Origin: Terriglobia bacterium
Lineage (GTDB): Bacteria; Acidobacteriota; Terriglobia; Acidiferrales; UBA7541
Assembly (NCBI GenBank): GCA_020073485.1
Contig: JAIQFB010000008.1
Span: 1-64,000, forward strand
DNA length: 64,000 bases
Direction of reading: 5' to 3'
This document shows positions 1 to 64,000 of this stretch, piece after piece. How positions within the stretch are numbered: position 1 is the first letter of the stretch; each line of letters begins with the position of its first letter. The notes below the pieces were generated by a model. The model had not been told where the DNA came from. It saw only the letters and a list, made by a program, of their open reading frames with translations, and ran no database searches. The position numbers were made by a program, and so were the translations under genes.

Positions 1-1
1 T

Positions 2-1708
2 GCCGCAGCGGACATCCTCAATGCAGGAACCTTCAACGTGACCGTGACCAACCCCACTCCGGGAGGCGGGACCTCGGGGAATTCTCCGTTCACCGTGAAC
101 AACCCGGTTCCAACGATCACCACGCTTTCACCCACGAGCGCAATTAAGGGCGGAGCGGCCTTCACCTTGACTGTGAACGGCACGAATTTCGTTTCCACCT
201 CCGTGGTGAACTTCAACGGATCGGCCAGGACGACGACGTTTGTGAGCGCGACGCAGCTGACGGCGTCGATTACGGCGGGAGACATCGCGACGGCGGGAAC
301 CTTCAATGTGACGGTGACCAACACGGCTCCGGGCGGCGGCACATCGGGAAATTCTCCATTTGCCGTGAATAATCCGGTCCCGGCCATCACCACGCTCTCG
401 CCATCGAGCGTGACCGCGGGGGGAGCGGCCTTTACGCTGACCGTGAACGGGACGAATTTTGTTTCCGGCGCGGTGGTTGGCTTCAACGGCGCGGCCAAGA
501 CAACCACGTTTGTGAACGCGACTCAGGTGACGGCGCCCATAACGGCGGGCGACATCTCCGCAGCCGGAACGTTCAACGTAATCGTGACCAATCCGACCCC
601 CGGGGGCGGCGCGTCCGGGAGTTCGCCGTTCACCGTAAACAATCCGGTCCCAACAATCACGACGCTTTCGCCCACGGCTGCGACGGCAGGCGGCGCGGCG
701 TTCACGCTGACGGTCAACGGAACGAATTTCAATTCATCGTCGGTGGTGAATTTCAACGGAGCCGCCAAGACCACCGCGTTTGTGAGCGCGACGCAGGTGA
801 CGGCCGCCATTACGGCGACGGATATCGCCACGGCCGGAACATTTAACGTGACGGTGACCAACCCGGCGCCGGGTGGCGGAACTTCGGGAAATTCGCCGTT
901 TACCGTGAATAACCCTGTTCCGACGGTGACAACGCTTTCACCAACAGGCGCCATAAAGGGAGGAGCGGCCTTCACGCTTACGGTGAACGGGACGAATTTC
1001 AATTCCTCCTCGGTGGTGAATTTCAACGGGGCGGCAAGGACAACCACCTTCGTGAGTGCGACGCAGGTCACGGCCGCCATCACGGCGGCGGATATCGCGG
1101 CCACGGGTACGTTCAACGTGGCAGTGACGAACCCTGCCCCTGGGGGCGGCGCCTCAGGGAATGCAGCGTTCAATGTCACGGATTTTAGTGTGACCCAAGC
1201 CACTTCCGGGACCGTTTCGGTAACGGCAGGCACGCCGACTACTGTGACCCTGAATGTGACGACCACTCCGGCCATCGCTTTGCCCGCGGATGTAACCTTT
1301 ACTTGCGCCTTACCTGCGGGACTTTCCGGGGCGGGTTGTTCGTTGAACCCCACGACCATTGCGAAAGGCAGCCCGAACGGCTCTTCGACCGTGCTGACGA
1401 TCACGACCACAGCAAATCTGCCTCCCTCTTCGCGCCGGCGGGATCCCTGGATGCCATTCATGCCGTTGATTCCGGTGACGGCTCTTGCCGGAATGGCAAT
1501 TTTATGGCTAACAAAACAACACCGTGGCGCGCCCCTGCGAGGACGTCCCGTATATCTCGCTCTGGGATTGCTGCTGATCACTTCGGCTGGGCTGGTGGGC
1601 TGCTCCACCGCTCTGATGTCCACGCAAAAGGGAGCATCGAGCGTGACGGTAACGGCTACATCAGGCGGGATTTCCAAGACCACTACTGTTGCCATCAACG
1701 TGCAATGA
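2..1708 (+). CDS. IPT/TIG-repeat surface protein with C-terminal membrane hairpin (5' end outside window)
   Basis: The frame is open from base 2, so the gene begins upstream; 568 residues are visible. It starts inside one IPT/TIG-like Ig repeat, followed by four complete 90-residue copies, each opening with N-N-P-V-P and containing TLTVNGTNF and a PGGG(T/A)SG linker. A different beta-rich domain follows from about nucleotide 1180, interrupted by two hydrophobic segments (about 1440-1510 and 1548-1605). A basic loop separates them and the second ends in LVGC; two more beta strands close the protein. IPT/TIG folds are extracellular interaction modules, and the hydrophobic pair probably anchors the protein to a membrane. 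No enzyme domain is visible. It may be an adhesin or matrix protein; the missing N-terminus could change that. Confidence 0.85.
98..1177 (+). repeat. Four tandem 270-bp repeats encoding IPT/TIG domains
   Basis: The codons for N-N-P-V-P recur at 98, 368, 638 and 908, and the array ends at 1177. The period is therefore exactly 270 bp (90 residues) four times, with part of another copy before base 98. Copies are in frame and differ by scattered substitutions, so duplication is recent enough for conserved length but not for identity. Confidence 0.95.
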
Positions 1709-1958
1709 TTAACTGCTGGTTGTGATACAACCTGCATGTGCCTGCCGGGCGGAAGGGCCTGGACCGCATCCAAGTGGACGCACCGCACCAGCGAATCAGC
1801 TTCGTGTTCCATGGGAGCGGCGGCTGGCTGGAACGGTACCTTACAGATGACCGCGTGAAGCGCGCGGGAGGAAAATCATGCACACGAATGAATCACGCCC
1901 GCTCGCGATTTGTTTCGGCTCCAGCTTACCGGAGGGGCGCTCCAAAGAGGGCATCAGA

Positions 1959-3575
1959 ATGGCGTTGCACATACTGGCAGCGATCGCGGTATTTGCGATT
2001 TGCGCCGCCCAGGCCGCTGGCGCCGACTGCGCCGGCCTTGCCAGTCTGGCTCTGAAGGACACCACGATCACGTCGGCCACCGTGGTTCCCGCTGCGGGCG
2101 CGGTCCCGGAATACTGCAAGGTGCTGGGGAAGATCCACAATCTTCCGCAGTCCACGATTCAATTTGAAGTTTCGCTGCCGACCACGAAATGGAACGGAAA
2201 ATATTTTGTTGCGGGCGGGGGCGGATACAACGGCGTGATCCCCCGGCTTACGCAGGCGCTCACCGAAGGGTACGCCGCGGCCGGTTCGGACACCGGACAC
2301 GACGCCAAGGACGCGAACTGGGCATTCAACAATCTGGACGCTCAAAATAACTACGCCTACCTAGCCACGCACGTAGTCACCCTGATCGGGAAACAGATCC
2401 TGCGCGCATTCTACGCTCAACACGAGCGGCGCTCCTATTTCGTGGGCTGCTCGAACGGTGGCAAGATGGCGCTGGCGGAAATTCAACGCTACCCTGACGA
2501 TTTCGATGCGGCAATCTCAGGCGATCCGGTGATCGACCGGACCAGGCTGATGATGCAATATGCCTGGAACGCGCAGGCCCTGGCGCCCGCTCCGATTCCG
2601 CCGGCCAAGATTCCGGTGATCGAAAAGGCCACGATGAATGCGTGCCGCGAGAGTGGCGGCGCAATCAACGGGCTGCTGATGACTCCCGCGCGCTGCAAGT
2701 TCGATCCGAAAACGATTGTCTGTGCGTCCGGCGACGGTCCCAATTGTCTGACGGCGGGCCAGGCACAGGCGCTGCAAAAAATACTGAACGGGCCGGTGAG
2801 CGCCTCCGGGGCGGAACTTCATCCCGGATTTGTTCCCGGGCATGAAGACGACTATCGGGCCTTCCTGACCGGGGACGGGACCGATGCCGCCAAGCCGGCG
2901 TCCACCTGGAATCTGTCGGACATATTCATGAGGCAGTTCGTTTTCGGGCTGGGATTCGATCTGGTGAAGGATTTCCATTTCGACGCTTCGCTGGCGGCAC
3001 TGGTGCCTCTGGCTGCGGCGCAAGACAATGCCAACCCGGATCTTTCCGAGTTCAAGGCGCATGGCGGAAAATTGATCCTGTACCACGGCTGGGCGGACCA
3101 TTCGATTACGCCACTCCGGACCATCGAATATTACGAGGATGTGATCGAAACGATGGGAAAAGAGCACGCGGAGGAGCAGGGCGAACCAAACGCCTATGCG
3201 GTGATGGATTTCGCGCGCTTGTTCATGGTGCCGGGCATGCATCATTGCGCCAATGGGCCGGGACCGAACGTCTTCGGCGGAGCAAACCAGGGCCTTGCGC
3301 CGCAACTCGACGGGCAGCATGACGTGGTAATGGCCCTGGACCATTGGGTGGAAGACGGCGTCGCGCCCGAAAAGATCATCGCCTCTCACTTGACCAATGG
3401 AGCAGTGGACCGCACGCTGGCTCTGTGCCCGTATCCTCAGGCGCCGATTTTCAACGGCTCCGGAGACGCCAACCTGGCCGAGAACTATCATTGCGAAGAC
3501 CGGAGCTATCACTGGGCGATCGCAGGGGTGCAAACTACGAGGAAGGCGCAGGCGGCTGGAAAGCGCACCCGATAA
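1959..3575 (+). CDS. Secreted tannase/feruloyl esterase family hydrolase
   Basis: Tannase/feruloyl esterase-type serine hydrolase of 538 residues, acting on esters of phenolic acids, probably outside the cytoplasm. A signal peptide opens the protein (MALHILAAIAVFAICAAQA). The nucleophile lies in G-C-S-N-G-G (Cys164, Ser165). Asp380 is in GWADHS and His429-Cys430 in GMHHC, giving the CS-D-HC arrangement typical of the family, in which the two cysteines bridge Ser and His. The chosen ATG has GAGGG eight bases upstream. A second in-frame ATG at 1878 has an even better Shine-Dalgarno (GGGAGG, six bases away) and would add 27 residues before the signal peptide, so the start is open. It stands alone; no operon partner is evident. 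Substrate (tannin, feruloylated polysaccharide or another ester) cannot be read from sequence. Confidence 0.93.
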   Translation: MALHILAAIAVFAICAAQAAGADCAGLASLALKDTTITSATVVPAAGAVPEYCKVLGKIHNLPQSTIQFEVSLPTTKWNGKYFVAGGGGYNGVIPRLTQALTEGYAAAGSDTGHDAKDANWAFNNLDAQNNYAYLATHVVTLIGKQILRAFYAQHERRSYFVGCSNGGKMALAEIQRYPDDFDAAISGDPVIDRTRLMMQYAWNAQALAPAPIPPAKIPVIEKATMNACRESGGAINGLLMTPARCKFDPKTIVCASGDGPNCLTAGQAQALQKILNGPVSASGAELHPGFVPGHEDDYRAFLTGDGTDAAKPASTWNLSDIFMRQFVFGLGFDLVKDFHFDASLAALVPLAAAQDNANPDLSEFKAHGGKLILYHGWADHSITPLRTIEYYEDVIETMGKEHAEEQGEPNAYAVMDFARLFMVPGMHHCANGPGPNVFGGANQGLAPQLDGQHDVVMALDHWVEDGVAPEKIIASHLTNGAVDRTLALCPYPQAPIFNGSGDANLAENYHCEDRSYHWAIAGVQTTRKAQAAGKRTR

Positions 3576-3766
3576 TGTCGGCCGGATGCGGCTGACCCGG
3601 CTTCGAACGCCGGATTCATAAGGACACTGGGGAGAGGGGCGCGTAGGACAGTCATTCTTGCAAAACGCACCGGAATGAGGCATATAGGAATTGCAGGCTG
3701 CCCTTTCGCCCCCTCTCCCCTGCTGGTACCGTAAGCTCTCTATCGACGTTCGCGATTGGAGGCAAG

Positions 3767-4027
3767 ATGCCCAAAAAGAAAAAGAAGCCCACCCGCAAGG
3801 CCGTGAAGAAGGTAGCGCGCCCGGCCAAAAAAATGCGCAGCAAGGCCCCGGCCCGGAAGAAGAAGCCGGTAAAGAAACAGGGACGAATGGGCGGAGGGGT
3901 CACGGTTGAATTCGCGGAGATCGATGTGATTTCGGGAATCGGTGAAGATTCCATCGACGAAACCGAATCGACCGTGGTCGAACCCGTGGACGAGCACTTC
4001 CCGCCGGATTACGGAGGCAGTGAGTAA
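3767..4027 (+). CDS. Small bipolar protein with lysine-rich, histone-like N-terminus
   Basis: An 86-residue protein with a good ribosome binding site (GGAGG five bases before the ATG). The first 40 residues hold 21 Lys/Arg in runs resembling histone H1 or bacterial lysine-rich tails. The last 46 residues have no Lys or Arg and 13 Asp/Glu. No signal peptide, cysteine or known catalytic motif is visible. The basic half suggests nucleic-acid or other polyanion binding; the acidic half could be a self-inhibitory or protein-contact tail. Both roles are inference. It is not obviously in an operon. Confidence 0.78.
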   Translation: MPKKKKKPTRKAVKKVARPAKKMRSKAPARKKKPVKKQGRMGGGVTVEFAEIDVISGIGEDSIDETESTVVEPVDEHFPPDYGGSE

Positions 4028-4656
4028 GAATCCGCGTTCCCGGCGAGGATTGATCGGGCGCGTGCATCATACCCGATTCCTGCATGAAAGACGGATCCTT
4101 GAGTCGACGACTCGGCCATGCGGCGCGCGGGTCCGTGCCTGAATTCGTGAGCTGGCGCGCCTCATCCCCAGACAAGTTCCCCGAAAATCCCGGCAAGAAA
4201 CCGCCGTCACCCGATCGCCCGCGATGACGGAATGAACATCGTGAAAAACCATGGCCCGGCGGCGGCTCTGGTGCCTGTCCCCAACCCGAGCCTTCCTTGA
4301 CGGGCAGATGCGGCGGAGTATTCGCGACCCGCAATAGCTTGAAAATCGGTCCATTTCCGGGCTGGGTGACGAGAAGCCCGAACCGAGGCGAATTGACCAC
4401 AATCGGGCTACTGTTCAGCCTGATGGAAGATTTGTAACCCACCTGCTTCCAATAAAGAGAAGTTCACTGGACTTTCGTGATTTCCCAAATGGGACTAGCA
4501 GTACCCCGGGTTTCCATAACCCCCTTGTAATCAGTGAGTCACGAATTCCCCCCTGCTCTACAAATTTTCCACATTGGTACAAGAATTGCTTTCTCGGATG
4601 CCGGGAATGAATTGGCATTTGCCATTTCGACTCATTTTGTCGTTGAAGGGAAAAAA
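4028..4656. other. 629-bp intergenic region with candidate upstream activator site
   Basis: No convincing gene is seen. The open frames here lack ribosome binding sites and family features. The right part carries the sigma-54-type promoter annotated separately. About 60-90 bp upstream of it, around 4483-4520, lies a patch with imperfect dyads (CCCAAATGGG and GGGACTAGCAGTACCC), where an enhancer-binding protein could sit; this is inference. Confidence 0.5.
4574..4590 (+). promoter_or_regulatory. Sigma-54-type promoter (-24/-12) for the 2,539-residue secreted protein
   Basis: The sequence TTGGTACAAGAATTGCT has GG at 4576-4577 and GC at 4588-4589, separated by exactly 10 bases. It matches the RpoN consensus TGGCACG-N4-TTGCW at most positions. 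The inferred transcript start near 4601 lies about 56 bases before the ATG at 4657. This also excludes the longer open frame that begins at 4534. Confidence 0.7.
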
Positions 4657-7600
4657 ATGTCACACCAACTGACGAGTTCTGAATTTGCCTCGAAGCGCAA
4701 TCCGCTGTATCCGATTGCCGCCGGAATGATGGATCGCGCGAAGTGGAGCGCGGGCGCTGGCAAAGACCGCCAAGAATGTGGAAGTCGAAGACACTCGACT
4801 GGGACCGCGCGCGCGAAGGCCGCTCTTTATCGCTGCGCCCTGATGCTGGCCGTCCTGGCGGGACTGTTGTCCTGGACTGGGCCCGCGCAGGCTCAAGTCA
4901 GAGTGACGACGGAGCACAACGACAATAGCCGGACTGGCGCGAACACCCAGGAAACCGTCCTGACCACCGGCAACGTGAATCCCACGCAATTCGGCAAGCT
5001 GTATTCCGCGGTCGTGGACGGCTTCATATACGCACAGCCGCTCTATCTGTACCACGTCAGTATCAGCGGTGTGTTCCACAATGTGGTGTATGTTGCCACT
5101 GAACATGACAGCGTCTATGCCTTCGATGCTGACACCGGCAGCCAACTCTGGCATGTGAGCTTCATTAATCCGCCGACAGTTACCACCGTGAGTCCTGCCG
5201 ACGCGGGCGCCCCCTACGACCTGGTCCCGGAAATCGGGATCACCAGTACACCCGTGATTGATCCGACGGCCGGAACCCTCTATGTGATTGCGAAGACCAA
5301 AGAAAGTGGCGTGTTCGTGCAGCGCTTGCATGCATTGAATGTAGCGACTGGGGCGGAAAAATCCGGCAGCCCCGTGGTCATTACCGCCTCGGTATCAGGA
5401 ACGGGTGACGGCAGCGTGAGCGGCACAATCGCCTTCGATCCCTTGCGAGAACATAGTCGTCCCGGTCTGCTGTTGGAGAATGGGCATCTGGTGATCGCCT
5501 GGGCATCGCACGAAGACGTATCGCCATTTCACGGTTGGGTCATGTCCTACAACCCTACGACGCTTGCGCAGGAAGCCGTATACAACACGACTCCGAATGG
5601 AGGCCTTGGCGGGATCTGGATGAGCGGCTCAGGGCTCGCGGCCGATTCCAACTACCTCTACTTTTCAACGGGGAACGGAACGTACGACGGCACCACCGAT
5701 TTTGGCGACAGCTCGATGAAGCTTGGCCAGCCGGCCAGCGGTTCATTTCCCATCGTGGACTGGTTTACGCCCTTCGATCAGAGCAATCTGAATGCGAACG
5801 ATCTTGATCTTGGTTCCGGCGGAGTGGTGCTACTTCCCGACCAGCCTACCGGCTCCCCGCACCAGCACCTGCTTTTGACGGCGAGCAAAGCGGGAACGAT
5901 CTATCTTCTCGACCGCGACAACATGGGTCACTTCAATGCCAGCAATAACAACCAGGTTGTTCAGAGCATCCCAGCAGCGCTGCCTGCACTTTTTGGCGCG
6001 CCGGCCTGGTGGAACAACACAGCGTATTTCGGGGGCAGTGGAGCATTCGGTCAACCCGGCGACTTTCTGAAAGCATTCCATTTTGATCCCGTGAGCGGAA
6101 TCCTCATTTCTCCTCCTGCCACGGAATCCTCCACGAACTTCCAGTATCCGGGCCCGACGCCGGCCGTCTCCTCGAATGGCACCATGAACGGGATCGTCTG
6201 GGCGATACAAACCGATCAATTCAATAATCCAGGCCAGGCCGTGCTGCATGCTTTTGACGCGACGAATCTTGCCACCGAGCTTTACAACACCTCGGTGAAT
6301 CCGGCCCGCGACAACCCCGGCTTTGCGGTGAAATTCACGGTGCCCACTGTTGCCAACGGCAAGGTTTTTGTCGGCTCGCAAACTCAGTTGAGCGTATATG
6401 GGCTTCTGAATCCGCCGGCCTTAGTCTCGATTGCGGTTACACCTGCGAACCCATCCATTGCAAAGGGCGCCACGCAACAATTCATTGCGACGGGTACATA
6501 CAGTGATTCGAGCACGCAGGTCCTGACCGGATTCGCGACCTGGAATTCCACCAATACTGCCGCAGCTACCATCGTTGATGGCGGCTTGGCCACGGGTGTC
6601 GCCGCGGGCAACACGACGATTCAGGCCACTTACAATTCCATCACTGGATCGACCGTCTTGACGGTCAACCCGCCGTCCTTGGTGTCAATTGCGGTGACCC
6701 CGGCGAATCCCTCGATCTTGACGGGGGGAACGCAGCAATTCACCGCGACCGGCACCTACAGTGACAACAGCACTCAGAACCTGACGAGTTCGGTCACCTG
6801 GACCTCGAACAACAACACCGTAGCCACCATCAACAGCGCAGGCTTGGCATCAGGCGTGGGCCCCGGCAGCGCAACGATTCAAGCGACTTTGTCCTCTATC
6901 GTTGGTTCGACGACCTTAACCGACAGCGGCGCTGTGTCGGGCGTGGTGGGCCATTGGCCCTTTGATGCCAGTTCCGGCACCACCGCAGTGGACATTTCTG
7001 GAAACGGATATAACGCAACCATGCCCAATGGGATCACATGGGTGACCGGAGTGATCTCGGGCGCCATATCCGCCAACAATACGAACCAGTTTGCCAGCAC
7101 CCCCTCAATCAACCTGACGGGCACACATGCCGTGACGGTTTCGATGTGGGTGAACCGAACGTATACCGCCGGTGGAGCGAATGGATCGGTGCTTTTTGAA
7201 TTCAGCAATAACTACAACAATGGTACGGGCACTTTCGGATTCTTTCCCGACGAGGCAGCCGATTGCGGCACCTCGGCCATGGAAATTGGCATTCACGGCG
7301 ACGCCGGATATAACGTCAAGTGCTTTCCGCAGCCCACGTCCGGAGTGTGGCACCACTTGGCAACCGTCCTTGACGTAACCCAGACGGGGGCCAACGAAGT
7401 GAACCTGTACGTCGATGGCGTCCTGCAAACTGCTCTCAGTCAGTCCTACAACAGCAACAACACAGCGGCGTTCGGCAACTTCCCTCTCTATCTATTCTCG
7501 CGAGCCGGGACATCGTCATTCGCCGGCGGTGAGATGGATGATTTGCAATTGTACAGCCGCGCGCTTTCAGCATCGGAAATCCAGGCGATTCACAACAGCA

Positions 7601-10600
7601 TCCCGCCAGACTTCGTCGTAGGGTCCACGCCGACCACGCAAACAGTGGTACAAGGAAACAGCACGACCTTTACACCAACCGTAACGGGCACGGGCGGATT
7701 CAGTGGATCGGTTATCTTTGACGTGGGCGGATTGCCGGCGGGAGTCACGGGGACGTTCAACCCCACGTCGGTCACGGGAACGGGATCCTCGACGCTTACT
7801 GTAACGACCTCACCAACAACTCCGACAGGCACTTACCCGGTGACGATCACGGGAATCAGCGGAAACCTGGTCCACTCGGCGACGGTGAATCTCGTCGTCA
7901 GTTCGTTGCCCAACTTTACGTTGTCCTTGTCCCCGGCTTTAAGAACCGTGATTCAGGGTAGCGGAACAACGTACACGTCAACCGTTACAGCGTTGGGAGG
8001 ATTCACCGGATCGGTGGCACTTGCCGTGAGCGGGCTGCCTACCGGCGCGAACGGAACGTTTGTTCCAACTTCGGTCACAGGTTCGGGGTCGTCGACGCTT
8101 ACAATCACCACGGCAGCGACGACACCGGCCGGCACCTATACGCTGACGGTCACGGGTACCAGCGGAGCCTTGGTCCATACCGCAACCACGACATTTGTGG
8201 TGAATCCACCAGCTCCCCTCGGCGCCGTGGACATTCAAAATGGTACGGTCTCTGCATGCAATGCACCGGCGCAAAGTTGCACCGGTTTCATCCATGGGAC
8301 CATTCCCGCGGGCGAAGCCATCATGATCATTGGTTCCTGGGGCGGAGCTACCACTACCGCAACCATTAACGATGGGGTCAACACATATACCACTGTCGCC
8401 GGACCATTGAATGCCGCCGTAGGACCTAATCGCACGCAAGTGTGGCTCGCGACCAACAACCCAGGCGGCGTTACGCAGGCGACGATCACGCTCAGCGCCC
8501 CTTCTTCCGTCACTGAAGTGCAACTTTGGGTGATACCTCTGCAAGGTATCGCGACCGTGTCTCCGGTCGACGCAAACGTCACCCATTTCACTGCCGGAAC
8601 TGGCACCAGCATGACCACTGGCACTTCCGGTGTGGCCAGCGCCACGGCAAACGAAATGATCTGGGGCGTCTTCGAGGAAGACAATTATTCAACGCCCTAC
8701 ACTGCCGGCTCCGGATACACAAGTATCTCGGGGCAGGAAGCTGTTTCCCTGCTTGAGTTTAAAAACGTCACCCAAACCGGAGTGCAAACCGCGACGGGAA
8801 CAAACGGCGTCGGCGTAAACAATTGGATTGGTTTGATCTTCGGATTGAAGACGACTGGTGTGGGAGTCACTCCCACGCTATCTTCCATAGCCGTGACGCC
8901 GGCCACTCCGTCTGTTGTGGCTGGCGGGACGCAGCAATTCACAGCGACCGGAATCAATTCCGATAACAGCACGCAGGACCTTACCAGCGTGGCGACATGG
9001 ACCTCCGTTACCACCGGTGTGGCGACAATCGCCAGCGGCGGCTTGGCAACCGGTGTAGCCGCGGGCACTTCCACGATCCAGGCGACCTATGGCTTGGTCA
9101 CTGGCTCCACCGTTCTGACGGTCACCCCGGCGCAAAACCCGGACTTCACCATTTCCGCCACGCCTGCTTCACGATCGATCCTGCAAGGTGCCGGAACCAC
9201 TTACTCGGCGACGGTCACCGGGATGAACGCGTTCAGCGGATCAGTCAACCTGTCTGTTAGCGGGCTACCCGCAGGGGCGACTGGCACATTCAATCCCTCG
9301 CTGGTTGTCGGATCAGGACCCTCAACGTTGACGATCACTACAACGCCCACGACTCCGACCGGGTCATTTACGCTGACAATCACCGGAACCAGCGGAGCTC
9401 TAACGCATAGCACGACTACAACTCTTGTGATTCTCAATCCTTCGGGTCCCACACTGCTGACTATCTCAGTGACGCCCGCGAGCCCCTCATTGCCCGTGGG
9501 CGCCACACAGGCGTTCACTGCAACGGGGAATTACAGCGACTCCAGCACCCAGAATCTCACCGGTTCCGTTGTCTGGAGTTCCACGAAGCCGGCCACAGCA
9601 ACGATTAGCAGCGGCGGCGTAGCGACCGGTGTCGCCCTCGGAAGCACGACTATTCAGGCGACTTCCGGGGCCGTTGTCGGATCGAGCAATTTGACCATCT
9701 CGACGGCCCTATCCGGTACGACCGGGCACTGGGGCTTCGACGATGGGACCGGCACGACCGCTGCGGACTCCTCCGGAAACGGATATAACGCCACGCTGTT
9801 CAATGGCGTAAGTTGGATCTCCGGATTATTTAACGGAGCGATATCCGCCAACAACGTAAACCAGTATGCGAGCACCCCCTCGATTGACCTGACCGGCACA
9901 CACGCCGTGACGGTTTCGCTGTGGGTGAACCGGACGTATACCAGTGGTGGAACCACTGGAACAACGCTGTTTGAATTCAGCAGCAACCTCAACAGCAACA
10001 TCGGCAGTTTCGGGTTCTATCCAGACGAGGCACCCGATTGCGGTACCCCGGCGATGGAAATCGGCATGCATGGCGACGCAGGAGTCAATATCAAGTGCTT
10101 TGCCCAGCCCTCATCAGGCGCATGGCACCATTTGGCGGTTGTATACGACGTGACCCAAACGGCAGCCAATGAAGTGAGCCTGTACATCGACGGAGTGCTG
10201 CAAACTGCGCTCAGCCAGTCGCACAGCAGTGCCAATACAGCTGCATTTGGCAACTTCCCGCTCTATCTCTTCTCCCGAGGCGGCACTGGGTCGTTCTCCG
10301 GCGGCGAGATGGATGAACTCCAGTTGTACAGCCGGGCACTTTCATCGACCGAGGTCCAGGAGCTCTACAACGAACGGTTGACAATTCCGGTTGGCGCTTC
10401 GGTTTCGCCCACCTCACTGGCCTTCGGGAACCAGAGCGTGAATGTAACCAGCGCCCCCAAGAGCGTGATTCTGACGAGCATCGGGGCGAACGCACTCACG
10501 ATCTCTAACATCACCACGTCTGGCGACTTCGCCTTGGCCTCCAGCACATGCACCGCTTTGCCCATGCCGACGGCGGCCACCTGCACGATGAACGTGACCT

Positions 10601-12276
10601 TCACGCCGACCGTTGCGGGAGCCAGGTCCGGATCGCTCACAATTACCAGCAACGATCCGAACAGCCCATTAATCGTACCGTTGAGCGGCACTGGAGTGGT
10701 GTCGTCAGCTGCTTCGGTTTCGCCCACTTCGCTCAACTTCGGAAAGCAGGGCATGACTACAACCAGTGCCACGCTTCCGGTAAACCTGACAAGCGTCGGA
10801 GTGAATCCTCTCAACCTCTCCGATATCCAGGTGACCGGCGACTTCAATTTCCCATCCAGCACCTGCACCGCAGAACCAATGACGACAGGGGTCGGCTGCA
10901 CGATGAACGTGACCTTCACGCCGACAGCAGCGGGAACCAGGACTGGTTCGCTGATCATTTCCTCGGATGATCCATCGAGCCCCGCGATCATTACGCTATC
11001 CGGCTCGGGCGTGACGACTCAGGCCGCTGCGATTTCGGCAACGTCACTCGCCTTCGGGAACCAGGGCGTGGGCACAACCAGCGTGCCCGTAACGGTGACT
11101 CTATCCAGCGTCGGGTCGAGCGCTCTCACCCTTACGGACATCCAGACAACCGGGGACTTCGCCTTCCCATCCAGCACCTGCACGGCTGAGCCGATGACTA
11201 ACTCGGTTGGCTGCACGATGAGCGTAACGTTCACTCCAACCGCATCGGGACCGAGGACGGGTACTCTGATCATTAGCAGCGACGATCCGAGCAGCCCTCT
11301 GGTAGTTGCGTTGTCCGGAACCGGAGTGACCACAGCGGCTGCTTCGGTTACACCTACATCACTGGCTTTCGGGAAACAGGGCGTGGGCACAACCAGCAGC
11401 ATCATGTCCGTGACCCTAACCAGCGTCGGAGCCAATCCCCTGCTGATCTCTAATATCACCACGTCCGGCGACTTCGGGTTCCCCTCCAGCACCTGCACCG
11501 GGAATCCGATGTCCGCAGGAGCCACATGCACGTTGAACGTGACCTTCACGCCAACCGCGGCTGGCAACAGGACTGGTTCACTGACCATTACCACCAACGA
11601 TCCGAGCAGCCCGCTGATCGTTTCGTTGACAGGCACGGGTGTAACCACGGCCGCTGCCTCGGCTACGCCTGCATTCCCAGTCTTCGGGAGACAGGGCGTG
11701 GGCATAACCAGCAGCCCCGTGACGGTGACCGTATCCAGCGTCGGCGCAACCCCGCTGGTAATCTCCAATACCATCGTGGGCGGCGACTTCGCCATCCTCA
11801 CCAATACCTGCACCAGTGCACCCATGGCGCCGTCAGCCACGTGCACGATAACCGCAACCTTCACACCATCCGCGGCAGGAGCGACGGGAGGTGCGATTGT
11901 TGTCAGTTCCAACGATCCGGGCAGCCCGCTCATCATTCCGATGACCGGAACGGGCGTTACCACTGCCGCTGCGCTTGTTACGCCTGTCTCGCCGACGTTC
12001 GCGAGCCAGACCGTCAATACAACCAGCAGCCCCTTGGTCTTGACTCTCTCGAGCGTTGGGGCCACACCTCTCACCATCTCTGACATTCTGGTGGGCGGCG
12101 ACTTCGCCTTTGTCTCCAGCACTTGCACTGCCCTGCCCATGGCACCATCAACCAGCTGCACGTTGAATGTGACGTTCACGCCGACTGCCACCGGGACGAG
12201 GACAGGTTCGATGGTCATTACGACCAACGATCCCGCAAGCCCGCTGATCGTTCCACTGTCGGGTACCGGGAATTAA
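4657..12276 (+). CDS. Giant secreted multidomain protein: propeller, Big_2, LamG and six ASH repeats
   Basis: A 2,539-residue protein. The ATG has GAAGGG upstream and lies inside the transcript of the sigma-54-type promoter. A long basic n-region precedes a signal peptide near residues 57-80, ending in A-Q-A. A quinoprotein-like beta-propeller (about 82-585) contains the pair HNDNSRTG and YVATEHDSVYAFDA. Then come two Big_2-like domains, a LamG/concanavalin-like domain (about 762-985), two Ig-like domains, a separate beta domain (about 1190-1400), Big_2, Ig-like, Big_2, a second LamG nearly copying the first (about 1687-1908), and six 105-residue ASH (choice-of-anchor D) repeats to the C-terminus. 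LamG often binds glycans, so a surface-attached or released binding protein is likely. No sortase, PEP-CTERM or type IX signal is seen. Confidence 0.92.
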   Translation: MSHQLTSSEFASKRNPLYPIAAGMMDRAKWSAGAGKDRQECGSRRHSTGTARAKAALYRCALMLAVLAGLLSWTGPAQAQVRVTTEHNDNSRTGANTQETVLTTGNVNPTQFGKLYSAVVDGFIYAQPLYLYHVSISGVFHNVVYVATEHDSVYAFDADTGSQLWHVSFINPPTVTTVSPADAGAPYDLVPEIGITSTPVIDPTAGTLYVIAKTKESGVFVQRLHALNVATGAEKSGSPVVITASVSGTGDGSVSGTIAFDPLREHSRPGLLLENGHLVIAWASHEDVSPFHGWVMSYNPTTLAQEAVYNTTPNGGLGGIWMSGSGLAADSNYLYFSTGNGTYDGTTDFGDSSMKLGQPASGSFPIVDWFTPFDQSNLNANDLDLGSGGVVLLPDQPTGSPHQHLLLTASKAGTIYLLDRDNMGHFNASNNNQVVQSIPAALPALFGAPAWWNNTAYFGGSGAFGQPGDFLKAFHFDPVSGILISPPATESSTNFQYPGPTPAVSSNGTMNGIVWAIQTDQFNNPGQAVLHAFDATNLATELYNTSVNPARDNPGFAVKFTVPTVANGKVFVGSQTQLSVYGLLNPPALVSIAVTPANPSIAKGATQQFIATGTYSDSSTQVLTGFATWNSTNTAAATIVDGGLATGVAAGNTTIQATYNSITGSTVLTVNPPSLVSIAVTPANPSILTGGTQQFTATGTYSDNSTQNLTSSVTWTSNNNTVATINSAGLASGVGPGSATIQATLSSIVGSTTLTDSGAVSGVVGHWPFDASSGTTAVDISGNGYNATMPNGITWVTGVISGAISANNTNQFASTPSINLTGTHAVTVSMWVNRTYTAGGANGSVLFEFSNNYNNGTGTFGFFPDEAADCGTSAMEIGIHGDAGYNVKCFPQPTSGVWHHLATVLDVTQTGANEVNLYVDGVLQTALSQSYNSNNTAAFGNFPLYLFSRAGTSSFAGGEMDDLQLYSRALSASEIQAIHNSIPPDFVVGSTPTTQTVVQGNSTTFTPTVTGTGGFSGSVIFDVGGLPAGVTGTFNPTSVTGTGSSTLTVTTSPTTPTGTYPVTITGISGNLVHSATVNLVVSSLPNFTLSLSPALRTVIQGSGTTYTSTVTALGGFTGSVALAVSGLPTGANGTFVPTSVTGSGSSTLTITTAATTPAGTYTLTVTGTSGALVHTATTTFVVNPPAPLGAVDIQNGTVSACNAPAQSCTGFIHGTIPAGEAIMIIGSWGGATTTATINDGVNTYTTVAGPLNAAVGPNRTQVWLATNNPGGVTQATITLSAPSSVTEVQLWVIPLQGIATVSPVDANVTHFTAGTGTSMTTGTSGVASATANEMIWGVFEEDNYSTPYTAGSGYTSISGQEAVSLLEFKNVTQTGVQTATGTNGVGVNNWIGLIFGLKTTGVGVTPTLSSIAVTPATPSVVAGGTQQFTATGINSDNSTQDLTSVATWTSVTTGVATIASGGLATGVAAGTSTIQATYGLVTGSTVLTVTPAQNPDFTISATPASRSILQGAGTTYSATVTGMNAFSGSVNLSVSGLPAGATGTFNPSLVVGSGPSTLTITTTPTTPTGSFTLTITGTSGALTHSTTTTLVILNPSGPTLLTISVTPASPSLPVGATQAFTATGNYSDSSTQNLTGSVVWSSTKPATATISSGGVATGVALGSTTIQATSGAVVGSSNLTISTALSGTTGHWGFDDGTGTTAADSSGNGYNATLFNGVSWISGLFNGAISANNVNQYASTPSIDLTGTHAVTVSLWVNRTYTSGGTTGTTLFEFSSNLNSNIGSFGFYPDEAPDCGTPAMEIGMHGDAGVNIKCFAQPSSGAWHHLAVVYDVTQTAANEVSLYIDGVLQTALSQSHSSANTAAFGNFPLYLFSRGGTGSFSGGEMDELQLYSRALSSTEVQELYNERLTIPVGASVSPTSLAFGNQSVNVTSAPKSVILTSIGANALTISNITTSGDFALASSTCTALPMPTAATCTMNVTFTPTVAGARSGSLTITSNDPNSPLIVPLSGTGVVSSAASVSPTSLNFGKQGMTTTSATLPVNLTSVGVNPLNLSDIQVTGDFNFPSSTCTAEPMTTGVGCTMNVTFTPTAAGTRTGSLIISSDDPSSPAIITLSGSGVTTQAAAISATSLAFGNQGVGTTSVPVTVTLSSVGSSALTLTDIQTTGDFAFPSSTCTAEPMTNSVGCTMSVTFTPTASGPRTGTLIISSDDPSSPLVVALSGTGVTTAAASVTPTSLAFGKQGVGTTSSIMSVTLTSVGANPLLISNITTSGDFGFPSSTCTGNPMSAGATCTLNVTFTPTAAGNRTGSLTITTNDPSSPLIVSLTGTGVTTAAASATPAFPVFGRQGVGITSSPVTVTVSSVGATPLVISNTIVGGDFAILTNTCTSAPMAPSATCTITATFTPSAAGATGGAIVVSSNDPGSPLIIPMTGTGVTTAAALVTPVSPTFASQTVNTTSSPLVLTLSSVGATPLTISDILVGGDFAFVSSTCTALPMAPSTSCTLNVTFTPTATGTRTGSMVITTNDPASPLIVPLSGTGN
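10396..12276 (+). repeat. Six tandem 315-bp repeats encoding ASH domains
   Basis: Repeat starts fall at 10396, 10711, 11026, 11341, 11656 and 11971, an unbroken 315-bp period (105 residues). Each copy has a paired cysteine region (S-S-T-C-T then a second Cys before T-F-T-P) and ends with L-S-G-T-G or a close variant. The conserved Cys pair suggests one disulfide per repeat, consistent with secretion. Confidence 0.93.
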
Positions 12277-12646
12277 CATCTAGACCAGGCGTTCACAGCC
12301 TGGGGTTAGACAACGAGGCTCCAGACAGATGCGGCCGGTTTAGGGGCTGCAAATGTCGGGAGCCTCGTTGGCTTTTTGCTTGCTTACTTATGGACGGATC
12401 AAGAAATGGCGCTTACATTCTGAGGTGTTTCGCCTCGCCGGAATATTCCGGCAGATCACGCGGGTCGTCGAGTGTAACCACAGAAAATGTCAATGTTTCG
12501 CCTGGCGGCACGAGTTCGGGAGGCATGATTGCCGGCCTCCGATTGGGCCAGATCCGGCGCGAGCCAGCCCTGTGAGGATTTCCGACCGGTTGCAGGGAGG
12601 CTAGATATTTCTTTCACTTGGCATTGCGAGGCGAACAGCATCGTTC
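12277..12646. other. Intergenic region, 370 bp
   Basis: Apart from the terminator listed separately I see no gene, promoter or repeat here. The short open frames have no ribosome binding site and no recognisable protein features. Confidence 0.5.
12311..12377 (+). terminator. Hairpin terminator after the giant secreted protein
   Basis: CAACGAGGCTCC at 12311-12322 pairs perfectly with GGAGCCTCGTTG at 12359-12370. GC and five T residues follow. The 36-base loop contains a smaller GC-rich dyad. This is an intrinsic-type terminator 35 bases downstream of the stop at 12276. Confidence 0.75.
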
Positions 12647-13288
12647 TTATGGATCTTGCTTGGGCGCAGAACCCCGCCTCTTTGGCGCCTTGGCCGTAAA
12701 TTTCGCGATCTGGTTCAGGCCCGTAGCAGGGTCGGGAACTCCAATCGAGCTGAGAATAAAATTATGTGCCGGATCGAACTTCGATGCCGGATCCGTCGCG
12801 GGAATCCAGAGGGAGACGAAGTATGTGCCGGATGAAAATGCCGGGGCCAACAGCGTATCTTGGAATGTCACCGGCTTGCCGGGTTCGAGTTTCGTGAAAT
12901 CCACGTGGGGCAAGGGCCTGCGAACGTGATTTTGGCCTTTCGCGTCGTCAATCGCCAGATAGACGGTGCGGCGGTCCGCGATCTTGCTTCCGCTATCTTT
13001 TGAGAATGTCAATTCCACGCGCATCTGGCTTTCATCCGAAGTGTTGAAGGAAAGGACAGCGCGATTCAGGATGATGCGCTGCGCGCTTCTGCTGTCGGCC
13101 GGCGAGGCGGCCATGTAGGAGCAGGTGATAGTGAGTTCGCTCGTGCCCATCGTCGAGCACTGCGGGGCTGAAGCCGAAGCTTGCGGCACGGCCGGGTCTG
13201 CAGGCGCGGCCAGAACCGAAGCAGGCGCCGGCGCGAACAACAGCGATTGCGCAATCGCAAGAACCGTTATGGACATTCTCGTATTCAT
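12647..13288 (-). CDS. Secreted protein of unknown function
   Basis: A 213-residue protein starting at the ATG that opens a signal peptide (MNTRMSITVLAIAQ, cleavage after V-L-A); a second ATG four codons later is also possible, and neither has a strong ribosome binding site. The mature part has two cysteines (PQCST, LTITCS) that could pair, and it is predicted to be beta-rich. The C-terminal segment (WIPATDPASKFDPAHNFIL and then DPATGLNQIAKF) recalls the last beta unit of DUF4832-type carbohydrate-associated proteins; that resemblance is from memory and weak. No catalytic motif is visible. It lies downstream of the cytochrome c gene on the same strand, 207 bp apart, so co-transcription is possible but unproven. 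Confidence 0.75.
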   Translation of the reverse strand: MNTRMSITVLAIAQSLLFAPAPASVLAAPADPAVPQASASAPQCSTMGTSELTITCSYMAASPADSRSAQRIILNRAVLSFNTSDESQMRVELTFSKDSGSKIADRRTVYLAIDDAKGQNHVRRPLPHVDFTKLEPGKPVTFQDTLLAPAFSSGTYFVSLWIPATDPASKFDPAHNFILSSIGVPDPATGLNQIAKFTAKAPKRRGSAPKQDP

Positions 13289-13495
13289 GTAGGTTCTACA
13301 GTTTATAACCGCACAAGGGTGGCATTGGATTTTTTTGTCCAACCAATGCGCAATATTAACCTCTCCTACGCTACTTTCATGTCAACGAGGAATATCGTTT
13401 TCCCCGGACAAGGCTAGAGGGACCAGTTACGCCGCGCCGAGGGTAATAAGGACAAGAGTGATCCGCCCCCACGGATGAGTGGAAGATGGCGAACT

Positions 13496-13939
13496 CTATT
13501 TTGCGGGCGGAGAGGACTTCTTCTGGGCGAAGGAGCGGACATAGTTCACCAGGTCCCAAATTTGTTCGGGCGTCGCCCGCTTGCCTTCGGGCGGCATTCC
13601 ACCTTTCCCGTTTGTGATGATGTCGAACAGTTCTCCATCAGTGAATTTGTTCATCGCGGCCTCGTTCCGATAATCGGGCGGGGTCAACTTCATGCTCACC
13701 GCCAGTTCCCCTTTGCCATCGCCCTCTTGCCCGTGGCACATGACGCAGTCCACGGTGAAGATCTTCTTGGCTTCCGCGAGGGAACTTGCGCTGGGCACCA
13801 CCGGATTCTTGCGATTTACGACCTCTGGCGAAACCTTTTGATCCGCCGCGGGTTTTCCTTGCTCATTCTTTGTTTCTTGGGCGGAACTGATTCCCGAAAA
13901 GACCGTGCAAATTGCCAGGACTGCAAAGTATTTCCGCAT
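13496..13939 (-). CDS. Secreted monohaem cytochrome c
   Basis: A 147-residue class I-type cytochrome c carrying electrons in the periplasm. The ATG follows GGAGG AACCT, and the first 22 residues form a signal peptide (MRKYFAVLAICTVFSGISSA). A Lys/Pro-rich linker leads to the haem site C-V-M-C-H. The likely Met ligand is in GKGGMPPEG, and a C-terminal helix carries W-D-L-V-N-Y-V-R, as in cytochrome c domains of the c551/CccA type. It diverges from the exported amidohydrolase across a 364-bp region. The quinoprotein dehydrogenase about 3 kb away is a possible electron donor, but the genes are not in one operon. Confidence 0.92.
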   Translation of the reverse strand: MRKYFAVLAICTVFSGISSAQETKNEQGKPAADQKVSPEVVNRKNPVVPSASSLAEAKKIFTVDCVMCHGQEGDGKGELAVSMKLTPPDYRNEAAMNKFTDGELFDIITNGKGGMPPEGKRATPEQIWDLVNYVRSFAQKKSSPPAK

Positions 13940-14303
13940 AGGTTCCTCCGATATTTGCGTTTCGTTGCCGGGGCCTGGAACTATTGCCAATGGCGGCGAG
14001 ATTGGCAGGGTGCTCGACGTCTATCGCTTCAAATGAAGTTGCATAATGGACGTCCCCGACGCGTTGCCTGCCCTCCGCTTTGGACCCATTGTATTCCGAA
14101 ATCATTGGGGGCCCCTAATTTCTTTTCCAGTGGCTGCATGGAGCCTCGTTCGCCAAGCGTCGGACTCGGTCTACTGAGTCCGCGGCAGCCGCGAGATGGT
14201 ATACACTAGCGCGCAACGCCCCGCCAGCGATTCGCGGCGCAACTGCTCGATCTTCTTTGATTGGCGGATGAGGTGGCGCACTCCGCTCGGAGGAAACATA
14301 ACC
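13940..14303. other. Divergent intergenic region between cytochrome c and amidohydrolase
   Basis: It must hold both promoters. Two dyads sit side by side: CGGACTC/GAGTCCG at 14161-14182 and CGCGG-CAG-CCGCG at 14181-14193, directly upstream of a TATACACT box near 14200 that could be the plus-strand -10. On the minus strand TACAAT (14088-14093 complement) is a possible -10 for the cytochrome gene. Matching -35 boxes are poor, so these calls are weak. Confidence 0.35.
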
Positions 14304-15449
14304 ATGAGAAGACGCGATTTCCTCTCGGGAATTGCCTCTGCCGGCGCATCTTCCCTGCTCCCCTCGAATTCCGAAAGCGCGCAAGAAATAGCTTTGCAAC
14401 CGAAATACCATTACGACAAGCCGGTGATTGACGCGCATTTTCATTGGTACCCGCCGGAGTTTGCCGCCCTGATCGAACGGGAGGGAGCGGCGAACGGCGT
14501 GACGGATATCAAGCGCAACGAGAAGGGTGAACTCGAGTGCGTCGTCCCCGGCAATCATCCATACGCCCCGCGCGCGTTGTTCCGCAGCGACATGACCGAT
14601 GTCAACCTGATGCTGAAAGCCATGGATGACCGCCATGTGGATATGTGCACGCTTACGCAGACGAATCCGCATATTTTGTGGGCGCCGCCTGCCTTTGGCG
14701 CGAAACTGGCGCGGGCCATCAACGACGCAAGTTCCGCACTGTGCGTGAAATACCCCAAGCGATTCACCGCCGCGATCACCTTGCCGGTGCAGTACGTTAA
14801 TGCCTCGCTCGAAGAGCTGGAGCGCGCCCGGAAGCTGCCCGGAATGAAGGCCGTGAATTTTCCGGAAAACGTCCTGGGAAAGAATATCGACGACAAATCT
14901 TTCTGGCCGGTCTATGAACGCGCCGAAGCGTTGAACCTCCCTATTTTTTTGCACAATCTGGACCCGATTTCCGAGCGGCTCGTGGAAAAGAACTACACGA
15001 TGATCAACATCCTTGGAAATCCGTTCGAGGCCACGATTGCGGCCACCTCGCTGATTCTGGGCGGAGTCATGGACGAATTTCCGAAGCTCGATGTATTTTT
15101 CCCCCACGGGGGAGGGTTCATTGCGTTTGCCACGCCGCGAATCGATTGGGCGATGGGCACCGCAACGTATTCACCGCGAGGGCGCACGAACACTTACAAA
15201 AACCTGAAACTGCCCCGGGCCAGCGATTACCTGCGCCGGTTTCATTACGACCTCGCCATGCACGATCCGAAGCTTACGCGGACGCTGATCGACATCGTGG
15301 GTGCCGACCGGGTCGTGTGCGGCACGGATTTTCCGCAGGGCATGTCCATCCGGACGCCCGTGGAGTATGTCGAGGCGATACCGAATATTACGCAACAGGA
15401 GCGGGAATTGATTCTTTGTGAAAATCCGGCGCGGCTGCTGCGGCTTTAG
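14304..15449 (+). CDS. Tat-exported amidohydrolase (ACMSD-like family)
   Basis: A 381-residue amidohydrolase-2 (TIM-barrel metal hydrolase/decarboxylase) family protein. The ATG begins a twin-arginine signal, M-R-R-R-D-F-L-S-G followed by a short hydrophobic stretch; GGAGG lies 10 bases upstream. The metal-binding H-x-H is in IDAHFHWYP; later ligands are likely the His of FPHGGGF and the Asp of CGTDFPQG. Family members include aminocarboxymuconate-semialdehyde, gamma-resorcylate and carboxyvanillate decarboxylases, so action on an aromatic or ring-cleavage acid is plausible. Tat export means folding with metal in the cytoplasm and work in the periplasm. Decarboxylase versus hydrolase cannot be settled from sequence. 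The gene stands alone on its strand. Confidence 0.9.
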   Translation: MRRRDFLSGIASAGASSLLPSNSESAQEIALQPKYHYDKPVIDAHFHWYPPEFAALIEREGAANGVTDIKRNEKGELECVVPGNHPYAPRALFRSDMTDVNLMLKAMDDRHVDMCTLTQTNPHILWAPPAFGAKLARAINDASSALCVKYPKRFTAAITLPVQYVNASLEELERARKLPGMKAVNFPENVLGKNIDDKSFWPVYERAEALNLPIFLHNLDPISERLVEKNYTMINILGNPFEATIAATSLILGGVMDEFPKLDVFFPHGGGFIAFATPRIDWAMGTATYSPRGRTNTYKNLKLPRASDYLRRFHYDLAMHDPKLTRTLIDIVGADRVVCGTDFPQGMSIRTPVEYVEAIPNITQQERELILCENPARLLRL

Positions 15450-15612
15450 TGGGCCGCGAGTGGTGGATTGACGGCGCGGGCTTTAGCCTGCGAGGTTATT
15501 CGTAACCACGATCGATTGTGCTCAAACCAACCCCCCACACGCTGAAGCCTGCGCCCCTTCAGTCGCCGAACGATATTCGCGGCTTCTCAGACTTTGCAAT
15601 AATAACGAAGCG
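15450..15612. repeat. Short GC-rich dyads, possible REP-like interspersed element
   Basis: Between convergent genes lie GCGGGCTTTAGCCTGC (15476-15491, imperfect dyad) and a related CTGAAGCCTGCG segment about 60 bp further on. They look like the palindromic filler sequences scattered in soil bacterial genomes. No T-run makes either a clear terminator. Confidence 0.35.
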
Positions 15613-16317
15613 TCAATCCTTCGGGTTCGTGGCAAAAATGGAGACTTCGGGCGCAAAGCCGCGGTCGTCCATCTCCAGCATGGATTTCACCACGTAGGCG
15701 ATGTCTTCCGCGCGGAGTTTGGTCGCATTCTCTTTTTGGGGTAATCCGGCGGTGGGATAGAAATTTGTCAGCACTTCGCTGGGGTTGACCAGAAACACGC
15801 GGACGTTGTGTTGCCGCAGTTCCGCGCGCCAGCATTCCGTCATGCCGCGCAGGGCGAACTTGCTTCCATAGTAGGCCGTGCCTTTCGGAGCCCCGCGCAA
15901 AGCGGCCGTCGAGGCGATGTTTACGATGTTTCCGCGCTGGCGCTTTACAAAATGCCGCGCGGCTTCGCGGGCCATCAGCATCGCTCCGGTCACGTTCGTG
16001 GCAAACGTGGCCTCAAAATCTTTTCGCTCGAAATCGACGAGGTTCTTGAACACGCCGCTGCCGGCATTGTTCACCAGGATGTCCAGATCGCCGAAATTCG
16101 CCAACACTTCGCGATACGTCCGCTCGACGTCGGCCTCCACGGCCACGTCGGCATGAATCGGATGCACTCCCAATTCTCTCGCCGTCTCCGTCAGCCGCCT
16201 TTGGTCGCGTCCCGTAATGGCGACGCGCGCGCCGCTGGCGGCCAGCGATTGCGCGATGGCGCGGCCGATACCGCTGCTGCCGCCGGTGATCAATGCCACT
16301 GCGTTTTTCAGGTTCAT
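15613..16317 (-). CDS. Short-chain dehydrogenase/reductase (SDR)
   Basis: A 234-residue classical SDR, a cytoplasmic NAD(P)-dependent oxidoreductase. It shows the Rossmann glycine motif T-G-G-S-S-G-I-G near the N-terminus, N-N-A-G, the active-site Ser in NIAST and the Y-x-x-x-K pair in YYGSK. An Arg shortly after the first glycine motif (ITGRD) favours NADP(H). Of two in-frame ATGs, the second was chosen because GGGAGG is eight bases away; the first (16323) would be only two bases from it. The substrate is not predictable. The C-terminal part is like the 3-oxoacyl-ACP reductase/sepiapterin-like branch. It is monocistronic as far as can be seen. Confidence 0.93.
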   Translation of the reverse strand: MNLKNAVALITGGSSGIGRAIAQSLAASGARVAITGRDQRRLTETARELGVHPIHADVAVEADVERTYREVLANFGDLDILVNNAGSGVFKNLVDFERKDFEATFATNVTGAMLMAREAARHFVKRQRGNIVNIASTAALRGAPKGTAYYGSKFALRGMTECWRAELRQHNVRVFLVNPSEVLTNFYPTAGLPQKENATKLRAEDIAYVVKSMLEMDDRGFAPEVSIFATNPKD

Positions 16318-16514
16318 CTTCATTCCCTCCCCTGGGGTGATTGCCTTGGGATATTGCCACAGCGGGGCTAGCGGCGTCACGCCGTCTCATGCATTGCTTT
16401 ATGTGGCGGCGACGGTCGGCCCGTGGGGCCGATTCTCAGATTTCGATCATGCGGATTGCCGGGACATGGCCCGTCGTTGGCAATCTCGGGAGGATTCCGG
16501 TAGGCTCTTTGCCT

Positions 16515-16823
16515 ATGAAATACCAGGTCGTATTGCAGTGGCCTGCGTTGTCGATGGATGATTACGACGACATGATTGCTGTCGAAGATCTGCTGATTGG
16601 AAATTGGACCAGACGAAGCAAGGTAGACGGTCACGATTTTGGGGCAAGCGAGGCAAACATATTCATCCTCACGAACGATCCGCGTCGAGCTTTTGAAGAG
16701 ATGCGGGGCATCCTCTCGAAACACAAAATATGGGCGAAAGCTCGAATCGCCTACCGCTTGATCGATGCGGAAAAATATTATGTGCTCTGGCCACCGGGGG
16801 CCACGACGTTTGATGTTGCGTAG
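16515..16823 (+). CDS. Conserved small protein of unknown function
   Basis: A 102-residue acidic-to-neutral protein with no signal peptide or membrane segment. It starts MKYQVVLQWP and has the distinctive stretches VDGHDFG and EANIFILTNDP, which I recall from widespread uncharacterised small proteins, some near immunity or toxin genes; that recollection is weak. The predicted fold is alpha/beta with an aromatic-rich C-terminus (YYVLWPPG). Longer in-frame starts exist upstream but have no ribosome binding site and overlap the SDR promoter region. No function is proposed. Confidence 0.7.
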   Translation: MKYQVVLQWPALSMDDYDDMIAVEDLLIGNWTRRSKVDGHDFGASEANIFILTNDPRRAFEEMRGILSKHKIWAKARIAYRLIDAEKYYVLWPPGATTFDVA

Positions 16824-16906
16824 GAATTTCCAGATTCTTTCCGAATAACGATGCCAACCCCGGATAAATCAGACGATTGATCGTATCAGGCTGCCAACGA
16901 AAAAGC

Positions 16907-18634
16907 TCAACGCGGCGCCGCCGGCAGCGCGAACGCCGTGAACGATAGCCCCGACGTGGTGACGACCCATTGGCGGCCGTCGAGCATGTACGTAACGGCG
17001 GCTGAACCCCAGATCGGAGCGCCGGTCTCAAATTTCCACAGCTCTTTTCCGCTCTCGGCCTCGAAGGCGTGAAAATAGCCTTCGTTGTCGCCGGTGAAAA
17101 CCAGGCCGGAGGCAGTGGACATCACACCTCCCGTTAAATCAAGGGAAACGGTGGAGGGGTACGCGCGATACTTGTGTTCCCAGCGGCGCTGGCCGGTGGT
17201 CGGATCGATCGCGCGCAGCACGGAAAATTGATCATGACCTTCGACCAGGACTCGGCCACCGCTTGGGACGCGCACGCCCATGTCGATCGGCTCGGTGGGC
17301 TTAACGCCTTCCCAGGTGGCGCAGGTTTCGTGAGCGGTGACAAAAAACAATCCGCTGCCCGGATCGTATGTGGGCGGCTGGAAATTCGTGCCGCCGTGAT
17401 TGTCAGGCAAGCATTTGTCGGGCGTGCCTTTATTGTCAAGAACGATCGGGCGGCCGTCCGGGCCGAGTTCCTTGGCCCAGTTCGATCCGTCTATGAATGT
17501 CTTGCCGACCAGGAGTTTCCCTGATTCGCGGTCGAGCGTGTAGAAGAAGCCGTTGCGGTTGGCGACCATGATCACTTTGTGAGGCTGGCCGGCGATTTTG
17601 AGGTCGGCTTGTACAGGGACATGCGCCGAGTCCCAGTCATGCACGTCATGCGGCGTAAACTGGAAATGCCATTTCAGTTTTCCGGTATCGACGTCGAGGG
17701 CCACGAGAGAGCAGGTATAGAGATTGTCGCCTTCGCGATCATCGCCGTAGTAATCGGGATTGGGATTGCCCGTGCCGTAATAGACGAGGTTGAGCGCCGG
17801 GTCGTAACTACCCGTGTTCCAGACGGCGCCTCCGCCGCGGGCAGCCACTTCGACATTCGGCCAGCTCTCGCTGCCCGGTTGGCCAGGCATGGGAATCGTG
17901 TCGAAGTGCCAGACGGGTTCCCCGGTTTGCGCGTCGTAGGCGTTGATGTAGCCGCGACTGGAAAAATCTCCGCCGGCCACGCCGATGATGACTTTATTTT
18001 TTATGACCAGAGGCGCGGCTGTGATGGCGTTCGCCCTCTTGAGATCGCCGACCGCTACGTCCCAGATGACTTCGCCCGTCATCCGGTTCAGCGCCACCAG
18101 GTGCGCATCCAGCGTGCCCATGTACAGGCGATCGCCAAGGATTCCAAAACCGCGATTAACCGGGCCGCAACACACCGACGCGGAGAAGTTGGGAGGAAGC
18201 CTGCGGCGATAGCTCCAGATCGGGCGGCCCGTGCGGCCGTCCAGCGCCCACGCTGTATCGTTGTTTCCGGTCACGTAGAGAATTCCGTCAACGACCAGCG
18301 GAGTATTTTCAATTCCGCGTCCAGCCAAGCCGGGGATATCGGTTTGGAAAATCCACTGCGGGACAAGGCCCGCGACATTTTGCGGAGTCAGCTGTTTCAA
18401 GGGACTGTGGCGCTGCCCCGTGTAATCGCCCGAAAACGTCAGCCAGCGTGAGGGGTTCTTCAAGCCATCGAGAAGGTCCTGGCTGGTGATCGGGGCCGGG
18501 GCGGTTTGCTGCTGTTGCGCTGGCGTCAGCGCACCCGACAACAGGGCCAGCGCAGTGACAGCGACAATTCGGCGCATCCTCATGGACATGCTCCTTCTGA
18601 CTTTTGCATTTACCTGGGTATGTGTCTCGCGCAT
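16907..18634 (-). CDS. PQQ-dependent alcohol dehydrogenase, predicted lanthanide type
   Basis: A 575-residue periplasmic quinoprotein dehydrogenase with an eight-bladed propeller. The start follows GGAGAGGAG; a second candidate ATG at 18589 also has AAGGAG. The signal peptide is MRRIVAVTALALLSGALTP. The vicinal cysteine pair Cys155-Cys156 (V-C-C-G-P) is the hallmark ring over PQQ. GTGNPNPDYYG supplies the metal-binding Asn region. The catalytic Asp333 is followed by Asp335 (D-W-D, nucleotides 17630-17638). In XoxF/PedH enzymes the second Asp marks lanthanide rather than calcium use; its presence here is seen, the metal choice is inference. There is no fused cytochrome domain, so a separate acceptor is needed; the cytochrome c at 13496-13939 is one candidate. 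Confidence 0.93.
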   Translation of the reverse strand: MRETHTQVNAKVRRSMSMRMRRIVAVTALALLSGALTPAQQQQTAPAPITSQDLLDGLKNPSRWLTFSGDYTGQRHSPLKQLTPQNVAGLVPQWIFQTDIPGLAGRGIENTPLVVDGILYVTGNNDTAWALDGRTGRPIWSYRRRLPPNFSASVCCGPVNRGFGILGDRLYMGTLDAHLVALNRMTGEVIWDVAVGDLKRANAITAAPLVIKNKVIIGVAGGDFSSRGYINAYDAQTGEPVWHFDTIPMPGQPGSESWPNVEVAARGGGAVWNTGSYDPALNLVYYGTGNPNPDYYGDDREGDNLYTCSLVALDVDTGKLKWHFQFTPHDVHDWDSAHVPVQADLKIAGQPHKVIMVANRNGFFYTLDRESGKLLVGKTFIDGSNWAKELGPDGRPIVLDNKGTPDKCLPDNHGGTNFQPPTYDPGSGLFFVTAHETCATWEGVKPTEPIDMGVRVPSGGRVLVEGHDQFSVLRAIDPTTGQRRWEHKYRAYPSTVSLDLTGGVMSTASGLVFTGDNEGYFHAFEAESGKELWKFETGAPIWGSAAVTYMLDGRQWVVTTSGLSFTAFALPAAPR

Positions 18635-18815
18635 GGTACTCCTCTCCTGATCTTGATACAACGAATTCGACACTGCCGTGGCGTTGAGTGCGGGCGCGTT
18701 GCAATCTGGGGCGGCGAGATGTAACTTTTAAGTGCTCAAGAAATCAGAACAGAATTTGCGGAGCGAATTGGTTCGGTTCCGATGAGGCGTTCCGCTTCCC
18801 GAGAAGGATGCCTTT

Positions 18816-19589
18816 GTGCAATTTGACGAAAAAGCGCTGCGCCATCTGGAAGTGACCTATCGTGCGCCGGAAGTCGCGGCGCAGCGGCGGATTTTGCTGG
18901 AAACCATTGCGGGGCGAGCCGGGGAGCGTGCGCTCGATATCGGCTGCGGGCCGGGGTTTGTGACAGAGGAGTTGGCACACGCCGTCGGGCCGAGCGGCGA
19001 GGTCCACGCGATGGACAATAGCGAGAGTTCGGTCGAGATGACCCGGCAGCGCTGCGCCGAATTGGGGAACGTGCAAGTCCAGGTGGCGGAAGTGACGAAG
19101 CTTCCCTACCCCGACAATTATTTCGACCTTGCGGTCTCGACCCAGGTATACGAATTCGTTCTGGACATCCAGACCGCATTGTCCGAGTTGCACCGGGTAC
19201 TGAGCCCGGGAGGCCGAGCGGCGATTATCGATACCGATTGGCATACAATTTTATGGCATTCCGGCAATCCCGCCCGAATGGCTCGCGTGTTGAAGGCCTG
19301 GGACGAACATCTGGCGCACGCCGATCTTCCTCGGACGCTGGGCACTCTCCTGCGCAATGCCGGTTTTTCCGTGCGTGAGTGCAAAGCGATTTCGTATCTG
19401 GACACAGAATTCAAGCCCGAGGGTTACAGCTATAACATGACGAAAACGATCCGAGGATTTGTTCGCGACCGCCAAGGGATCACCAGACAGGAAGCGGACG
19501 CCTGGGCCGATGAATTGCGCGAGCTTGCTGGTGCGGGGGCCTATTTCTTCAATCTCAACCGGTACCTGTTTCTGGCTGAGAAGAGGTAG
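18816..19589 (+). CDS. SAM-dependent class I methyltransferase
   Basis: A 257-residue methyltransferase. A stop at 18783-18785 closes the frame and GTG is the only start after it; AAGG lies six to eight bases upstream. The SAM-binding motif is DIGCGPG, with the acidic residue at the end of the second strand in HAMDNS, and motif L-S-P-G-G-R after the fourth. This is the UbiE/Methyltransf_11 type. The C-terminal 100 residues, with many aromatics and no known motif, probably form the substrate pocket. It is divergent from the quinoprotein gene and convergent with the MFS gene. The substrate is unknown. Confidence 0.9.
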   Translation: MQFDEKALRHLEVTYRAPEVAAQRRILLETIAGRAGERALDIGCGPGFVTEELAHAVGPSGEVHAMDNSESSVEMTRQRCAELGNVQVQVAEVTKLPYPDNYFDLAVSTQVYEFVLDIQTALSELHRVLSPGGRAAIIDTDWHTILWHSGNPARMARVLKAWDEHLAHADLPRTLGTLLRNAGFSVRECKAISYLDTEFKPEGYSYNMTKTIRGFVRDRQGITRQEADAWADELRELAGAGAYFFNLNRYLFLAEKR

Positions 19590-19620
19590 CGACACGGGCT
19601 GCCACCTGTGACACCACACT

Positions 19621-20910
19621 TCACGAACTCGCAATCGCAGGAGAGCTTGGCCGCCTGGCCACCATCACACAGATGAAAGCAATGAGCGCCAAAACCGCTG
19701 CGGTATAAAAAGCGGCTCCGTAGTTTCTATACCTATCAAACAGCACGCCTCCGATGGTCGGTCCAAGAATTCCAGCAAATCCCCAGGCGGTAAAAACCAT
19801 GCCGTAGTTGGTGCCAGCATGCCGGGTACCGTAAAAATCGGCGATGGTCGCGGGATTCACGGAGGCTTGCGTGCCGTAGCAGAAGTACACGATGAAAATC
19901 AGGGCGTAGAGTCCGGCAATGTGCGCGCCAACCCAGTACAAAGCGGGCATCGCAAAAGTTGAGATAAGCAGTACCACTCGCAGCGTGTTGAGCCTGCCCA
20001 GGAGATCGGAAATCCAGCCGGCAAAAATCCGGCCCGAGACATTGCCGGAAGCTCCCACGACCAGTCCCATGGTGGCGATCGTGGCGCTGGAAATTCCCTG
20101 GTTGTTGGCGAAGGGGATGAGCTGGCTGATGACCATCAGACCCGCCGTGGAGCCCAGGCCAAAGCCGAGCCACAACAGGTAAAACGCAGGGGTGCGCAAA
20201 ACTTCGTTGGGCATGAACTGATGGCGGATCACGGGAACACGGAACGCGGCGGTCCTATCTTCTGGCGGCCGGTTCGCCGGCGGATTTTTCATCAGGAACG
20301 CCCCGGTCATGGTCATGACCAGAAACATGGCGCTGAGAATCATGCAGGAAGGGCGCCATCCGAAATGAGGAAACAAAACCAGATTGGCGAACGTTCCGAA
20401 AATTGCCGATCCGCCGCCATATCCGGCAAGCGCAAGGCCGATGGCCAAGCCGGTTTTGTCGGGAAACCATTTAGCCATGACCGGAACAACAGTCCCGTAG
20501 CCGAAACCGTTGCCAATACCCCCGAGCACGCCGTAGAAAAAATACAGATAGTACAGGCTGGACGTGTAGGCAAAGAGCAGGAAGCTCAGGGTAATCAAAA
20601 TGCTTCCGGTCAAGGAAATCCAGAAGGGGCCGAAACGGTCTTGCAATTTTCCGGCGAGAAGCAACGATGCGGCAAACATGACCACGGCGAAGGTAAAAAC
20701 CGTGGAGGTCTGCGCGCGCTTCCAGCCAAATTCTCTTTCCAACGGAGCGACGAATACACTCCAAGCGTACAGTGTGCCCAGGGCGAGGGTCATCAGAAGC
20801 CCGCCGATCAACCGCCACCAGCGGCTGATTTCCGCCCGCTCCCCGCCTGCGACAGCAGACGGAGCGTTGGATCGCGGCAAGGCGTCGCTATGCGGGATAG
20901 TGGCCGTCAT
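19621..20910 (-). CDS. MFS transporter, oxalate:formate antiporter (OFA) type
   Basis: A 429-residue inner-membrane protein with about 12 hydrophobic helices. The N-terminal helix pattern GTLYAWSVFVAPLE and the loop D-R-F-G-P between helices 2 and 3 are typical of OFA carriers, which move oxalate, formate, lactate, pyruvate or other small organic acids. It is the last gene of an operon with acyl-CoA dehydrogenase, CoA-transferase and MaoC hydratase genes; only 14 bp separate it from the hydratase. The context suggests that it imports the organic acid those enzymes degrade. The exact substrate cannot be read. Confidence 0.93.
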   Translation of the reverse strand: MTATIPHSDALPRSNAPSAVAGGERAEISRWWRLIGGLLMTLALGTLYAWSVFVAPLEREFGWKRAQTSTVFTFAVVMFAASLLLAGKLQDRFGPFWISLTGSILITLSFLLFAYTSSLYYLYFFYGVLGGIGNGFGYGTVVPVMAKWFPDKTGLAIGLALAGYGGGSAIFGTFANLVLFPHFGWRPSCMILSAMFLVMTMTGAFLMKNPPANRPPEDRTAAFRVPVIRHQFMPNEVLRTPAFYLLWLGFGLGSTAGLMVISQLIPFANNQGISSATIATMGLVVGASGNVSGRIFAGWISDLLGRLNTLRVVLLISTFAMPALYWVGAHIAGLYALIFIVYFCYGTQASVNPATIADFYGTRHAGTNYGMVFTAWGFAGILGPTIGGVLFDRYRNYGAAFYTAAVLALIAFICVMVARRPSSPAIASS

Positions 20911-20924
20911 GGGCTCTCATGTGG

Positions 20925-21437
20925 TCAGGATTTCCGCGGTTCGATTTTCGGACCTTTCACGGTTTCGGGGACGTGCCCGCGCCGGTAGATCATCACGGTT
21001 CGCTTGAATTCGATGACCACGGTGCCGTCTTGCTTAAATCCAGTGGTCTTGAAACGCACGATGCCCACGTTCGGTCTGGATTTCGATTCTCGCTTTTCGA
21101 GGACTTCGCTTTGCGAATAGAGGGTGTCGCCCTCGAAAAGCGGATTGGGGAGGCGCACCTCGTCCCAGCCCAGATTGGCCATCGCGTTCTGCGAGATGTC
21201 GGCGACGGACTGGCCTGTGACCACGGCAAGAGTGAATGTGGAATCGACCAGGGGCTTGCCGAATTCCGTTTTCGCCGCGTAGGCACTGTCAAAGTGGATG
21301 GGATTGGTGTTCATCGTGAGCAGAGTGAACCAGATATTGTCCGTGGCCAGGACCGTGCGGCCCAGAGAATGACGGTAGATATCCCCGACCACGAAATCCT
21401 CAAAGACCCGGCCTGCCCGGCCATCTATAATCGCCAT
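20925..21437 (-). CDS. MaoC-like hydratase (hot-dog fold)
   Basis: A 170-residue R-hydratase-like protein. The acidic/His active site is in NTNPIHFD near residues 44-51, matching the hydratase motif of MaoC and mesaconyl-CoA or itaconyl-CoA hydratase relatives. The ATG at 21437 is preferred (AAGG six bases upstream); a GTG two codons before is possible. It lies 30 bp downstream of the CoA-transferase gene and 14 bp upstream of the carrier gene. It most likely hydrates the enoyl-CoA made by the acyl-CoA dehydrogenase of the same operon. Confidence 0.92.
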   Translation of the reverse strand: MAIIDGRAGRVFEDFVVGDIYRHSLGRTVLATDNIWFTLLTMNTNPIHFDSAYAAKTEFGKPLVDSTFTLAVVTGQSVADISQNAMANLGWDEVRLPNPLFEGDTLYSQSEVLEKRESKSRPNVGIVRFKTTGFKQDGTVVIEFKRTVMIYRRGHVPETVKGPKIEPRKS

Positions 21438-21467
21438 GGTCACCTTCCAGAGATTTATTTCTCGAAA

Positions 21468-22643
21468 TCAAATCACGCCATCACGGCGCCAACTTGCAAT
21501 CGTTTCCGCATTAAAACCCAACTCGCCGAGGATCGCGCCGGTGTGCTGTCCCAGCGCGGGAATTTCGTTCATGGCGACGTCCACATTTTCCATAGTGACC
21601 GGCGGAAGAAGGGCCGGAAGACGGCCCACGGGTGAATCCACCTCGCTCCATCGTTTTCTGGCCTCGAGTTGCGGATGAACCACGAATTCCTGCATGGTGT
21701 TCATCCGCGCGTTCGCGATTTGCGCCGTTTCCAACCGCGCGATGATTTCGGCCGTGGTCAGTTTCCCAAACACTTCATGCATTACTTGATCGAGCTGCGG
21801 ACGATTCTGGACCCTCTTGGCGTTGGAGTCAAAGCGAGGATCCGAGGAAAGTTGGGGGAGCTGCAATACCACTTCACAAAATCTTTTCCATTCGCGCTCG
21901 TTTTGCAAGCCGAGGTACACCGCTTTATGGTCTCCGCTTTGCACCGGGCCGTAGGGAGCGATAGTGGCGTGGCTTGCTCCGGACCTCGGGGGAGCCGATC
22001 CTCCTGAGGTGTAGTACGCGGCGTAACTCATCCATTCGGCGAGCGAATCGAAAAGAGAAGTCTCCAGAGCGACGCCCTCGCCGGTTCGCGCGCGGACCAG
22101 CAAAGCCGTGAGAATTCCGGAATAGGCATACATCCCGCAGGAAATATCGGCGATGGAGATGCCGACTTTCGAGGGCGATTGTTCTGTGCCGGTGATGGAA
22201 ATCAATCCTACCTCTGCCTGGATCAGCAAGTCGTACGCTTTTTTGTCGCGGTACGGGCCGGAAGATCCGTATCCGGAAAGATCGCAGACGATGAGGCGCG
22301 GATATTTCTTGCGGAGTTCCGCGGTGGCGAATCCGAGGCGCTCGGTTGCTCCGGGCGCCAAATTCTGGATAAATACATCCGCCTTGGCAAGCAAGCGATC
22401 CAGAACCAGCTTGGCCTCGTCCCGCTTGAGATCCAGCGTGAGAGATTCCTTGGAACGATTGAGCCATACAAAGTGGCTAGACATTCCGCGGACGGTGGCG
22501 TCATAGCCGCGCGCAAAATCTCCAACCTCGGGTCGCTCAACTTTGATGACACGCGCACCCAAGTCCGCCAATTGCCGCGTCGCAAACGGCGCGGCAACGG
22601 CCTGCTCCAAGGACACCACCGTGATTCCCTCGAGCGGCAACAT
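21468..22643 (-). CDS. Class III (CaiB/BaiF) CoA-transferase
   Basis: A 391-residue family III CoA-transferase, which moves CoA to an organic acid through an aspartyl intermediate. The N-terminus (LPLEGITVVSLEQ) and ADLGARVIKVERP are characteristic, and the likely nucleophile is the Asp of AYDLLIQAEVG. Its ATG shares one base with the stop of the acyl-CoA dehydrogenase gene (TGATG), which implies translational coupling and fixes the start. The acceptor acid is probably the substrate imported by the OFA carrier; the donor could be succinyl-CoA or a product CoA ester. Confidence 0.95.
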   Translation of the reverse strand: MLPLEGITVVSLEQAVAAPFATRQLADLGARVIKVERPEVGDFARGYDATVRGMSSHFVWLNRSKESLTLDLKRDEAKLVLDRLLAKADVFIQNLAPGATERLGFATAELRKKYPRLIVCDLSGYGSSGPYRDKKAYDLLIQAEVGLISITGTEQSPSKVGISIADISCGMYAYSGILTALLVRARTGEGVALETSLFDSLAEWMSYAAYYTSGGSAPPRSGASHATIAPYGPVQSGDHKAVYLGLQNEREWKRFCEVVLQLPQLSSDPRFDSNAKRVQNRPQLDQVMHEVFGKLTTAEIIARLETAQIANARMNTMQEFVVHPQLEARKRWSEVDSPVGRLPALLPPVTMENVDVAMNEIPALGQHTGAILGELGFNAETIASWRRDGVI

Positions 22644-23809
22644 CAGTAGGACCTGGGCAGGCCCAGAACATGCTCGGCCAGATAGCTCAGAATAAGGTTG
22701 GTCGAAATGGGCGCCACTTGATATAGGCGGGTTTCGCGGAATTTTCGTTCGATATCGTACTCCTCGGCAAAGCCGAATCCGCCGTGCGTTTGCACCGCGA
22801 CATTGGCCAGTTCCCAGGAAACGTCGGCCGAGAGAAGCTTGGAAATATTCGCTTCCGTGCCGCACGGTTTGCCATTGTCGAACAGGCTGGCCGCGCGCCT
22901 GACCATCAGCCGCGCCGCCTCCAGATTGGCGTAGGCGCGGGCGATTGGAAATTGAATCCCCTGATTTTTGCCGATTGGCCGGGCGAAAACCACTCGCTCA
23001 TTGGCGTAACGGCAGGTGCGTTCCAGGAACCAGTGCGCGTCGCCCAAACATTCCGAAGCTATCAGGATTCGCTCGGCATTCAAGCTGTCCAGCAGGTAGC
23101 GGAATCCCTGGCCTTCTTCGCCCACCAGATTGTCCACGGGAACTTCCAGGTTATCGAAAAACAGTTCGGTGGTTGCGTGATTCATCATCGTGCGGATGGG
23201 CCGAATCTTGAGTCCATGACCCACGGCCTGGCGAAGATCGACCAGGATGGTGGAGAGTCCTTCGGTTCGCTTCTTCACCTGGTCGACGGGCGTGGTGCGG
23301 GCGATCAGGAGCATCAGATCGGAATGTTCGGCCCGCGAGATCCAAATTTTTTGGCCATTGATCACATAGCGGTCTCCCTTTCGGACGGCCATGGTTTTTA
23401 GCTGCGTGGTATCGGTGCCCGTATTGGGTTCGGTGACGCCGAATGCCTGCAGGCGCACAGATCCATCGGCGACCTTGGGTAAGTATTTCCGCTTCTGCTC
23501 TTCCGAACCATGCCGCAGGAGCGTGCCCATGATGTACATCTGGGCGTGGCATGCGGCGGCGTTTCCTCCGCAATGATGAATTTCTTCCAGGATGATGGAG
23601 GCCTCGGTGACGCCGAGTCCCGCGCCGCCGTATTCCTCGGGAATCAAGGTGGCCATATATCCGGCCTGCGTGAGGGCCTGAACAAAGGCTTCGGGGTAAG
23701 CGCGCTTTTCGTCAAGTTCCCGCCAGTACGTGTCCGGAAAATCCCGGCACAATTCGCGGATGGAAGATTTCAGGTCCTGGTGCGTTTCATCCTGTGAACT
23801 GTTCGCCAT
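22643..23809 (-). CDS. Acyl-CoA dehydrogenase family flavoprotein lacking the usual C-terminal Glu
   Basis: A 388-residue ACAD, first gene of the operon. Seen: the N-terminal helical domain, the middle flavin-contact segment FGVTEPNTGTD, WISRAEHS, and the C-terminal THGGFGFAEEYDIER. In medium- and short-chain enzymes this last motif is followed by a loop with the catalytic Glu (E-G-T). Here the loop reads LYQVAPISTNL, with no Glu. The base must therefore come from elsewhere (as in isovaleryl or long-chain enzymes), or the enzyme does different chemistry, such as a desulfinase-like reaction. The operon predicts an acyl-CoA derived from a small organic acid. The start has only a weak ribosome binding site. 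Confidence 0.93.
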   Translation of the reverse strand: MANSSQDETHQDLKSSIRELCRDFPDTYWRELDEKRAYPEAFVQALTQAGYMATLIPEEYGGAGLGVTEASIILEEIHHCGGNAAACHAQMYIMGTLLRHGSEEQKRKYLPKVADGSVRLQAFGVTEPNTGTDTTQLKTMAVRKGDRYVINGQKIWISRAEHSDLMLLIARTTPVDQVKKRTEGLSTILVDLRQAVGHGLKIRPIRTMMNHATTELFFDNLEVPVDNLVGEEGQGFRYLLDSLNAERILIASECLGDAHWFLERTCRYANERVVFARPIGKNQGIQFPIARAYANLEAARLMVRRAASLFDNGKPCGTEANISKLLSADVSWELANVAVQTHGGFGFAEEYDIERKFRETRLYQVAPISTNLILSYLAEHVLGLPRSY

Positions 23810-23956
23810 ATTCAACGGAAGACCTCGCCCTGTGCCGGGCAGTAGCGTAAACTTTGGCTTATAAAATGCGCAATCGCCTGCAGGCACGAAATCAAGAATG
23901 CAAGAATCCAGATGCGCGAATGCAAAGTATCTTAACCAAAATCGTCTCTTAGCGGG

Positions 23957-25375
23957 ATGGAGAATTCATTGGAGCCCATAACTCGAACGGTGGTCAAGTT
24001 TTCACACGAGCTCAGCCAAAGGGACCTCAGCAGCGAAGTCATGGAGCAAAGCAAGCGCTTGCTTCTGGATTATCTGGGAGTCGCGATTAGCGGTTCGCAA
24101 ACCGATTCCTCACGCGCGGTTTACCGGATGCTGGCGCGCACGCCGTCGCCGGGCCTTTGTTCCGTTCTTGGCACAGCGTTGCAGACATCGGCGGAATATG
24201 CGGCGCTGGCGAACGGAACTTCGGCGCACAGCGTGGAACTGGACGATACCCATCAAGCGGGTTCCATCCATCTGGGCGTGGTGATGTTTTCGACGGCGAT
24301 CGCATTGAGCGAATTGCAGCCGGATATCGACAGCAATCGATTTGTCGCCGCAGTGGTTGCGGGATATGAAATCGCCGCGCGACTGGGAACCGCGCTGCAG
24401 CCGAAATATCATTATGAACTGGGGTTTCATCCTACCGCTACGTGCGGCGTATTCGGTGCTGCCGTCACCGCGGCGAAGCTTATGCAATTGGACGAAGAGC
24501 AGATGCTCTCCGCCATGGGAATTGCCGGCAGTATGGCTGCCGGGTCGCTGGAGTTTCTGGCGGATGGCGCGTGGACAAAAAGACTTCATCCGGGACTTGC
24601 CGCGCAAAACGGAATCCTGGCGGCGAAGCTTGCCGCCGCTGGATTTCGCGGGCCTGCGACGATTCTGGAAGGCCGTGACGGATTTCTATCCGCGTACTCG
24701 CGGAAGTCAAGACCGGAAATTGTGACTCAGGATTTGGGAAAAACGTTTGAGATATTGAAGACCGCGATCAAGCCACACGCGTGCTGCCGGTATATGCAGG
24801 CTCCCATCGATGGGTTGATTGAGCTGGCCAGAACGCAGGACATTCGTCCCGAGCAGATCGCACGCGTCGAAGTCGCCGTCCTGGAAGCCGGCTGGCCGCT
24901 GATCTGCGAGCCTCGAGAGCGGAAGTATTCGCCGTCCAACACCGTGGACGCGCAATTTTCCATGCCCTTTGGCGCCGCGATCGCTCTGACCTTCCGGGCC
25001 GCGGGCCTCGATCAATTCACCGAAGCCAACTTCAATTCACCAGGAATTCAAAGCCTGATGGGCAGAGTGGTTATGACGAGAGATATCCGCATCGAAAAGA
25101 ATTTTCCGGCGGAGTGGGCTTCCAATGTTCAAGTCCACCTGACAAATGGCAAGCAGTTTGAAAAGTATGTCCGTTTTCCGAAAGGCGATCCGGAGAACCC
25201 GCTGACCTGGGAGGAATTGTCAGCCAAATTCGAATCCCTCGCTCTGCGTGTTCTCCCTCGAGACCGCTGTGAGCAAATAACCAATATGGTGGGCGAGATT
25301 CAGCCCTCGTCTGATCTTCGGAAGATTTGGAAACTGGCGGCTCTCGCCACACCGGCGGCCAGCGGATCGAATTGA
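23957..25375 (+). CDS. MmgE/PrpD family protein
   Basis: A 472-residue protein of the family that includes 2-methylcitrate dehydratase and cis-aconitate decarboxylase. Family signatures are LDYLGVAISG, the ELDDTHQAGSIHLG segment and the GFHPTATCGVFGAA segment, all in the usual order and spacing; the length is normal. It is divergent from the acyl-CoA operon across 147 bp and convergent with the cytochrome c gene at only 8 bp. Co-occurrence with CoA-transferase, MaoC and ACAD genes suggests one catabolic module for a branched or unsaturated di- or tricarboxylate, for example itaconate- or aconitate-like acids; this is inference from context. Confidence 0.93.
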   Translation: MENSLEPITRTVVKFSHELSQRDLSSEVMEQSKRLLLDYLGVAISGSQTDSSRAVYRMLARTPSPGLCSVLGTALQTSAEYAALANGTSAHSVELDDTHQAGSIHLGVVMFSTAIALSELQPDIDSNRFVAAVVAGYEIAARLGTALQPKYHYELGFHPTATCGVFGAAVTAAKLMQLDEEQMLSAMGIAGSMAAGSLEFLADGAWTKRLHPGLAAQNGILAAKLAAAGFRGPATILEGRDGFLSAYSRKSRPEIVTQDLGKTFEILKTAIKPHACCRYMQAPIDGLIELARTQDIRPEQIARVEVAVLEAGWPLICEPRERKYSPSNTVDAQFSMPFGAAIALTFRAAGLDQFTEANFNSPGIQSLMGRVVMTRDIRIEKNFPAEWASNVQVHLTNGKQFEKYVRFPKGDPENPLTWEELSAKFESLALRVLPRDRCEQITNMVGEIQPSSDLRKIWKLAALATPAASGSN

Positions 25376-25383
25376 GATATTTC

Positions 25384-25779
25384 CTATCTCAAAATCGAGG
25401 GCATCGTTGCCGGGGGATGCGCCCGCGCTTGCAGGAACGCGTAGATGTCGGCCAATTCCTGGTCCGTCACAACCTTGGCGGTGTACGGCGGCATCTCGCG
25501 CGTGGGCTTGCGTACGTAGGAAATGAAATAGTCGAACGGGACAGGATTCGGGCCGATGCGGGGGCCAGCCATCGTCGTGCCCTGGCCTTCGCGGCCGTGG
25601 CATTCGTAGCAACCGTATTTATTGAAAATCTTCTTTCCTGCCTCGACGTTCCCTGCCGGCGCAGCGTCTGACTTGGAAGACTGCGCGGAATTCTGGGAAT
25701 GCGCGCCGGTGGGATTGAAAATCAGCGCCACTGCCAGCGCAATGAGCCCCGTGGAACCGCAAACACGAATTGATTTCAT
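25384..25779 (-). CDS. Secreted monohaem cytochrome c paired with exported ThDP enzyme
   Basis: A 131-residue cytochrome c. AAGGAG lies five bases before the ATG. The signal peptide runs to about residue 28 (G-A-H-S). The haem site is C-Y-E-C-H; the Met ligand is probably in REMPPYT; a C-terminal helix D-I-Y-A-F-L-Q completes the fold. Only 9 bp separate it from the stop of the exported ThDP enzyme, so the two are co-transcribed and probably co-functional. The cytochrome would accept electrons from the enzyme in the periplasm. Confidence 0.93.
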   Translation of the reverse strand: MKSIRVCGSTGLIALAVALIFNPTGAHSQNSAQSSKSDAAPAGNVEAGKKIFNKYGCYECHGREGQGTTMAGPRIGPNPVPFDYFISYVRKPTREMPPYTAKVVTDQELADIYAFLQARAHPPATMPSILR

Positions 25780-25788
25780 GCGCACTCC

Positions 25789-27735
25789 TTAGCGCGGTTG
25801 AGTTACGACGTCAAGCAGAGCCGGCTCGCCACGTTTGACCACGGCGATCGCGCGCTTTAGCGCGGGGGCGAGATCCTTGGGATCGGTGATCGGGCCTTCG
25901 GCGTAGACGCCCATGCTCTGCGCGAGTTTCGAGAAATCCAGTGTGGGGTCCTCGAACGTGGTGCCGATTCCGGCGCGATCGATGCCGCGATTGTGCCGGT
26001 TGGCCATGCGCTGCACGTGCATGAGTTCTTCGTGGTAGGCGCGGTTGTTGTGCATGACGCTCAGGATCGGGATGCGGTGGTGCGCCGCCGTCCACAGAAC
26101 GGCCGGAGCAAACAGCAGGTCGCCATCGTCCTGAATGCTGACAGAAAACCGCCCGTACTTGCGGTTGGCGAGCGCGGCGCCCACCGAGGCGGGGGCGTTG
26201 TATCCAATCCCTCCGCCGCCCTGGGTGCCGATATATTGATAGTGCTTGTCAAAGGGCCACAGCCGCAGCGGCCACCAGCTGAAGTGGCGGAGGACGGAGA
26301 CCAGCGACCAGTCCTCGTCCTTGATCTGCGCCCACAACTCGGCGCACACGCGGGCCGTGCTGATAGGGCTCGCGTCCCAGGCGTACAACGCATCATTGCG
26401 CGCTTCGTCCAGCGCTTTCTGGTGCGCCGCCGCCAGTTTTGTTCCGCGATCCTGGAAGGCGCGCTTGCGATCAGCGGTGAGCTGACGTTTAACTTCTTCA
26501 ATCAGGTACGGCAAAGTCGCTTCCGCATCGGCGGCCATCGAAAGATCGACGCCGGTGTAGCGGTAAAAATCCTGGTAATTCGCCTTGATATTAAGATCGC
26601 CGGTGCTGATGCTGATAATTTTCGCGCCGCTCCTGGTAATCGGACGCGAAGTGCGGTGCACCTGATCGTGGTAGGAGTTCACAGCGCTCCAAAGATCGGG
26701 TGCCTCCAGGCCCACGACTAAGTCGGCGTTCGAGATCACGGCGGCGCGGCGGGAAGATTGATTGAGAGGATGCCGCGTCGGGAAATTCATCCGGCCGGCC
26801 TGGTCGATGACCGGCGCCTGCAGCAATTCGGCAAGCTCGACAAGGTGGTCGATTCCGGCCTGCGTGCGCGCGGCGCGGTCGGCGACGAACACTGGATTTT
26901 CGGCCTGCAGCAGCATGCGCGCGGCTTCGGCTACGGCGGCAGAATCGCCTGCCGGAGGAGTCGACAGCGCGAGTTTCGGTATGCTCTGGCTGGTTCCCTC
27001 CTGGATAGGATTTTCCTGGAGTTCGCTATCAGCGACCAGCAACACCGGGCCCATCGGCGGCGTCATGGCGATTTTGTAGGCGCGCACGGCGGACTCGGCA
27101 AAGTGCGGCAGCGAAATCGGCAGGTCGTCCCACTTGGTGTAGTCGCGGACCATGGCTGCGGCGTCCTGCACGCTGTGGGGCCATTCGCCGTAGGCGGAGT
27201 CGCGCTTGGTGGCGTCGATGACGTTGGCGACAATCATATAAATCGGGACGCGGTCGCAGTACGCGTTATAGATGGCCATGGAGGCGTGCTGCAATCCTAC
27301 GGTGCCATGGGCGAAGATGCACAGCGGCTTGCCTTCCACTTTCGCATAGCCGTGGCCCATGGCTACCGAGGACTCTTCGTGGCAGCAAGAGATTAATTCG
27401 GGATTTTTGTTGCCTCCGTAATTGATCACGGATTCATGAAGGGCGCGAAAACTGGAGCCCGCAACGCAGCACACGTAGTCAAAGCCGAGATTCTTCAAAA
27501 TGTCGACCATGAAGTCCGAGCCGGAGCGGTCCACGGTCAGGACTTCGGATTCCGGGGCCGGATCGGTTTCGATCAATGGGGGCAGGAGAGGCATCGCGGC
27601 GGTCGGCTCCGGCGCGGCGGGCTTGCCTGGCGTTGCGTGCAGGGCTTCGGCCGGGGCCGCCAACGTGGCGGCTCCGGCGGCCACGCTCTTCAGGAAATTC
27701 CGGCGGCCTACCGCCGGTTTTTTGGATTTGGTCAT
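25789..27735 (-). CDS. Tat-exported thiamine-diphosphate enzyme (acetolactate synthase/pyruvate oxidase fold)
   Basis: A 648-residue ThDP enzyme with all three domains. The N-terminus is a twin-arginine signal (GRRNFLKSVAAGAATL), unusual for this superfamily. The PYR domain has the cofactor-activating Glu in CCHEESSVAMGHGYA, a central DHS_like domain follows, and the PP domain has the metal motif D-D-G-D...N-N (IQDDGDLLF to MHNNRAYH). Pyruvate oxidase-like members pass electrons from a 2-oxo acid to FAD, then to quinone or another acceptor. Here the next gene is a cytochrome c 9 bp away and the upstream gene a secreted alpha/beta hydrolase 51 bp away. A periplasmic oxidative decarboxylase or C-C lyase is the likely role; substrate and flavin content are unknown. 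The ATG was chosen over a GTG five codons earlier because GGAG is properly spaced from it. Confidence 0.93.
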   Translation of the reverse strand: MTKSKKPAVGRRNFLKSVAAGAATLAAPAEALHATPGKPAAPEPTAAMPLLPPLIETDPAPESEVLTVDRSGSDFMVDILKNLGFDYVCCVAGSSFRALHESVINYGGNKNPELISCCHEESSVAMGHGYAKVEGKPLCIFAHGTVGLQHASMAIYNAYCDRVPIYMIVANVIDATKRDSAYGEWPHSVQDAAAMVRDYTKWDDLPISLPHFAESAVRAYKIAMTPPMGPVLLVADSELQENPIQEGTSQSIPKLALSTPPAGDSAAVAEAARMLLQAENPVFVADRAARTQAGIDHLVELAELLQAPVIDQAGRMNFPTRHPLNQSSRRAAVISNADLVVGLEAPDLWSAVNSYHDQVHRTSRPITRSGAKIISISTGDLNIKANYQDFYRYTGVDLSMAADAEATLPYLIEEVKRQLTADRKRAFQDRGTKLAAAHQKALDEARNDALYAWDASPISTARVCAELWAQIKDEDWSLVSVLRHFSWWPLRLWPFDKHYQYIGTQGGGGIGYNAPASVGAALANRKYGRFSVSIQDDGDLLFAPAVLWTAAHHRIPILSVMHNNRAYHEELMHVQRMANRHNRGIDRAGIGTTFEDPTLDFSKLAQSMGVYAEGPITDPKDLAPALKRAIAVVKRGEPALLDVVTQPR

Positions 27736-27786
27736 GGATTTAATCTCCACTCTGGTACTTGGCCTGAATCCGCCAATTTCGGAAAT

Positions 27787-29034
27787 CTACTGGCCACTGT
27801 GAAGGTGTTTGCCTTCGGATGCCGGTTCGAGCCGCGCCTGGATCCAGGGCATGACAATTTCCTCGCCGATTCTGGAATTCGGCCACTCCTGCGAGCGCCC
27901 CGTGTGTCCTCCGTCGGGATTCACCCAGGACCATTTTACCGCGCCGCCCGATTGCATTAGCAAGTAGAGATCGGAGATGGGCACCTGGCTGTCTTTCTCG
28001 CCATTCAGCACAAGCATCGGAGCGGAGGGCCAGCCAAGAAATCCCTGCGTCTTCAGCGACAGCCGCGGGCCGTAAGCGTAAAACTCGTCCAGCGACTTGA
28101 CGCCGTAGATCGCGGCGCGCGCCGCGAAAAGATCGAACAGGTATTCGGGCGTGCCGAGCGATTCCTTCTGCCATTCCGCCGTGTAGTAGTCATGCACCGG
28201 TCCGCCCTGCACGACCGCGCCGCGCAGGCGATCCTTCTCCGTGTAAGCGATGTTCGCCGCCCAGTGGCCGCCATAACTTACGCCCCAGGCGACAATGCGC
28301 TTGCTGTCCACCTCGGGCCGAGTGGCCAGATAATCAAGCACGCGCGAGAAGATGCGCTCCGAGCCAACGTCCGCCTTCACCGGCGACTCTCCGGTGCCGG
28401 GCATATCCACGGCCACCACGCCGATGCCGGCGCGGAATAGCGAATCGCGCCCTTGAATTTCATCTTCCTTGCGCGAATCGGTTCCGTTGATCATCAGGAC
28501 CATGGGCGCGGGGCGCACATCTTTCGGGAGACGAATATATCCGGCAATTTCCTTGCCTTCAAAGGGAATGCGCACAATTTCGATCGGAGGATCGAGGAAC
28601 CGTCCGTAATTGCGAAATGCGGCCAAGGCATTCTGATAGGCCTTTTGCTTGCCCGGCGAATTCGGGACGGGCCAGCGGGCGGCGGTGTAATAGCGGAAGG
28701 CCCAGAAGTAATCGTCGCGCGCCGCGGGTGTGTTTTTGTCGGCCTCTTCGGACTTGGCGCGTTTGTCGTAGCGCTCGGCGATGGCGCTCCAGGCAGCGGC
28801 CCATTCGTCACGGTCCAAGCTCTGGATGTTGGCGAGGGCTTCGCGGGCGTCATCGGACTTCAGGCCGCCCACCGGGCCCAGATTTTTGTCCACGCGGCGC
28901 TGGGTTTCCTGCTTGAGCTCTTCCCATGTGCGCGTGGGAGCCATTTGCGCGGCGGCGGCGACCGCGCCGGCGAGGGCGAATACGAGCAGCGTCGCGATTC
29001 GGCGCAAAGCGAACGAGCGATCGAATCGATTCAT
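27787..29034 (-). CDS. Secreted alpha/beta hydrolase with N-terminal helical domain
   Basis: A 415-residue alpha/beta hydrolase. AAGGAGG precedes the ATG, and a signal peptide (ATLLVFALAGAVAAAA) follows a basic n-region. An N-terminal helical domain of about 130 residues comes before the hydrolase core. The nucleophile is in WGVSYGG, the acid in NGEKDSQVP and the His in DGGHTG. This layout is that of FrsA/DUF1100 and 2,6-dihydroxypseudooxynicotine hydrolase-like enzymes, some of which cleave C-C bonds. It is the first gene of the operon with the exported ThDP enzyme and cytochrome c, so its product could be the oxo acid used next; that link is inference. Confidence 0.9.
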   Translation of the reverse strand: MNRFDRSFALRRIATLLVFALAGAVAAAAQMAPTRTWEELKQETQRRVDKNLGPVGGLKSDDAREALANIQSLDRDEWAAAWSAIAERYDKRAKSEEADKNTPAARDDYFWAFRYYTAARWPVPNSPGKQKAYQNALAAFRNYGRFLDPPIEIVRIPFEGKEIAGYIRLPKDVRPAPMVLMINGTDSRKEDEIQGRDSLFRAGIGVVAVDMPGTGESPVKADVGSERIFSRVLDYLATRPEVDSKRIVAWGVSYGGHWAANIAYTEKDRLRGAVVQGGPVHDYYTAEWQKESLGTPEYLFDLFAARAAIYGVKSLDEFYAYGPRLSLKTQGFLGWPSAPMLVLNGEKDSQVPISDLYLLMQSGGAVKWSWVNPDGGHTGRSQEWPNSRIGEEIVMPWIQARLEPASEGKHLHSGQ

Positions 29035-29126
29035 GGGGCCCCTCCTTGAATCTTGGTGAACCACGATACGATTTCCAGCCACCCGGTAACGCAAGATACC
29101 ACGCTTCCGCCCGGGTTCAGCCGATG

Positions 29127-29160
29127 AAAAAAAAGGGCCGGTCTCAGAAGACCGGCCCTT
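29127..29160 (-). terminator. Intrinsic terminator of the first TonB receptor gene
   Basis: AAGGGCCGGTCT (29133-29144) pairs perfectly with AGACCGGCCCTT (29149-29160) around a four-base loop. On the minus strand the stem is followed by a run of T (plus-strand A at 29127-29134). It lies 20 bases past the stop of the receptor gene. Confidence 0.93.
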
Positions 29161-29180
29161 GTGTTGTTAGACCGCAGCGG

Positions 29181-32100
29181 CTACCAGATAAGTTTCAAAC
29201 CCAGCTGGATCGAACGGTTCGAGCCCGTGCCGAGGACGGGGTTGGGAGATGCCTGGTCGGGAGTATTGCAGCCGCAGCCAAAGGTCGCGGGCGCCGAAGG
29301 ATCGTTGAAGCCGGCGCCTGCGGGCCCCGTGGGGTTGTAGAGATTTGGATGGTTGAGGACGTTAAAGAACTCCGCGCGAAATTGCGCGGTGAGGCGTTCC
29401 TTGAATTTCTCGTCCTTGACGATCGAGACGTCCCAGTTCTTGAATCCAGCGCCGCGGAAGATGCCACGGCCGGCGTTGCCAAGAGTGCCCAACGCCGGAG
29501 GAGTCAAGATTGTGCTGCCCTGCATATAGCACCCGCCGACGGTAGTCAGTGCGGCGGACGCATTCGGTCCAAAGGTCGCGGCGGCAGCCGTGCATGCTGC
29601 TGGAATGGCCGTTTTATTTCCGCACAGCGTGTCTCCGAAACACGGGAGTGCCTGGGGGCCGGATTTGAAGCCACTAGGCGGACCGGAGATGTTCCAGAAC
29701 TGTCCGTAGGAGTCGAGTTCCGTCACTTGACCTGTCCCGCTGAAGTCGTTGGTCAGGTCTTGCGCGGTCCACGGAGAACCACCCTGCAAGGTCAGCACGG
29801 AATTCAGCTGCCAGCCTTGCAGCAGTTGTCCCGGAGATTTCATTCCGGGGATGGCATAGGTGGTTGAGATGGTCACGCGATGGCGGATGTCGAAATCGCT
29901 GTTCCCGTACATGCTGGCCGGGTGCGCGCTATCCACGGGCAGGAAGTTGGAGCCGAAATTGGCGGAAGCGTTGTCGAGTGCGTGAGCGTAGGTGTAACCG
30001 ACCAGGAACGACAAGCCATGCGCCGGACGCTGGGTGAGGGTCACGTGCAAGCCGTTGTAGTTGGACTTGTCGATGTTGGACAAGCGGTCGATCTGGGCCA
30101 GGTATGGGAACTTACTGTAATACGGGCGGGCCTTTTGCTCCGCCGCCGACGAAGCAGCCGACGGGTCGCCAGCCGCAATCTGGCCCGCTGTGAACCCGGC
30201 ACCCAAGGCTGGTTGATTGATGTTCGCGAATCCGAGGAAACCAGTGCCGTGGTTACCGACATAGGTAATCTCCAGGGACATATCATTGGTAATGGCGCGT
30301 TGAATGCCTAAGGACCAGGTGCCCACATAAGGCGTTCGCATGTTGGGATCTAGCGCTTCCGTGTTGCAGGGGGCTGGATCCGTAACTGAAGTGGCAGAAC
30401 CAGCGGGAGTGAAGGTCAGACCATCGCCGCACTGCAATGCGAAAACGCTGGCCGGGAAAATTGTGCCGCAGGCTGTGGTTCCGCCGCTCACGCAGGCCGG
30501 GGTTTGCGCTTGCCAGCCCGCTGAGAGCGCGGTGCCGGAAACACTTTCCGTGATGACTCCCATGTTTCCCGGGCCGTTCCTGATCGTCTGAGTGCTGGTA
30601 CCATTTACGCAAGGGTTCGTTGAGCAGAAATACTCGGTGGCGCCAGTTGGCACCTGGTTCAGGCCAAGCTGGTTGCCCACGGCGATAAACACGCTATAGG
30701 GCAACTGCTCGTACATGATGCTGCCGCCCCCGCGAACAACGGTTTTTCCGTTGCCCTGGACGTCCCAGGCGAAGCCCACGCGCGGCGAAAAATTCTTGTG
30801 GTTGCCGTGAAAGGCGGAAGTCTCTCCGAAGCCGACCTGCACCAGCCCGGTCGGCGAATTGGGATCGAAGTTGCCGAGTTGGTTGTCGCGATCCTTCAAA
30901 ACGGTCTGGAGTTCGTAGCGAACTCCAAGGTTCACGGTGAGCCGCGGCGCAATATGCCAGTCGTCCTGCATGAAACCGGCGTAGCCCTGATTGCTCAGGT
31001 GGCGCTCCGGGTTGCCAACGAGAATGGCGGACAGAGTTCCACTGTTACGAACGGTGCCGGTAAGAAATTGCTGCAAGGTCTTGAACCGGATGCTGCCCTT
31101 GCCGTTGGCGGTGACGAACACGTCGGCGGTATTGCTGATGATTTCCCCACCGAACTTGAAGGCGTGTTTGCCGCGCAAGACCGAGACGTGATCGATGATG
31201 TCCAGCGCGCCGGTTGGTCCCGGATGCTTGGGCCAGTTACCGCCGAGACGGAAATTCGTCGCCGAAAACGGATTGATACGGATGAAGGGGAAACCGAAAA
31301 ACCGAGGATCGGTTACGCCGGTATTGATGCCGTAGGAAAGCGGATTCACATTGGCGTCGACCGAATCATAGGTCTGGTGGAAGTAAGAGTAACCGGCTCG
31401 AGCTTCGTTGACGACGGTCGAATTCGGGGTCCAGGTCCACGCACCCGATCCCACTTGCACGCGTCCATAGAGATTTGACATCCAGGGAGAGTTGCTCGAC
31501 CCGGGAAGCCCGACCTGGTAGGCGCCGTCATTCCAGATGCCGCCGCCCCGGCCGTTGAAATACATGCCGGAAAGCGAATGCTTGTCGTTGATGTGGTAGT
31601 CGACCTTTGCCACGCCGTTCTTTTGTGAATTGGTGCTCACAAGGCCGAGAGGAAGGGGAGCGGTAGTCGTGTTCGTTGGAAACAGCGATTCGCTCGATCC
31701 GGGAGTGAAATTGGTGGGCTTCACGGAACAATCCGGATTGAGTCCGGCAAGCTGACGGCTAAGCGCGGTAACATTCGCGTACCCTACGGCATTGCAGGCA
31801 TCCACGAGGCTTTTAGATGGGTCAGCCCCCCCCGGAGTCGTGACCGTCAGAGGAGGCGTCAACAAAAGTGTGCTTCCCACATTGTAGTCCTGGCCTTCGT
31901 AATTGATGAAGTAGAACAGCTTATCCTTCTTAATCGCGCCGCCAAGGCTGGCGCCGTATTGCTCCAGGCCCACCGGCGCCTTGTTGCAGATCGACGGAGT
32001 GGCGACGCATGCGGTTTGACTTGCCGAGTTGAAAAAGTTGCGCGCGTCCAAAACGGTATCGCGGCCGAAAGCGAATGCGGTGCCGTGGATCGTGTTGGTG

Positions 32101-32891
32101 CCGGACTTGATGCCGGCGTTAACGATGGCGCCGGGCTTCCAGCCGAATTCCGCCTTGGGATTCTGCTCGGTATTGAATTCCTGAATCGCATCGATGGGCA
32201 AGGAAGTGGACGCATCGCCCGCGGGGATGACCGCGTTCAAAACGCTGGATCCAGTATAAGGATCGTCTTCGCGGACGCCGTCGAGCAAGTAGCCGATATC
32301 TTCCGGGCGCGTGCCGTTGGCGGAGCGCGCGGCGCTGCCGCCGCCCGGGTAAACCGTCATGCCGGGGCGCAGGGTGAGGAGGTTGATGTAGTTGCGGCCA
32401 TTCAAGGGCAGGTCATTGATGGTCTGGTTGCTGAGCGTGCCGCCCAGGGTCGCGTTGGTGGTTTCCACCAGCGGAGGAGCCTCGGTGATGGTGATCGTCT
32501 GGCTCACCTCGCCGGGCTGCAAGGACAAGTCCACGCGAATTTCTTTTCCCACCTGCAGCAGGACGTTCTGCTGTTCAACCTTCTTGAAGCCCTTGGCCTC
32601 GGCGCGAATGGTATAGGTGCCGGGAAGCAGGTTCGGCGCGTTATAAATGCCGGCATCGTCCGCAGTAAGGGTTCGAGTGAGGTTGCGTTGGGTATCGATG
32701 ACTGTGACGGTTGCGCCGGAGATGGCGCCGCCGGATTGATCCATGATCGTTCCCGTGATGCGCCCTTCATTTCCTTGAGAGAAGACGGGAATGCAAACTA
32801 GAAACACAGCCATCACAAGGCATATTGCGCGAACGACACGCAACATTTGTGCACACGACGACACAATTGACAGAGACTTTCTTGAAATCAT
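29181..32891 (-). CDS. TonB-dependent receptor, Oar-like
   Basis: A 1,236-residue outer-membrane receptor. After a signal peptide (cleavage near V-F-S-Q) comes a carboxypeptidase-regulatory-like Ig domain (GRITGTIMDQSGG to GFKKVEQQ), a plug containing LPLNGRNYINLL, and a long beta-barrel ending in Q-L-G-L-K-L-I-W; the final aromatic residue is the outer-membrane insertion signal. Oar-type receptors of acidobacteria import large or oligomeric ligands powered by TonB. The ATG at 32891 has a G-rich ribosome binding site; a later ATG at 32846 is possible. The longer frame starting at 33011 is excluded because it would begin at the inferred transcription start. It is flanked by its own terminator and a SnoaL-like gene; no enzyme partner indicates its ligand. 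Confidence 0.94.
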   Translation of the reverse strand: MISRKSLSIVSSCAQMLRVVRAICLVMAVFLVCIPVFSQGNEGRITGTIMDQSGGAISGATVTVIDTQRNLTRTLTADDAGIYNAPNLLPGTYTIRAEAKGFKKVEQQNVLLQVGKEIRVDLSLQPGEVSQTITITEAPPLVETTNATLGGTLSNQTINDLPLNGRNYINLLTLRPGMTVYPGGGSAARSANGTRPEDIGYLLDGVREDDPYTGSSVLNAVIPAGDASTSLPIDAIQEFNTEQNPKAEFGWKPGAIVNAGIKSGTNTIHGTAFAFGRDTVLDARNFFNSASQTACVATPSICNKAPVGLEQYGASLGGAIKKDKLFYFINYEGQDYNVGSTLLLTPPLTVTTPGGADPSKSLVDACNAVGYANVTALSRQLAGLNPDCSVKPTNFTPGSSESLFPTNTTTAPLPLGLVSTNSQKNGVAKVDYHINDKHSLSGMYFNGRGGGIWNDGAYQVGLPGSSNSPWMSNLYGRVQVGSGAWTWTPNSTVVNEARAGYSYFHQTYDSVDANVNPLSYGINTGVTDPRFFGFPFIRINPFSATNFRLGGNWPKHPGPTGALDIIDHVSVLRGKHAFKFGGEIISNTADVFVTANGKGSIRFKTLQQFLTGTVRNSGTLSAILVGNPERHLSNQGYAGFMQDDWHIAPRLTVNLGVRYELQTVLKDRDNQLGNFDPNSPTGLVQVGFGETSAFHGNHKNFSPRVGFAWDVQGNGKTVVRGGGSIMYEQLPYSVFIAVGNQLGLNQVPTGATEYFCSTNPCVNGTSTQTIRNGPGNMGVITESVSGTALSAGWQAQTPACVSGGTTACGTIFPASVFALQCGDGLTFTPAGSATSVTDPAPCNTEALDPNMRTPYVGTWSLGIQRAITNDMSLEITYVGNHGTGFLGFANINQPALGAGFTAGQIAAGDPSAASSAAEQKARPYYSKFPYLAQIDRLSNIDKSNYNGLHVTLTQRPAHGLSFLVGYTYAHALDNASANFGSNFLPVDSAHPASMYGNSDFDIRHRVTISTTYAIPGMKSPGQLLQGWQLNSVLTLQGGSPWTAQDLTNDFSGTGQVTELDSYGQFWNISGPPSGFKSGPQALPCFGDTLCGNKTAIPAACTAAAATFGPNASAALTTVGGCYMQGSTILTPPALGTLGNAGRGIFRGAGFKNWDVSIVKDEKFKERLTAQFRAEFFNVLNHPNLYNPTGPAGAGFNDPSAPATFGCGCNTPDQASPNPVLGTGSNRSIQLGLKLIW

Positions 32892-33012
32892 CGCCCCCCC
32901 AAGAAATAAATTCCAACCCATTTTTTGCCCGGGACTGGAATGGGCCCGCCAAAGGCCAATACGACCCGGATTAAAAGTTGGCAAGGACCTGGCCCCGTTG
33001 CTATGGCCCATG

Positions 33013-33042
33013 CGTTTATCACTGCGTGGCGATTATTGTCAA
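33013..33042 (-). promoter_or_regulatory. Promoter of the first TonB receptor gene
   Basis: On the minus strand a perfect -35 TTGACA (33037-33042) is followed after 18 bp by TAAACG (33013-33018), with TG just before it as in an extended -10. The arrangement is the same as at the other two receptor genes, but the palindrome over the -10 is degenerate (GTGATAAACGCAT). The predicted leader is about 115 bases. Confidence 0.55.
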
Positions 33043-33180
33043 GACTATTGTGAACTTTCAAATAATGGCCGGTCCGTATACCCGTCAGAAGCCTTCCGAA
33101 ATTTCAGGCCGATCCTCGGACCCGGTGGCTAGGGACCCATCGCGGGATCCGCCCGGTCTCAGGGATTGTTTGGCTGGAGT

Positions 33181-33720
33181 TTACGGATTAGTGGGAGTAC
33201 GCAAGGGCCGGTCCGGTGAGGCGGGGCGCGACTCGGGAAACTCGGCCTCGTGGAACGTGCTGATCACCCAGCGGCCGTCCTGCCTGGTGAGGGTGGCGAT
33301 CATGAGCCCCTTGCGCGGCGGTACCTCCGTGCCGTCCGCCGCTTTCGTCCCGGTGATGGTGGTGTCGGCATCGACGGTGGCGACGTCCGGGGTGAAAAAG
33401 CGGATGCTTCTGACGATGTCGGTGCGATGGGAATCCTTAAGATTGCCCGCGAAGAGCGAAGCGAACCATGCCTCGATGTCCTTCCGGCCGCGGCGGTGCA
33501 CGCCGCGCATGTTGGTGAAATCGCCGTCCGCGGCAAAGGTCATGGCCGTGGCATGCGCGTCATGTCGCGTGAAACTCTCGTAGAAGTCGGTGAAGACCTG
33601 CTTGATCGCCGCCGTATCCGCTTCGGCGCCCATGGGCGAGTTCTGAGCCGGGAATGCAGAAAGCGAAGGAAACAGTCCGAGAGCCATGGCCATGGCCGCG
33701 AATATGCGAAGCAAACGCAT
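33181..33720 (-). CDS. Secreted SnoaL-like (DUF4440/SgcJ-type) protein
   Basis: A 179-residue protein with GGGAG eight bases before the ATG and a signal peptide (MRLLRIFAAMAMALGLFPSL). The mature part has the cone-shaped NTF2/SnoaL fold pattern: IKQVFTDFYESFTRHDAHA, FTNMRGVHRRGRKDIEAWF, and VATVDADTTITG near the end. Members of this group are often small ligand-binding or isomerase-like proteins of unknown role. It is divergent from the FAD oxidoreductase operon (220 bp shared upstream region). A much longer frame reaching 34263 is an artefact running antisense into that operon. Confidence 0.88.
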   Translation of the reverse strand: MRLLRIFAAMAMALGLFPSLSAFPAQNSPMGAEADTAAIKQVFTDFYESFTRHDAHATAMTFAADGDFTNMRGVHRRGRKDIEAWFASLFAGNLKDSHRTDIVRSIRFFTPDVATVDADTTITGTKAADGTEVPPRKGLMIATLTRQDGRWVISTFHEAEFPESRPASPDRPLRTPTNP

Positions 33721-33860
33721 TGTGAACTCCCTGGCGCGAGGATGCGAAAAATGGCGAGCCCTTAGTTGCGGCGTAATCTTATTACATTTCCAACCTGAGA
33801 GGAATGTTCGGGCAGCCCGTTCGCGCATGGAGCGGCCGGGGCATTGCCGCGTAAATCCGA

Positions 33861-33888
33861 TTGACAAAATGACCGCGCGGAATAAGCT
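33861..33888 (+). promoter_or_regulatory. Sigma-70-type promoter of the FAD oxidoreductase operon
   Basis: TTGACA at 33861-33866 and TAAGCT at 33883-33888 are separated by 16 bp. The inferred start near 33895 leaves a leader of about 46 bases before the ATG at 33941. The -35 is perfect and the -10 weak. Confidence 0.5.
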
Positions 33889-33940
33889 CTGGGGCAGGTT
33901 GTGGCGATCCACCCCCGAAAGAACGCGGCAGGAGGATGAC

Positions 33941-35551
33941 ATGAGCGGAATCACGAGGCGCGGGTTTGTCAAAGGCGCGGCGCTTGCCCCCCTTGCGCTA
34001 AGTTCGTTGAAGGCTGCCGCGCAAAATCCTTCCCCCTCGGACCGATTCGATATTGTCGTCGCCGGCGCCGGGCACAATAGCCTGGTCTCCGCGGCGTATC
34101 TGGCGAAAGCCGGGTTCCGCTGCGTGATCCTGGAGGGGCGCCCGACCGTGGGCGGCGGCGTCAAGTCGGCGCAATTTACCTTGCGCGGATTCATCCACGA
34201 CACCTGCTCGTCCGCGCACAACGGCATGCAGGAGAATCCGTTAATTAAGGATAAGGAAATCAATCTCGAAGATTACGGCCTCGAATATATTTTCCCCGAT
34301 CCGGTGTTCCACATGCCGTTTCTCGACGGCGCGTACATTACCCAGTGGCGCGACCCGGAGCGCACGCGCGCCGAATTCGCCAAGATTTCCAAAAAAGACG
34401 GCGACACCTACTGGCGCATGTGGAAGGAATCGGAAAATATCAAACCCACGGAAAAATACTGGCAGCGGCGCTTGGCCATGTCCCACTGGGAAATCATCCG
34501 CGACAGTTTTGAGGACAATCATTGCCGCGCCTTCATGCTGGCGTGCCCATGGTCGCAACAACCGGCGCAGTTCCCGATGACCGGGCGGATCGCCTACTCC
34601 CCTTTCAACCAGCAGCGCCACAGCCGGCCGCTGCCCAAGGGAGGATCAGGGAAACTTAGCGAGGCGCTGGCGCGATACATCGAGGCGCATGACGGCGTGA
34701 TCCATACGGGAAAGCCTGTGGCGCGATTGATAGTTGAAAACGGCAAGTGCGTGGGGGTCGAGTGCGCGGACGGAAGCACGTATCGCGCCGAGAAGGCCGT
34801 CCTCTCCACCATCCACATCAAGCATCTGGTGGATATGGCTCCGCACGATTTATGGGGCGCGGATTTCATCGACGGAGTGAACACGTGGCAGGCGGAATTC
34901 CAGATGATGAGCACCAATTACGCCACGACCGAACCCATCAAGTATCCCACCGCGGACGGCCCGCTTTCGCCGGTGCACTCGGAATTGCTCGGCAGCCCTG
35001 AGCGCGCGCTGCTCTTCGCGTACGACTACGCCATCGGCGCCGTCAATCTAGACGAGCCGCCGGTCCATATCATCCAAACTACCGTGGCCGATCCGACTCG
35101 GGCGCCCGAGGGGATGCACACCATCAAGGTCGTCGGATATCACCCCTATGATTTGAAGGAAGGACCGAAGCATTGGGACAACATCAAAGAAGAAGTTGCC
35201 GACGCTACGCTGAAATACATCCAGCGCTACTCGCCGAATCTGACGAACGACAAGATTCTGGAACGCGAGGTCATGAGTCCGCTCGATCTGGAGCGCATGA
35301 ACCCGCATAACTGGCACGGCAGTTGTCACGCCGGCGGATCCGGCCCGTCGCAATTGGGCGCCATGCGCCCGATGCCCGGCTGGGCCAATTACCGCATGCC
35401 AATTCCCGGCCTTTACCAGACTGGCGGGACGACGGCTCCTGGAGGCTCGGTGACAGGTATGCCGGGACGCAACGCCGCTGCGGTCATGCTCAAGGATCTG
35501 GGCACCAGCATTGAAGAAGTGGTCAGCAAGAAAGAAGCCAAGAAATCTTAG
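33941..35551 (+). CDS. Tat-exported FAD-dependent oxidoreductase (phytoene desaturase/PYROXD2-like)
   Basis: A 536-residue flavoprotein. GGAGG lies six bases before the ATG, and the N-terminus is a Tat signal (TRRGFVKGAALAPLALSS). The dinucleotide-binding motif is IVVAGAGHNSLVSAAYLAKAG, with the ribose-binding Glu in VILEGR. GGSGKLSEALARYIE and the C-terminal motif GLYQTGGTTAPGGSVTG match the CrtI/PYROXD2 branch, whose members desaturate or oxidise lipid-like or carotenoid-like molecules. Export through Tat fits a folded FAD enzyme. The five-haem cytochrome gene follows after 44 bp, so electrons probably go to it. The substrate is unknown. Confidence 0.93.
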   Translation: MSGITRRGFVKGAALAPLALSSLKAAAQNPSPSDRFDIVVAGAGHNSLVSAAYLAKAGFRCVILEGRPTVGGGVKSAQFTLRGFIHDTCSSAHNGMQENPLIKDKEINLEDYGLEYIFPDPVFHMPFLDGAYITQWRDPERTRAEFAKISKKDGDTYWRMWKESENIKPTEKYWQRRLAMSHWEIIRDSFEDNHCRAFMLACPWSQQPAQFPMTGRIAYSPFNQQRHSRPLPKGGSGKLSEALARYIEAHDGVIHTGKPVARLIVENGKCVGVECADGSTYRAEKAVLSTIHIKHLVDMAPHDLWGADFIDGVNTWQAEFQMMSTNYATTEPIKYPTADGPLSPVHSELLGSPERALLFAYDYAIGAVNLDEPPVHIIQTTVADPTRAPEGMHTIKVVGYHPYDLKEGPKHWDNIKEEVADATLKYIQRYSPNLTNDKILEREVMSPLDLERMNPHNWHGSCHAGGSGPSQLGAMRPMPGWANYRMPIPGLYQTGGTTAPGGSVTGMPGRNAAAVMLKDLGTSIEEVVSKKEAKKS

Positions 35552-35595
35552 ATCGAATTGTGCTGCGCGCATCCACCTGTCGAGGAGGCATATTC

Positions 35596-36165
35596 TTGTT
35601 GACGAGCGCGAGAGTTCCGATCGCAGCATGGGCCGCTGGTTTTCTTCTGGCCGTGGTGTTTCCGTTGTGGACTGCGAACGCCGGGCAATCCGCTATGCCG
35701 CCAGCCGCACAACTGGATGTCCCCGCAAATCCGGCCCCGCATCCGGGACCGGAGCAGCCGATCCCGTACAGCCACAAGACGCATCTGGCGCTGGGTCTTA
35801 CGTGCGCGGGCTGCCACACAAACCCCGCACCGGGGAAACTCATGACGTATCCGGCGACGGCGACATGCATGTCCTGCCATCATGTGATTGCCAAGGGGAA
35901 ACCTGCGATCAAGAAACTCGCCTCCAATGCAACCTCTGGCCAGCCTGTCCCCTGGGTGCGAGTGTACCAAGTGCTTCCCGGAGTGAACTGGACGCACCGC
36001 AAGCATCTCGACGCTGGAATCAAGTGTGAGACATGCCACGGACAGGTGTCCGAAATGCATGCAATGTCCGAAGCGACCAGCGTGACGACGATGGGCGTTT
36101 GCCTGCATTGCCATACGCTGCACAACGCACCCACGGTGTGCGCGACCTGTCACATGTGGCCTTAG
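35596..36165 (+). CDS. Five-haem cytochrome c (c3/c7-like)
   Basis: A 189-residue protein beginning at TTG, chosen because AGGAGG lies exactly seven bases upstream; a GTG at 35560 has no ribosome binding site. A signal-anchor or signal peptide is followed by five haem motifs: C-A-G-C-H (from residue 70), C-M-S-C-H, C-E-T-C-H, C-L-H-C-H and C-A-T-C-H. Extra histidines (SHKTH, THRKH) fit bis-His ligation as in c3/c7-type cytochromes. It lies between the exported FAD enzyme and a phosphatase-superfamily gene, 16 bp before the latter. It is the likely electron acceptor of the FAD enzyme. Confidence 0.92.
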   Translation: MLTSARVPIAAWAAGFLLAVVFPLWTANAGQSAMPPAAQLDVPANPAPHPGPEQPIPYSHKTHLALGLTCAGCHTNPAPGKLMTYPATATCMSCHHVIAKGKPAIKKLASNATSGQPVPWVRVYQVLPGVNWTHRKHLDAGIKCETCHGQVSEMHAMSEATSVTTMGVCLHCHTLHNAPTVCATCHMWP

Positions 36166-36181
36166 GCTGAAGGGATCTGGA

Positions 36182-38170
36182 ATGAAAGCGAAATTGGCAT
36201 TGTTTTTCGCGGCCCTTGTAGCCGGGTTCATGTGGCTGGCTGTTGTTTCGGGACGGGAGAACCCGGTACCTCTCCAACCTCGGAACATCGTGATCTTCGT
36301 TTCCGACGGTCTGCGAAGCGGCTCGGTCAATGCCGAAGAAGCGCCGACCTATTACTGGGTTCGCACGCACGGAGTCTACTTCGCCAACAGCCATTCTCTG
36401 TTTCCGACGTTTACGACGGCCAACGCGTCGGCGATTGCCACGGGACACTACCTGGGAGATACCGGGGACTTCAGCAATACCATTTATACGGGGCAACCTC
36501 AATTCTGGCGTGGCGCGTTCGGTAAGCCGCCGGGGACGTTTACTCCTTACCTGGAAAATGACGCCGCGTTGGCCGATCTGAACTCTCAGTTTCACGGAAA
36601 TTACTTGAATGAAGTGACGCTGCTCGGCGCGGCCCGCACGCATGGATTTAATACAGCCGCGATCGGCAAAATGGGGCCAGCGGCGATTCAGGACGTCAGT
36701 CAATTAAGTGAAACCGCCGGCCGGTTCACGATGCCCCAAACCGTGATTATCGACGATGGCACTGGCACCGCAGACGGGGCGCCTCTTACACCGGAAGTTG
36801 CCGCCGCGCTGGTCGGCGCAGGGCTTCCCACGACAACACCTGTACGCGATCAGCCAACGGGGAACAACGTCACCCCCGGCACGAAAGATTCAAACTACAA
36901 GCAGCAGTCATTTTTTGCGGACGCGGCCACGCGAGCGGTGCTGCCAATGTTCAAGAAGAGCGGGAAGCCGTTCGTGCTGCTTTACTGGTCGCGCGATCCG
37001 GACGGCACGCAGCACTTCCAGGGCGACAGCTTGAATACCCTCGTCCCCGGCATCAACGGTCCCACTTCCAAGGCCGGACTCAAGAACGCCGACAACAATC
37101 TGAAGCAAATCCTGGACTACATTCACGCTGATCCGCAGCTAGCGGCGAACACGGACATTTTTTTGACGGCCGATCACGGCTTCGCCACCATCAGCAAGCA
37201 CGATATCGACGCGGCAGGCCACGTCACCGCCAGCTACGCAGCCAAATGTATATATAAGGATAGCCACGGCCGTCAGGAGGTCAATACCGGCTTCCTGCCG
37301 CAGGGGTTTCTGGCCATCGATCTCGCCCACGCGTTGGGCCTTCCGCTATTTGATCCGAGCAGCCAGATCCCAGGCCCCGATGGCAAGAAAGTATTTGAGC
37401 CGGTGGACCCGACCGTTGCGCAGCAACTGCCTTCCGTCCGCCAGTACCCCGCCGCGGGCAACGGCCTGATAGGCGGTACGGGCCGAATCGCGGAGAAAAC
37501 CGACGCCAAAGTTGTGGTCGCCGCGAACGGCGGATCCGATTTGGTTTATCTCCCCTCACGCGACCCGGACCTGGCCCGCCAGATTGTGAAAGTCCTGAGC
37601 GAGCAGGATTATGTGGATGGGATCTTCGTCAACGACGAATATGGAAACGTGCGGGGGGCTTTGCCGACCAGCGCCATTCGGCTGGTGGGCTCGTCTTCGC
37701 TGCCGTCACCCACGATTGTGGTGACGTTCAAAACTTTTTCGACGGATCCCAGGAACCCTGTCATGACCGGAGTGCAAATCTCCGACTATAATTTGCAGCA
37801 AGGCCAGGGGATGCACGGAAGCTTCGGGCGCGCCAATACATTCAATTTCATGGCCGCCATCGGCCCGGACTTTAAGAAGCAGTTCGTGGACCCGGCGCCC
37901 ATCAGCAACGCGGACGTGGCACCGACGCTCGCGCACATTCTGGGATTGGAATTTCCCGGCAACGGCAAATTACTGGGGAGAGTGTTGCGGGAGGCTCTTG
38001 CGGGAGGGCCGTCACCGGTTTTGTTTAAACACCAAACAAAGATTTCCGCCAAATCGGGCAACGGCAAGACAACCATCCTGATGTACCAGCAGTCAGGCGA
38101 GCAAGTTTATTTTGACCAGGCATGTTTGAAGAGCACGACCGCGAATCATTCTCGCGCCACGTGCCCCTAA
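36182..38170 (+). CDS. Secreted alkaline phosphatase superfamily protein (phosphodiesterase type)
   Basis: A 662-residue protein with a signal peptide (MKAKLALFFAALVAGFMWL). It shows the superfamily metal-site order: Asp in IFVSDGLR, the Thr/Ser nucleophile region TFTTANASAIATG, DPDGTQHFQ, the T-A-D-H-G-F motif, and a late His in GMHGSFGR. This is the type I phosphodiesterase/nucleotide pyrophosphatase branch, which hydrolyses phosphate or sulfate esters. It is third in the operon after the FAD enzyme and pentahaem cytochrome. Why an ester hydrolase should accompany a redox pair is unclear; it may prepare the substrate of the FAD enzyme. Confidence 0.92.
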   Translation: MKAKLALFFAALVAGFMWLAVVSGRENPVPLQPRNIVIFVSDGLRSGSVNAEEAPTYYWVRTHGVYFANSHSLFPTFTTANASAIATGHYLGDTGDFSNTIYTGQPQFWRGAFGKPPGTFTPYLENDAALADLNSQFHGNYLNEVTLLGAARTHGFNTAAIGKMGPAAIQDVSQLSETAGRFTMPQTVIIDDGTGTADGAPLTPEVAAALVGAGLPTTTPVRDQPTGNNVTPGTKDSNYKQQSFFADAATRAVLPMFKKSGKPFVLLYWSRDPDGTQHFQGDSLNTLVPGINGPTSKAGLKNADNNLKQILDYIHADPQLAANTDIFLTADHGFATISKHDIDAAGHVTASYAAKCIYKDSHGRQEVNTGFLPQGFLAIDLAHALGLPLFDPSSQIPGPDGKKVFEPVDPTVAQQLPSVRQYPAAGNGLIGGTGRIAEKTDAKVVVAANGGSDLVYLPSRDPDLARQIVKVLSEQDYVDGIFVNDEYGNVRGALPTSAIRLVGSSSLPSPTIVVTFKTFSTDPRNPVMTGVQISDYNLQQGQGMHGSFGRANTFNFMAAIGPDFKKQFVDPAPISNADVAPTLAHILGLEFPGNGKLLGRVLREALAGGPSPVLFKHQTKISAKSGNGKTTILMYQQSGEQVYFDQACLKSTTANHSRATCP

Positions 38171-38226
38171 CCGCACCCTGGCGCCGTGTGGGGGCCATTT
38201 CAGCAAACCATAGAACCGAACGCAGC

Positions 38227-39381
38227 TCACTTCCCTGTCGGATGAAGCATGAGCTTCTGCACGCGCCAATTGGAAATCTCGCCTGCCAGAACTTGATTGT
38301 CGTTGCGGCAATCGAGTTCGTGCACCGCCATGAATTCCTTAAGCTGTTTGCCACCCGTACCGAATTTCCCGAGGATGTGGCCGTCCAGCTCCATCTTGTA
38401 GATTTCGCCGCCGTCGTTCATGTCGGTCGTGCCGGTCGAATTGGAGCTGTACAGGTATTGATGCTGGCCGGGCGTGATGCAGATCGCCCAGGGCGAGCCG
38501 ACGTTGATGTATCCGGTTTTGTAATTTCCATCGTTATCGAAAACGCTGAGCCGCTTGTTGGCTCGGTCGCCGACATACACGTTGCCTTCATGATCGACCT
38601 GGATCGAATGCACGTCCTCGAATTGCCCCGGGCCGTGGCCTCTGGATCCGAAGGCCTTCAGGAAGTTGCCGTTCTTGTCCAGCTTCACCACGCGCTTGTT
38701 GTTGTACCCGTCGGAGACGAAAATGTTTCCGTCCTTGTCCCAGGCCACGTCGGTTTCTCGGTTGAACATGACGAACGGGCCGGTATTGAGTCCCTCGCCG
38801 CCACCGCCGGGAGCGGGCGGAGGTACGTGCTCTCCCGTTTTCAACTGCAGGAGCATTTCCTGTTCAATCGCTCCGCCGGTCCTTCCACCGGCCGATTGTC
38901 CCTCTGCAACAGGGCCGGGAATTCCGGCAAAATCTTCTGGCTTGCGGCCGAGAGTCATCAGGACTTTGCCCTCGGGGCTGTACTTGACGATCATGTTCGA
39001 GCCTTCGTCCACCATCCAGATATTGTCCTCGGGATCGACGCGCACGGTGTGCGCGAAGGCCAGCGCGTAGGTGCCTTTGCCGATCTCACGAAGGAAATTT
39101 CCGTTTTGATCGAACTCGTAGAGCCGCGCCGCGGCGCCGCGCCCGAACTGGCGCGAGGTCCCGACCGAATAGGAGAGGATGCCGTCGCGGGTATAGACGA
39201 AGACGTGCCCCTTGGAGTTGGTGGCCACGCCGACGGCCTCGCCCATGACCACGTTGTCCGGCAACTTCAGGAAATTGGGCACGGAGTCAAACGGGATTTC
39301 CGGAATGGAAATCTGGGCGAACAGCGGGCTCGCCAGGAACACAAGCAGTGCTGCCAGGAACAATTCCGAAGAGCGTCGCAT
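38227..39381 (-). CDS. Secreted NHL-repeat beta-propeller protein (1 of 5)
   Basis: A 384-residue protein. GGAGG precedes the ATG and a signal peptide ends at F-A-Q. The mature protein opens with PEIPFDSVPNFLKLP and GEAVGVATNSKGHVFVYTR, the same block found in four neighbours. It then has NHL blades (DGYNNKRVVKLDKNGNFLK, SIQVDHEGNVYVGDRANKR). It resembles the bacterial NHL group related to peptidyl-alpha-hydroxyglycine alpha-amidating lyase. This copy has two insertions relative to the others, one with a Gly/Pro-rich loop. It lies 96 bp downstream of the second copy on the same strand and is probably co-transcribed with it. Confidence 0.9.
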   Translation of the reverse strand: MRRSSELFLAALLVFLASPLFAQISIPEIPFDSVPNFLKLPDNVVMGEAVGVATNSKGHVFVYTRDGILSYSVGTSRQFGRGAAARLYEFDQNGNFLREIGKGTYALAFAHTVRVDPEDNIWMVDEGSNMIVKYSPEGKVLMTLGRKPEDFAGIPGPVAEGQSAGGRTGGAIEQEMLLQLKTGEHVPPPAPGGGGEGLNTGPFVMFNRETDVAWDKDGNIFVSDGYNNKRVVKLDKNGNFLKAFGSRGHGPGQFEDVHSIQVDHEGNVYVGDRANKRLSVFDNDGNYKTGYINVGSPWAICITPGQHQYLYSSNSTGTTDMNDGGEIYKMELDGHILGKFGTGGKQLKEFMAVHELDCRNDNQVLAGEISNWRVQKLMLHPTGK

Positions 39382-39477
39382 CAGAGCCTCCACAAATAAT
39401 TTTGACTCGTCTCGCAAAGGGCGCCGCGCCATTTGTCGAGCAGGGCGCTTCCCTTCACCCCAGGATGCCTGCGGGCG

Positions 39478-40467
39478 TCACTTCACCGTGAGTTTCTGCA
39501 CGCGCCAATTCAGAAGCTCGCCGACCAGGAGTTCGTTCTCGCTCGTGCAATTCATTTCATGGATCCAGCCGAATTGTTTCAGCTGCTTGCCGGCGGTGCC
39601 GAATTTGCCCAGGATGTGGCCGTCCAGATCGAGCTTGTAGATGGGGCCCGCGGCATCCGAGCTGTACAGATATTGTTTCGGCCCGGGCGTGATGCAGATG
39701 GCCCAGGGAGCGCCGACGCCGGTCCACACGGCGCGCAGCACCAGGTTGCTGTCAAACACCTGGATGCGGCTGTTCCCGCGATCGCCCACGTACACATTTC
39801 CCTGCCGGTCGGTCGCGATCGTGTGCGGCGTGCTGAACTGGCCAGGCTCCTTGCCCTTCACGCTGCTGCCGACGGCCTTGACGAACCGGCCGTCCTTGTC
39901 GTATTTCACAACGCGGGCGTTTCCGTACCCGTCGGAGACGAAAATGTTTCCGGCGGGATCCCAGGCGACGTCGGTTTCGCGGCTGAAGGCGTAGGGCTGC
40001 GCCGGGCGCGGTGTTTCACCGGGGAGCAGCGGGTGGTAGTTGAAGCCGCCGGGAACGTCGCCTTCGGCGGATTCCGGCCTGCGGCCCATGGTCATGATCA
40101 CTTTTCCGGCCGGGCTGAATTTCACAATCATGTTGGAACCCTCGTCCACGGCCCACAGGTTGTCCTGCGGATCGACGCGCACGGTGTGGGCAAAGGCGAA
40201 GGCATAATTGCGCGGGCTGATCTCGCGCAGGAAATTTCCCTCGGCGTCGAATTCAAACAACTGCGTCTCGCCGCTGCGCGTGAACACAAAAATGTGCCCC
40301 TTGGAATTCTGCGCCACGCCGGCCGCTTCGCCCAGATACACGTCGGCCGGAAGCTTCAGGAAGTTGGGCGCGGAGTCAAAGGAAATTTCGGGCAGGCTCT
40401 GGGCGAATGCGGGGGAGGCAAACAAGGAGAGCGCCAGAACCAGGAAAAGTTCTATTCCACGTCGCAT
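39478..40467 (-). CDS. Secreted NHL-repeat beta-propeller protein (2 of 5)
   Basis: A 329-residue protein starting at the ATG after GGAGGTTTCC, with signal peptide MRRGIELFLVLALSLFASPAFA. It shares PEISFDSAPNFLKLP and GEAAGVAQNSKGHIFVFTR with its paralogues and ends with NWRVQKLTV. Blades such as DGYGNARVVKYDKDGRFVK and ATDRQGNVYVGDRGNSR show NHL periodicity. It is first in a two-gene unit with copy 1 and lies downstream of the second TonB receptor gene on the same strand, with 323 bp between them. Confidence 0.9.
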   Translation of the reverse strand: MRRGIELFLVLALSLFASPAFAQSLPEISFDSAPNFLKLPADVYLGEAAGVAQNSKGHIFVFTRSGETQLFEFDAEGNFLREISPRNYAFAFAHTVRVDPQDNLWAVDEGSNMIVKFSPAGKVIMTMGRRPESAEGDVPGGFNYHPLLPGETPRPAQPYAFSRETDVAWDPAGNIFVSDGYGNARVVKYDKDGRFVKAVGSSVKGKEPGQFSTPHTIATDRQGNVYVGDRGNSRIQVFDSNLVLRAVWTGVGAPWAICITPGPKQYLYSSDAAGPIYKLDLDGHILGKFGTAGKQLKQFGWIHEMNCTSENELLVGELLNWRVQKLTVK

Positions 40468-40790
40468 GGAAACCTCCAAGGAAAATTGGAATTGCAGGGT
40501 CCCGGATAGCCGAATCACATCGCCGGCGTTACGGCTGGGTTGATTCCCGCCTTTAATCTCTCTTTCCGCGCCATCGGAGGGCGGCATGGCTGCCGATGGA
40601 TGCGCCGCGAAACCGAGAGATGCGGCAAAGTTCGGAGCGTTCGCGATATTGAACTGCGGAGGCGCAACGCGCTCGGAGTTCGGTGTTTTGACTACCGAAC
40701 CCGTTGCGCGCTGCCGCGGCCGTCTTTAGCGTTACTGCTTCAGGCGATTTTAGAGATCGCTTCTCGCCTGCGTTTTTGCTTCTCACACCA
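40468..40790. other. Intergenic region with two hairpins
   Basis: A long interrupted dyad spans 40662-40709: GCGCAACG pairs with CGTTGCGC, and inside it GTTCGGT pairs with ACCGAAC around a loop containing TTTTGACT. A second hairpin, CAGGCGA/TCGCCTG, lies near 40740-40770. It is followed on the plus strand by five T residues, the wrong side for terminating the receptor gene. No protein is supported; the region could be a palindromic repeat or a small RNA. Confidence 0.45.
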
Positions 40791-43700
40791 CTACCAGATC
40801 ATTTTCAATGCCAGCTGAATCTGGCGATTGGGAACCTGCACAGAAGTCAGTTGGCCGAACGTGGGATCTGGCGTTCCAAACTGATCAAGGAACGGGTTGA
40901 GGTTACTCGAAGGCGAGAAGTTCGCATGGTTGAACGCGTTGAACATCTCAGCGCGGAATTGCACGTTGAATGTCTCCGAAATCTTGCGAACATAATTGTT
41001 CTTGAACACGGAGAAATTCACATCGACCAATCCCGGTCCGACGATCGTGTCGCGCCCCAGATTGCCGCGAATATTGGGGCAAACGTTTGAGGCGAACCCC
41101 GCGCGCGTGTTGTCGCAGACAGACGCGTTCGTAGTCGTGATTGGCACGAGCCCCAAGCAACTGCCCTTGATGTAGATAAGCGTGTTGCGGTAATTGGGAG
41201 CAACAAGACCTTGCGGCGAGCAACCCGAATTGAGATTCGGTGGCTGGTTGGTAAGTTGAATCTCACCACCCAAGTCCACTGCGTTATTGAAGGCGGTGAG
41301 AGAGGCGGATTCGGGAACGCCGTCAGCCACTGTAACGATGGCGCCCAACTGCCATCCGCCCAGCGCCCGCTCCCCAAATGCACCGAGTGTTTTGGGTGTC
41401 GGCACGTTCCAAAGGCCATTGATCACGAAGTTTCGGCGAACATCGAAATCCGAAAGGCCCTTGTTTAGCCCCATGTCGTACCAAGGCTCGCTAACGATGT
41501 CCAGTTGGAATGTATCTCCAGCCGTGCTGCCGGACGAATCATCGATGCTCTTGCTCCAAGTGAATGCCGCAGCAATTTGGAACCCATGACTCAAGCGCTT
41601 ATCCACTTTTATCTGCATGGCGTTGTACCACGACCTAGATTGCCAAGCAGTGAGGAACATCCCATTCGCAGTCGTTGGGTTCAAGAGGCGATTGTTCTGC
41701 TGACTAGAGGTCAAATGGGAGTCCAAGGTATATAGGTTCCCACCCGTCGGTGAACTTGCCGCCGCCGCAACGCAAGCGTTGTAGGCTGTTGTCAACTGTG
41801 CAGGTGACGATCCCTGCCCACCCGGGCATCCCGGCCACACATAACCAACACCAGACACGAGTTGTGGAACAACAGTGTTGATCGTATCCGCTTGAAACGG
41901 GTTATGGAGTGCGTGCGAACCGGAATAGCCTACCAATACCGAAAGGCTCGGAGTTAGTTGCCTCTGAATGTTCAAATTGTATTGGTACACGTAATTGCGC
42001 TTCGGAGTTGGTTCGACGTACATCCAACTCCTCGATAGCGGACTGAGGTTTTGAACCGAGGTGAGAGATGGGATCACGAATGGCCATTCGCCCGCCGTAC
42101 TCGACGCAGTACCCGCAGCAATTGAGGGCGGGGATGACTGGAAACCACCGGCGGTTGGACCCAGCGGGGCGTAAGTCTGGCGCCATGGGGCCGATGAATT
42201 GTTATTCAGGATCAGTTCGTAGGGAAGCGGCAGGGCGTCAAATATCCCAAAGCCACCTCGTACGGATGTTTTTCCGTTGTGGAATGGATCCCAGGCAAAA
42301 CCAAGCCGCGGCTCGAAGTTCTTCAGTGTGGGATTGTGTGTGAAAAACACATGGCTTAGGACAGATGTCGGATCGGCGGTAGCGCAGGCCGGGGGCCCCC
42401 CCCCGCACGGAAGAGGCGTCGTGGGTGTAGGCATGTTTGCAACTTTTCCGTATTTCTCCCACGGAATAGTAGACATTTCATAGCGTAGCCCCAAGTTCAG
42501 CGTGAGGCTTGGACGGATCCGCCAGTCATCTTGGAAATAAACACCGAAGATTTTGTCGCGGAGGTAATGCTTCTTGACGAACGAAAGGTCTACCGTTCGG
42601 GTTGCACTAAGCGGCTGGTTGGTCAGAAGATTCACAAGCGCCCCACAGGATGCATCATAATGCTGCCCGTTCGTGTCTCCTGCTGAGAAACCTGGTTTTA
42701 GGCAACCCGCTTCAGCTGTTGTCGGTCTCTGGAGACCTGTCGCTGCACTATAGATTCCCCTGGCCGAGTAGGTTGCGCTGCCGTTCCCACCTGCCAATGG
42801 GGTGTACCCGTCCACTTGTTGCGCCAGGACGGAAAAACCGAACTTGAACCCATGGTTTCCGTGGCTGTAAAACGCATCGTCATACAACTGCCGGATCTGG
42901 CCCCAGAAGTCCTGAATCGAGGCGGCGTAATTCTTTCCTCCCGGCAAGGTTGTTACCCCCGTGCTTGTCAAAGCGATTTGGGAAGAAAAGAAACCTGGAA
43001 GCTGGGCGAGTGATGGGTCCGCCGCCGCCGGGTTATTGGCGATGGGACTGTTGCCGCCATTGTTGCTCGTCCGGTCCAGCCCCCCACGCACCGTATTCGT
43101 GAAGGAAGTACTGAATACGTGGGTTTCTTCGACAATTATGCCTTGCCGGTAGGAAGTGAAACCCTGCTGCACATCGTTGAACGTCAGGGGGCTATTGAAA
43201 TCCGAAGTGTCCCGCAAGTACGTCGCGAAAATGCTGTCGCTATCGGAAAACCTGTAGTCTCCGCGGAAGGTGACGAAGTTTTCACCCGCGCCGCGGTGCC
43301 CCAAAAACGGGGCGTGGGCCGTATTCGCGTTTATGGCTGCGCCGGAGGGGTGGGGATACAACGCCAAATATTTTTGAATCGTTGGGTCGATTGAAGCCAC
43401 GGTCACCGTGGATGTGCATCCCGGAGTGCCTGTCGGACAGGAGAGGTTGGCAACCGTCCCGTTGCGAACGGCATCGGAAATCGTCACGTTGGTACTAATT
43501 GGGATCCCAGAGGCCAAGCGCACTCCCTCGTAATCTCCAAACAAGAACGCCTTATCTCTGAGGACTTTCCATCCCGCCGCCGCCCCAAACTGATTTTGCT
43601 TCAAGGGGTTCTTGCCCAGTCCGCCGGCATTGGCAAAGAAATCGGTAGCGTCCAGTTTATCGTTTCGCAGGAAATCAAAGGCGGTTCCGTGAAAGGAGTT

Positions 43701-44480
43701 GGTGCCGGATTTTGTGATCGCGTTGATCACGCCGCCCGACGTGAAGCCGTACTCGGCCGAATAGTTGCTGGTCAGGACCGTGAATTCCTGAATCGCGTCC
43801 ACGCCCAGGTTCTTGCCGAGCACGCTTCCGGGACCCGCGTTTGAGTAGTCGTTCATAATGGCGCCATCGAGACGGTAGCTGTTTTGCGTGGGCCGGCCTC
43901 CGCCGATGCTCAATTGGTCACCAAAGCCGCGACCGCCGCCGCCGCCGACGTGCGTGACATCGAGGTGCGTGCGGGATTCGACGACGCTCGGCTGCAGGGT
44001 GGCCAGCGACGCCCAGTCGCGCCCGTTCAAGGGCAACTCGCGCATGGTCGTGGAGGTGACCTGGTCGCTGATGGTGGACGATGTCAGCTCGATCTGCGGA
44101 GCGACCGTGGAGATCTCGACGGTTTGCGATACGTCTCCAACCGTCAGTTCGACATTCAATTCCTGTTTTGCTCCGACGGTGAGCGTGACCTTGGACACGG
44201 CCGTCTTGAATCCGGCGGCGCCCACACTCACTTCGTAATCGGCGGGGTTGAGGTTGGGCGCGGTGTACAAGCCAGAAGAGTTGGTTACCGTTTCCACGGT
44301 ATTGTTTGTTCCGAGATTTTTAATGGCCACTTTTGCGCCGGCCACCACGCCGCCCTGAGCGTCGGTGATGAGGCCGGACAAGGTCGCGCCAGCGACTTGC
44401 GCGCGCGCAGGAAGAGAAATACCCACACAAATTCCAAATACCAATACAAAAAGCAGGCACCTGAACGCTTTTTGGTTCAT
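40791..44480 (-). CDS. TonB-dependent receptor, Oar-like (receptor A of the NHL cluster)
   Basis: A 1,229-residue outer-membrane receptor. The ATG follows GGAGG nine bases away, and a signal peptide ends at A-R-A-Q. A carboxypeptidase-regulatory-like domain (GLITDAQGGVVAGAKV), a plug (ELPLNGRDWASLATLQP, DAIQEFTVLTSNYSAEYGF) and a long barrel follow, ending Q-L-A-L-K-M-I-W. The N-terminal third is strikingly like that of the adjacent receptor B; the barrels differ more. TonB-driven import of a ligand handled by the surrounding NHL proteins is plausible but unproven. Transcription should start from the promoter/operator at 44639-44671, leaving a leader of about 155 bases. Confidence 0.94.
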   Translation of the reverse strand: MNQKAFRCLLFVLVFGICVGISLPARAQVAGATLSGLITDAQGGVVAGAKVAIKNLGTNNTVETVTNSSGLYTAPNLNPADYEVSVGAAGFKTAVSKVTLTVGAKQELNVELTVGDVSQTVEISTVAPQIELTSSTISDQVTSTTMRELPLNGRDWASLATLQPSVVESRTHLDVTHVGGGGGRGFGDQLSIGGGRPTQNSYRLDGAIMNDYSNAGPGSVLGKNLGVDAIQEFTVLTSNYSAEYGFTSGGVINAITKSGTNSFHGTAFDFLRNDKLDATDFFANAGGLGKNPLKQNQFGAAAGWKVLRDKAFLFGDYEGVRLASGIPISTNVTISDAVRNGTVANLSCPTGTPGCTSTVTVASIDPTIQKYLALYPHPSGAAINANTAHAPFLGHRGAGENFVTFRGDYRFSDSDSIFATYLRDTSDFNSPLTFNDVQQGFTSYRQGIIVEETHVFSTSFTNTVRGGLDRTSNNGGNSPIANNPAAADPSLAQLPGFFSSQIALTSTGVTTLPGGKNYAASIQDFWGQIRQLYDDAFYSHGNHGFKFGFSVLAQQVDGYTPLAGGNGSATYSARGIYSAATGLQRPTTAEAGCLKPGFSAGDTNGQHYDASCGALVNLLTNQPLSATRTVDLSFVKKHYLRDKIFGVYFQDDWRIRPSLTLNLGLRYEMSTIPWEKYGKVANMPTPTTPLPCGGGPPACATADPTSVLSHVFFTHNPTLKNFEPRLGFAWDPFHNGKTSVRGGFGIFDALPLPYELILNNNSSAPWRQTYAPLGPTAGGFQSSPPSIAAGTASSTAGEWPFVIPSLTSVQNLSPLSRSWMYVEPTPKRNYVYQYNLNIQRQLTPSLSVLVGYSGSHALHNPFQADTINTVVPQLVSGVGYVWPGCPGGQGSSPAQLTTAYNACVAAAASSPTGGNLYTLDSHLTSSQQNNRLLNPTTANGMFLTAWQSRSWYNAMQIKVDKRLSHGFQIAAAFTWSKSIDDSSGSTAGDTFQLDIVSEPWYDMGLNKGLSDFDVRRNFVINGLWNVPTPKTLGAFGERALGGWQLGAIVTVADGVPESASLTAFNNAVDLGGEIQLTNQPPNLNSGCSPQGLVAPNYRNTLIYIKGSCLGLVPITTTNASVCDNTRAGFASNVCPNIRGNLGRDTIVGPGLVDVNFSVFKNNYVRKISETFNVQFRAEMFNAFNHANFSPSSNLNPFLDQFGTPDPTFGQLTSVQVPNRQIQLALKMIW

Positions 44481-44638
44481 AGCCCGATCCTCCGATTCCC
44501 TTTTAGGGATACATCTGGCTTGTGCGAAAACGACCGCCCGACCTACGGCCACCACGTTTCTGATGCGCTCACGAGACACTTCACCGCATTTCTGATTTGA
44601 TTATCCCAGACCAGCTCGGGAGAAAACGTGATTGTTGG

Positions 44639-44671
44639 GTGCTGTTTAGCACACACCTCTATTCGTGTCAA
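44639..44671 (-). promoter_or_regulatory. Promoter with overlapping palindromic operator, receptor A
   Basis: On the minus strand: -35 TTGACA (44666-44671), 17-bp spacer, -10-like TAAACA (44643-44648) preceded by TG. The -10 is embedded in a perfect dyad GTGCT-AAAC-AGCAC (44639-44652). The same layout occurs at 48728-48760 before receptor B, and identity extends about 25 bp into the transcribed leader. The layout suggests a repressor that blocks polymerase at the -10. Confidence 0.72.
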
Positions 44672-44839
44672 TGATTTAGTGTCTTATTAAGGTGAATATT
44701 GAAATTTTCAAGGTTTTGTAGAATAGAAATTTGGGGGGATCGCCGGCAGCCCGGGAGGATGAAAGCCAAGCGCGCCGCCGGGACGCAACGAAGATGAAGC
44801 CTGTCGATTGCAGGGAGTGAGGAAGGCCGATGCAATTGC

Positions 44840-44888
44840 AAAAAAATAGCGGCGCACGGCGGAAGAAAAACAACCGCCGTGCGCCGCT
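44840..44888 (-). terminator. Intrinsic terminator of receptor B gene
   Basis: A 15-bp perfect stem (44848-44862 with 44874-44888, core GGCGCACGGCGG) surrounds an 11-base loop. On the minus strand the stem is followed by A and then seven T residues. It lies 72 bases past the stop of the receptor gene. Confidence 0.93.
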
Positions 44889-44960
44889 GATTTGCAGTCC
44901 TTGCGTTACTCTCAGAGGAACATAGCCATCTCCTATTTCGGAGAAGCTAGTCCCTGACGG

Positions 44961-47900
44961 CTACCAAACCACTTTCAACGCAAACTGGATCTCCCTCATC
45001 GGTACCTGCGGTGCGGTATCGATCTGGCCGAAACCATCGACCGTCGCCGGACCTGGGTCAAGGACGAGGAGATTGTTGATTGGAGGTGCGAAGTTCGTGC
45101 GATTTAGAAGGTTGAAGAACTCCGCACGGAACTGGACATTGAAATTCTCCGAGATCTTCCTAATGTGGTTGTCCTTGATAAGAGACATATCCACATTAAA
45201 CAATCCCGGCCCGATGATCGAGTTGCGCGCCAAATTGCCGAAAAGGTTGACGCACGTATTGGGATCAACGCCGGGATTCGTTAGGATGAAACTCTGGTCG
45301 CATTTGGTGTGCGATGGATCAAAGCCCGCGGGGGCAACGGGATTGATAAAGCATTGCGGCTTAAGATATTGAATATTCCCTGGCTGAACGGCGTTTTGGG
45401 GAGTACAGCCGGCAGCCAAGCTTGGAATGGACATTGGCTCTTGGTTGATTTGTCCCACCGGGTCTGAGTTCAGACCACTCAATGGCCAAATAGGAACGCC
45501 GTCGCTCAGCGAGATTACGCCGCCCACTCCCCACCCTCTTGCTACCCACCCAGCGGGTCCGGAGAAAGACGCCGGTGTCGGAACCTCATACAGCCAGTTA
45601 ACTGTCAAGTTACGGCTGACATTGAAGTCCGACAGCCCTTTGATGATGCTCAAGTCCCACCATGGAGTAGCTGCGGTTGGGTTGGACGAGTAGTTGTCCC
45701 CTGCAAAGCTGCCGGATGAGGTATCCATGGACTTTTGCCAGGTAAAGGAACCCTGCACCTGAAGGCCATGACTCATTTTCTTCTCAAAATTCACCTGGAA
45801 GGAGTTGTACCAGGACTGGCTCTCAAAAATGGTCGACAAAATCAGGTTGGGAACAAACGGGTTGATCAATTGCCCAGGTACGATGCCAGTGGGGGTAGGC
45901 CGCGTGGTCGGGTCTGATCCACAAGCCCCAGCAGCCAGGAATGGCGATGAACAAGCCACGGGCGTGCCGAGGGGAACTGAAGGATCCGCCACGTTGCTCG
46001 GGACGGTTGGGAACAGCCATCCAGCCGAAGTCTTCGTCGGAAACACCGTATTGAGCGTATCGGTCTGGAAAGGATTGTGGATTCCTCTCGATCCTGCATA
46101 GGCAAGCGTAACCGATGTGTTCGTTGTGATCTGGCGCTGGACGTTCGCGTTCCACTGCATGACGTAATTGCGGTGGGGTGAGGGTTCGACATACTGATAC
46201 CTCCCCGTTGACTTCAGCGACGCGCCAGCTGCTACGGCGGCATACCCCTTGGCAAACAAACCTTGATTTGTGCCAAATTTAGTGAAGTTGGTGGGCCCGA
46301 GATCGACCTCTGCGCCGGCTGGGGAGCCTTGCAAAGCATTCAGCCCGAACATGTACGGCATGGGCAGGACATCAAACAATCCGAACCCCCCTCGTATGGA
46401 GGTCTTGCCGCTCTTAAATGGGTCCCAGGCAAAACCGACCCTCGGCTCGAAATTCCTGAGTGTCGGGTTCTTCTGGAAAACCGCTGTGTTAAGACCGGAA
46501 CATGTGGACTCTATGGGGATACCATTGATATCGGCCGCACAATTGCCCGGATCGGACCAGAGATTTGGCAGGAGCCGAAACTTTTTCTTCAATTCGAAGG
46601 GAATCGTCGACATTTCGTATCGCAACCCCACGTTTACCGTCAGGTTGGAACGCATCTTCCAATCGTCCTGGATATATCCGCCGAAAACGGAGTTGCGGTT
46701 GTAGTGCTTCGTGTTTCCAGCAGTGAATGGTGGGCTAGTGGGCATCCTGACCGTACCGGTGATATTTTGGAGAAAACTCGCCAGATCAAAAAAGGATGCG
46801 CTACCGTTTCCGTTTCCGTTCAACAGATCGGTGTGATTTCTCAGGTACATGAAGCCGAACTTCACAGTGTGGTTTCCGAATGTTCGGGAGACATCGTCGA
46901 AGACTTGAAAGTTATGAACCCAATCGCTGAATCCCCCGGACTTGTTAAAACCTCCGAAGCTGGTCAGGCCGGCGAGTCCCGGGCCCCCGCCTTGCGGGCT
47001 GATACCAGGCGCCGATAGCAACGAAGTCATCCCAAACTGGGTGTCCAATAGCGCCGGATTAAGCGCTGCAATCCCTGGATTGGTTGCGATAGATTCGGAA
47101 TATCCCAAACGGAAAGAATTGACCATGGACGCGCTAAAGATATGGGTCTCCTCGATAGAAATGGCTTGGTTGGGGAGTAAGTAACCACTCGTTGAATTAT
47201 TCAATGGACTCGGCTTGGTCCATGAGGAGTGATCCCGATACCAACTGGAATTTACGCTGTCGTTGTTTGAAAACTTAACGTCACCTCGAAGCGTGAAGTA
47301 ATTGTCGGACACCGCTTGCGCACCCGCGAAATTGAAGCGACCAACATTATTGGAAGGTCCAACAAGGCCGTTAGTAGGGAGCGGGTCGAGCGCGTCAATG
47401 AAGGATTTTACGAAGTTATCAACGCATACGGACGCCTTGCCGGGGGCCAAATTCGTCATGTTGGGGAATGGGCACGGTCCCGTCCATACGGAGGTTGTAC
47501 TTCCCGGGGCACCAGGAGCCAGCCCTGTTGGGTCGTTGATGATCCCTAGCCTCGCGCTGGGTGCGAGAACCTTGGCACTTCCGGGGATTCCTTTCCTCTG
47601 ACGGAGGCCTTCGTAATCGCCAAAGATAAATGCCCTGTCTTTCCAGATTTTCCATCCGCCCGACCCTCCGAACTGATTGCGCACGAAAGGCGGCTTATTT
47701 GCGCCGGAAAGGAAATCCGAGGAGTCAAACGCTTTGTTGCGAATGAACTCATACAGGCTTCCGTGGAACTGGTTCGTGCCCGATTTGGTTATGGCATTGA
47801 TCACTCCGCCGGAAGTGAAGCCGTATTCGGCCGAGTAGTTGGCCGTCAAGACCGAGAATTCCTGAATCGCGTCCACACCTACGCTTGCGCCGAGTACGTT

Positions 47901-48551
47901 CCCCGGACCCGCGTTCGAATAGTCGTTGACGATAATACCGTTGAGCCTGTAAACATTTTGAGTGGGCCGATTCCCGTCAATGGTCATCTGGTTTCCCAAC
48001 CCGCGCAAATTGCCACCGGGCTGCGTGACCGCCTCATGAACGCGCACGGAAACCACCCCAGGCTGCAGCGTAGCCAGGGAAGCCCAATCGCGACCGTTCA
48101 AGGGCAACTCCACGATCTGTTGGCTTTGCACGTTGCCGCTGATGGTGGCGTTAGTCATCTCAATTACAGGGGCCGCACCGGTTACCTCAACGGTCTGCGC
48201 AATCTCACCCACTGTCAGTGAGAAGTTCATCGTTTGGTGGGAACCAACGGTGAGGGTCACTTTGCTCACAGTGGTGCGGAAGCCCGTTGCGCTCACGGAC
48301 ACGTCGTAATCCGCAGGGAGGATGTTGACCATGTTGTAGGCGCCCGAGCTGTTCGTGGTTGTATCCGTTATTACTCCCGTTGCGCCGTTCTTGGCGGAGA
48401 CTTTCGCGCCGACTACAGCCGCACCCTGTGCGTCCGTAATTGTGCCGGACAACGAGGCACCGGCGACTTGTGCATAGGTAGGAAGCGATAAAACAAAGCA
48501 AAGGCAGAGAACCACTACGAAAGGCAGGAACCTCGACGCTTTCGGGTCCAT
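44961..48551 (-). CDS. TonB-dependent receptor, Oar-like (receptor B of the NHL cluster)
   Basis: A 1,196-residue paralogue of receptor A. AGGAGG is well placed before the ATG, and a signal peptide ends at T-Y-A-Q. The carboxypeptidase-regulatory domain (GTITDAQGAAVVGAKV), plug (ELPLNGRDWASLATLQP, DAIQEFSVLTANYSAEYGF) and barrel are in the usual order, and the protein ends Q-F-A-L-K-V-V-W. The central barrel-coding part has a visibly lower GC content than the first 800 bases, suggesting faster divergence or a mosaic origin. It is divergently oriented from the NHL pair at 48969-51085. Confidence 0.94.
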   Translation of the reverse strand: MDPKASRFLPFVVVLCLCFVLSLPTYAQVAGASLSGTITDAQGAAVVGAKVSAKNGATGVITDTTTNSSGAYNMVNILPADYDVSVSATGFRTTVSKVTLTVGSHQTMNFSLTVGEIAQTVEVTGAAPVIEMTNATISGNVQSQQIVELPLNGRDWASLATLQPGVVSVRVHEAVTQPGGNLRGLGNQMTIDGNRPTQNVYRLNGIIVNDYSNAGPGNVLGASVGVDAIQEFSVLTANYSAEYGFTSGGVINAITKSGTNQFHGSLYEFIRNKAFDSSDFLSGANKPPFVRNQFGGSGGWKIWKDRAFIFGDYEGLRQRKGIPGSAKVLAPSARLGIINDPTGLAPGAPGSTTSVWTGPCPFPNMTNLAPGKASVCVDNFVKSFIDALDPLPTNGLVGPSNNVGRFNFAGAQAVSDNYFTLRGDVKFSNNDSVNSSWYRDHSSWTKPSPLNNSTSGYLLPNQAISIEETHIFSASMVNSFRLGYSESIATNPGIAALNPALLDTQFGMTSLLSAPGISPQGGGPGLAGLTSFGGFNKSGGFSDWVHNFQVFDDVSRTFGNHTVKFGFMYLRNHTDLLNGNGNGSASFFDLASFLQNITGTVRMPTSPPFTAGNTKHYNRNSVFGGYIQDDWKMRSNLTVNVGLRYEMSTIPFELKKKFRLLPNLWSDPGNCAADINGIPIESTCSGLNTAVFQKNPTLRNFEPRVGFAWDPFKSGKTSIRGGFGLFDVLPMPYMFGLNALQGSPAGAEVDLGPTNFTKFGTNQGLFAKGYAAVAAGASLKSTGRYQYVEPSPHRNYVMQWNANVQRQITTNTSVTLAYAGSRGIHNPFQTDTLNTVFPTKTSAGWLFPTVPSNVADPSVPLGTPVACSSPFLAAGACGSDPTTRPTPTGIVPGQLINPFVPNLILSTIFESQSWYNSFQVNFEKKMSHGLQVQGSFTWQKSMDTSSGSFAGDNYSSNPTAATPWWDLSIIKGLSDFNVSRNLTVNWLYEVPTPASFSGPAGWVARGWGVGGVISLSDGVPIWPLSGLNSDPVGQINQEPMSIPSLAAGCTPQNAVQPGNIQYLKPQCFINPVAPAGFDPSHTKCDQSFILTNPGVDPNTCVNLFGNLARNSIIGPGLFNVDMSLIKDNHIRKISENFNVQFRAEFFNLLNRTNFAPPINNLLVLDPGPATVDGFGQIDTAPQVPMREIQFALKVVW

Positions 48552-48968
48552 AAACCAATCCTCCTGATTACTATTTTCAGAACTTTCTCGCCCAGCTGAA
48601 CGTAACGACACCCCTGGCGCTCACGCTGTTTTCAGCATGTCAATATTACGCATCCCATACTCCAACGATTACTGCAGTTTTCCCAGTGGTTAACCGAGAC
48701 TCACTCGAGCTAAACCCTGACTGTTGAGTGCGGTTTAGCACACGCGATTGGCCATGTCAATCTTTAATTGTAAAAAATTGTAAAAACTTCCAGTTACTCC
48801 GATTTAATTTGCATAACCGGAGAATACTGTGATAAATCCCACGTCACATTCGACTGGTGAGAGGCGCGTCTTGATACTCTCACCGATGTTTACCCACCCT
48901 GACAAAGAAGAGAGTTTGCTCGGCGAAACCCGGCCATCACGGTTCGACATCAATTTTGCGAGGTCTTC
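48552..48968. other. Divergent regulatory region between receptor B and the NHL pair
   Basis: It holds the receptor B promoter/operator. Upstream of the plus-strand NHL gene the sequence is AT-rich (48755-48835) but shows no clear -35/-10 pair facing right. A shared regulator for both directions is possible because of the single palindromic system here. Confidence 0.5.
48709..48760 (-). promoter_or_regulatory. Promoter with overlapping palindromic operator, receptor B
   Basis: On the minus strand: -35 TTGACA (48755-48760), 17 bp, -10-like TAAACC (48732-48737) within GTGC-TAAACC-GCAC (48728-48741). A further half site, GCTAAACC on the plus strand at 48709-48716, forms an exact 8-bp inverted repeat with GGTTTAGC at 48732-48739. 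The predicted leader before the ATG at 48551 is about 175 bases. Confidence 0.72.
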
Positions 48969-49913
48969 ATGAAACCAGTCGCACTGCTGTTGCTGCTCTT
49001 GACGGCCACTTCGGTTTTCGCGCAGGAGGGCTCCAAGGCCCCGGAAATCTCCTTCCGCGTGGTCAAGGATTTCTTCCAGATTCCCAGCGACATGTTCATG
49101 GCCGAGGCCGTGGGAGTGGCCCTGGACTCCAAGGGGCACATTTTCATTCTCAACCGCGGCAACCATCCGGTGCTGGAATTCAACGCGGACGGCTCGTTCA
49201 TCACCACGTTTGGCGAGGGCTCTCCCCTTTTTACCACGCCGCACAGTATCCGCTTTGATTCGCAGGACAATCTCTGGTACGTAAACTCCGCGGCCAATCT
49301 GGTGGTGAAGTTTGATCCGAAACGGAGAGTCGAACAGGCCCTGGGTCGCCGCGAAGAGCCCTGGGTGTATTTGACGCACGGGATCGAGCGCGCCATTCCG
49401 CCCCCGGCGAGTTTTTATCAGCCGACGGACACCGTCGTCGGGCCAGACGGGAGCACCTACGTCACCGACGGCTATGGCAACTCGCGCGTCGTGAAATTCG
49501 CCCACGAAGGCACGCTGATAAAATATTGGGGCGACCGCGGGACAAAACCAGGCCAATTTAATACACCGCATAGCATTGTCATGGACGCGAATTCCACACT
49601 CTACGTGGCCGACCGTCAGAACGACCGCATCCAGGTCTTCGACACCGACGGGAATTTGAAGACGGTATGGAATCTGGATGGCCCCGCTTGGTCGCTGTGC
49701 ATTACCCCAGGGCCGCGGCAGGTCCTGTTCGTCGGAAGCGTCGGGCACGTTTACAAGCTGGATCTGGAAGGACACGTCCTCGGAAAATTCGGGAAACTCG
49801 GCCGCCTGCCCGGCTGGTTCGATTCCATTCACGCACTGGCGTGCCCGGACGAGAAAACGTTGTATCTGGCCAACGAATTCAGCTACCGCTTTGACAAAGT
49901 TGTGTTGCAGTAA
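48969..49913 (+). CDS. Secreted NHL-repeat beta-propeller protein (3 of 5)
   Basis: A 314-residue protein with signal peptide MKPVALLLLLLTATSVFAQ. It has the shared block GVALDSKGHIFILNRGNHP and blades including DGYGNSRVVKFAHEG and VADRQNDRIQVFDTDGN, ending with AYRFDKV-like NEFSYRFDKVVLQ. It is closest in detail to copy 5 (both have NRG-x-HP-x-LEFN and a tail with RxDK). It starts a plus-strand pair with copy 4, 80 bp downstream. Confidence 0.9.
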   Translation: MKPVALLLLLLTATSVFAQEGSKAPEISFRVVKDFFQIPSDMFMAEAVGVALDSKGHIFILNRGNHPVLEFNADGSFITTFGEGSPLFTTPHSIRFDSQDNLWYVNSAANLVVKFDPKRRVEQALGRREEPWVYLTHGIERAIPPPASFYQPTDTVVGPDGSTYVTDGYGNSRVVKFAHEGTLIKYWGDRGTKPGQFNTPHSIVMDANSTLYVADRQNDRIQVFDTDGNLKTVWNLDGPAWSLCITPGPRQVLFVGSVGHVYKLDLEGHVLGKFGKLGRLPGWFDSIHALACPDEKTLYLANEFSYRFDKVVLQ

Positions 49914-49993
49914 GAGTGCGCAGTTTTTCAATCCGATGGCCAGAAATCTGAAATGGAATTCTTGGCCAACAAAAACCATCCAAGGAGGCCGGC

Positions 49994-51085
49994 ATGAAGC
50001 GCTTGGCACTTGTTCTGGCATTGTTCGTGATAGCTCCTGTAACGATGTGGGCCCAGCAGTCCGCTCCGGAAATTCCATTTGATTCCGTACCCAATTTATT
50101 GAAGCTTCCGAAGGACTTGTATCTGGGCGAAGCCTCCGGGGTGGCGGTCAATTCCAAAGGGCATATCTTTGTCTTCTCGCGCGGAAATTCGACCGGTCCC
50201 GCCTATGCCGCCTCGGCGGCGCAACTTCTGGAATTCGGCCCCGATGGGACGTTTATCCGCGAGATCGGCCACAATCTGTACGCGTGGTCGTTCGCGCACA
50301 CCGTGAGAGTCGATAAAGGAGACAACATTTGGGCCGCGGACAAGGGCTCGGACATGGTGATCAAATTCAATCCCGAGGGCCAGGTGACCATGGTGTTCGG
50401 CCGCAAGCAGGAAGCTTCCGATGAAGGAACCGAGCCGTTGAAGCATCCGCGCCCCCCGCTGCCGCCGGTTGACGGAATGTTCCGCCAGGTCACGGACATG
50501 ACCTGGAATGGCGCGGGCGACACATTCATCAGCGACGGCTACATCAACTCCCGCGTAGCCAAAGTGGATAAGCACGGGCGGTGGCTGAAATCATTCGGCG
50601 AACCCGGCGACGGGCCTGGACAACTGAACACGCCGCACGGCATTGCCGCGGACGCGCAAGGAAACGTGTACGTGGCCAATCGCGGCGATTCGCGCATCGA
50701 GGTGTACGACGGCGAAGGAAAATATCTGCGCGAAATTAAGATCGATGTGCCATTTGATTATGACAAAGAGGTCGCTGCGATCGGCCCCAAACCCACTCTT
50801 GGCGGGACGGATATGTACGCAAGGCAACTGGGACCCGGCTCCCCGTGGTCAGTGTGTATCACTCCTGGACCCAACCAGGTGCTCTACGCTTCCGACGCAT
50901 TTCCCGGCCGCGTTTACAAGCTCAGCCTGGATGGAAAAGTCCTTGGCTGGCTCGGCTCATCCGGCAAGGAGCTCAAGCAGTTTGGCTGGATTCATGAAAT
51001 CGCGTGCCCATCGGAAAATGTAATCTACGTCGCGGAACTTCTGAACTGGCGCGTGCAGAAGCTGATTTTGCACCCGAAGAAATAG
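49994..51085 (+). CDS. Secreted NHL-repeat beta-propeller protein (4 of 5)
   Basis: A 363-residue protein. AAGGAGG lies six bases before the ATG, and the signal peptide is MKRLALVLALFVIAPVTMWA. It has PEIPFDSVPNLLKLP, GEASGVAVNSKGHIFVFSRG, and the same C-terminal end (NWRVQKLILH) as copies 1 and 2. An insertion near the fifth blade contains a Lys/Pro-rich segment. It is probably co-transcribed with copy 3. Confidence 0.9.
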   Translation: MKRLALVLALFVIAPVTMWAQQSAPEIPFDSVPNLLKLPKDLYLGEASGVAVNSKGHIFVFSRGNSTGPAYAASAAQLLEFGPDGTFIREIGHNLYAWSFAHTVRVDKGDNIWAADKGSDMVIKFNPEGQVTMVFGRKQEASDEGTEPLKHPRPPLPPVDGMFRQVTDMTWNGAGDTFISDGYINSRVAKVDKHGRWLKSFGEPGDGPGQLNTPHGIAADAQGNVYVANRGDSRIEVYDGEGKYLREIKIDVPFDYDKEVAAIGPKPTLGGTDMYARQLGPGSPWSVCITPGPNQVLYASDAFPGRVYKLSLDGKVLGWLGSSGKELKQFGWIHEIACPSENVIYVAELLNWRVQKLILHPKK

Positions 51086-51151
51086 CCCGGACTGTGCAGA
51101 AATCCGCGGTCAACCACCCCGTATTGTAGGTTTGCGGATGCAGGTTAGGAG

Positions 51152-51173
51152 GGGCACGACATGACGTGCCCCT
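51152..51173. repeat. Palindromic element GGGGCACG/CGTGCCCC between convergent genes
   Basis: A perfect 8-bp dyad with a six-base loop sits between the convergent NHL genes. There is no T-run on either side. The form resembles widespread short palindromes of soil bacteria; it could also act as a weak bidirectional terminator. Confidence 0.5.
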
Positions 51174-51206
51174 ACATCCGACCCTGGGCCACTCGGAATG
51201 CCGTTG

Positions 51207-52193
51207 TTACTGCTCGACGTACTTATCCAGCCGCCAAGCTTGTTCCTCGCTCACGTAGACAGTTTTCTCATCCGGGCAAGCAACCGCATGAACCCAGTCC
51301 ATGGTTCCCGGCGTGCGCCCATAGTGTCCGAGCACGCCAAGAACTTTTCCCGTCAAATCCAGTTTATAAATCTTCCCCACGCTGCCGACGTAGATCACTT
51401 GGTTTGGCCCGGGCGTAATGCAGAACGACCACGGAGGGCCGGGCAGGCCGGTCCAGACCTGCTTTAAGTTGCCGTCGGTATCGAACGTCTGAATGCGGTT
51501 GTTGGCGCGGTCGGCCACGTAGAGGGTCTGGTTTTTATCGATGACGATGCTGTGCGGCGTGTTGAAATCGCCCTTCCCCGTGCCGCGCTCGCCCCACTGT
51601 TTCACGTAGTTGCCTTCTTTGTCGAATTTGACGATGCGCGAATTGCCATAGCCGTCGGAGATGAAGACGCTGCCATCCGCGCCCCAGGTGACGTCCGTGG
51701 GCTGATAAAACGCGACTTTGCTGGGAACGGCATGCTCGATCACGTGCGTTGCCCACGTCCAGGGTTCGGGGCGCATGCCGAGAACTTCTTCCGTGCGTCC
51801 CTGCGTATCGAACTTGATGACCATGTTGGACGCCGCGTCGATGTACCACATGTTGTCCTGGGGATCGAAGCGGATGCTGTGTGCGCCTTCAAACTCCCCC
51901 GATCCCTCACCCATCGACCGCACGAAGCTGCCGTCCGGATTGAACTCCAGCAACGGGTGATAGCCTCGATTGAGAAGGAAGATATGGCCCTTGGCGTTGA
52001 CGGCGACGCCGATCACTTCGCCAAGGACGTAGGTCGCAGGGTACTTAAAAAAATTGCTGACCAGATGCAACGGAAGCTGCGGCGCCGCCGCGCCTTGCAT
52101 ATTTCCGGCTTCCTGCCCGAAGGCGAACTTGACACTTACAAATTGAACAACGAGAGCGAACACAATCGGCAAAATCCGAAGCCGTTTCATCAT
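51207..52193 (-). CDS. Secreted NHL-repeat beta-propeller protein (5 of 5)
   Basis: A 328-residue protein. GGGAGG lies five bases before the first of two adjacent ATGs; the longer frame to 52451 is excluded by the promoter inside it. The signal peptide runs to about residue 26 (K-F-A-F-G-Q). Shared features are GEVIGVAVNAKGHIFLLNRGYHP, SDGYGNSRIVKFDKEGNYVK and VADRANNRIQTFDTDGN; it ends EEQAWRLDKYVEQ. It is convergent with copy 4 and closest to copy 3. Its promoter carries a separate palindrome. Confidence 0.9.
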   Translation of the reverse strand: MMKRLRILPIVFALVVQFVSVKFAFGQEAGNMQGAAAPQLPLHLVSNFFKYPATYVLGEVIGVAVNAKGHIFLLNRGYHPLLEFNPDGSFVRSMGEGSGEFEGAHSIRFDPQDNMWYIDAASNMVIKFDTQGRTEEVLGMRPEPWTWATHVIEHAVPSKVAFYQPTDVTWGADGSVFISDGYGNSRIVKFDKEGNYVKQWGERGTGKGDFNTPHSIVIDKNQTLYVADRANNRIQTFDTDGNLKQVWTGLPGPPWSFCITPGPNQVIYVGSVGKIYKLDLTGKVLGVLGHYGRTPGTMDWVHAVACPDEKTVYVSEEQAWRLDKYVEQ

Positions 52194-52862
52194 GCAAACC
52201 TCCCAAGGTGAAAAATTGCCGGGAGTATATGCTTGTTTGTTGGATGCCGCAATCAAGATGCGGCCATGCGCAAAGCGCATGGCGAGTCGATCCGCGCCAA
52301 CGACTTGGGCGAGGTTTGAATTTTTGCATGGAATTAGACATGACGAGGCCCAAGCGCCGCCTTTTCTGATCTTCCCGCTCGCACTCCAATCGTCGGGAGG
52401 CCCCCATTCCAGCTCCCGATCGGATTCCGAGCTAAGCGCCGGACTTCCCATAATTTACTGATTGATAATAAGCCGTCTCTCGATTTCAACATTCCACGGG
52501 GCATAGCGACCGAAGTGGAATTGGCTATGGATAGTGGAAAATCTTTTCCCTTACGGCATTATTTTGGAACAATTGGACAAAATAATTCTGTCACATTGTA
52601 ATTCTCTAGCCAGGCGGGTGACGTCGCGCATAAATTCCCTTTATCTCATATCATCTAAAGGCTTTATTTCAATCCCAGCAGGACGTAAAAAGCCCAGTTG
52701 GCCCACCAAGTGCCCTCCTTTCAGTTGGCTGTGGACCATCGTCTGTTCAAACGAAGTGTTTTCAGGGTTTTCCAATTGCATTCGACCGCTCAACCTTATT
52801 CTTCATGCCCTCGAAGAGCGCAAAAAAGCCGGACCCGCCGTCCGGGTGCGTCTGCTCGGCAC
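52194..52862. other. 669-bp divergent intergenic region
   Basis: The left end holds the promoter and palindrome of NHL copy 5. The right part has no clear gene; a weak sigma-54-like pair (GG 52700-52701, GC 52712-52713, 10 bp apart) lies about 150 bp before the ATG of the giant lipoprotein. The stretch 52480-52680 is notably AT-rich compared with its surroundings. Confidence 0.5.
52224..52283 (-). promoter_or_regulatory. Promoter of NHL copy 5 with upstream 21-bp palindrome
   Basis: On the minus strand TTGCGG (52247-52252) and TATACT (52224-52229) are 17 bp apart, giving a start near 52217 and a short leader. Ten bases upstream of the -35 lies a perfect palindrome, GCCATGCGC-AAA-GCGCATGGC (52263-52283). 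Its position at about -46 to -66 suits an activator. Confidence 0.5.
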
Positions 52863-55800
52863 ATGGCTCTCTTCGCTGTGGCTATTATGCTTGTGGTTGG
52901 GCTCATCGGGTGTGCCAGCGGAGGAAGTCAATCCAGTACGAGTCCGCCTCCTACTTCCTCTCCCAGCATTGCCAGTCCGAGCGGCACCAGCTTTACTTTA
53001 GGCACGGGGAGTTCCTTTGTCGTTGTGGCTTCAGGGAATCCGGCGCCTTCACTCATTGAGTCGGGCGCGCTGCCCAGCGGCGTCACATTCACGGACAACG
53101 GAAATGGGACGGCGACGATCACTTGGACAAATGCAGTCAATGCGCCGGGCGTCTACCACATCACGGTTACCGCGCATAACGGCGTAGGCTCGGACGCCAC
53201 GCAATCGTTCACGCTTACGGTGAATCAGGCGGCGGCGATCACGACCGCAAATAATGCCGCGTTCACCGCCGGTTCATCCGGCTCCTTCACGGTAATTGCA
53301 ACAGGCTTCCCGATCCCAACATTATCCAGGAACGGCGCGCTGCCCAGCGGCGTTTCTTTCACCGATAACGGCAACGGCACCGCGACTCTCTCCGGCACGC
53401 CCGGGGCGGGCGGCGGCGGCTACAATTTTTCGATTACCGCGCACAATGGCGTCGGGGTGGACGTAACTCAAAGTTTCACTCTGAGCGTGAAACAGGCAGC
53501 GGCCATTACCAGCCCTATCGGCTCGACAGCGGAATCCTTTGTCGTGGGCAGCGCAGGAACGCTCGCGGTGACATCAACAGGCGTGCCCACTCCAAAACTG
53601 ATCTGCAGCCCATTGCCTTCGGGAGTCACGTTGACCGACCACGGCGACGGAACCGGCACGCTGGGCGGCACGCCCGCCGCCGGTACCGTGGGCTCCTACA
53701 CGGTGACCATTACCGCGCAGAACGGCGTGGGCGCCGACGCTACGCAGACCATCACGCTTCAGATCAACAAGGCCGCACCCATTATCACCTGGGCTGCTCC
53801 CTCGGCCATCAGTTACGGAACCGCGCTCAGCGCCACGCAGCTTGATGCCACGGCCAGCGTCCCTGGAAGTTTTGTCTACAGCCCGGCTGCGGGAACGGTG
53901 CTCAACGCCGGCAATCAAAACGTTTCGGTGACGTTCACGCCCAACGATACGGCCGACTACAATACGGCGTCAGCGAATGTCACCCTTACGATCAATAAGG
54001 CGACTGCCACGGTGTCCTTCGGCAATCTGACGCAGACTTACGACGGCACTCCGAAACCGGCGTCGGTTGCAACTGCTCCGTCTGGCGTATCCGTCACGTT
54101 GTCTTATTCCGGAATTAACGGCATGACTTACGGCCCTTCCGCGACTGCGCCCACGAGCGCCGGGTCGTATTCCGTTGCCGCGACCACCAATGATCCCAAC
54201 TATTCCGGCAGCGGGTCGGGAACATTGCAGGTAAACAAAGCCGCGCCCATCGTCACCTGGAGCAATCCTACAGCCATCATCTTCGGCACCGCGCTCAGTG
54301 CCGCGCAGCTGAACGCCACGGCAAATGTTCCCGGGAGTTTCGTCTACGCGCCGCCGTTGGGAACGGTGCTAAGCGCGGGGAGTCAGAATCTTTCCGTGGT
54401 ATTTACGCCCACCGATGCAGCCGACTACACAACGGCCACGGTGAATGTCCCGCTCAGCGTCAACCAGGCGGCTGCATCGGTGGCGCTGGGTAATCTCTCA
54501 CAAAACTACGACGGCAGCGCGAAGGCGGTCACAGCCACGACGACTCCCTCCGGGTTGGCTGTCACGTTCTTTTACTCGGGTATCAGCGGCACCACTTACG
54601 GCCCTTCGGCCACTGCTCCTACCAGTGCCGGGACATACTCAGTAACTGTATCGGTTAATGATCCCAATTATTCCGGAAGCGGCTCCGGAACACTTACGGT
54701 GAACAAGGCCACACCCTCGATCAACTGGGCAACTCCGGCGCCCGTCACCTTCGGGGCCGCGCTCGGCATTTCACAGCTGAATGCGACGGCAAATGTTCCG
54801 GGAACCTTGGCCTACAATCCGAGCGCCGGGACCGTACCCAGCGCCGGCAGCCAAAATCTTTCCGTCACGTTTACGCCAACCGATACAACGAACTATGCGA
54901 CGGCCACAGCGAGCGTAGCGCTGACGGTGAATAAGGCCGCGCCCTCGGTCACCTGGATCGCCCCCGCAGCGATCACCTACGGCACCGCGCTCAGCGCGGC
55001 GCAGCTCAATGCCAGCGCAAATGTACCCGGGAGTTTCGTCTACAACCCCGGCGGAGGAACTGTACTCGGCGCCGGCAGTCAAAGTCTCTCGGTGACGTTC
55101 ACGCCGACCGATGCCACCGACTATACGACGGTCACGGCGAATGTCACCCTCATCGTGAATAAGGCCGCGCCCTCGATCGCCTGGGCTGCTCCCGCAGCCA
55201 TTACTTACGGCACTGCGCTTAGCGCCACGCAGCTCAATGCCACGGCGAATGTCCCCGGAAGTTTCGCTTACAATCCGAGTGGCGGAGCCGTGCTCAATGC
55301 AGGCAGTCAAAATCTCTCGGCGACGTTTACGCCGGCTGACAACGCCGACTACACGACGGCCACAGCAAGCGTCCCGCTGATCGTCAATCAAACTGCTGCG
55401 ACGGTGGCGCTCGGGAATCTGAACCAAACCTATGACGGCGCTCCCAAGGCTGCGTCAGCCACTACGACTCCTTCCGGCTTGGGCGTCACGTTTTCTTACT
55501 CGGGGATTAGCGGCACCATCTACGGCCCTTCGGCCACGGCTCCCACCGGAGCCGGGATGTACTCAGTAACTGCAGCGGTTAATGATCCCAATTATTCCGG
55601 CGGCGTTTCCGGCACGCTCACGGTGAACAAAGCCACTCCCGCCATCACTTGGGTGACTCCTGCAGCCGTCACGTACGGCACGGCGCTGGGTGCCGCGCAA
55701 CTCAATGCCACCGCGAGTGTCCCCGGGAATTTCGTTTACAATCCGGTCGCAGGAACTGTCCTCGGCGCCGGCAGTCAGAATCTTTCCGCAGCCTTTACAC

Positions 55801-58800
55801 CGGCTGATACAGCCGACTACAACACTTCCTCGGCGAACGTCACGCTCACGGTCAACAAAGCGGCAGCTTCAGTGACGCTCGGCAATCTTGCACAAACGTA
55901 CGACAGCACGCCTAAGGCAGTTTCTGCTGCTACTACTCCTTCCGGCCTGGCCTTCACATTCTCTTACTCCGGCATTGGCGGCACCGTGTACGGCCCCTCG
56001 GCAACGGCTCCCACCGGCGCCGGAACATACTCCGTTTCTGCGACGATCAACGACACCAACTATGCCGGCAACGCCTCCGGCACGCTCACTGTGAACAAGG
56101 CCACGCCATCGATCACCTGGGCAACTCCCGCGGCCATCTCGTTCGGCGCGGCTCTGGGTTCCGCGCAGCTCAACGCCACTGCGAATGTCCCTGGAAACTT
56201 TGTTTACAATCCGGCAGCGGGAACCGTTCCTGGCGGGGGCAATCAGAATCTCTCCGTGACATTCACGCCGACCGATACCGCCGATTACACGGCAGCCACT
56301 GCGAACGTCACCCTGACAGTGAACAAAGCCACGCCCGTTATCACCTGGGTGACTCCCGCAGCCATTACGTTCGGCGCGGCGCTCAGCGCGGCTCAGCTCA
56401 ATGCCACTGCGAACGTCCCCGGAAGTTTTGCTTACAATCCGGTCGCGGGCACCGTGCTCAACGCCGGCAGCCAAAATCTCTCGGTGACGTTCACGCCCAC
56501 CGATGCCGCCGACTACACGACGGCCACGGCGGGCGTGAACGTCACCGTGAACAAAGCGGCTACCACCGTCTCGCTGGGAAATCTTAGCCAGACCTACGAC
56601 GGCTCGCCGAAAGCGGCGTCGGCCACAACGGTTCCGCCGAGTCTGGGCCTCACGTTCTCTTACTTGGGAATTAGCGGCACCACGTATGGGCTTTCAGCCA
56701 CGGCTCCCGCTGGCGCCGGTTCATATTCGGTTACGGCAACCATCAACGATGCCAACTATTCCGGCACGAACTCCGCCACGCTCACGGTGAACAAGGCCAC
56801 GCCCTCGGTCACTTGGGCAACGCCCGCGTCCATCACGGCCGGCACCGCGCTCAGCGGCACGCAACTCAACGCCACCGCCAGCGTGCCAGGAACATTCGTC
56901 TACGCGCCGCCATCCGGCACGATTCTTCCTGTAGGCGCCCAGAGTCTCTCGGTCACCTTTACACCGGCCGATACAGCCGACTACACCACGGGCACCGCCA
57001 CCGTAACAATTACGGTGGTGCAAGCCGCCGCGATCACCAGCGCTAATAGCGCCGCCTTCGCGGTGGGCGCACTTGGCTCGTTCACGATTACGGCTTCAGG
57101 CTTTCCCGTGCCGTCGCTGGCCAGCAGCGGAGTCCTGCCCTCGGGCGTAACTTTCACCGTCAACGGCAACGGGACTGCCGCGCTGGCAGGCACGCCAGCG
57201 GCGGCCACCGGCGGAAGCTACCAGATTACGATCACCGCGCATAACGGCGTTGGCGCGGACGCCATCCAGGCTCTTACCCTCGTCGTGAACCAGGCCGCCG
57301 CGATTACCAGCGCGGCAAGCGTCGCATTCGCGGAGGGAACACCAGGTGTGTTCGCGGTGGCGGCAACAGGAACTCCGAAGCCGACGATATCGGAATCCGG
57401 CGCGCTGCCCGCGGGCGTTACCTTCAACGCCGCGAACGGAACATTGAGCGGGTCGCCCAACTCGGGCACCGCCGGCAGCTACCCGCTCACATTCTCGGCG
57501 CATAACGGGATTGGCGCCGACGCCACGCAAAGTTTTGTTTTGAATGTGGACCTTACCCCCGCGATCACGATACAGCCGGCAAACCAATCCGTGACCCTGG
57601 GGCAAGCGGCAACATTCCAGGTGGCGGCGACCGGCACAACCCCGCTGACCTTTCAGTGGAGAAAGAACGGAGCGACGATCGCGAACGCCACGTCCTCCAC
57701 GTACACGACGCCGGCCACAACGACTGCGGACAACGGCGCGTCATTTGATGTGGTGGTGGCCAACGCGGTGGGGAGCGCAACGAGCAATCCGGCAACCCTG
57801 ACCGTGAACACGCCGCCGGTGATCACCGGCTTTACGCAGAGCCAGGCTGTCAGCGCGGGGCAGCCGGCAACCTTCATGGTTTCGGCGACCGGCTCAACAC
57901 CGATGATATTCGTGTGGTACAAGAACAACGTAGCCATTGCGAACGCAACGCAATCCAGCTATACCATCCCGCAGACAACGATTGCCGACGATGGCGCTCA
58001 ATTCATCGTGACGGTCGGCAACGCTTTTGGAAATGCCACCAGCCCCGCGTCTCAGCTCACGGTCAATCCCGGCCAGGCCGCCGACGTGGTCACCTACCAC
58101 AATGACATCGCGCGCACCGGACAAAATCTTGCGGAAGCGCTGCTGATGCCCGGCAACGTGACCTCCGCGACATTCGGAAAGGTCAATCAATTCCCTGTCG
58201 ACGGACGAGTGGATGCGCAGCCCCTCTATCTCTCGAATGTCGCCATCCCGAATAGAGGCACTCACAATGTTCTGTACGTGGCGACCGAGCACGACACCGT
58301 GTACGCCTTTGACGCCACGTCGGGATTCCGGCTCTGGAACAAGTCCTTGCTGGGATCCGGTGAAACTCCCAGCGATCCGCGTGGTTGCGGTCAAGTCACG
58401 CCGGAAATCGGCATCACTTCCACGCCGGTGATCGACCGCGGGCGCGGCGCGATTTATGTCATCGCCATGTCCAAGAATGCATCCGGAAATTATTTCCAGC
58501 GGCTGCATGCCCTGGACATCACCACCGGGAACGAGTTGTTCAGCGGCCCAAGAACGATTCAGGCGACGTATCCCGGAACCGGCGACAACAGCAGCGGACC
58601 AAACGTAGTGTTCGACCCAGCGCAATATAAGGAGCGCGCCGCGCTGCTGCTGCTGAACGGCGTGGTCTACACGGCATGGGCGTCACACTGCGACATCCGG
58701 CCCTACACCGGCTGGGTGATGGGCTATGACGCGTCAACGCTGACGCAAACCAGCGTGCTCAACATCACGCCAAACGGCAACGAGGGCGCGATCTGGATGA

Positions 58801-61800
58801 GCGGCGCGGGCTTGGCCGCGGATGAGTCGGGAAATATCTATTTGCTGGCCGGCAACGGCACCTTCGATGCGACGCTCAACGCCAATGGGTTCCCCGGCCA
58901 AGGCGACTATGGCAACGCCTTCCTGAAGCTTTCGACTTCGGGCGGGCTCCAGGTGGCCGATTATTTTGAAATGTCCAATCAAAGCTCGGAAAACGCGGGC
59001 GACGTGGACCTGGGCTCCGGCGGAGTGTTGCTGTTGCCGAATTTGGTCGATAGTCATGGAAACACGCAACAACTAGCCGTCGGGGCGGGCAAGGACCAGA
59101 ACATTTATGTGGTGAGCCGGAACGGCATGGGGAAATTCAATTCCGGAGCCAACAATGTCTATCAGCAAATTACCGGAATCTTCCCGGGCGGCGCCCCCGC
59201 GGGAATTTATTCCTCGCCCGCCTATTTCAACAATACGATTTACTTCGGATCGATCGGCAACCCGATCATGGCTTTCGGCGTTTCGGCCGCGGTGCTCTCA
59301 AGCACGCCAACCAGCCAGACCAACACTTCCTTTGCGTATCCCGGAGCGACGCCCGGCATTTCCGCAAAGGGCACGGCGAATGGAATCCTGTGGGCCGTCG
59401 AAAACAACGGCACGGCGGCGGTGCTGCACGCTTACGATGCGACGAACCTCGCGAACGAACTCTACAACTCGAACCAGGCCAGCGGGGGCCGCGATCAATT
59501 CGGTCCGGGCAACAAATTCATCACGCCCACGATTGCGAACGGCAATGTCTACGTAGGCACGCCAAACAGCGTCGCGGTATTCGGCCTGCTGCCAAGTTAC
59601 ACATCCACTTTGACGCTGCCCTCGATCACGACACAGCCCGCCAGTCAAACGGTGAACGAGGGTCAGACCGCGACGTTCTCCGTGGCAGCGACAGGGTCTG
59701 CTCCTTTGAGCTATCAGTGGCAGAGCAATGGATCCAATATCGCCGGCGCGACTTCTTCTTCCTACACCACGCCGGCCACGACTGCGCTGGATGGCGGAAC
59801 GCGGTTTACCGTGGTGGTCAGCAACACCGCTGGAAGCACCACGAGCACCGCGGCAACCCTCAAGGTAAATTCGCCCCCCTCGATCGCCACGCCGCCGGCG
59901 AATCTGACCGTGCTGGCAGGCGAGACAGCGACATTCTCGGCGACTGCCACCGCAACACCGGCGCCAACCTATCAATGGCAGATGAACGGCGTGGATATTC
60001 CCGGAGCCACGGGGTCCACGTACACAACGCCGGTTACGACTCTTGCGGACAACGGAGAGCAATTCACGGTTCGCGCGACAAACGCCCTGGGATCGCAATT
60101 GAGCTCTAGTGCCACGCTGACCGTGGTGCCGCATCCTTCGCCGGAAACCTATTACGTGGACGCCGATTCGGGCCTCGATTCCAATAGCGGCCTCACCAAG
60201 AACGCGCCGTGGCAGCACGCGCCTGGAATGGCGACCTGTTCCTCCAACTGCAGTCTGATTGCTCTCGCCGGCGGCGACCATATCGTTCTTAAAGGCGGAG
60301 CTGCGTGGAACGGCGCAAACTTCCCCATGGTCGTCCATTGGTCCGGAACGCCGGGAAATCCGATCACATTTGGGGTGGACCCAACCTGGTTCAAAGGCGC
60401 GGCGTGGGCTCGGCCGGTATTTGATCTGACCAATGGTGTGTGGAATGTTGCCCCAGTGCTGGCCAATTCCGTCAACTACGTCGTCTTTGACAATCTCGAA
60501 ATCGCGAACGAGCAGGTCGACCAAAAGTACACCTGGCCCCCGAGAAGCGCCCTTTCGGTCAACGGCGGGTCGAACGTAACCATTCAGAATTGTTCCATCC
60601 ACGGGTGGAGCATCCAAAATCCCGTCCTGGATAGCGATTCCGATCCCATCGGCGGAATCGCGTTCTACAACGGATCCACGGGCGGGGTCGTCCGCAATTG
60701 CGTGCTGGATGGAAGTCCGGAGGCCGACTCGGGAATCGGAATTTACGGCGGGGCCGTGATTCAGGGAAACATCATCAAGAATATGCCCAACGGAATCCAG
60801 GTGGTGGATCCGGGAATCGATGTGAGTGGCAACCAGATTTTTAACGTGACGTATTCCGCCGACCCCGGAAAGCAACAGAATGGAATTCTCGTGCAGGGCG
60901 GCGGGAACGTTTACAACAACATCGTGCATGACGTGGTGCCCGGCGCCTTCGCCGTGTATCTCGAGTCCGCCTGGTCCGGCGCCGGCAACACACAATCCGT
61001 TTACAACAACCTGGTCTGGAATCCGGGCGATAATTCCGATGTCACGGTCGATCCGGACGCATTGGCATTTGAACTACGATCGAATCAGCTGATTTACAAC
61101 AACACGCTTTCCGCGGGCAGTGCAGCGTGCGTGAGCGTCACGCCGCGAAACTTCTCGCCGACGAGTCTGACGGTCGAGAATAACCACTGCATTTCCGACT
61201 TGGCCGCGAGCCAGGCGTGGTGCTGGTTCGTTGCCGGCGCAAACAACGGTTGCGGGCCCGTCATGAACCTTACCTTCGGAAACAATGTCTTAATGACCAC
61301 CTCGACGGCCACATCTGGAGGGTATACGTCCTCCAATAGTTTCCAGCCGTCCGCTGGTAATAAAGATACAGTCGGCGCGGGCTTAAATCTAAGTGCCCTA
61401 TGCGGATCGATAGGCGCTGCATTGTGTAGCGACCGCCTCGGAGTGCCGCGCCCTGCCGGCTCGACGCCGTGGGATGCGGGCGCCTACCTGTTCCAGTCCG
61501 TGCCCGTGAGCCTGCCGCCCGCGATCACGGCCCAGCCGATGAACGTGGCGGTGGCCGTGGGGCAGGCGGCAACGTTCAGCGTGGTCGCCACTGGCACGGG
61601 TCCACTCAGCTACGCGTGGTACAAGAACGGGATTGTGATTGCGGGCGCCGCGTCTTCCGCGTATACCACGCCGGTAGCGGCCGCCACGGACAATGCGGCG
61701 CAGTTTGCCGCTGTGGTCAGCAGCGCGCTGGGCAGCGTAACCAGCAGCGCCGCGACGCTCTCGGTCGACGCCACAAAGGGCCAGCTTGTAGCCAGCACAT

Positions 61801-62336
61801 CCAACTTGAACTTCGGAATCGTGAGCATCGGAAACGGCAGCACGATGGGTGTCACGCTCACGAACCCGACTGTTTCTTACGTCACCATCTTGAGCGTTGT
61901 TCTTTCGGGGCCGGGCTTCGACGCCAGCGATCTTCCAACCGGTTATATTGTGCCGCCGGGAGGTTCCCTGCTGCTGAATGTAGGATTTGCTCCGTCCAGC
62001 GCCGGAAATGTGGCGGGGACTCTGGTGATTTCCAGCGACGCGTCGATTACCCCGATCACGATCAATCTTTCGGGCGCGGGGCTGCAGCCTGTCCCGCATG
62101 CGGTAACCTTGACCTGGGATGCGGCGCCTTCCGTGGCGGGTTATTACGTGTACCGGAGCCCGCTATTCGGCGGGCCGTTCACAAAACTGAATTTTGCGGT
62201 GGACACCAGCACGACGTACACCGATCCGACAGCGATGGCCGACGGAACCTACTACTATGTGGTCACCTCGGTCGATGCCACCGGCGTCGAAAGCCTGTAT
62301 TCGGATCAAGTGACCGTCGTCGCCCCGGTTCCGTAG
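52863..62336 (+). CDS. Giant lipoprotein: Ig/MBG repeats, propeller, beta-helix, fibronectin-like end
   Basis: A 3,157-residue protein from the ATG that opens a lipoprotein signal (MALFAVAIMLVVGLIGC; lipobox L-I-G-C, Cys17). No strong ribosome binding site is seen, and in-frame GTG/TTG starts up to 55 codons upstream cannot be excluded. Order: three putative-Ig domains (about 30-300), an MBG region (about 303-1386), two further putative-Ig domains and two I-set-like domains (to about 1735), a quinoprotein-like propeller (about 1741-2245, YVATEHDTVYAFDA), two Ig-like domains, a parallel beta-helix starting YYVDADSGLDSNSG (about 2430-2876), one Ig-like and one ASH-like domain, and a fibronectin-III-like end (about 3077-3157). 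Beta-helices of this kind often bind or cleave polysaccharides. A large surface protein for polymer binding or attachment is likely. Confidence 0.88.
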   Translation: MALFAVAIMLVVGLIGCASGGSQSSTSPPPTSSPSIASPSGTSFTLGTGSSFVVVASGNPAPSLIESGALPSGVTFTDNGNGTATITWTNAVNAPGVYHITVTAHNGVGSDATQSFTLTVNQAAAITTANNAAFTAGSSGSFTVIATGFPIPTLSRNGALPSGVSFTDNGNGTATLSGTPGAGGGGYNFSITAHNGVGVDVTQSFTLSVKQAAAITSPIGSTAESFVVGSAGTLAVTSTGVPTPKLICSPLPSGVTLTDHGDGTGTLGGTPAAGTVGSYTVTITAQNGVGADATQTITLQINKAAPIITWAAPSAISYGTALSATQLDATASVPGSFVYSPAAGTVLNAGNQNVSVTFTPNDTADYNTASANVTLTINKATATVSFGNLTQTYDGTPKPASVATAPSGVSVTLSYSGINGMTYGPSATAPTSAGSYSVAATTNDPNYSGSGSGTLQVNKAAPIVTWSNPTAIIFGTALSAAQLNATANVPGSFVYAPPLGTVLSAGSQNLSVVFTPTDAADYTTATVNVPLSVNQAAASVALGNLSQNYDGSAKAVTATTTPSGLAVTFFYSGISGTTYGPSATAPTSAGTYSVTVSVNDPNYSGSGSGTLTVNKATPSINWATPAPVTFGAALGISQLNATANVPGTLAYNPSAGTVPSAGSQNLSVTFTPTDTTNYATATASVALTVNKAAPSVTWIAPAAITYGTALSAAQLNASANVPGSFVYNPGGGTVLGAGSQSLSVTFTPTDATDYTTVTANVTLIVNKAAPSIAWAAPAAITYGTALSATQLNATANVPGSFAYNPSGGAVLNAGSQNLSATFTPADNADYTTATASVPLIVNQTAATVALGNLNQTYDGAPKAASATTTPSGLGVTFSYSGISGTIYGPSATAPTGAGMYSVTAAVNDPNYSGGVSGTLTVNKATPAITWVTPAAVTYGTALGAAQLNATASVPGNFVYNPVAGTVLGAGSQNLSAAFTPADTADYNTSSANVTLTVNKAAASVTLGNLAQTYDSTPKAVSAATTPSGLAFTFSYSGIGGTVYGPSATAPTGAGTYSVSATINDTNYAGNASGTLTVNKATPSITWATPAAISFGAALGSAQLNATANVPGNFVYNPAAGTVPGGGNQNLSVTFTPTDTADYTAATANVTLTVNKATPVITWVTPAAITFGAALSAAQLNATANVPGSFAYNPVAGTVLNAGSQNLSVTFTPTDAADYTTATAGVNVTVNKAATTVSLGNLSQTYDGSPKAASATTVPPSLGLTFSYLGISGTTYGLSATAPAGAGSYSVTATINDANYSGTNSATLTVNKATPSVTWATPASITAGTALSGTQLNATASVPGTFVYAPPSGTILPVGAQSLSVTFTPADTADYTTGTATVTITVVQAAAITSANSAAFAVGALGSFTITASGFPVPSLASSGVLPSGVTFTVNGNGTAALAGTPAAATGGSYQITITAHNGVGADAIQALTLVVNQAAAITSAASVAFAEGTPGVFAVAATGTPKPTISESGALPAGVTFNAANGTLSGSPNSGTAGSYPLTFSAHNGIGADATQSFVLNVDLTPAITIQPANQSVTLGQAATFQVAATGTTPLTFQWRKNGATIANATSSTYTTPATTTADNGASFDVVVANAVGSATSNPATLTVNTPPVITGFTQSQAVSAGQPATFMVSATGSTPMIFVWYKNNVAIANATQSSYTIPQTTIADDGAQFIVTVGNAFGNATSPASQLTVNPGQAADVVTYHNDIARTGQNLAEALLMPGNVTSATFGKVNQFPVDGRVDAQPLYLSNVAIPNRGTHNVLYVATEHDTVYAFDATSGFRLWNKSLLGSGETPSDPRGCGQVTPEIGITSTPVIDRGRGAIYVIAMSKNASGNYFQRLHALDITTGNELFSGPRTIQATYPGTGDNSSGPNVVFDPAQYKERAALLLLNGVVYTAWASHCDIRPYTGWVMGYDASTLTQTSVLNITPNGNEGAIWMSGAGLAADESGNIYLLAGNGTFDATLNANGFPGQGDYGNAFLKLSTSGGLQVADYFEMSNQSSENAGDVDLGSGGVLLLPNLVDSHGNTQQLAVGAGKDQNIYVVSRNGMGKFNSGANNVYQQITGIFPGGAPAGIYSSPAYFNNTIYFGSIGNPIMAFGVSAAVLSSTPTSQTNTSFAYPGATPGISAKGTANGILWAVENNGTAAVLHAYDATNLANELYNSNQASGGRDQFGPGNKFITPTIANGNVYVGTPNSVAVFGLLPSYTSTLTLPSITTQPASQTVNEGQTATFSVAATGSAPLSYQWQSNGSNIAGATSSSYTTPATTALDGGTRFTVVVSNTAGSTTSTAATLKVNSPPSIATPPANLTVLAGETATFSATATATPAPTYQWQMNGVDIPGATGSTYTTPVTTLADNGEQFTVRATNALGSQLSSSATLTVVPHPSPETYYVDADSGLDSNSGLTKNAPWQHAPGMATCSSNCSLIALAGGDHIVLKGGAAWNGANFPMVVHWSGTPGNPITFGVDPTWFKGAAWARPVFDLTNGVWNVAPVLANSVNYVVFDNLEIANEQVDQKYTWPPRSALSVNGGSNVTIQNCSIHGWSIQNPVLDSDSDPIGGIAFYNGSTGGVVRNCVLDGSPEADSGIGIYGGAVIQGNIIKNMPNGIQVVDPGIDVSGNQIFNVTYSADPGKQQNGILVQGGGNVYNNIVHDVVPGAFAVYLESAWSGAGNTQSVYNNLVWNPGDNSDVTVDPDALAFELRSNQLIYNNTLSAGSAACVSVTPRNFSPTSLTVENNHCISDLAASQAWCWFVAGANNGCGPVMNLTFGNNVLMTTSTATSGGYTSSNSFQPSAGNKDTVGAGLNLSALCGSIGAALCSDRLGVPRPAGSTPWDAGAYLFQSVPVSLPPAITAQPMNVAVAVGQAATFSVVATGTGPLSYAWYKNGIVIAGAASSAYTTPVAAATDNAAQFAAVVSSALGSVTSSAATLSVDATKGQLVASTSNLNFGIVSIGNGSTMGVTLTNPTVSYVTILSVVLSGPGFDASDLPTGYIVPPGGSLLLNVGFAPSSAGNVAGTLVISSDASITPITINLSGAGLQPVPHAVTLTWDAAPSVAGYYVYRSPLFGGPFTKLNFAVDTSTTYTDPTAMADGTYYYVVTSVDATGVESLYSDQVTVVAPVP
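53769..57020 (+). repeat. Array of 14 alternating MBG-type repeats
   Basis: Two unit types alternate irregularly. Type A begins K-A-(A/T)-P-x-(I/V)-x-W and contains G-T-A-L-S-A-x-Q-L-N-A-T; nine copies are seen. Type Y has (Q/N)-x-Y-D-(G/S)-x-(P/A)-K and SYSGI-G-T-x-Y-G-P-S-A-T-A-P; five copies are seen. The order is A Y A Y A A A Y A Y A A Y A. The A units are about 76 residues and the Y units about 82. Confidence 0.9.
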
Positions 62337-62721
62337 CTAAGCTTGTCCACGGGCCGTCGGTTCCGGGCGTTGAGCAGGCCTCCTTCGCAGCGGCAATTTC
62401 CTCTCATTCCCGTTCCCGGCAATCCATGTTGGCGTGGCATTCCTCCAAGATAACAGCCGGAGCGGTGTCTCGAATTGGAACAATCGGCTTCTTTCGCCGG
62501 CGGCGAACCCAGAACTAGCTATCTTCTCGGCAGGGTTTCGGTACAATCGGAAGCATCGGTTGACTCGGGGACCGATCGAAACTGGCCGGACCGGTGAGTT
62601 TCGCCCGGGGAAGACAGCTGCATCCTTGATTTTTGGAAAATCCAGGCATGAAAACGATCTCACCGCATCGATCCAATCAAAAAGTGCTTTATAAGGTTGA
62701 ATCAGGAAGTGGCGGACCAAG
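62337..62721. other. 385-bp intergenic region before the hydrogenase-type operon
   Basis: No gene is supported. It must contain the operon promoter, but I find no pair of boxes with good spacing; TTGACT at 62571-62576 has no matching -10, and no sigma-54 spacing is present. No terminator for the giant lipoprotein was recognised. Confidence 0.5.
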
Positions 62722-63891
62722 ATGCCGGAACACTCCATACTGCAGCGCGCGCATTTTGAGCAATTACTCGGCGCGCTGAAAACACGAGGCTACCGGGTCA
62801 TCGGCCCAACCGTCCGCGACGGCGCCATCGTCTATGACGATCTGAATTCGACCGACGATCTGCCCGTGGGATGGACCGACGAACAGGAAGGCGGCACGTA
62901 CCGGCTAAAAAGGCGGGGCGATGCGGCGCTGTTCGGTTACGTGGTCGGCCCGCATTCCTGGAAACGATTTCTGCATCCCCCGGCCGTACGCTTGTGGCAG
63001 GCGAACCGGACTGGCAAAAACATCCAGATCGAAGAAGAAAAACACGCGGCACCCAAGATGGCCTTCCTCGGAGTGCGCGCGTGCGAACTGCACGCCATAT
63101 CGATTCAGGACAAAGTTTTCCTCGGCGGATCCTTTGTCGATCCGCTTTACAAAGCGCGGCGCGAAGGCGCATTCCTGGTGGCTGTGAATTGCGGGCAGGC
63201 CGGAAACACATGTTTCTGCGCGTCGATGAATGCAGGACCGAAGGCCGATTTCGGATTTGACCTGGCTCTCACCGAGATCATCGAAGGCTCGGAGCATTAC
63301 TTTCTGGCCGAGGCAGGAACGCCGCTCGGCGAGGAAATCCTTCAGGAACTGGAACACCGGCCCGCGGAAAATATCGAGGTAGAGAAGGCCGGCAGCATTC
63401 ACGAGAAAACGGCGCAGCAGATGGGCCGGACCGTGGACACCACCGGCATCAAGGATCTCCTGTACGCAAACATGGAACACCCGCGCTGGGACGATGTGGC
63501 GTCGCGGTGCCTGGCCTGCAGCAATTGCACGATGGTCTGCCCCACCTGTTTTTGCACCACCGTCGAGGACGTCACCGACCTGAAAGGCGACCACGCCGAG
63601 CGCTGGCAAAAGTGGGACTCGTGTTTCACAGCGGATTTTTCGTACATTCATGGCGGCAGCGTAAGGAGTTCGACAAAAAGCCGTTATCGCCAGTGGATGA
63701 CGCACAAGCTGGCCAGCTGGATCGACCAGTTCGGAAGCTCCGGATGCGTGGGGTGCGGGCGTTGCATCACCTGGTGCCCCGTGGCCATCGATCTTACGGA
63801 AGAAGTCCGCGTGATTCGCGCTACCGACATTCGGACAAAATCCATGGCGAAGGAGACCGACGATGGAAACACTGGAACGAATCCTCGCTGA
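62722..63891 (+). CDS. Iron-sulfur subunit like HyhB/HydB of group 3b [NiFe] hydrogenase
   Basis: A 389-residue cytoplasmic protein carrying two 4Fe-4S ferredoxin-type motifs near the C-terminus: [12 protein letters not shown] and [12 protein letters not shown]. The N-terminal 250 residues, with [12 protein letters not shown] and [14 protein letters not shown], match the Fer4_22/sulfhydrogenase beta subunit group. In group 3b (NADP-linked sulfhydrogenase) complexes this subunit relays electrons between the FAD/NAD(P) subunit and the small [NiFe] subunit. The next gene overlaps it by 29 bases and looks like a cyclic-nucleotide-binding protein, an order I recall in bacterial group 3b operons. 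The related anaerobic sulfite reductase subunit A is the main alternative; the genes to the right would decide. Confidence 0.85.
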
Positions 63892-64000
63892 ACATCCGTT
63901 TTCGCGCGACCTGCAGAAACCGTACGCCGAACTTCTGGTGGGATGCGCCGCCAATGTGCGGTTTGAAGCCGGCGAATTTCTCTTCCGTGAAGGCGATGAA
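63863..64000 (+). CDS. Cyclic-nucleotide-binding-domain protein (3' end outside window)
   Basis: Forty-six residues are visible from an ATG with AAGGAG seven bases upstream, overlapping the end of the iron-sulfur subunit gene. The sequence [15 protein letters not shown] matches the start of a CRP-like cNMP-binding beta-barrel (hydrophobic, then F-x-x-G-E-x-L-F-x-E-G-D). The overlap implies translational coupling, so it is probably a hydrogenase-associated regulatory or structural subunit rather than a free transcription factor. The remainder is not in the window. Confidence 0.75.

Follow-up and report, generated by a model that had tools for sequence, protein, structure and literature searches.

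In the window, which is the whole 64,000-nucleotide stretch of DNA analysed, a gene for a ThDP-dependent enzyme (25789..27735, 648 aa, ATG start) lies on the reverse strand between a cytochrome c gene (25384..25779, 131 aa), which follows it downstream after a gap of 9 bp, and a gene for an FrsA-like alpha/beta hydrolase (27787..29034, 415 aa), which ends 51 bp upstream of it. A TonB-dependent/OMP barrel protein gene (29181..32813; PF25183 and PF13620) on the same strand is a strain-specific neighbour. An alternative in-frame GTG for the ThDP gene is found at 27750. The initial annotation had described a complete three-domain ThDP enzyme with a twin-arginine signal, a secreted monohaem cytochrome c and a secreted hydrolase, and this description is borne out: the Tat motif and all three TPP_enzyme Pfam domains are present in the first, one CxxCH, a Sec-type signal and PF13442 in the second, and a Sec-type signal and PF06500 in the third.

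ThDP decarboxylases are usually viewed as cytoplasmic. The window enzyme carries PF02776, PF00205 and PF02775 in the expected order, all over the Pfam gathering cut-offs, and these profiles place it in the ThDP decarboxylase superfamily (TPP_enzyme N/M/C). Its AF2 model (pLDDT 85.5, pTM 0.85) is of low confidence over residues 1-62; in a structure search with BFDC, ALS and BAL folds among the matches, the best PDB match is 4q9d and the nearest structures are benzoylformate decarboxylases. The twin-arginine signal peptide occupies about residues 1-38 (27622..27735, reverse strand), with the motif GRRNFLK at residues 10-16, a hydrophobic stretch and then ALHA; R11, R12, F14 and L15 are at least 90% conserved in the alignments A1 and A3. 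TatC is encoded in the same genome. By its RRxFLK signal, hydrophobic stretch and cleavage site, together with this TatC, the enzyme is a predicted Tat substrate.

The annotation had named the metal Asp/Asn of the ThDP site as a point on which its proposal could fail, and these residues are in place. Asp537 (26125..26127, reverse strand, as are all codons given here) is the putative metal/diphosphate Asp of a variant motif, DDGD for the classical GDG, and Asn563-Asn564 (26044..26049) are putative metal/ThDP ligands. Both Asn residues, Asp537 and Glu120 (27376..27378), the putative ThDP-activating catalytic glutamate, are invariant in 70 of 70 homologues, as is D537-G538-D539, and the first DDGD position varies (xDGD). 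His143 (27307..27309), also invariant, aligns in HMMER with the active-site His70 of benzoylformate decarboxylase; a conserved His is absent at residues 347-357, the stretch expected for His281, in a region that aligns poorly. Judged by these residues, the ThDP site is intact.

The cytochrome is assigned to class I by its CxxCH (codons 25597-25611), a distal Met and Pfam profiles over cut-off (PF13442/PF00034). In the family alignment A2, C57, C60, H61, M96 and P97 are invariant, and Met96 (25492-25494) is the probable axial ligand.

The pairing of these two genes is a property of the family rather than of the window. The family sequences are drawn mostly from metagenome-assembled genomes, the 80 named loci being the best-scoring matches, and the hosts are soil bacteria of many genera, for the most part Acidobacteriota. 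The Tat motif is found in 89 of 95 untruncated ThDP proteins, and a family cytochrome lies no more than two genes downstream of the ThDP gene in 86 of 99 assessable members. Among the 103 distinct members, 83 were paired by gene calling and three more by a six-frame check or across an N gap, four lie at contig ends and 13 are without the cytochrome. At L094 and L110 the six-frame check showed that gene calling had missed the cytochrome. The proposal of the annotation, which could have fallen on relatives lacking the signal or the cytochrome, thus withstands this survey. Likewise, each of the three other ThDP paralogues in this genome has its own adjacent cytochrome, which at one of them (L009) is on the opposite strand, yet adjacent. 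In the tree, all deep lineages have the cytochrome and the losses are scattered, a pattern that puts the cytochrome, as a reconstruction, at the root. The members without it include five related loci (L091, L095, L098, L099 and L103), and the sister clade of the window enzyme is without the family cytochrome; two loci there (L045 and L075) carry a dihaem CytoC_RC-type cytochrome directly upstream. In a second, more distant Tat-ThDP family, cytochrome pairing is seen in a minority of loci only. No natural ThDP-cytochrome fusion was found in the family; the sole candidate, L160, was rejected as its reading frame runs across a stretch of Ns.

The two proteins also vary together. The Mantel correlation of ThDP enzyme and cytochrome is 0.74, whereas permutations reach 0.44 at most, and the true pairing ranked first in six of six multi-copy genomes, in one of them out of 720. 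It is strongly supported by these comparisons that the cytochrome has co-evolved with the ThDP enzyme as a dedicated partner. A further contrast comes from 18 relatives on plasmids of cultured proteobacteria, two with a Tat signal and 16 without. Both Tat-bearing relatives, in Caballeronia zhejiangensis (L284) and Novosphingobium KACC 22771 (L285), have the cytochrome, and the Caballeronia pair (WP_244808613.1 and WP_244808614.1 on NZ_CP084287.1) adjoins a Rieske/PdxA/MHS cluster; none of the 16 non-Tat relatives has the cytochrome, and in nine of them an aldehyde dehydrogenase gene lies no more than two genes away. Hence, the same core is accompanied by a product-oxidising aldehyde dehydrogenase in the cell and by cytochrome c when exported. 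Conservation, phylogeny, co-variation and this Tat/no-Tat contrast together lend strong support to the coupling of ThDP enzyme and cytochrome that the annotation had suggested.

The wider neighbourhoods are diverse. A single conserved third partner was sought and rejected, as the biggest other neighbour cluster reaches just 14 of 102 loci. Protocatechuate 3,4-dioxygenase, PcaB, PcaDC and PcaR occur at L089 and L097, and TcuA/TcuB lie near other loci, all over NCBIfam cut-offs. These neighbourhoods are too variable to indicate a single substrate. Paralogues of a single genome (four in this one), each with a cytochrome of its own and differing neighbours, suggest one chemistry acting on several substrates.

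The reading that best accommodates these observations, to which a probability of about 0.6 is given, is a two-gene extracytoplasmic redox module in which the ThDP enzyme oxidises a 2-oxo acid and passes the electrons to its dedicated cytochrome c. Before Tat export, the enzyme would fold in the cytoplasm with its ThDP and Mg2+ bound; the cytochrome would be exported by Sec and receive its haem c. The periplasmic enzyme would attack its substrate, an aryl-glyoxylate or another organic 2-oxo acid and possibly an aldehyde too, and decarboxylate it to the enamine (Breslow) intermediate, which the cytochrome would oxidise in two one-electron steps; hydrolysis of the acyl-ThDP would yield the carboxylic acid. 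The net reaction would be 2-oxo acid + H2O + 2 cyt c(ox) -> acid + CO2 + 2 cyt c(red), and the reduced cytochrome would hand its electrons onward to a terminal oxidase. The enzyme is best read as an oxidative decarboxylase that works outside the cytoplasm on 2-oxo acids, aromatic or otherwise, or as an aldehyde oxidase. The fuller form of this proposal is more tentative, and we give it somewhat less than even odds: outside the cytoplasm, the ThDP enamine would directly reduce the haem c of a second protein that has co-evolved with the enzyme, and neither flavin, lipoamide nor an iron-sulphur cluster would take part. The system would be widespread and rich in paralogues, would oxidise 2-oxo acids before uptake and would extend to cultured Caballeronia and Novosphingobium.

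An unlikely alternative, though one of real weight, is a plain non-oxidative decarboxylase of the benzoylformate decarboxylase type that is exported and delivers an aldehyde to the periplasm, with the cytochrome c serving a separate PQQ or molybdenum dehydrogenase. The closest structures are indeed those of non-oxidative decarboxylases, aldehyde dehydrogenases adjoin the cytoplasmic relatives, PQQ dehydrogenases occur near nine of 102 loci, and L097 has a molybdenum hydroxylase gene close by. However, the ThDP gene has a conserved cytochrome but no conserved dehydrogenase beside it, and co-variation links that cytochrome to the ThDP enzyme itself.

It is improbable that the enzyme is an exported oxidase of the pyruvate oxidase type, in which bound FAD relays the electrons to the cytochrome. 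The superfamily is common to POX, ALS and glyoxylate carboligase, and FAD-binding members are among the structural matches; however, the middle-domain stretch from HPL to the Rossmann strand lacks about six residues that benzoylformate decarboxylase has (an alignment gap), and the GMxG segment, which contacts the flavin in ALS/POX, was not found in the aligned middle domain. No FAD-type NCBIfam equivalog is over cut-off. No flavin site is evident, and the FAD that the annotation had considered for this enzyme is unlikely on its sequence.

The annotation had further proposed a three-gene extracytoplasmic pathway, in which a 2-oxo acid released by the hydrolase is cleaved by the ThDP enzyme and the cytochrome takes the electrons. 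In its favour, the window has the three genes close together on one strand, and the hydrolase, FrsA-like/DHPON-type by its profile (PF06500, 101 bits against a cut-off of 22) and its GxSxG (GVSYGG), resembles C-C hydrolases; its nearest solved structures are Ayg1/'yellowish-green 1', FrsA and 2,6-dihydroxypseudooxynicotine C-C hydrolase (8qd7/8qd1/3mve/2jbw). However, a 95%-identical ThDP orthologue (L043) has neither the hydrolase nor the TonB-dependent/OMP barrel gene beside it, and in six relatives (G001-G004, G011 and G023) the hydrolase orthologues, of 66-87% identity, do not share a contig with the ThDP genes. Of all the loci of the family, those of G008 (L050/L135) alone have an FrsA-like fragment in the neighbourhood; it lies about 1.3 kb on the upstream side of one of the ThDP genes there. 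The hydrolase is a mere neighbour outside the conserved module; as a conserved system the three-gene route is largely refuted, and we consider it very improbable. Secreted redox genes are numerous in Acidobacteriota, but the view that they came together here by chance or by a general tendency to cluster is refuted by 86 of 99 pairs, the co-variation, paralogues that each keep the pairing and the perfect Tat/cytochrome match in the 18 plasmid relatives.

The exported ThDP-cytochrome pair suggests a little-noticed extracytoplasmic route of 2-oxo acid oxidation that delivers electrons to haem; in an open-access library, with most subscription journals outside its scope, nothing relevant was found on exported or cytochrome-linked ThDP enzymes. 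If true, such a route would place the carbon-carbon chemistry of ThDP decarboxylases in the periplasm and supply the respiratory chain with electrons from 2-oxo acids that need neither NAD nor uptake, and the textbook mechanism would gain a ThDP-to-haem route. A family found across uncultured soil Acidobacteriota would also acquire a function open to testing, and its cultured members among the proteobacteria are available for study.

Among known systems, the closest named profile is NCBIfam PRK08327 ('thiamine pyrophosphate-requiring protein'), and the closest cytoplasmic relatives are the non-Tat plasmid proteins of Cupriavidus, Acidovorax and Salipiger (31-40% identity); these are without Tat signal and cytochrome, and beside many of them lie genes for an aldehyde dehydrogenase and a tripartite tricarboxylate transporter. 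The benzoylformate decarboxylase family (1BFD, 4q9d and the 4-hydroxybenzoylformate decarboxylase 6qsi/7orx) shares the fold, the three domains, the catalytic Glu, the His70 equivalent and the PGS loop, whereas the window enzyme is about 20-23% identical, falls below the NCBIfam cut-off (NF005485, 152 bits against 493), and differs in its Tat signal, cytochrome partner, DDGD motif and a long helical segment near 421-451. Pyruvate oxidase/PoxB would resemble it, if the model is right, in ThDP-dependent oxidative decarboxylation feeding the respiratory chain, but is cytoplasmic/peripheral and uses FAD and quinone. Similarly, pyruvate:ferredoxin oxidoreductase would be akin to it in that a metal centre takes single electrons from a ThDP enamine, although it works in the cytoplasm with Fe-S clusters, CoA and a different domain set. 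The flavocytochrome c p-cresol methylhydroxylase is an FAD enzyme of an unrelated family, but it offers a likeness in periplasmic aromatic oxidation with a small cytochrome c partner, and its cytochrome is a weak match.

The ThDP enzyme of the window (25789-27735) contains all three TPP_enzyme domains, over the Pfam cut-offs, and its gene lies 9 bp from that of a secreted monohaem cytochrome c (25384-25779) and 51 bp from that of a secreted FrsA-like hydrolase (27787-29034), all three on the minus strand, as the initial annotation had placed them. To judge by its sequence, the N-terminus of the enzyme, MTKSKKPAVGRRNFLKSVAAGAATLAAPAEALHA, is a textbook twin-arginine signal, and the genome encodes one TatC. 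The AF2 model (pLDDT 85.5, pTM 0.85) has ThDP enzymes as its structural matches, with 4q9d on top followed by ancestral ALS, benzaldehyde lyase, glyoxylate carboligase and benzoylformate decarboxylases at about 20% identity.

The exported ThDP-cytochrome module is real and conserved, and its function is one that we infer. Three further Tat-ThDP paralogues (61-64% identity) are found in the same genome, each adjoining its own cytochrome of the same family. Among relatives gathered from 61 related genomes and 80 named loci of the GTDB contig set, the latter being the best-scoring of 514 candidate stretches encoding a relative, the family cytochrome is located, according to a home-made gene caller, no more than two genes downstream in 83 of 103 distinct ThDP genes. 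Translation in all six frames, or reading past a stretch of Ns, recovered three extra pairs (L094, L110, L160), and the cytochrome is present in 86 of the 99 assessable members and missing in 13, with four others at contig ends. The spacing is mostly below about 35 bp. The Tat motif occurs within the first 45 residues in 89/95 untruncated called proteins, and of the six exceptions, no fewer than two (L056, L094) are over-long gene calls with RRxFL further in. No paper on such a module was found in the open-access collection searched, and it is apparently undescribed so far.

In a family tree rooted with other ThDP enzymes, the cytochrome is present in all deep lineages and the absences are scattered, requiring about 13 changes, several of which are contig-end or gene-calling artefacts. 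The clade neighbouring the window comprises G011, G023 and, by identity, G032; wherever the sequence allows a judgement, its members have lost the monohaem cytochrome. Directly upstream of the ThDP gene in L045 and L075, where upstream sequence exists, is a dihaem CytoC_RC-type cytochrome, which looks like partner replacement. Another clade without the cytochrome (L091, L098, L099, L103) has the ThDP gene preceding an Abhydrolase_10 protein, with CtaA/CtaB/Sco oxidase-assembly-like genes upstream; in G002 a family gene (L081, 3448-5281) is broken into two overlapping frames, being either a pseudogene or an assembly error. The distances of ThDP enzyme and cytochrome are correlated over 70 pairs (r = 0.74; maximum over 2000 permutations 0.44). 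When partners were swapped among the paralogues inside each genome, which cancels shared species history, the true pairing ranked first in 6/6 genomes, once among 720 arrangements; the margins are small per genome and alike in direction in all six.

The hydrolase had been proposed to feed the enzyme in a route outside the cytoplasm. Its resemblance to C-C hydrolases is borne out, but it is a neighbour and no component of the module: none lies beside the 95%-identical ThDP orthologue (L043), and the orthologues in six relatives (G001-G004, G011, G023) are on different contigs from the ThDP genes. That of G002 adjoins DUF4440-like and Tat amine-oxidase-like genes, which flank this part of the window too. 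At 33941-38170 the window encodes, in a row, a Tat-signal amine-oxidase-like flavoprotein, a cytochrome c3/c7-like protein with five CxxCH motifs and a type I phosphodiesterase. Five secreted proteins with alike N-termini, NHL-like by eye (38227-40587 and 48969-52193), flank two TonB/carboxypeptidase-regulatory barrel-like genes (40791-48551), and a single open reading frame of 3103 aa (53025-62336) has Ig/cadherin-like repeats, also by eye.

Gene neighbourhoods of the pair differ among loci, and aromatic and organic acids are the substrates suggested by several of them. For example, L089 and L097 are surrounded by protocatechuate 3,4-dioxygenase alpha and beta, PcaB, PcaDC and PcaR, L126 and L144 by TcuA/TcuB, and the Caballeronia pair (L284) adjoins a Rieske dioxygenase/PdxA/MHS transporter cluster. 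Beside the window's pair, a set of MmgE/PrpD, acyl-CoA dehydrogenase, class III CoA-transferase and Ich/RipB-like hydratase (20925-25375) is shared with two relatives (L043, L044); it resembles part of an itaconate-type degradation route. Aryl-glyoxylates are our favoured guess, and the paralogues may differ in substrate.

The family occurs in 6/6 sampled genomes of the genus, 26/89 of the taxonomic family and 19/396 of the phylum (E<=1e-60, a few being only distant relatives), as well as in a few Pseudomonadota. A second Tat-ThDP family, about 30% identical (L193, L194, L196, L200, L241, L243, L256 and alignment A4), is found in 43/396 Acidobacteriota genomes at E<=1e-90, the weakest matches being more distant relatives; hence, export of a ThDP enzyme is not a lone oddity. 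A minority of its loci adjoin cytochromes c of another type (LPxGxGK, Dehyd-heme_bind-like), and one (L198) adjoins gluconate 2-dehydrogenase subunit 3 and a GMC-like oxidoreductase gene.

Relatives of 31-53% identity occur on plasmids of cultured proteobacteria. Both Tat-bearing ones have the family cytochrome immediately after, in a dihaem form in Caballeronia zhejiangensis (L284, 8833-11396, plasmid NZ_CP084287.1) and as two monohaem genes in Novosphingobium sp. KACC 22771 (L285). In contrast, it accompanies none of the 16 without Tat, nine of which (L287-L291, L293, L299-L301; including near-identical strains, perhaps seven lineages) have an aldehyde dehydrogenase no more than two genes away. 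One catalytic core is thus accompanied by an aldehyde dehydrogenase inside the cell and by a cytochrome outside.

Glu120, His143, Asp537, Asn563 and Asn564 do not vary among the 70 sequences compared, and the GDG motif takes the form xDGD. The enzyme would catalyze oxidative decarboxylation, passing electrons to the cytochrome in two one-electron transfers. The flavin-contact segment of ALS/POX was not seen in the sequence alignment, and the middle-domain stretch after HPL is shorter, by about six residues, than that of benzoylformate decarboxylase; FAD is for these reasons unlikely. Likewise compared with benzoylformate decarboxylase, His143 aligns with its His70.
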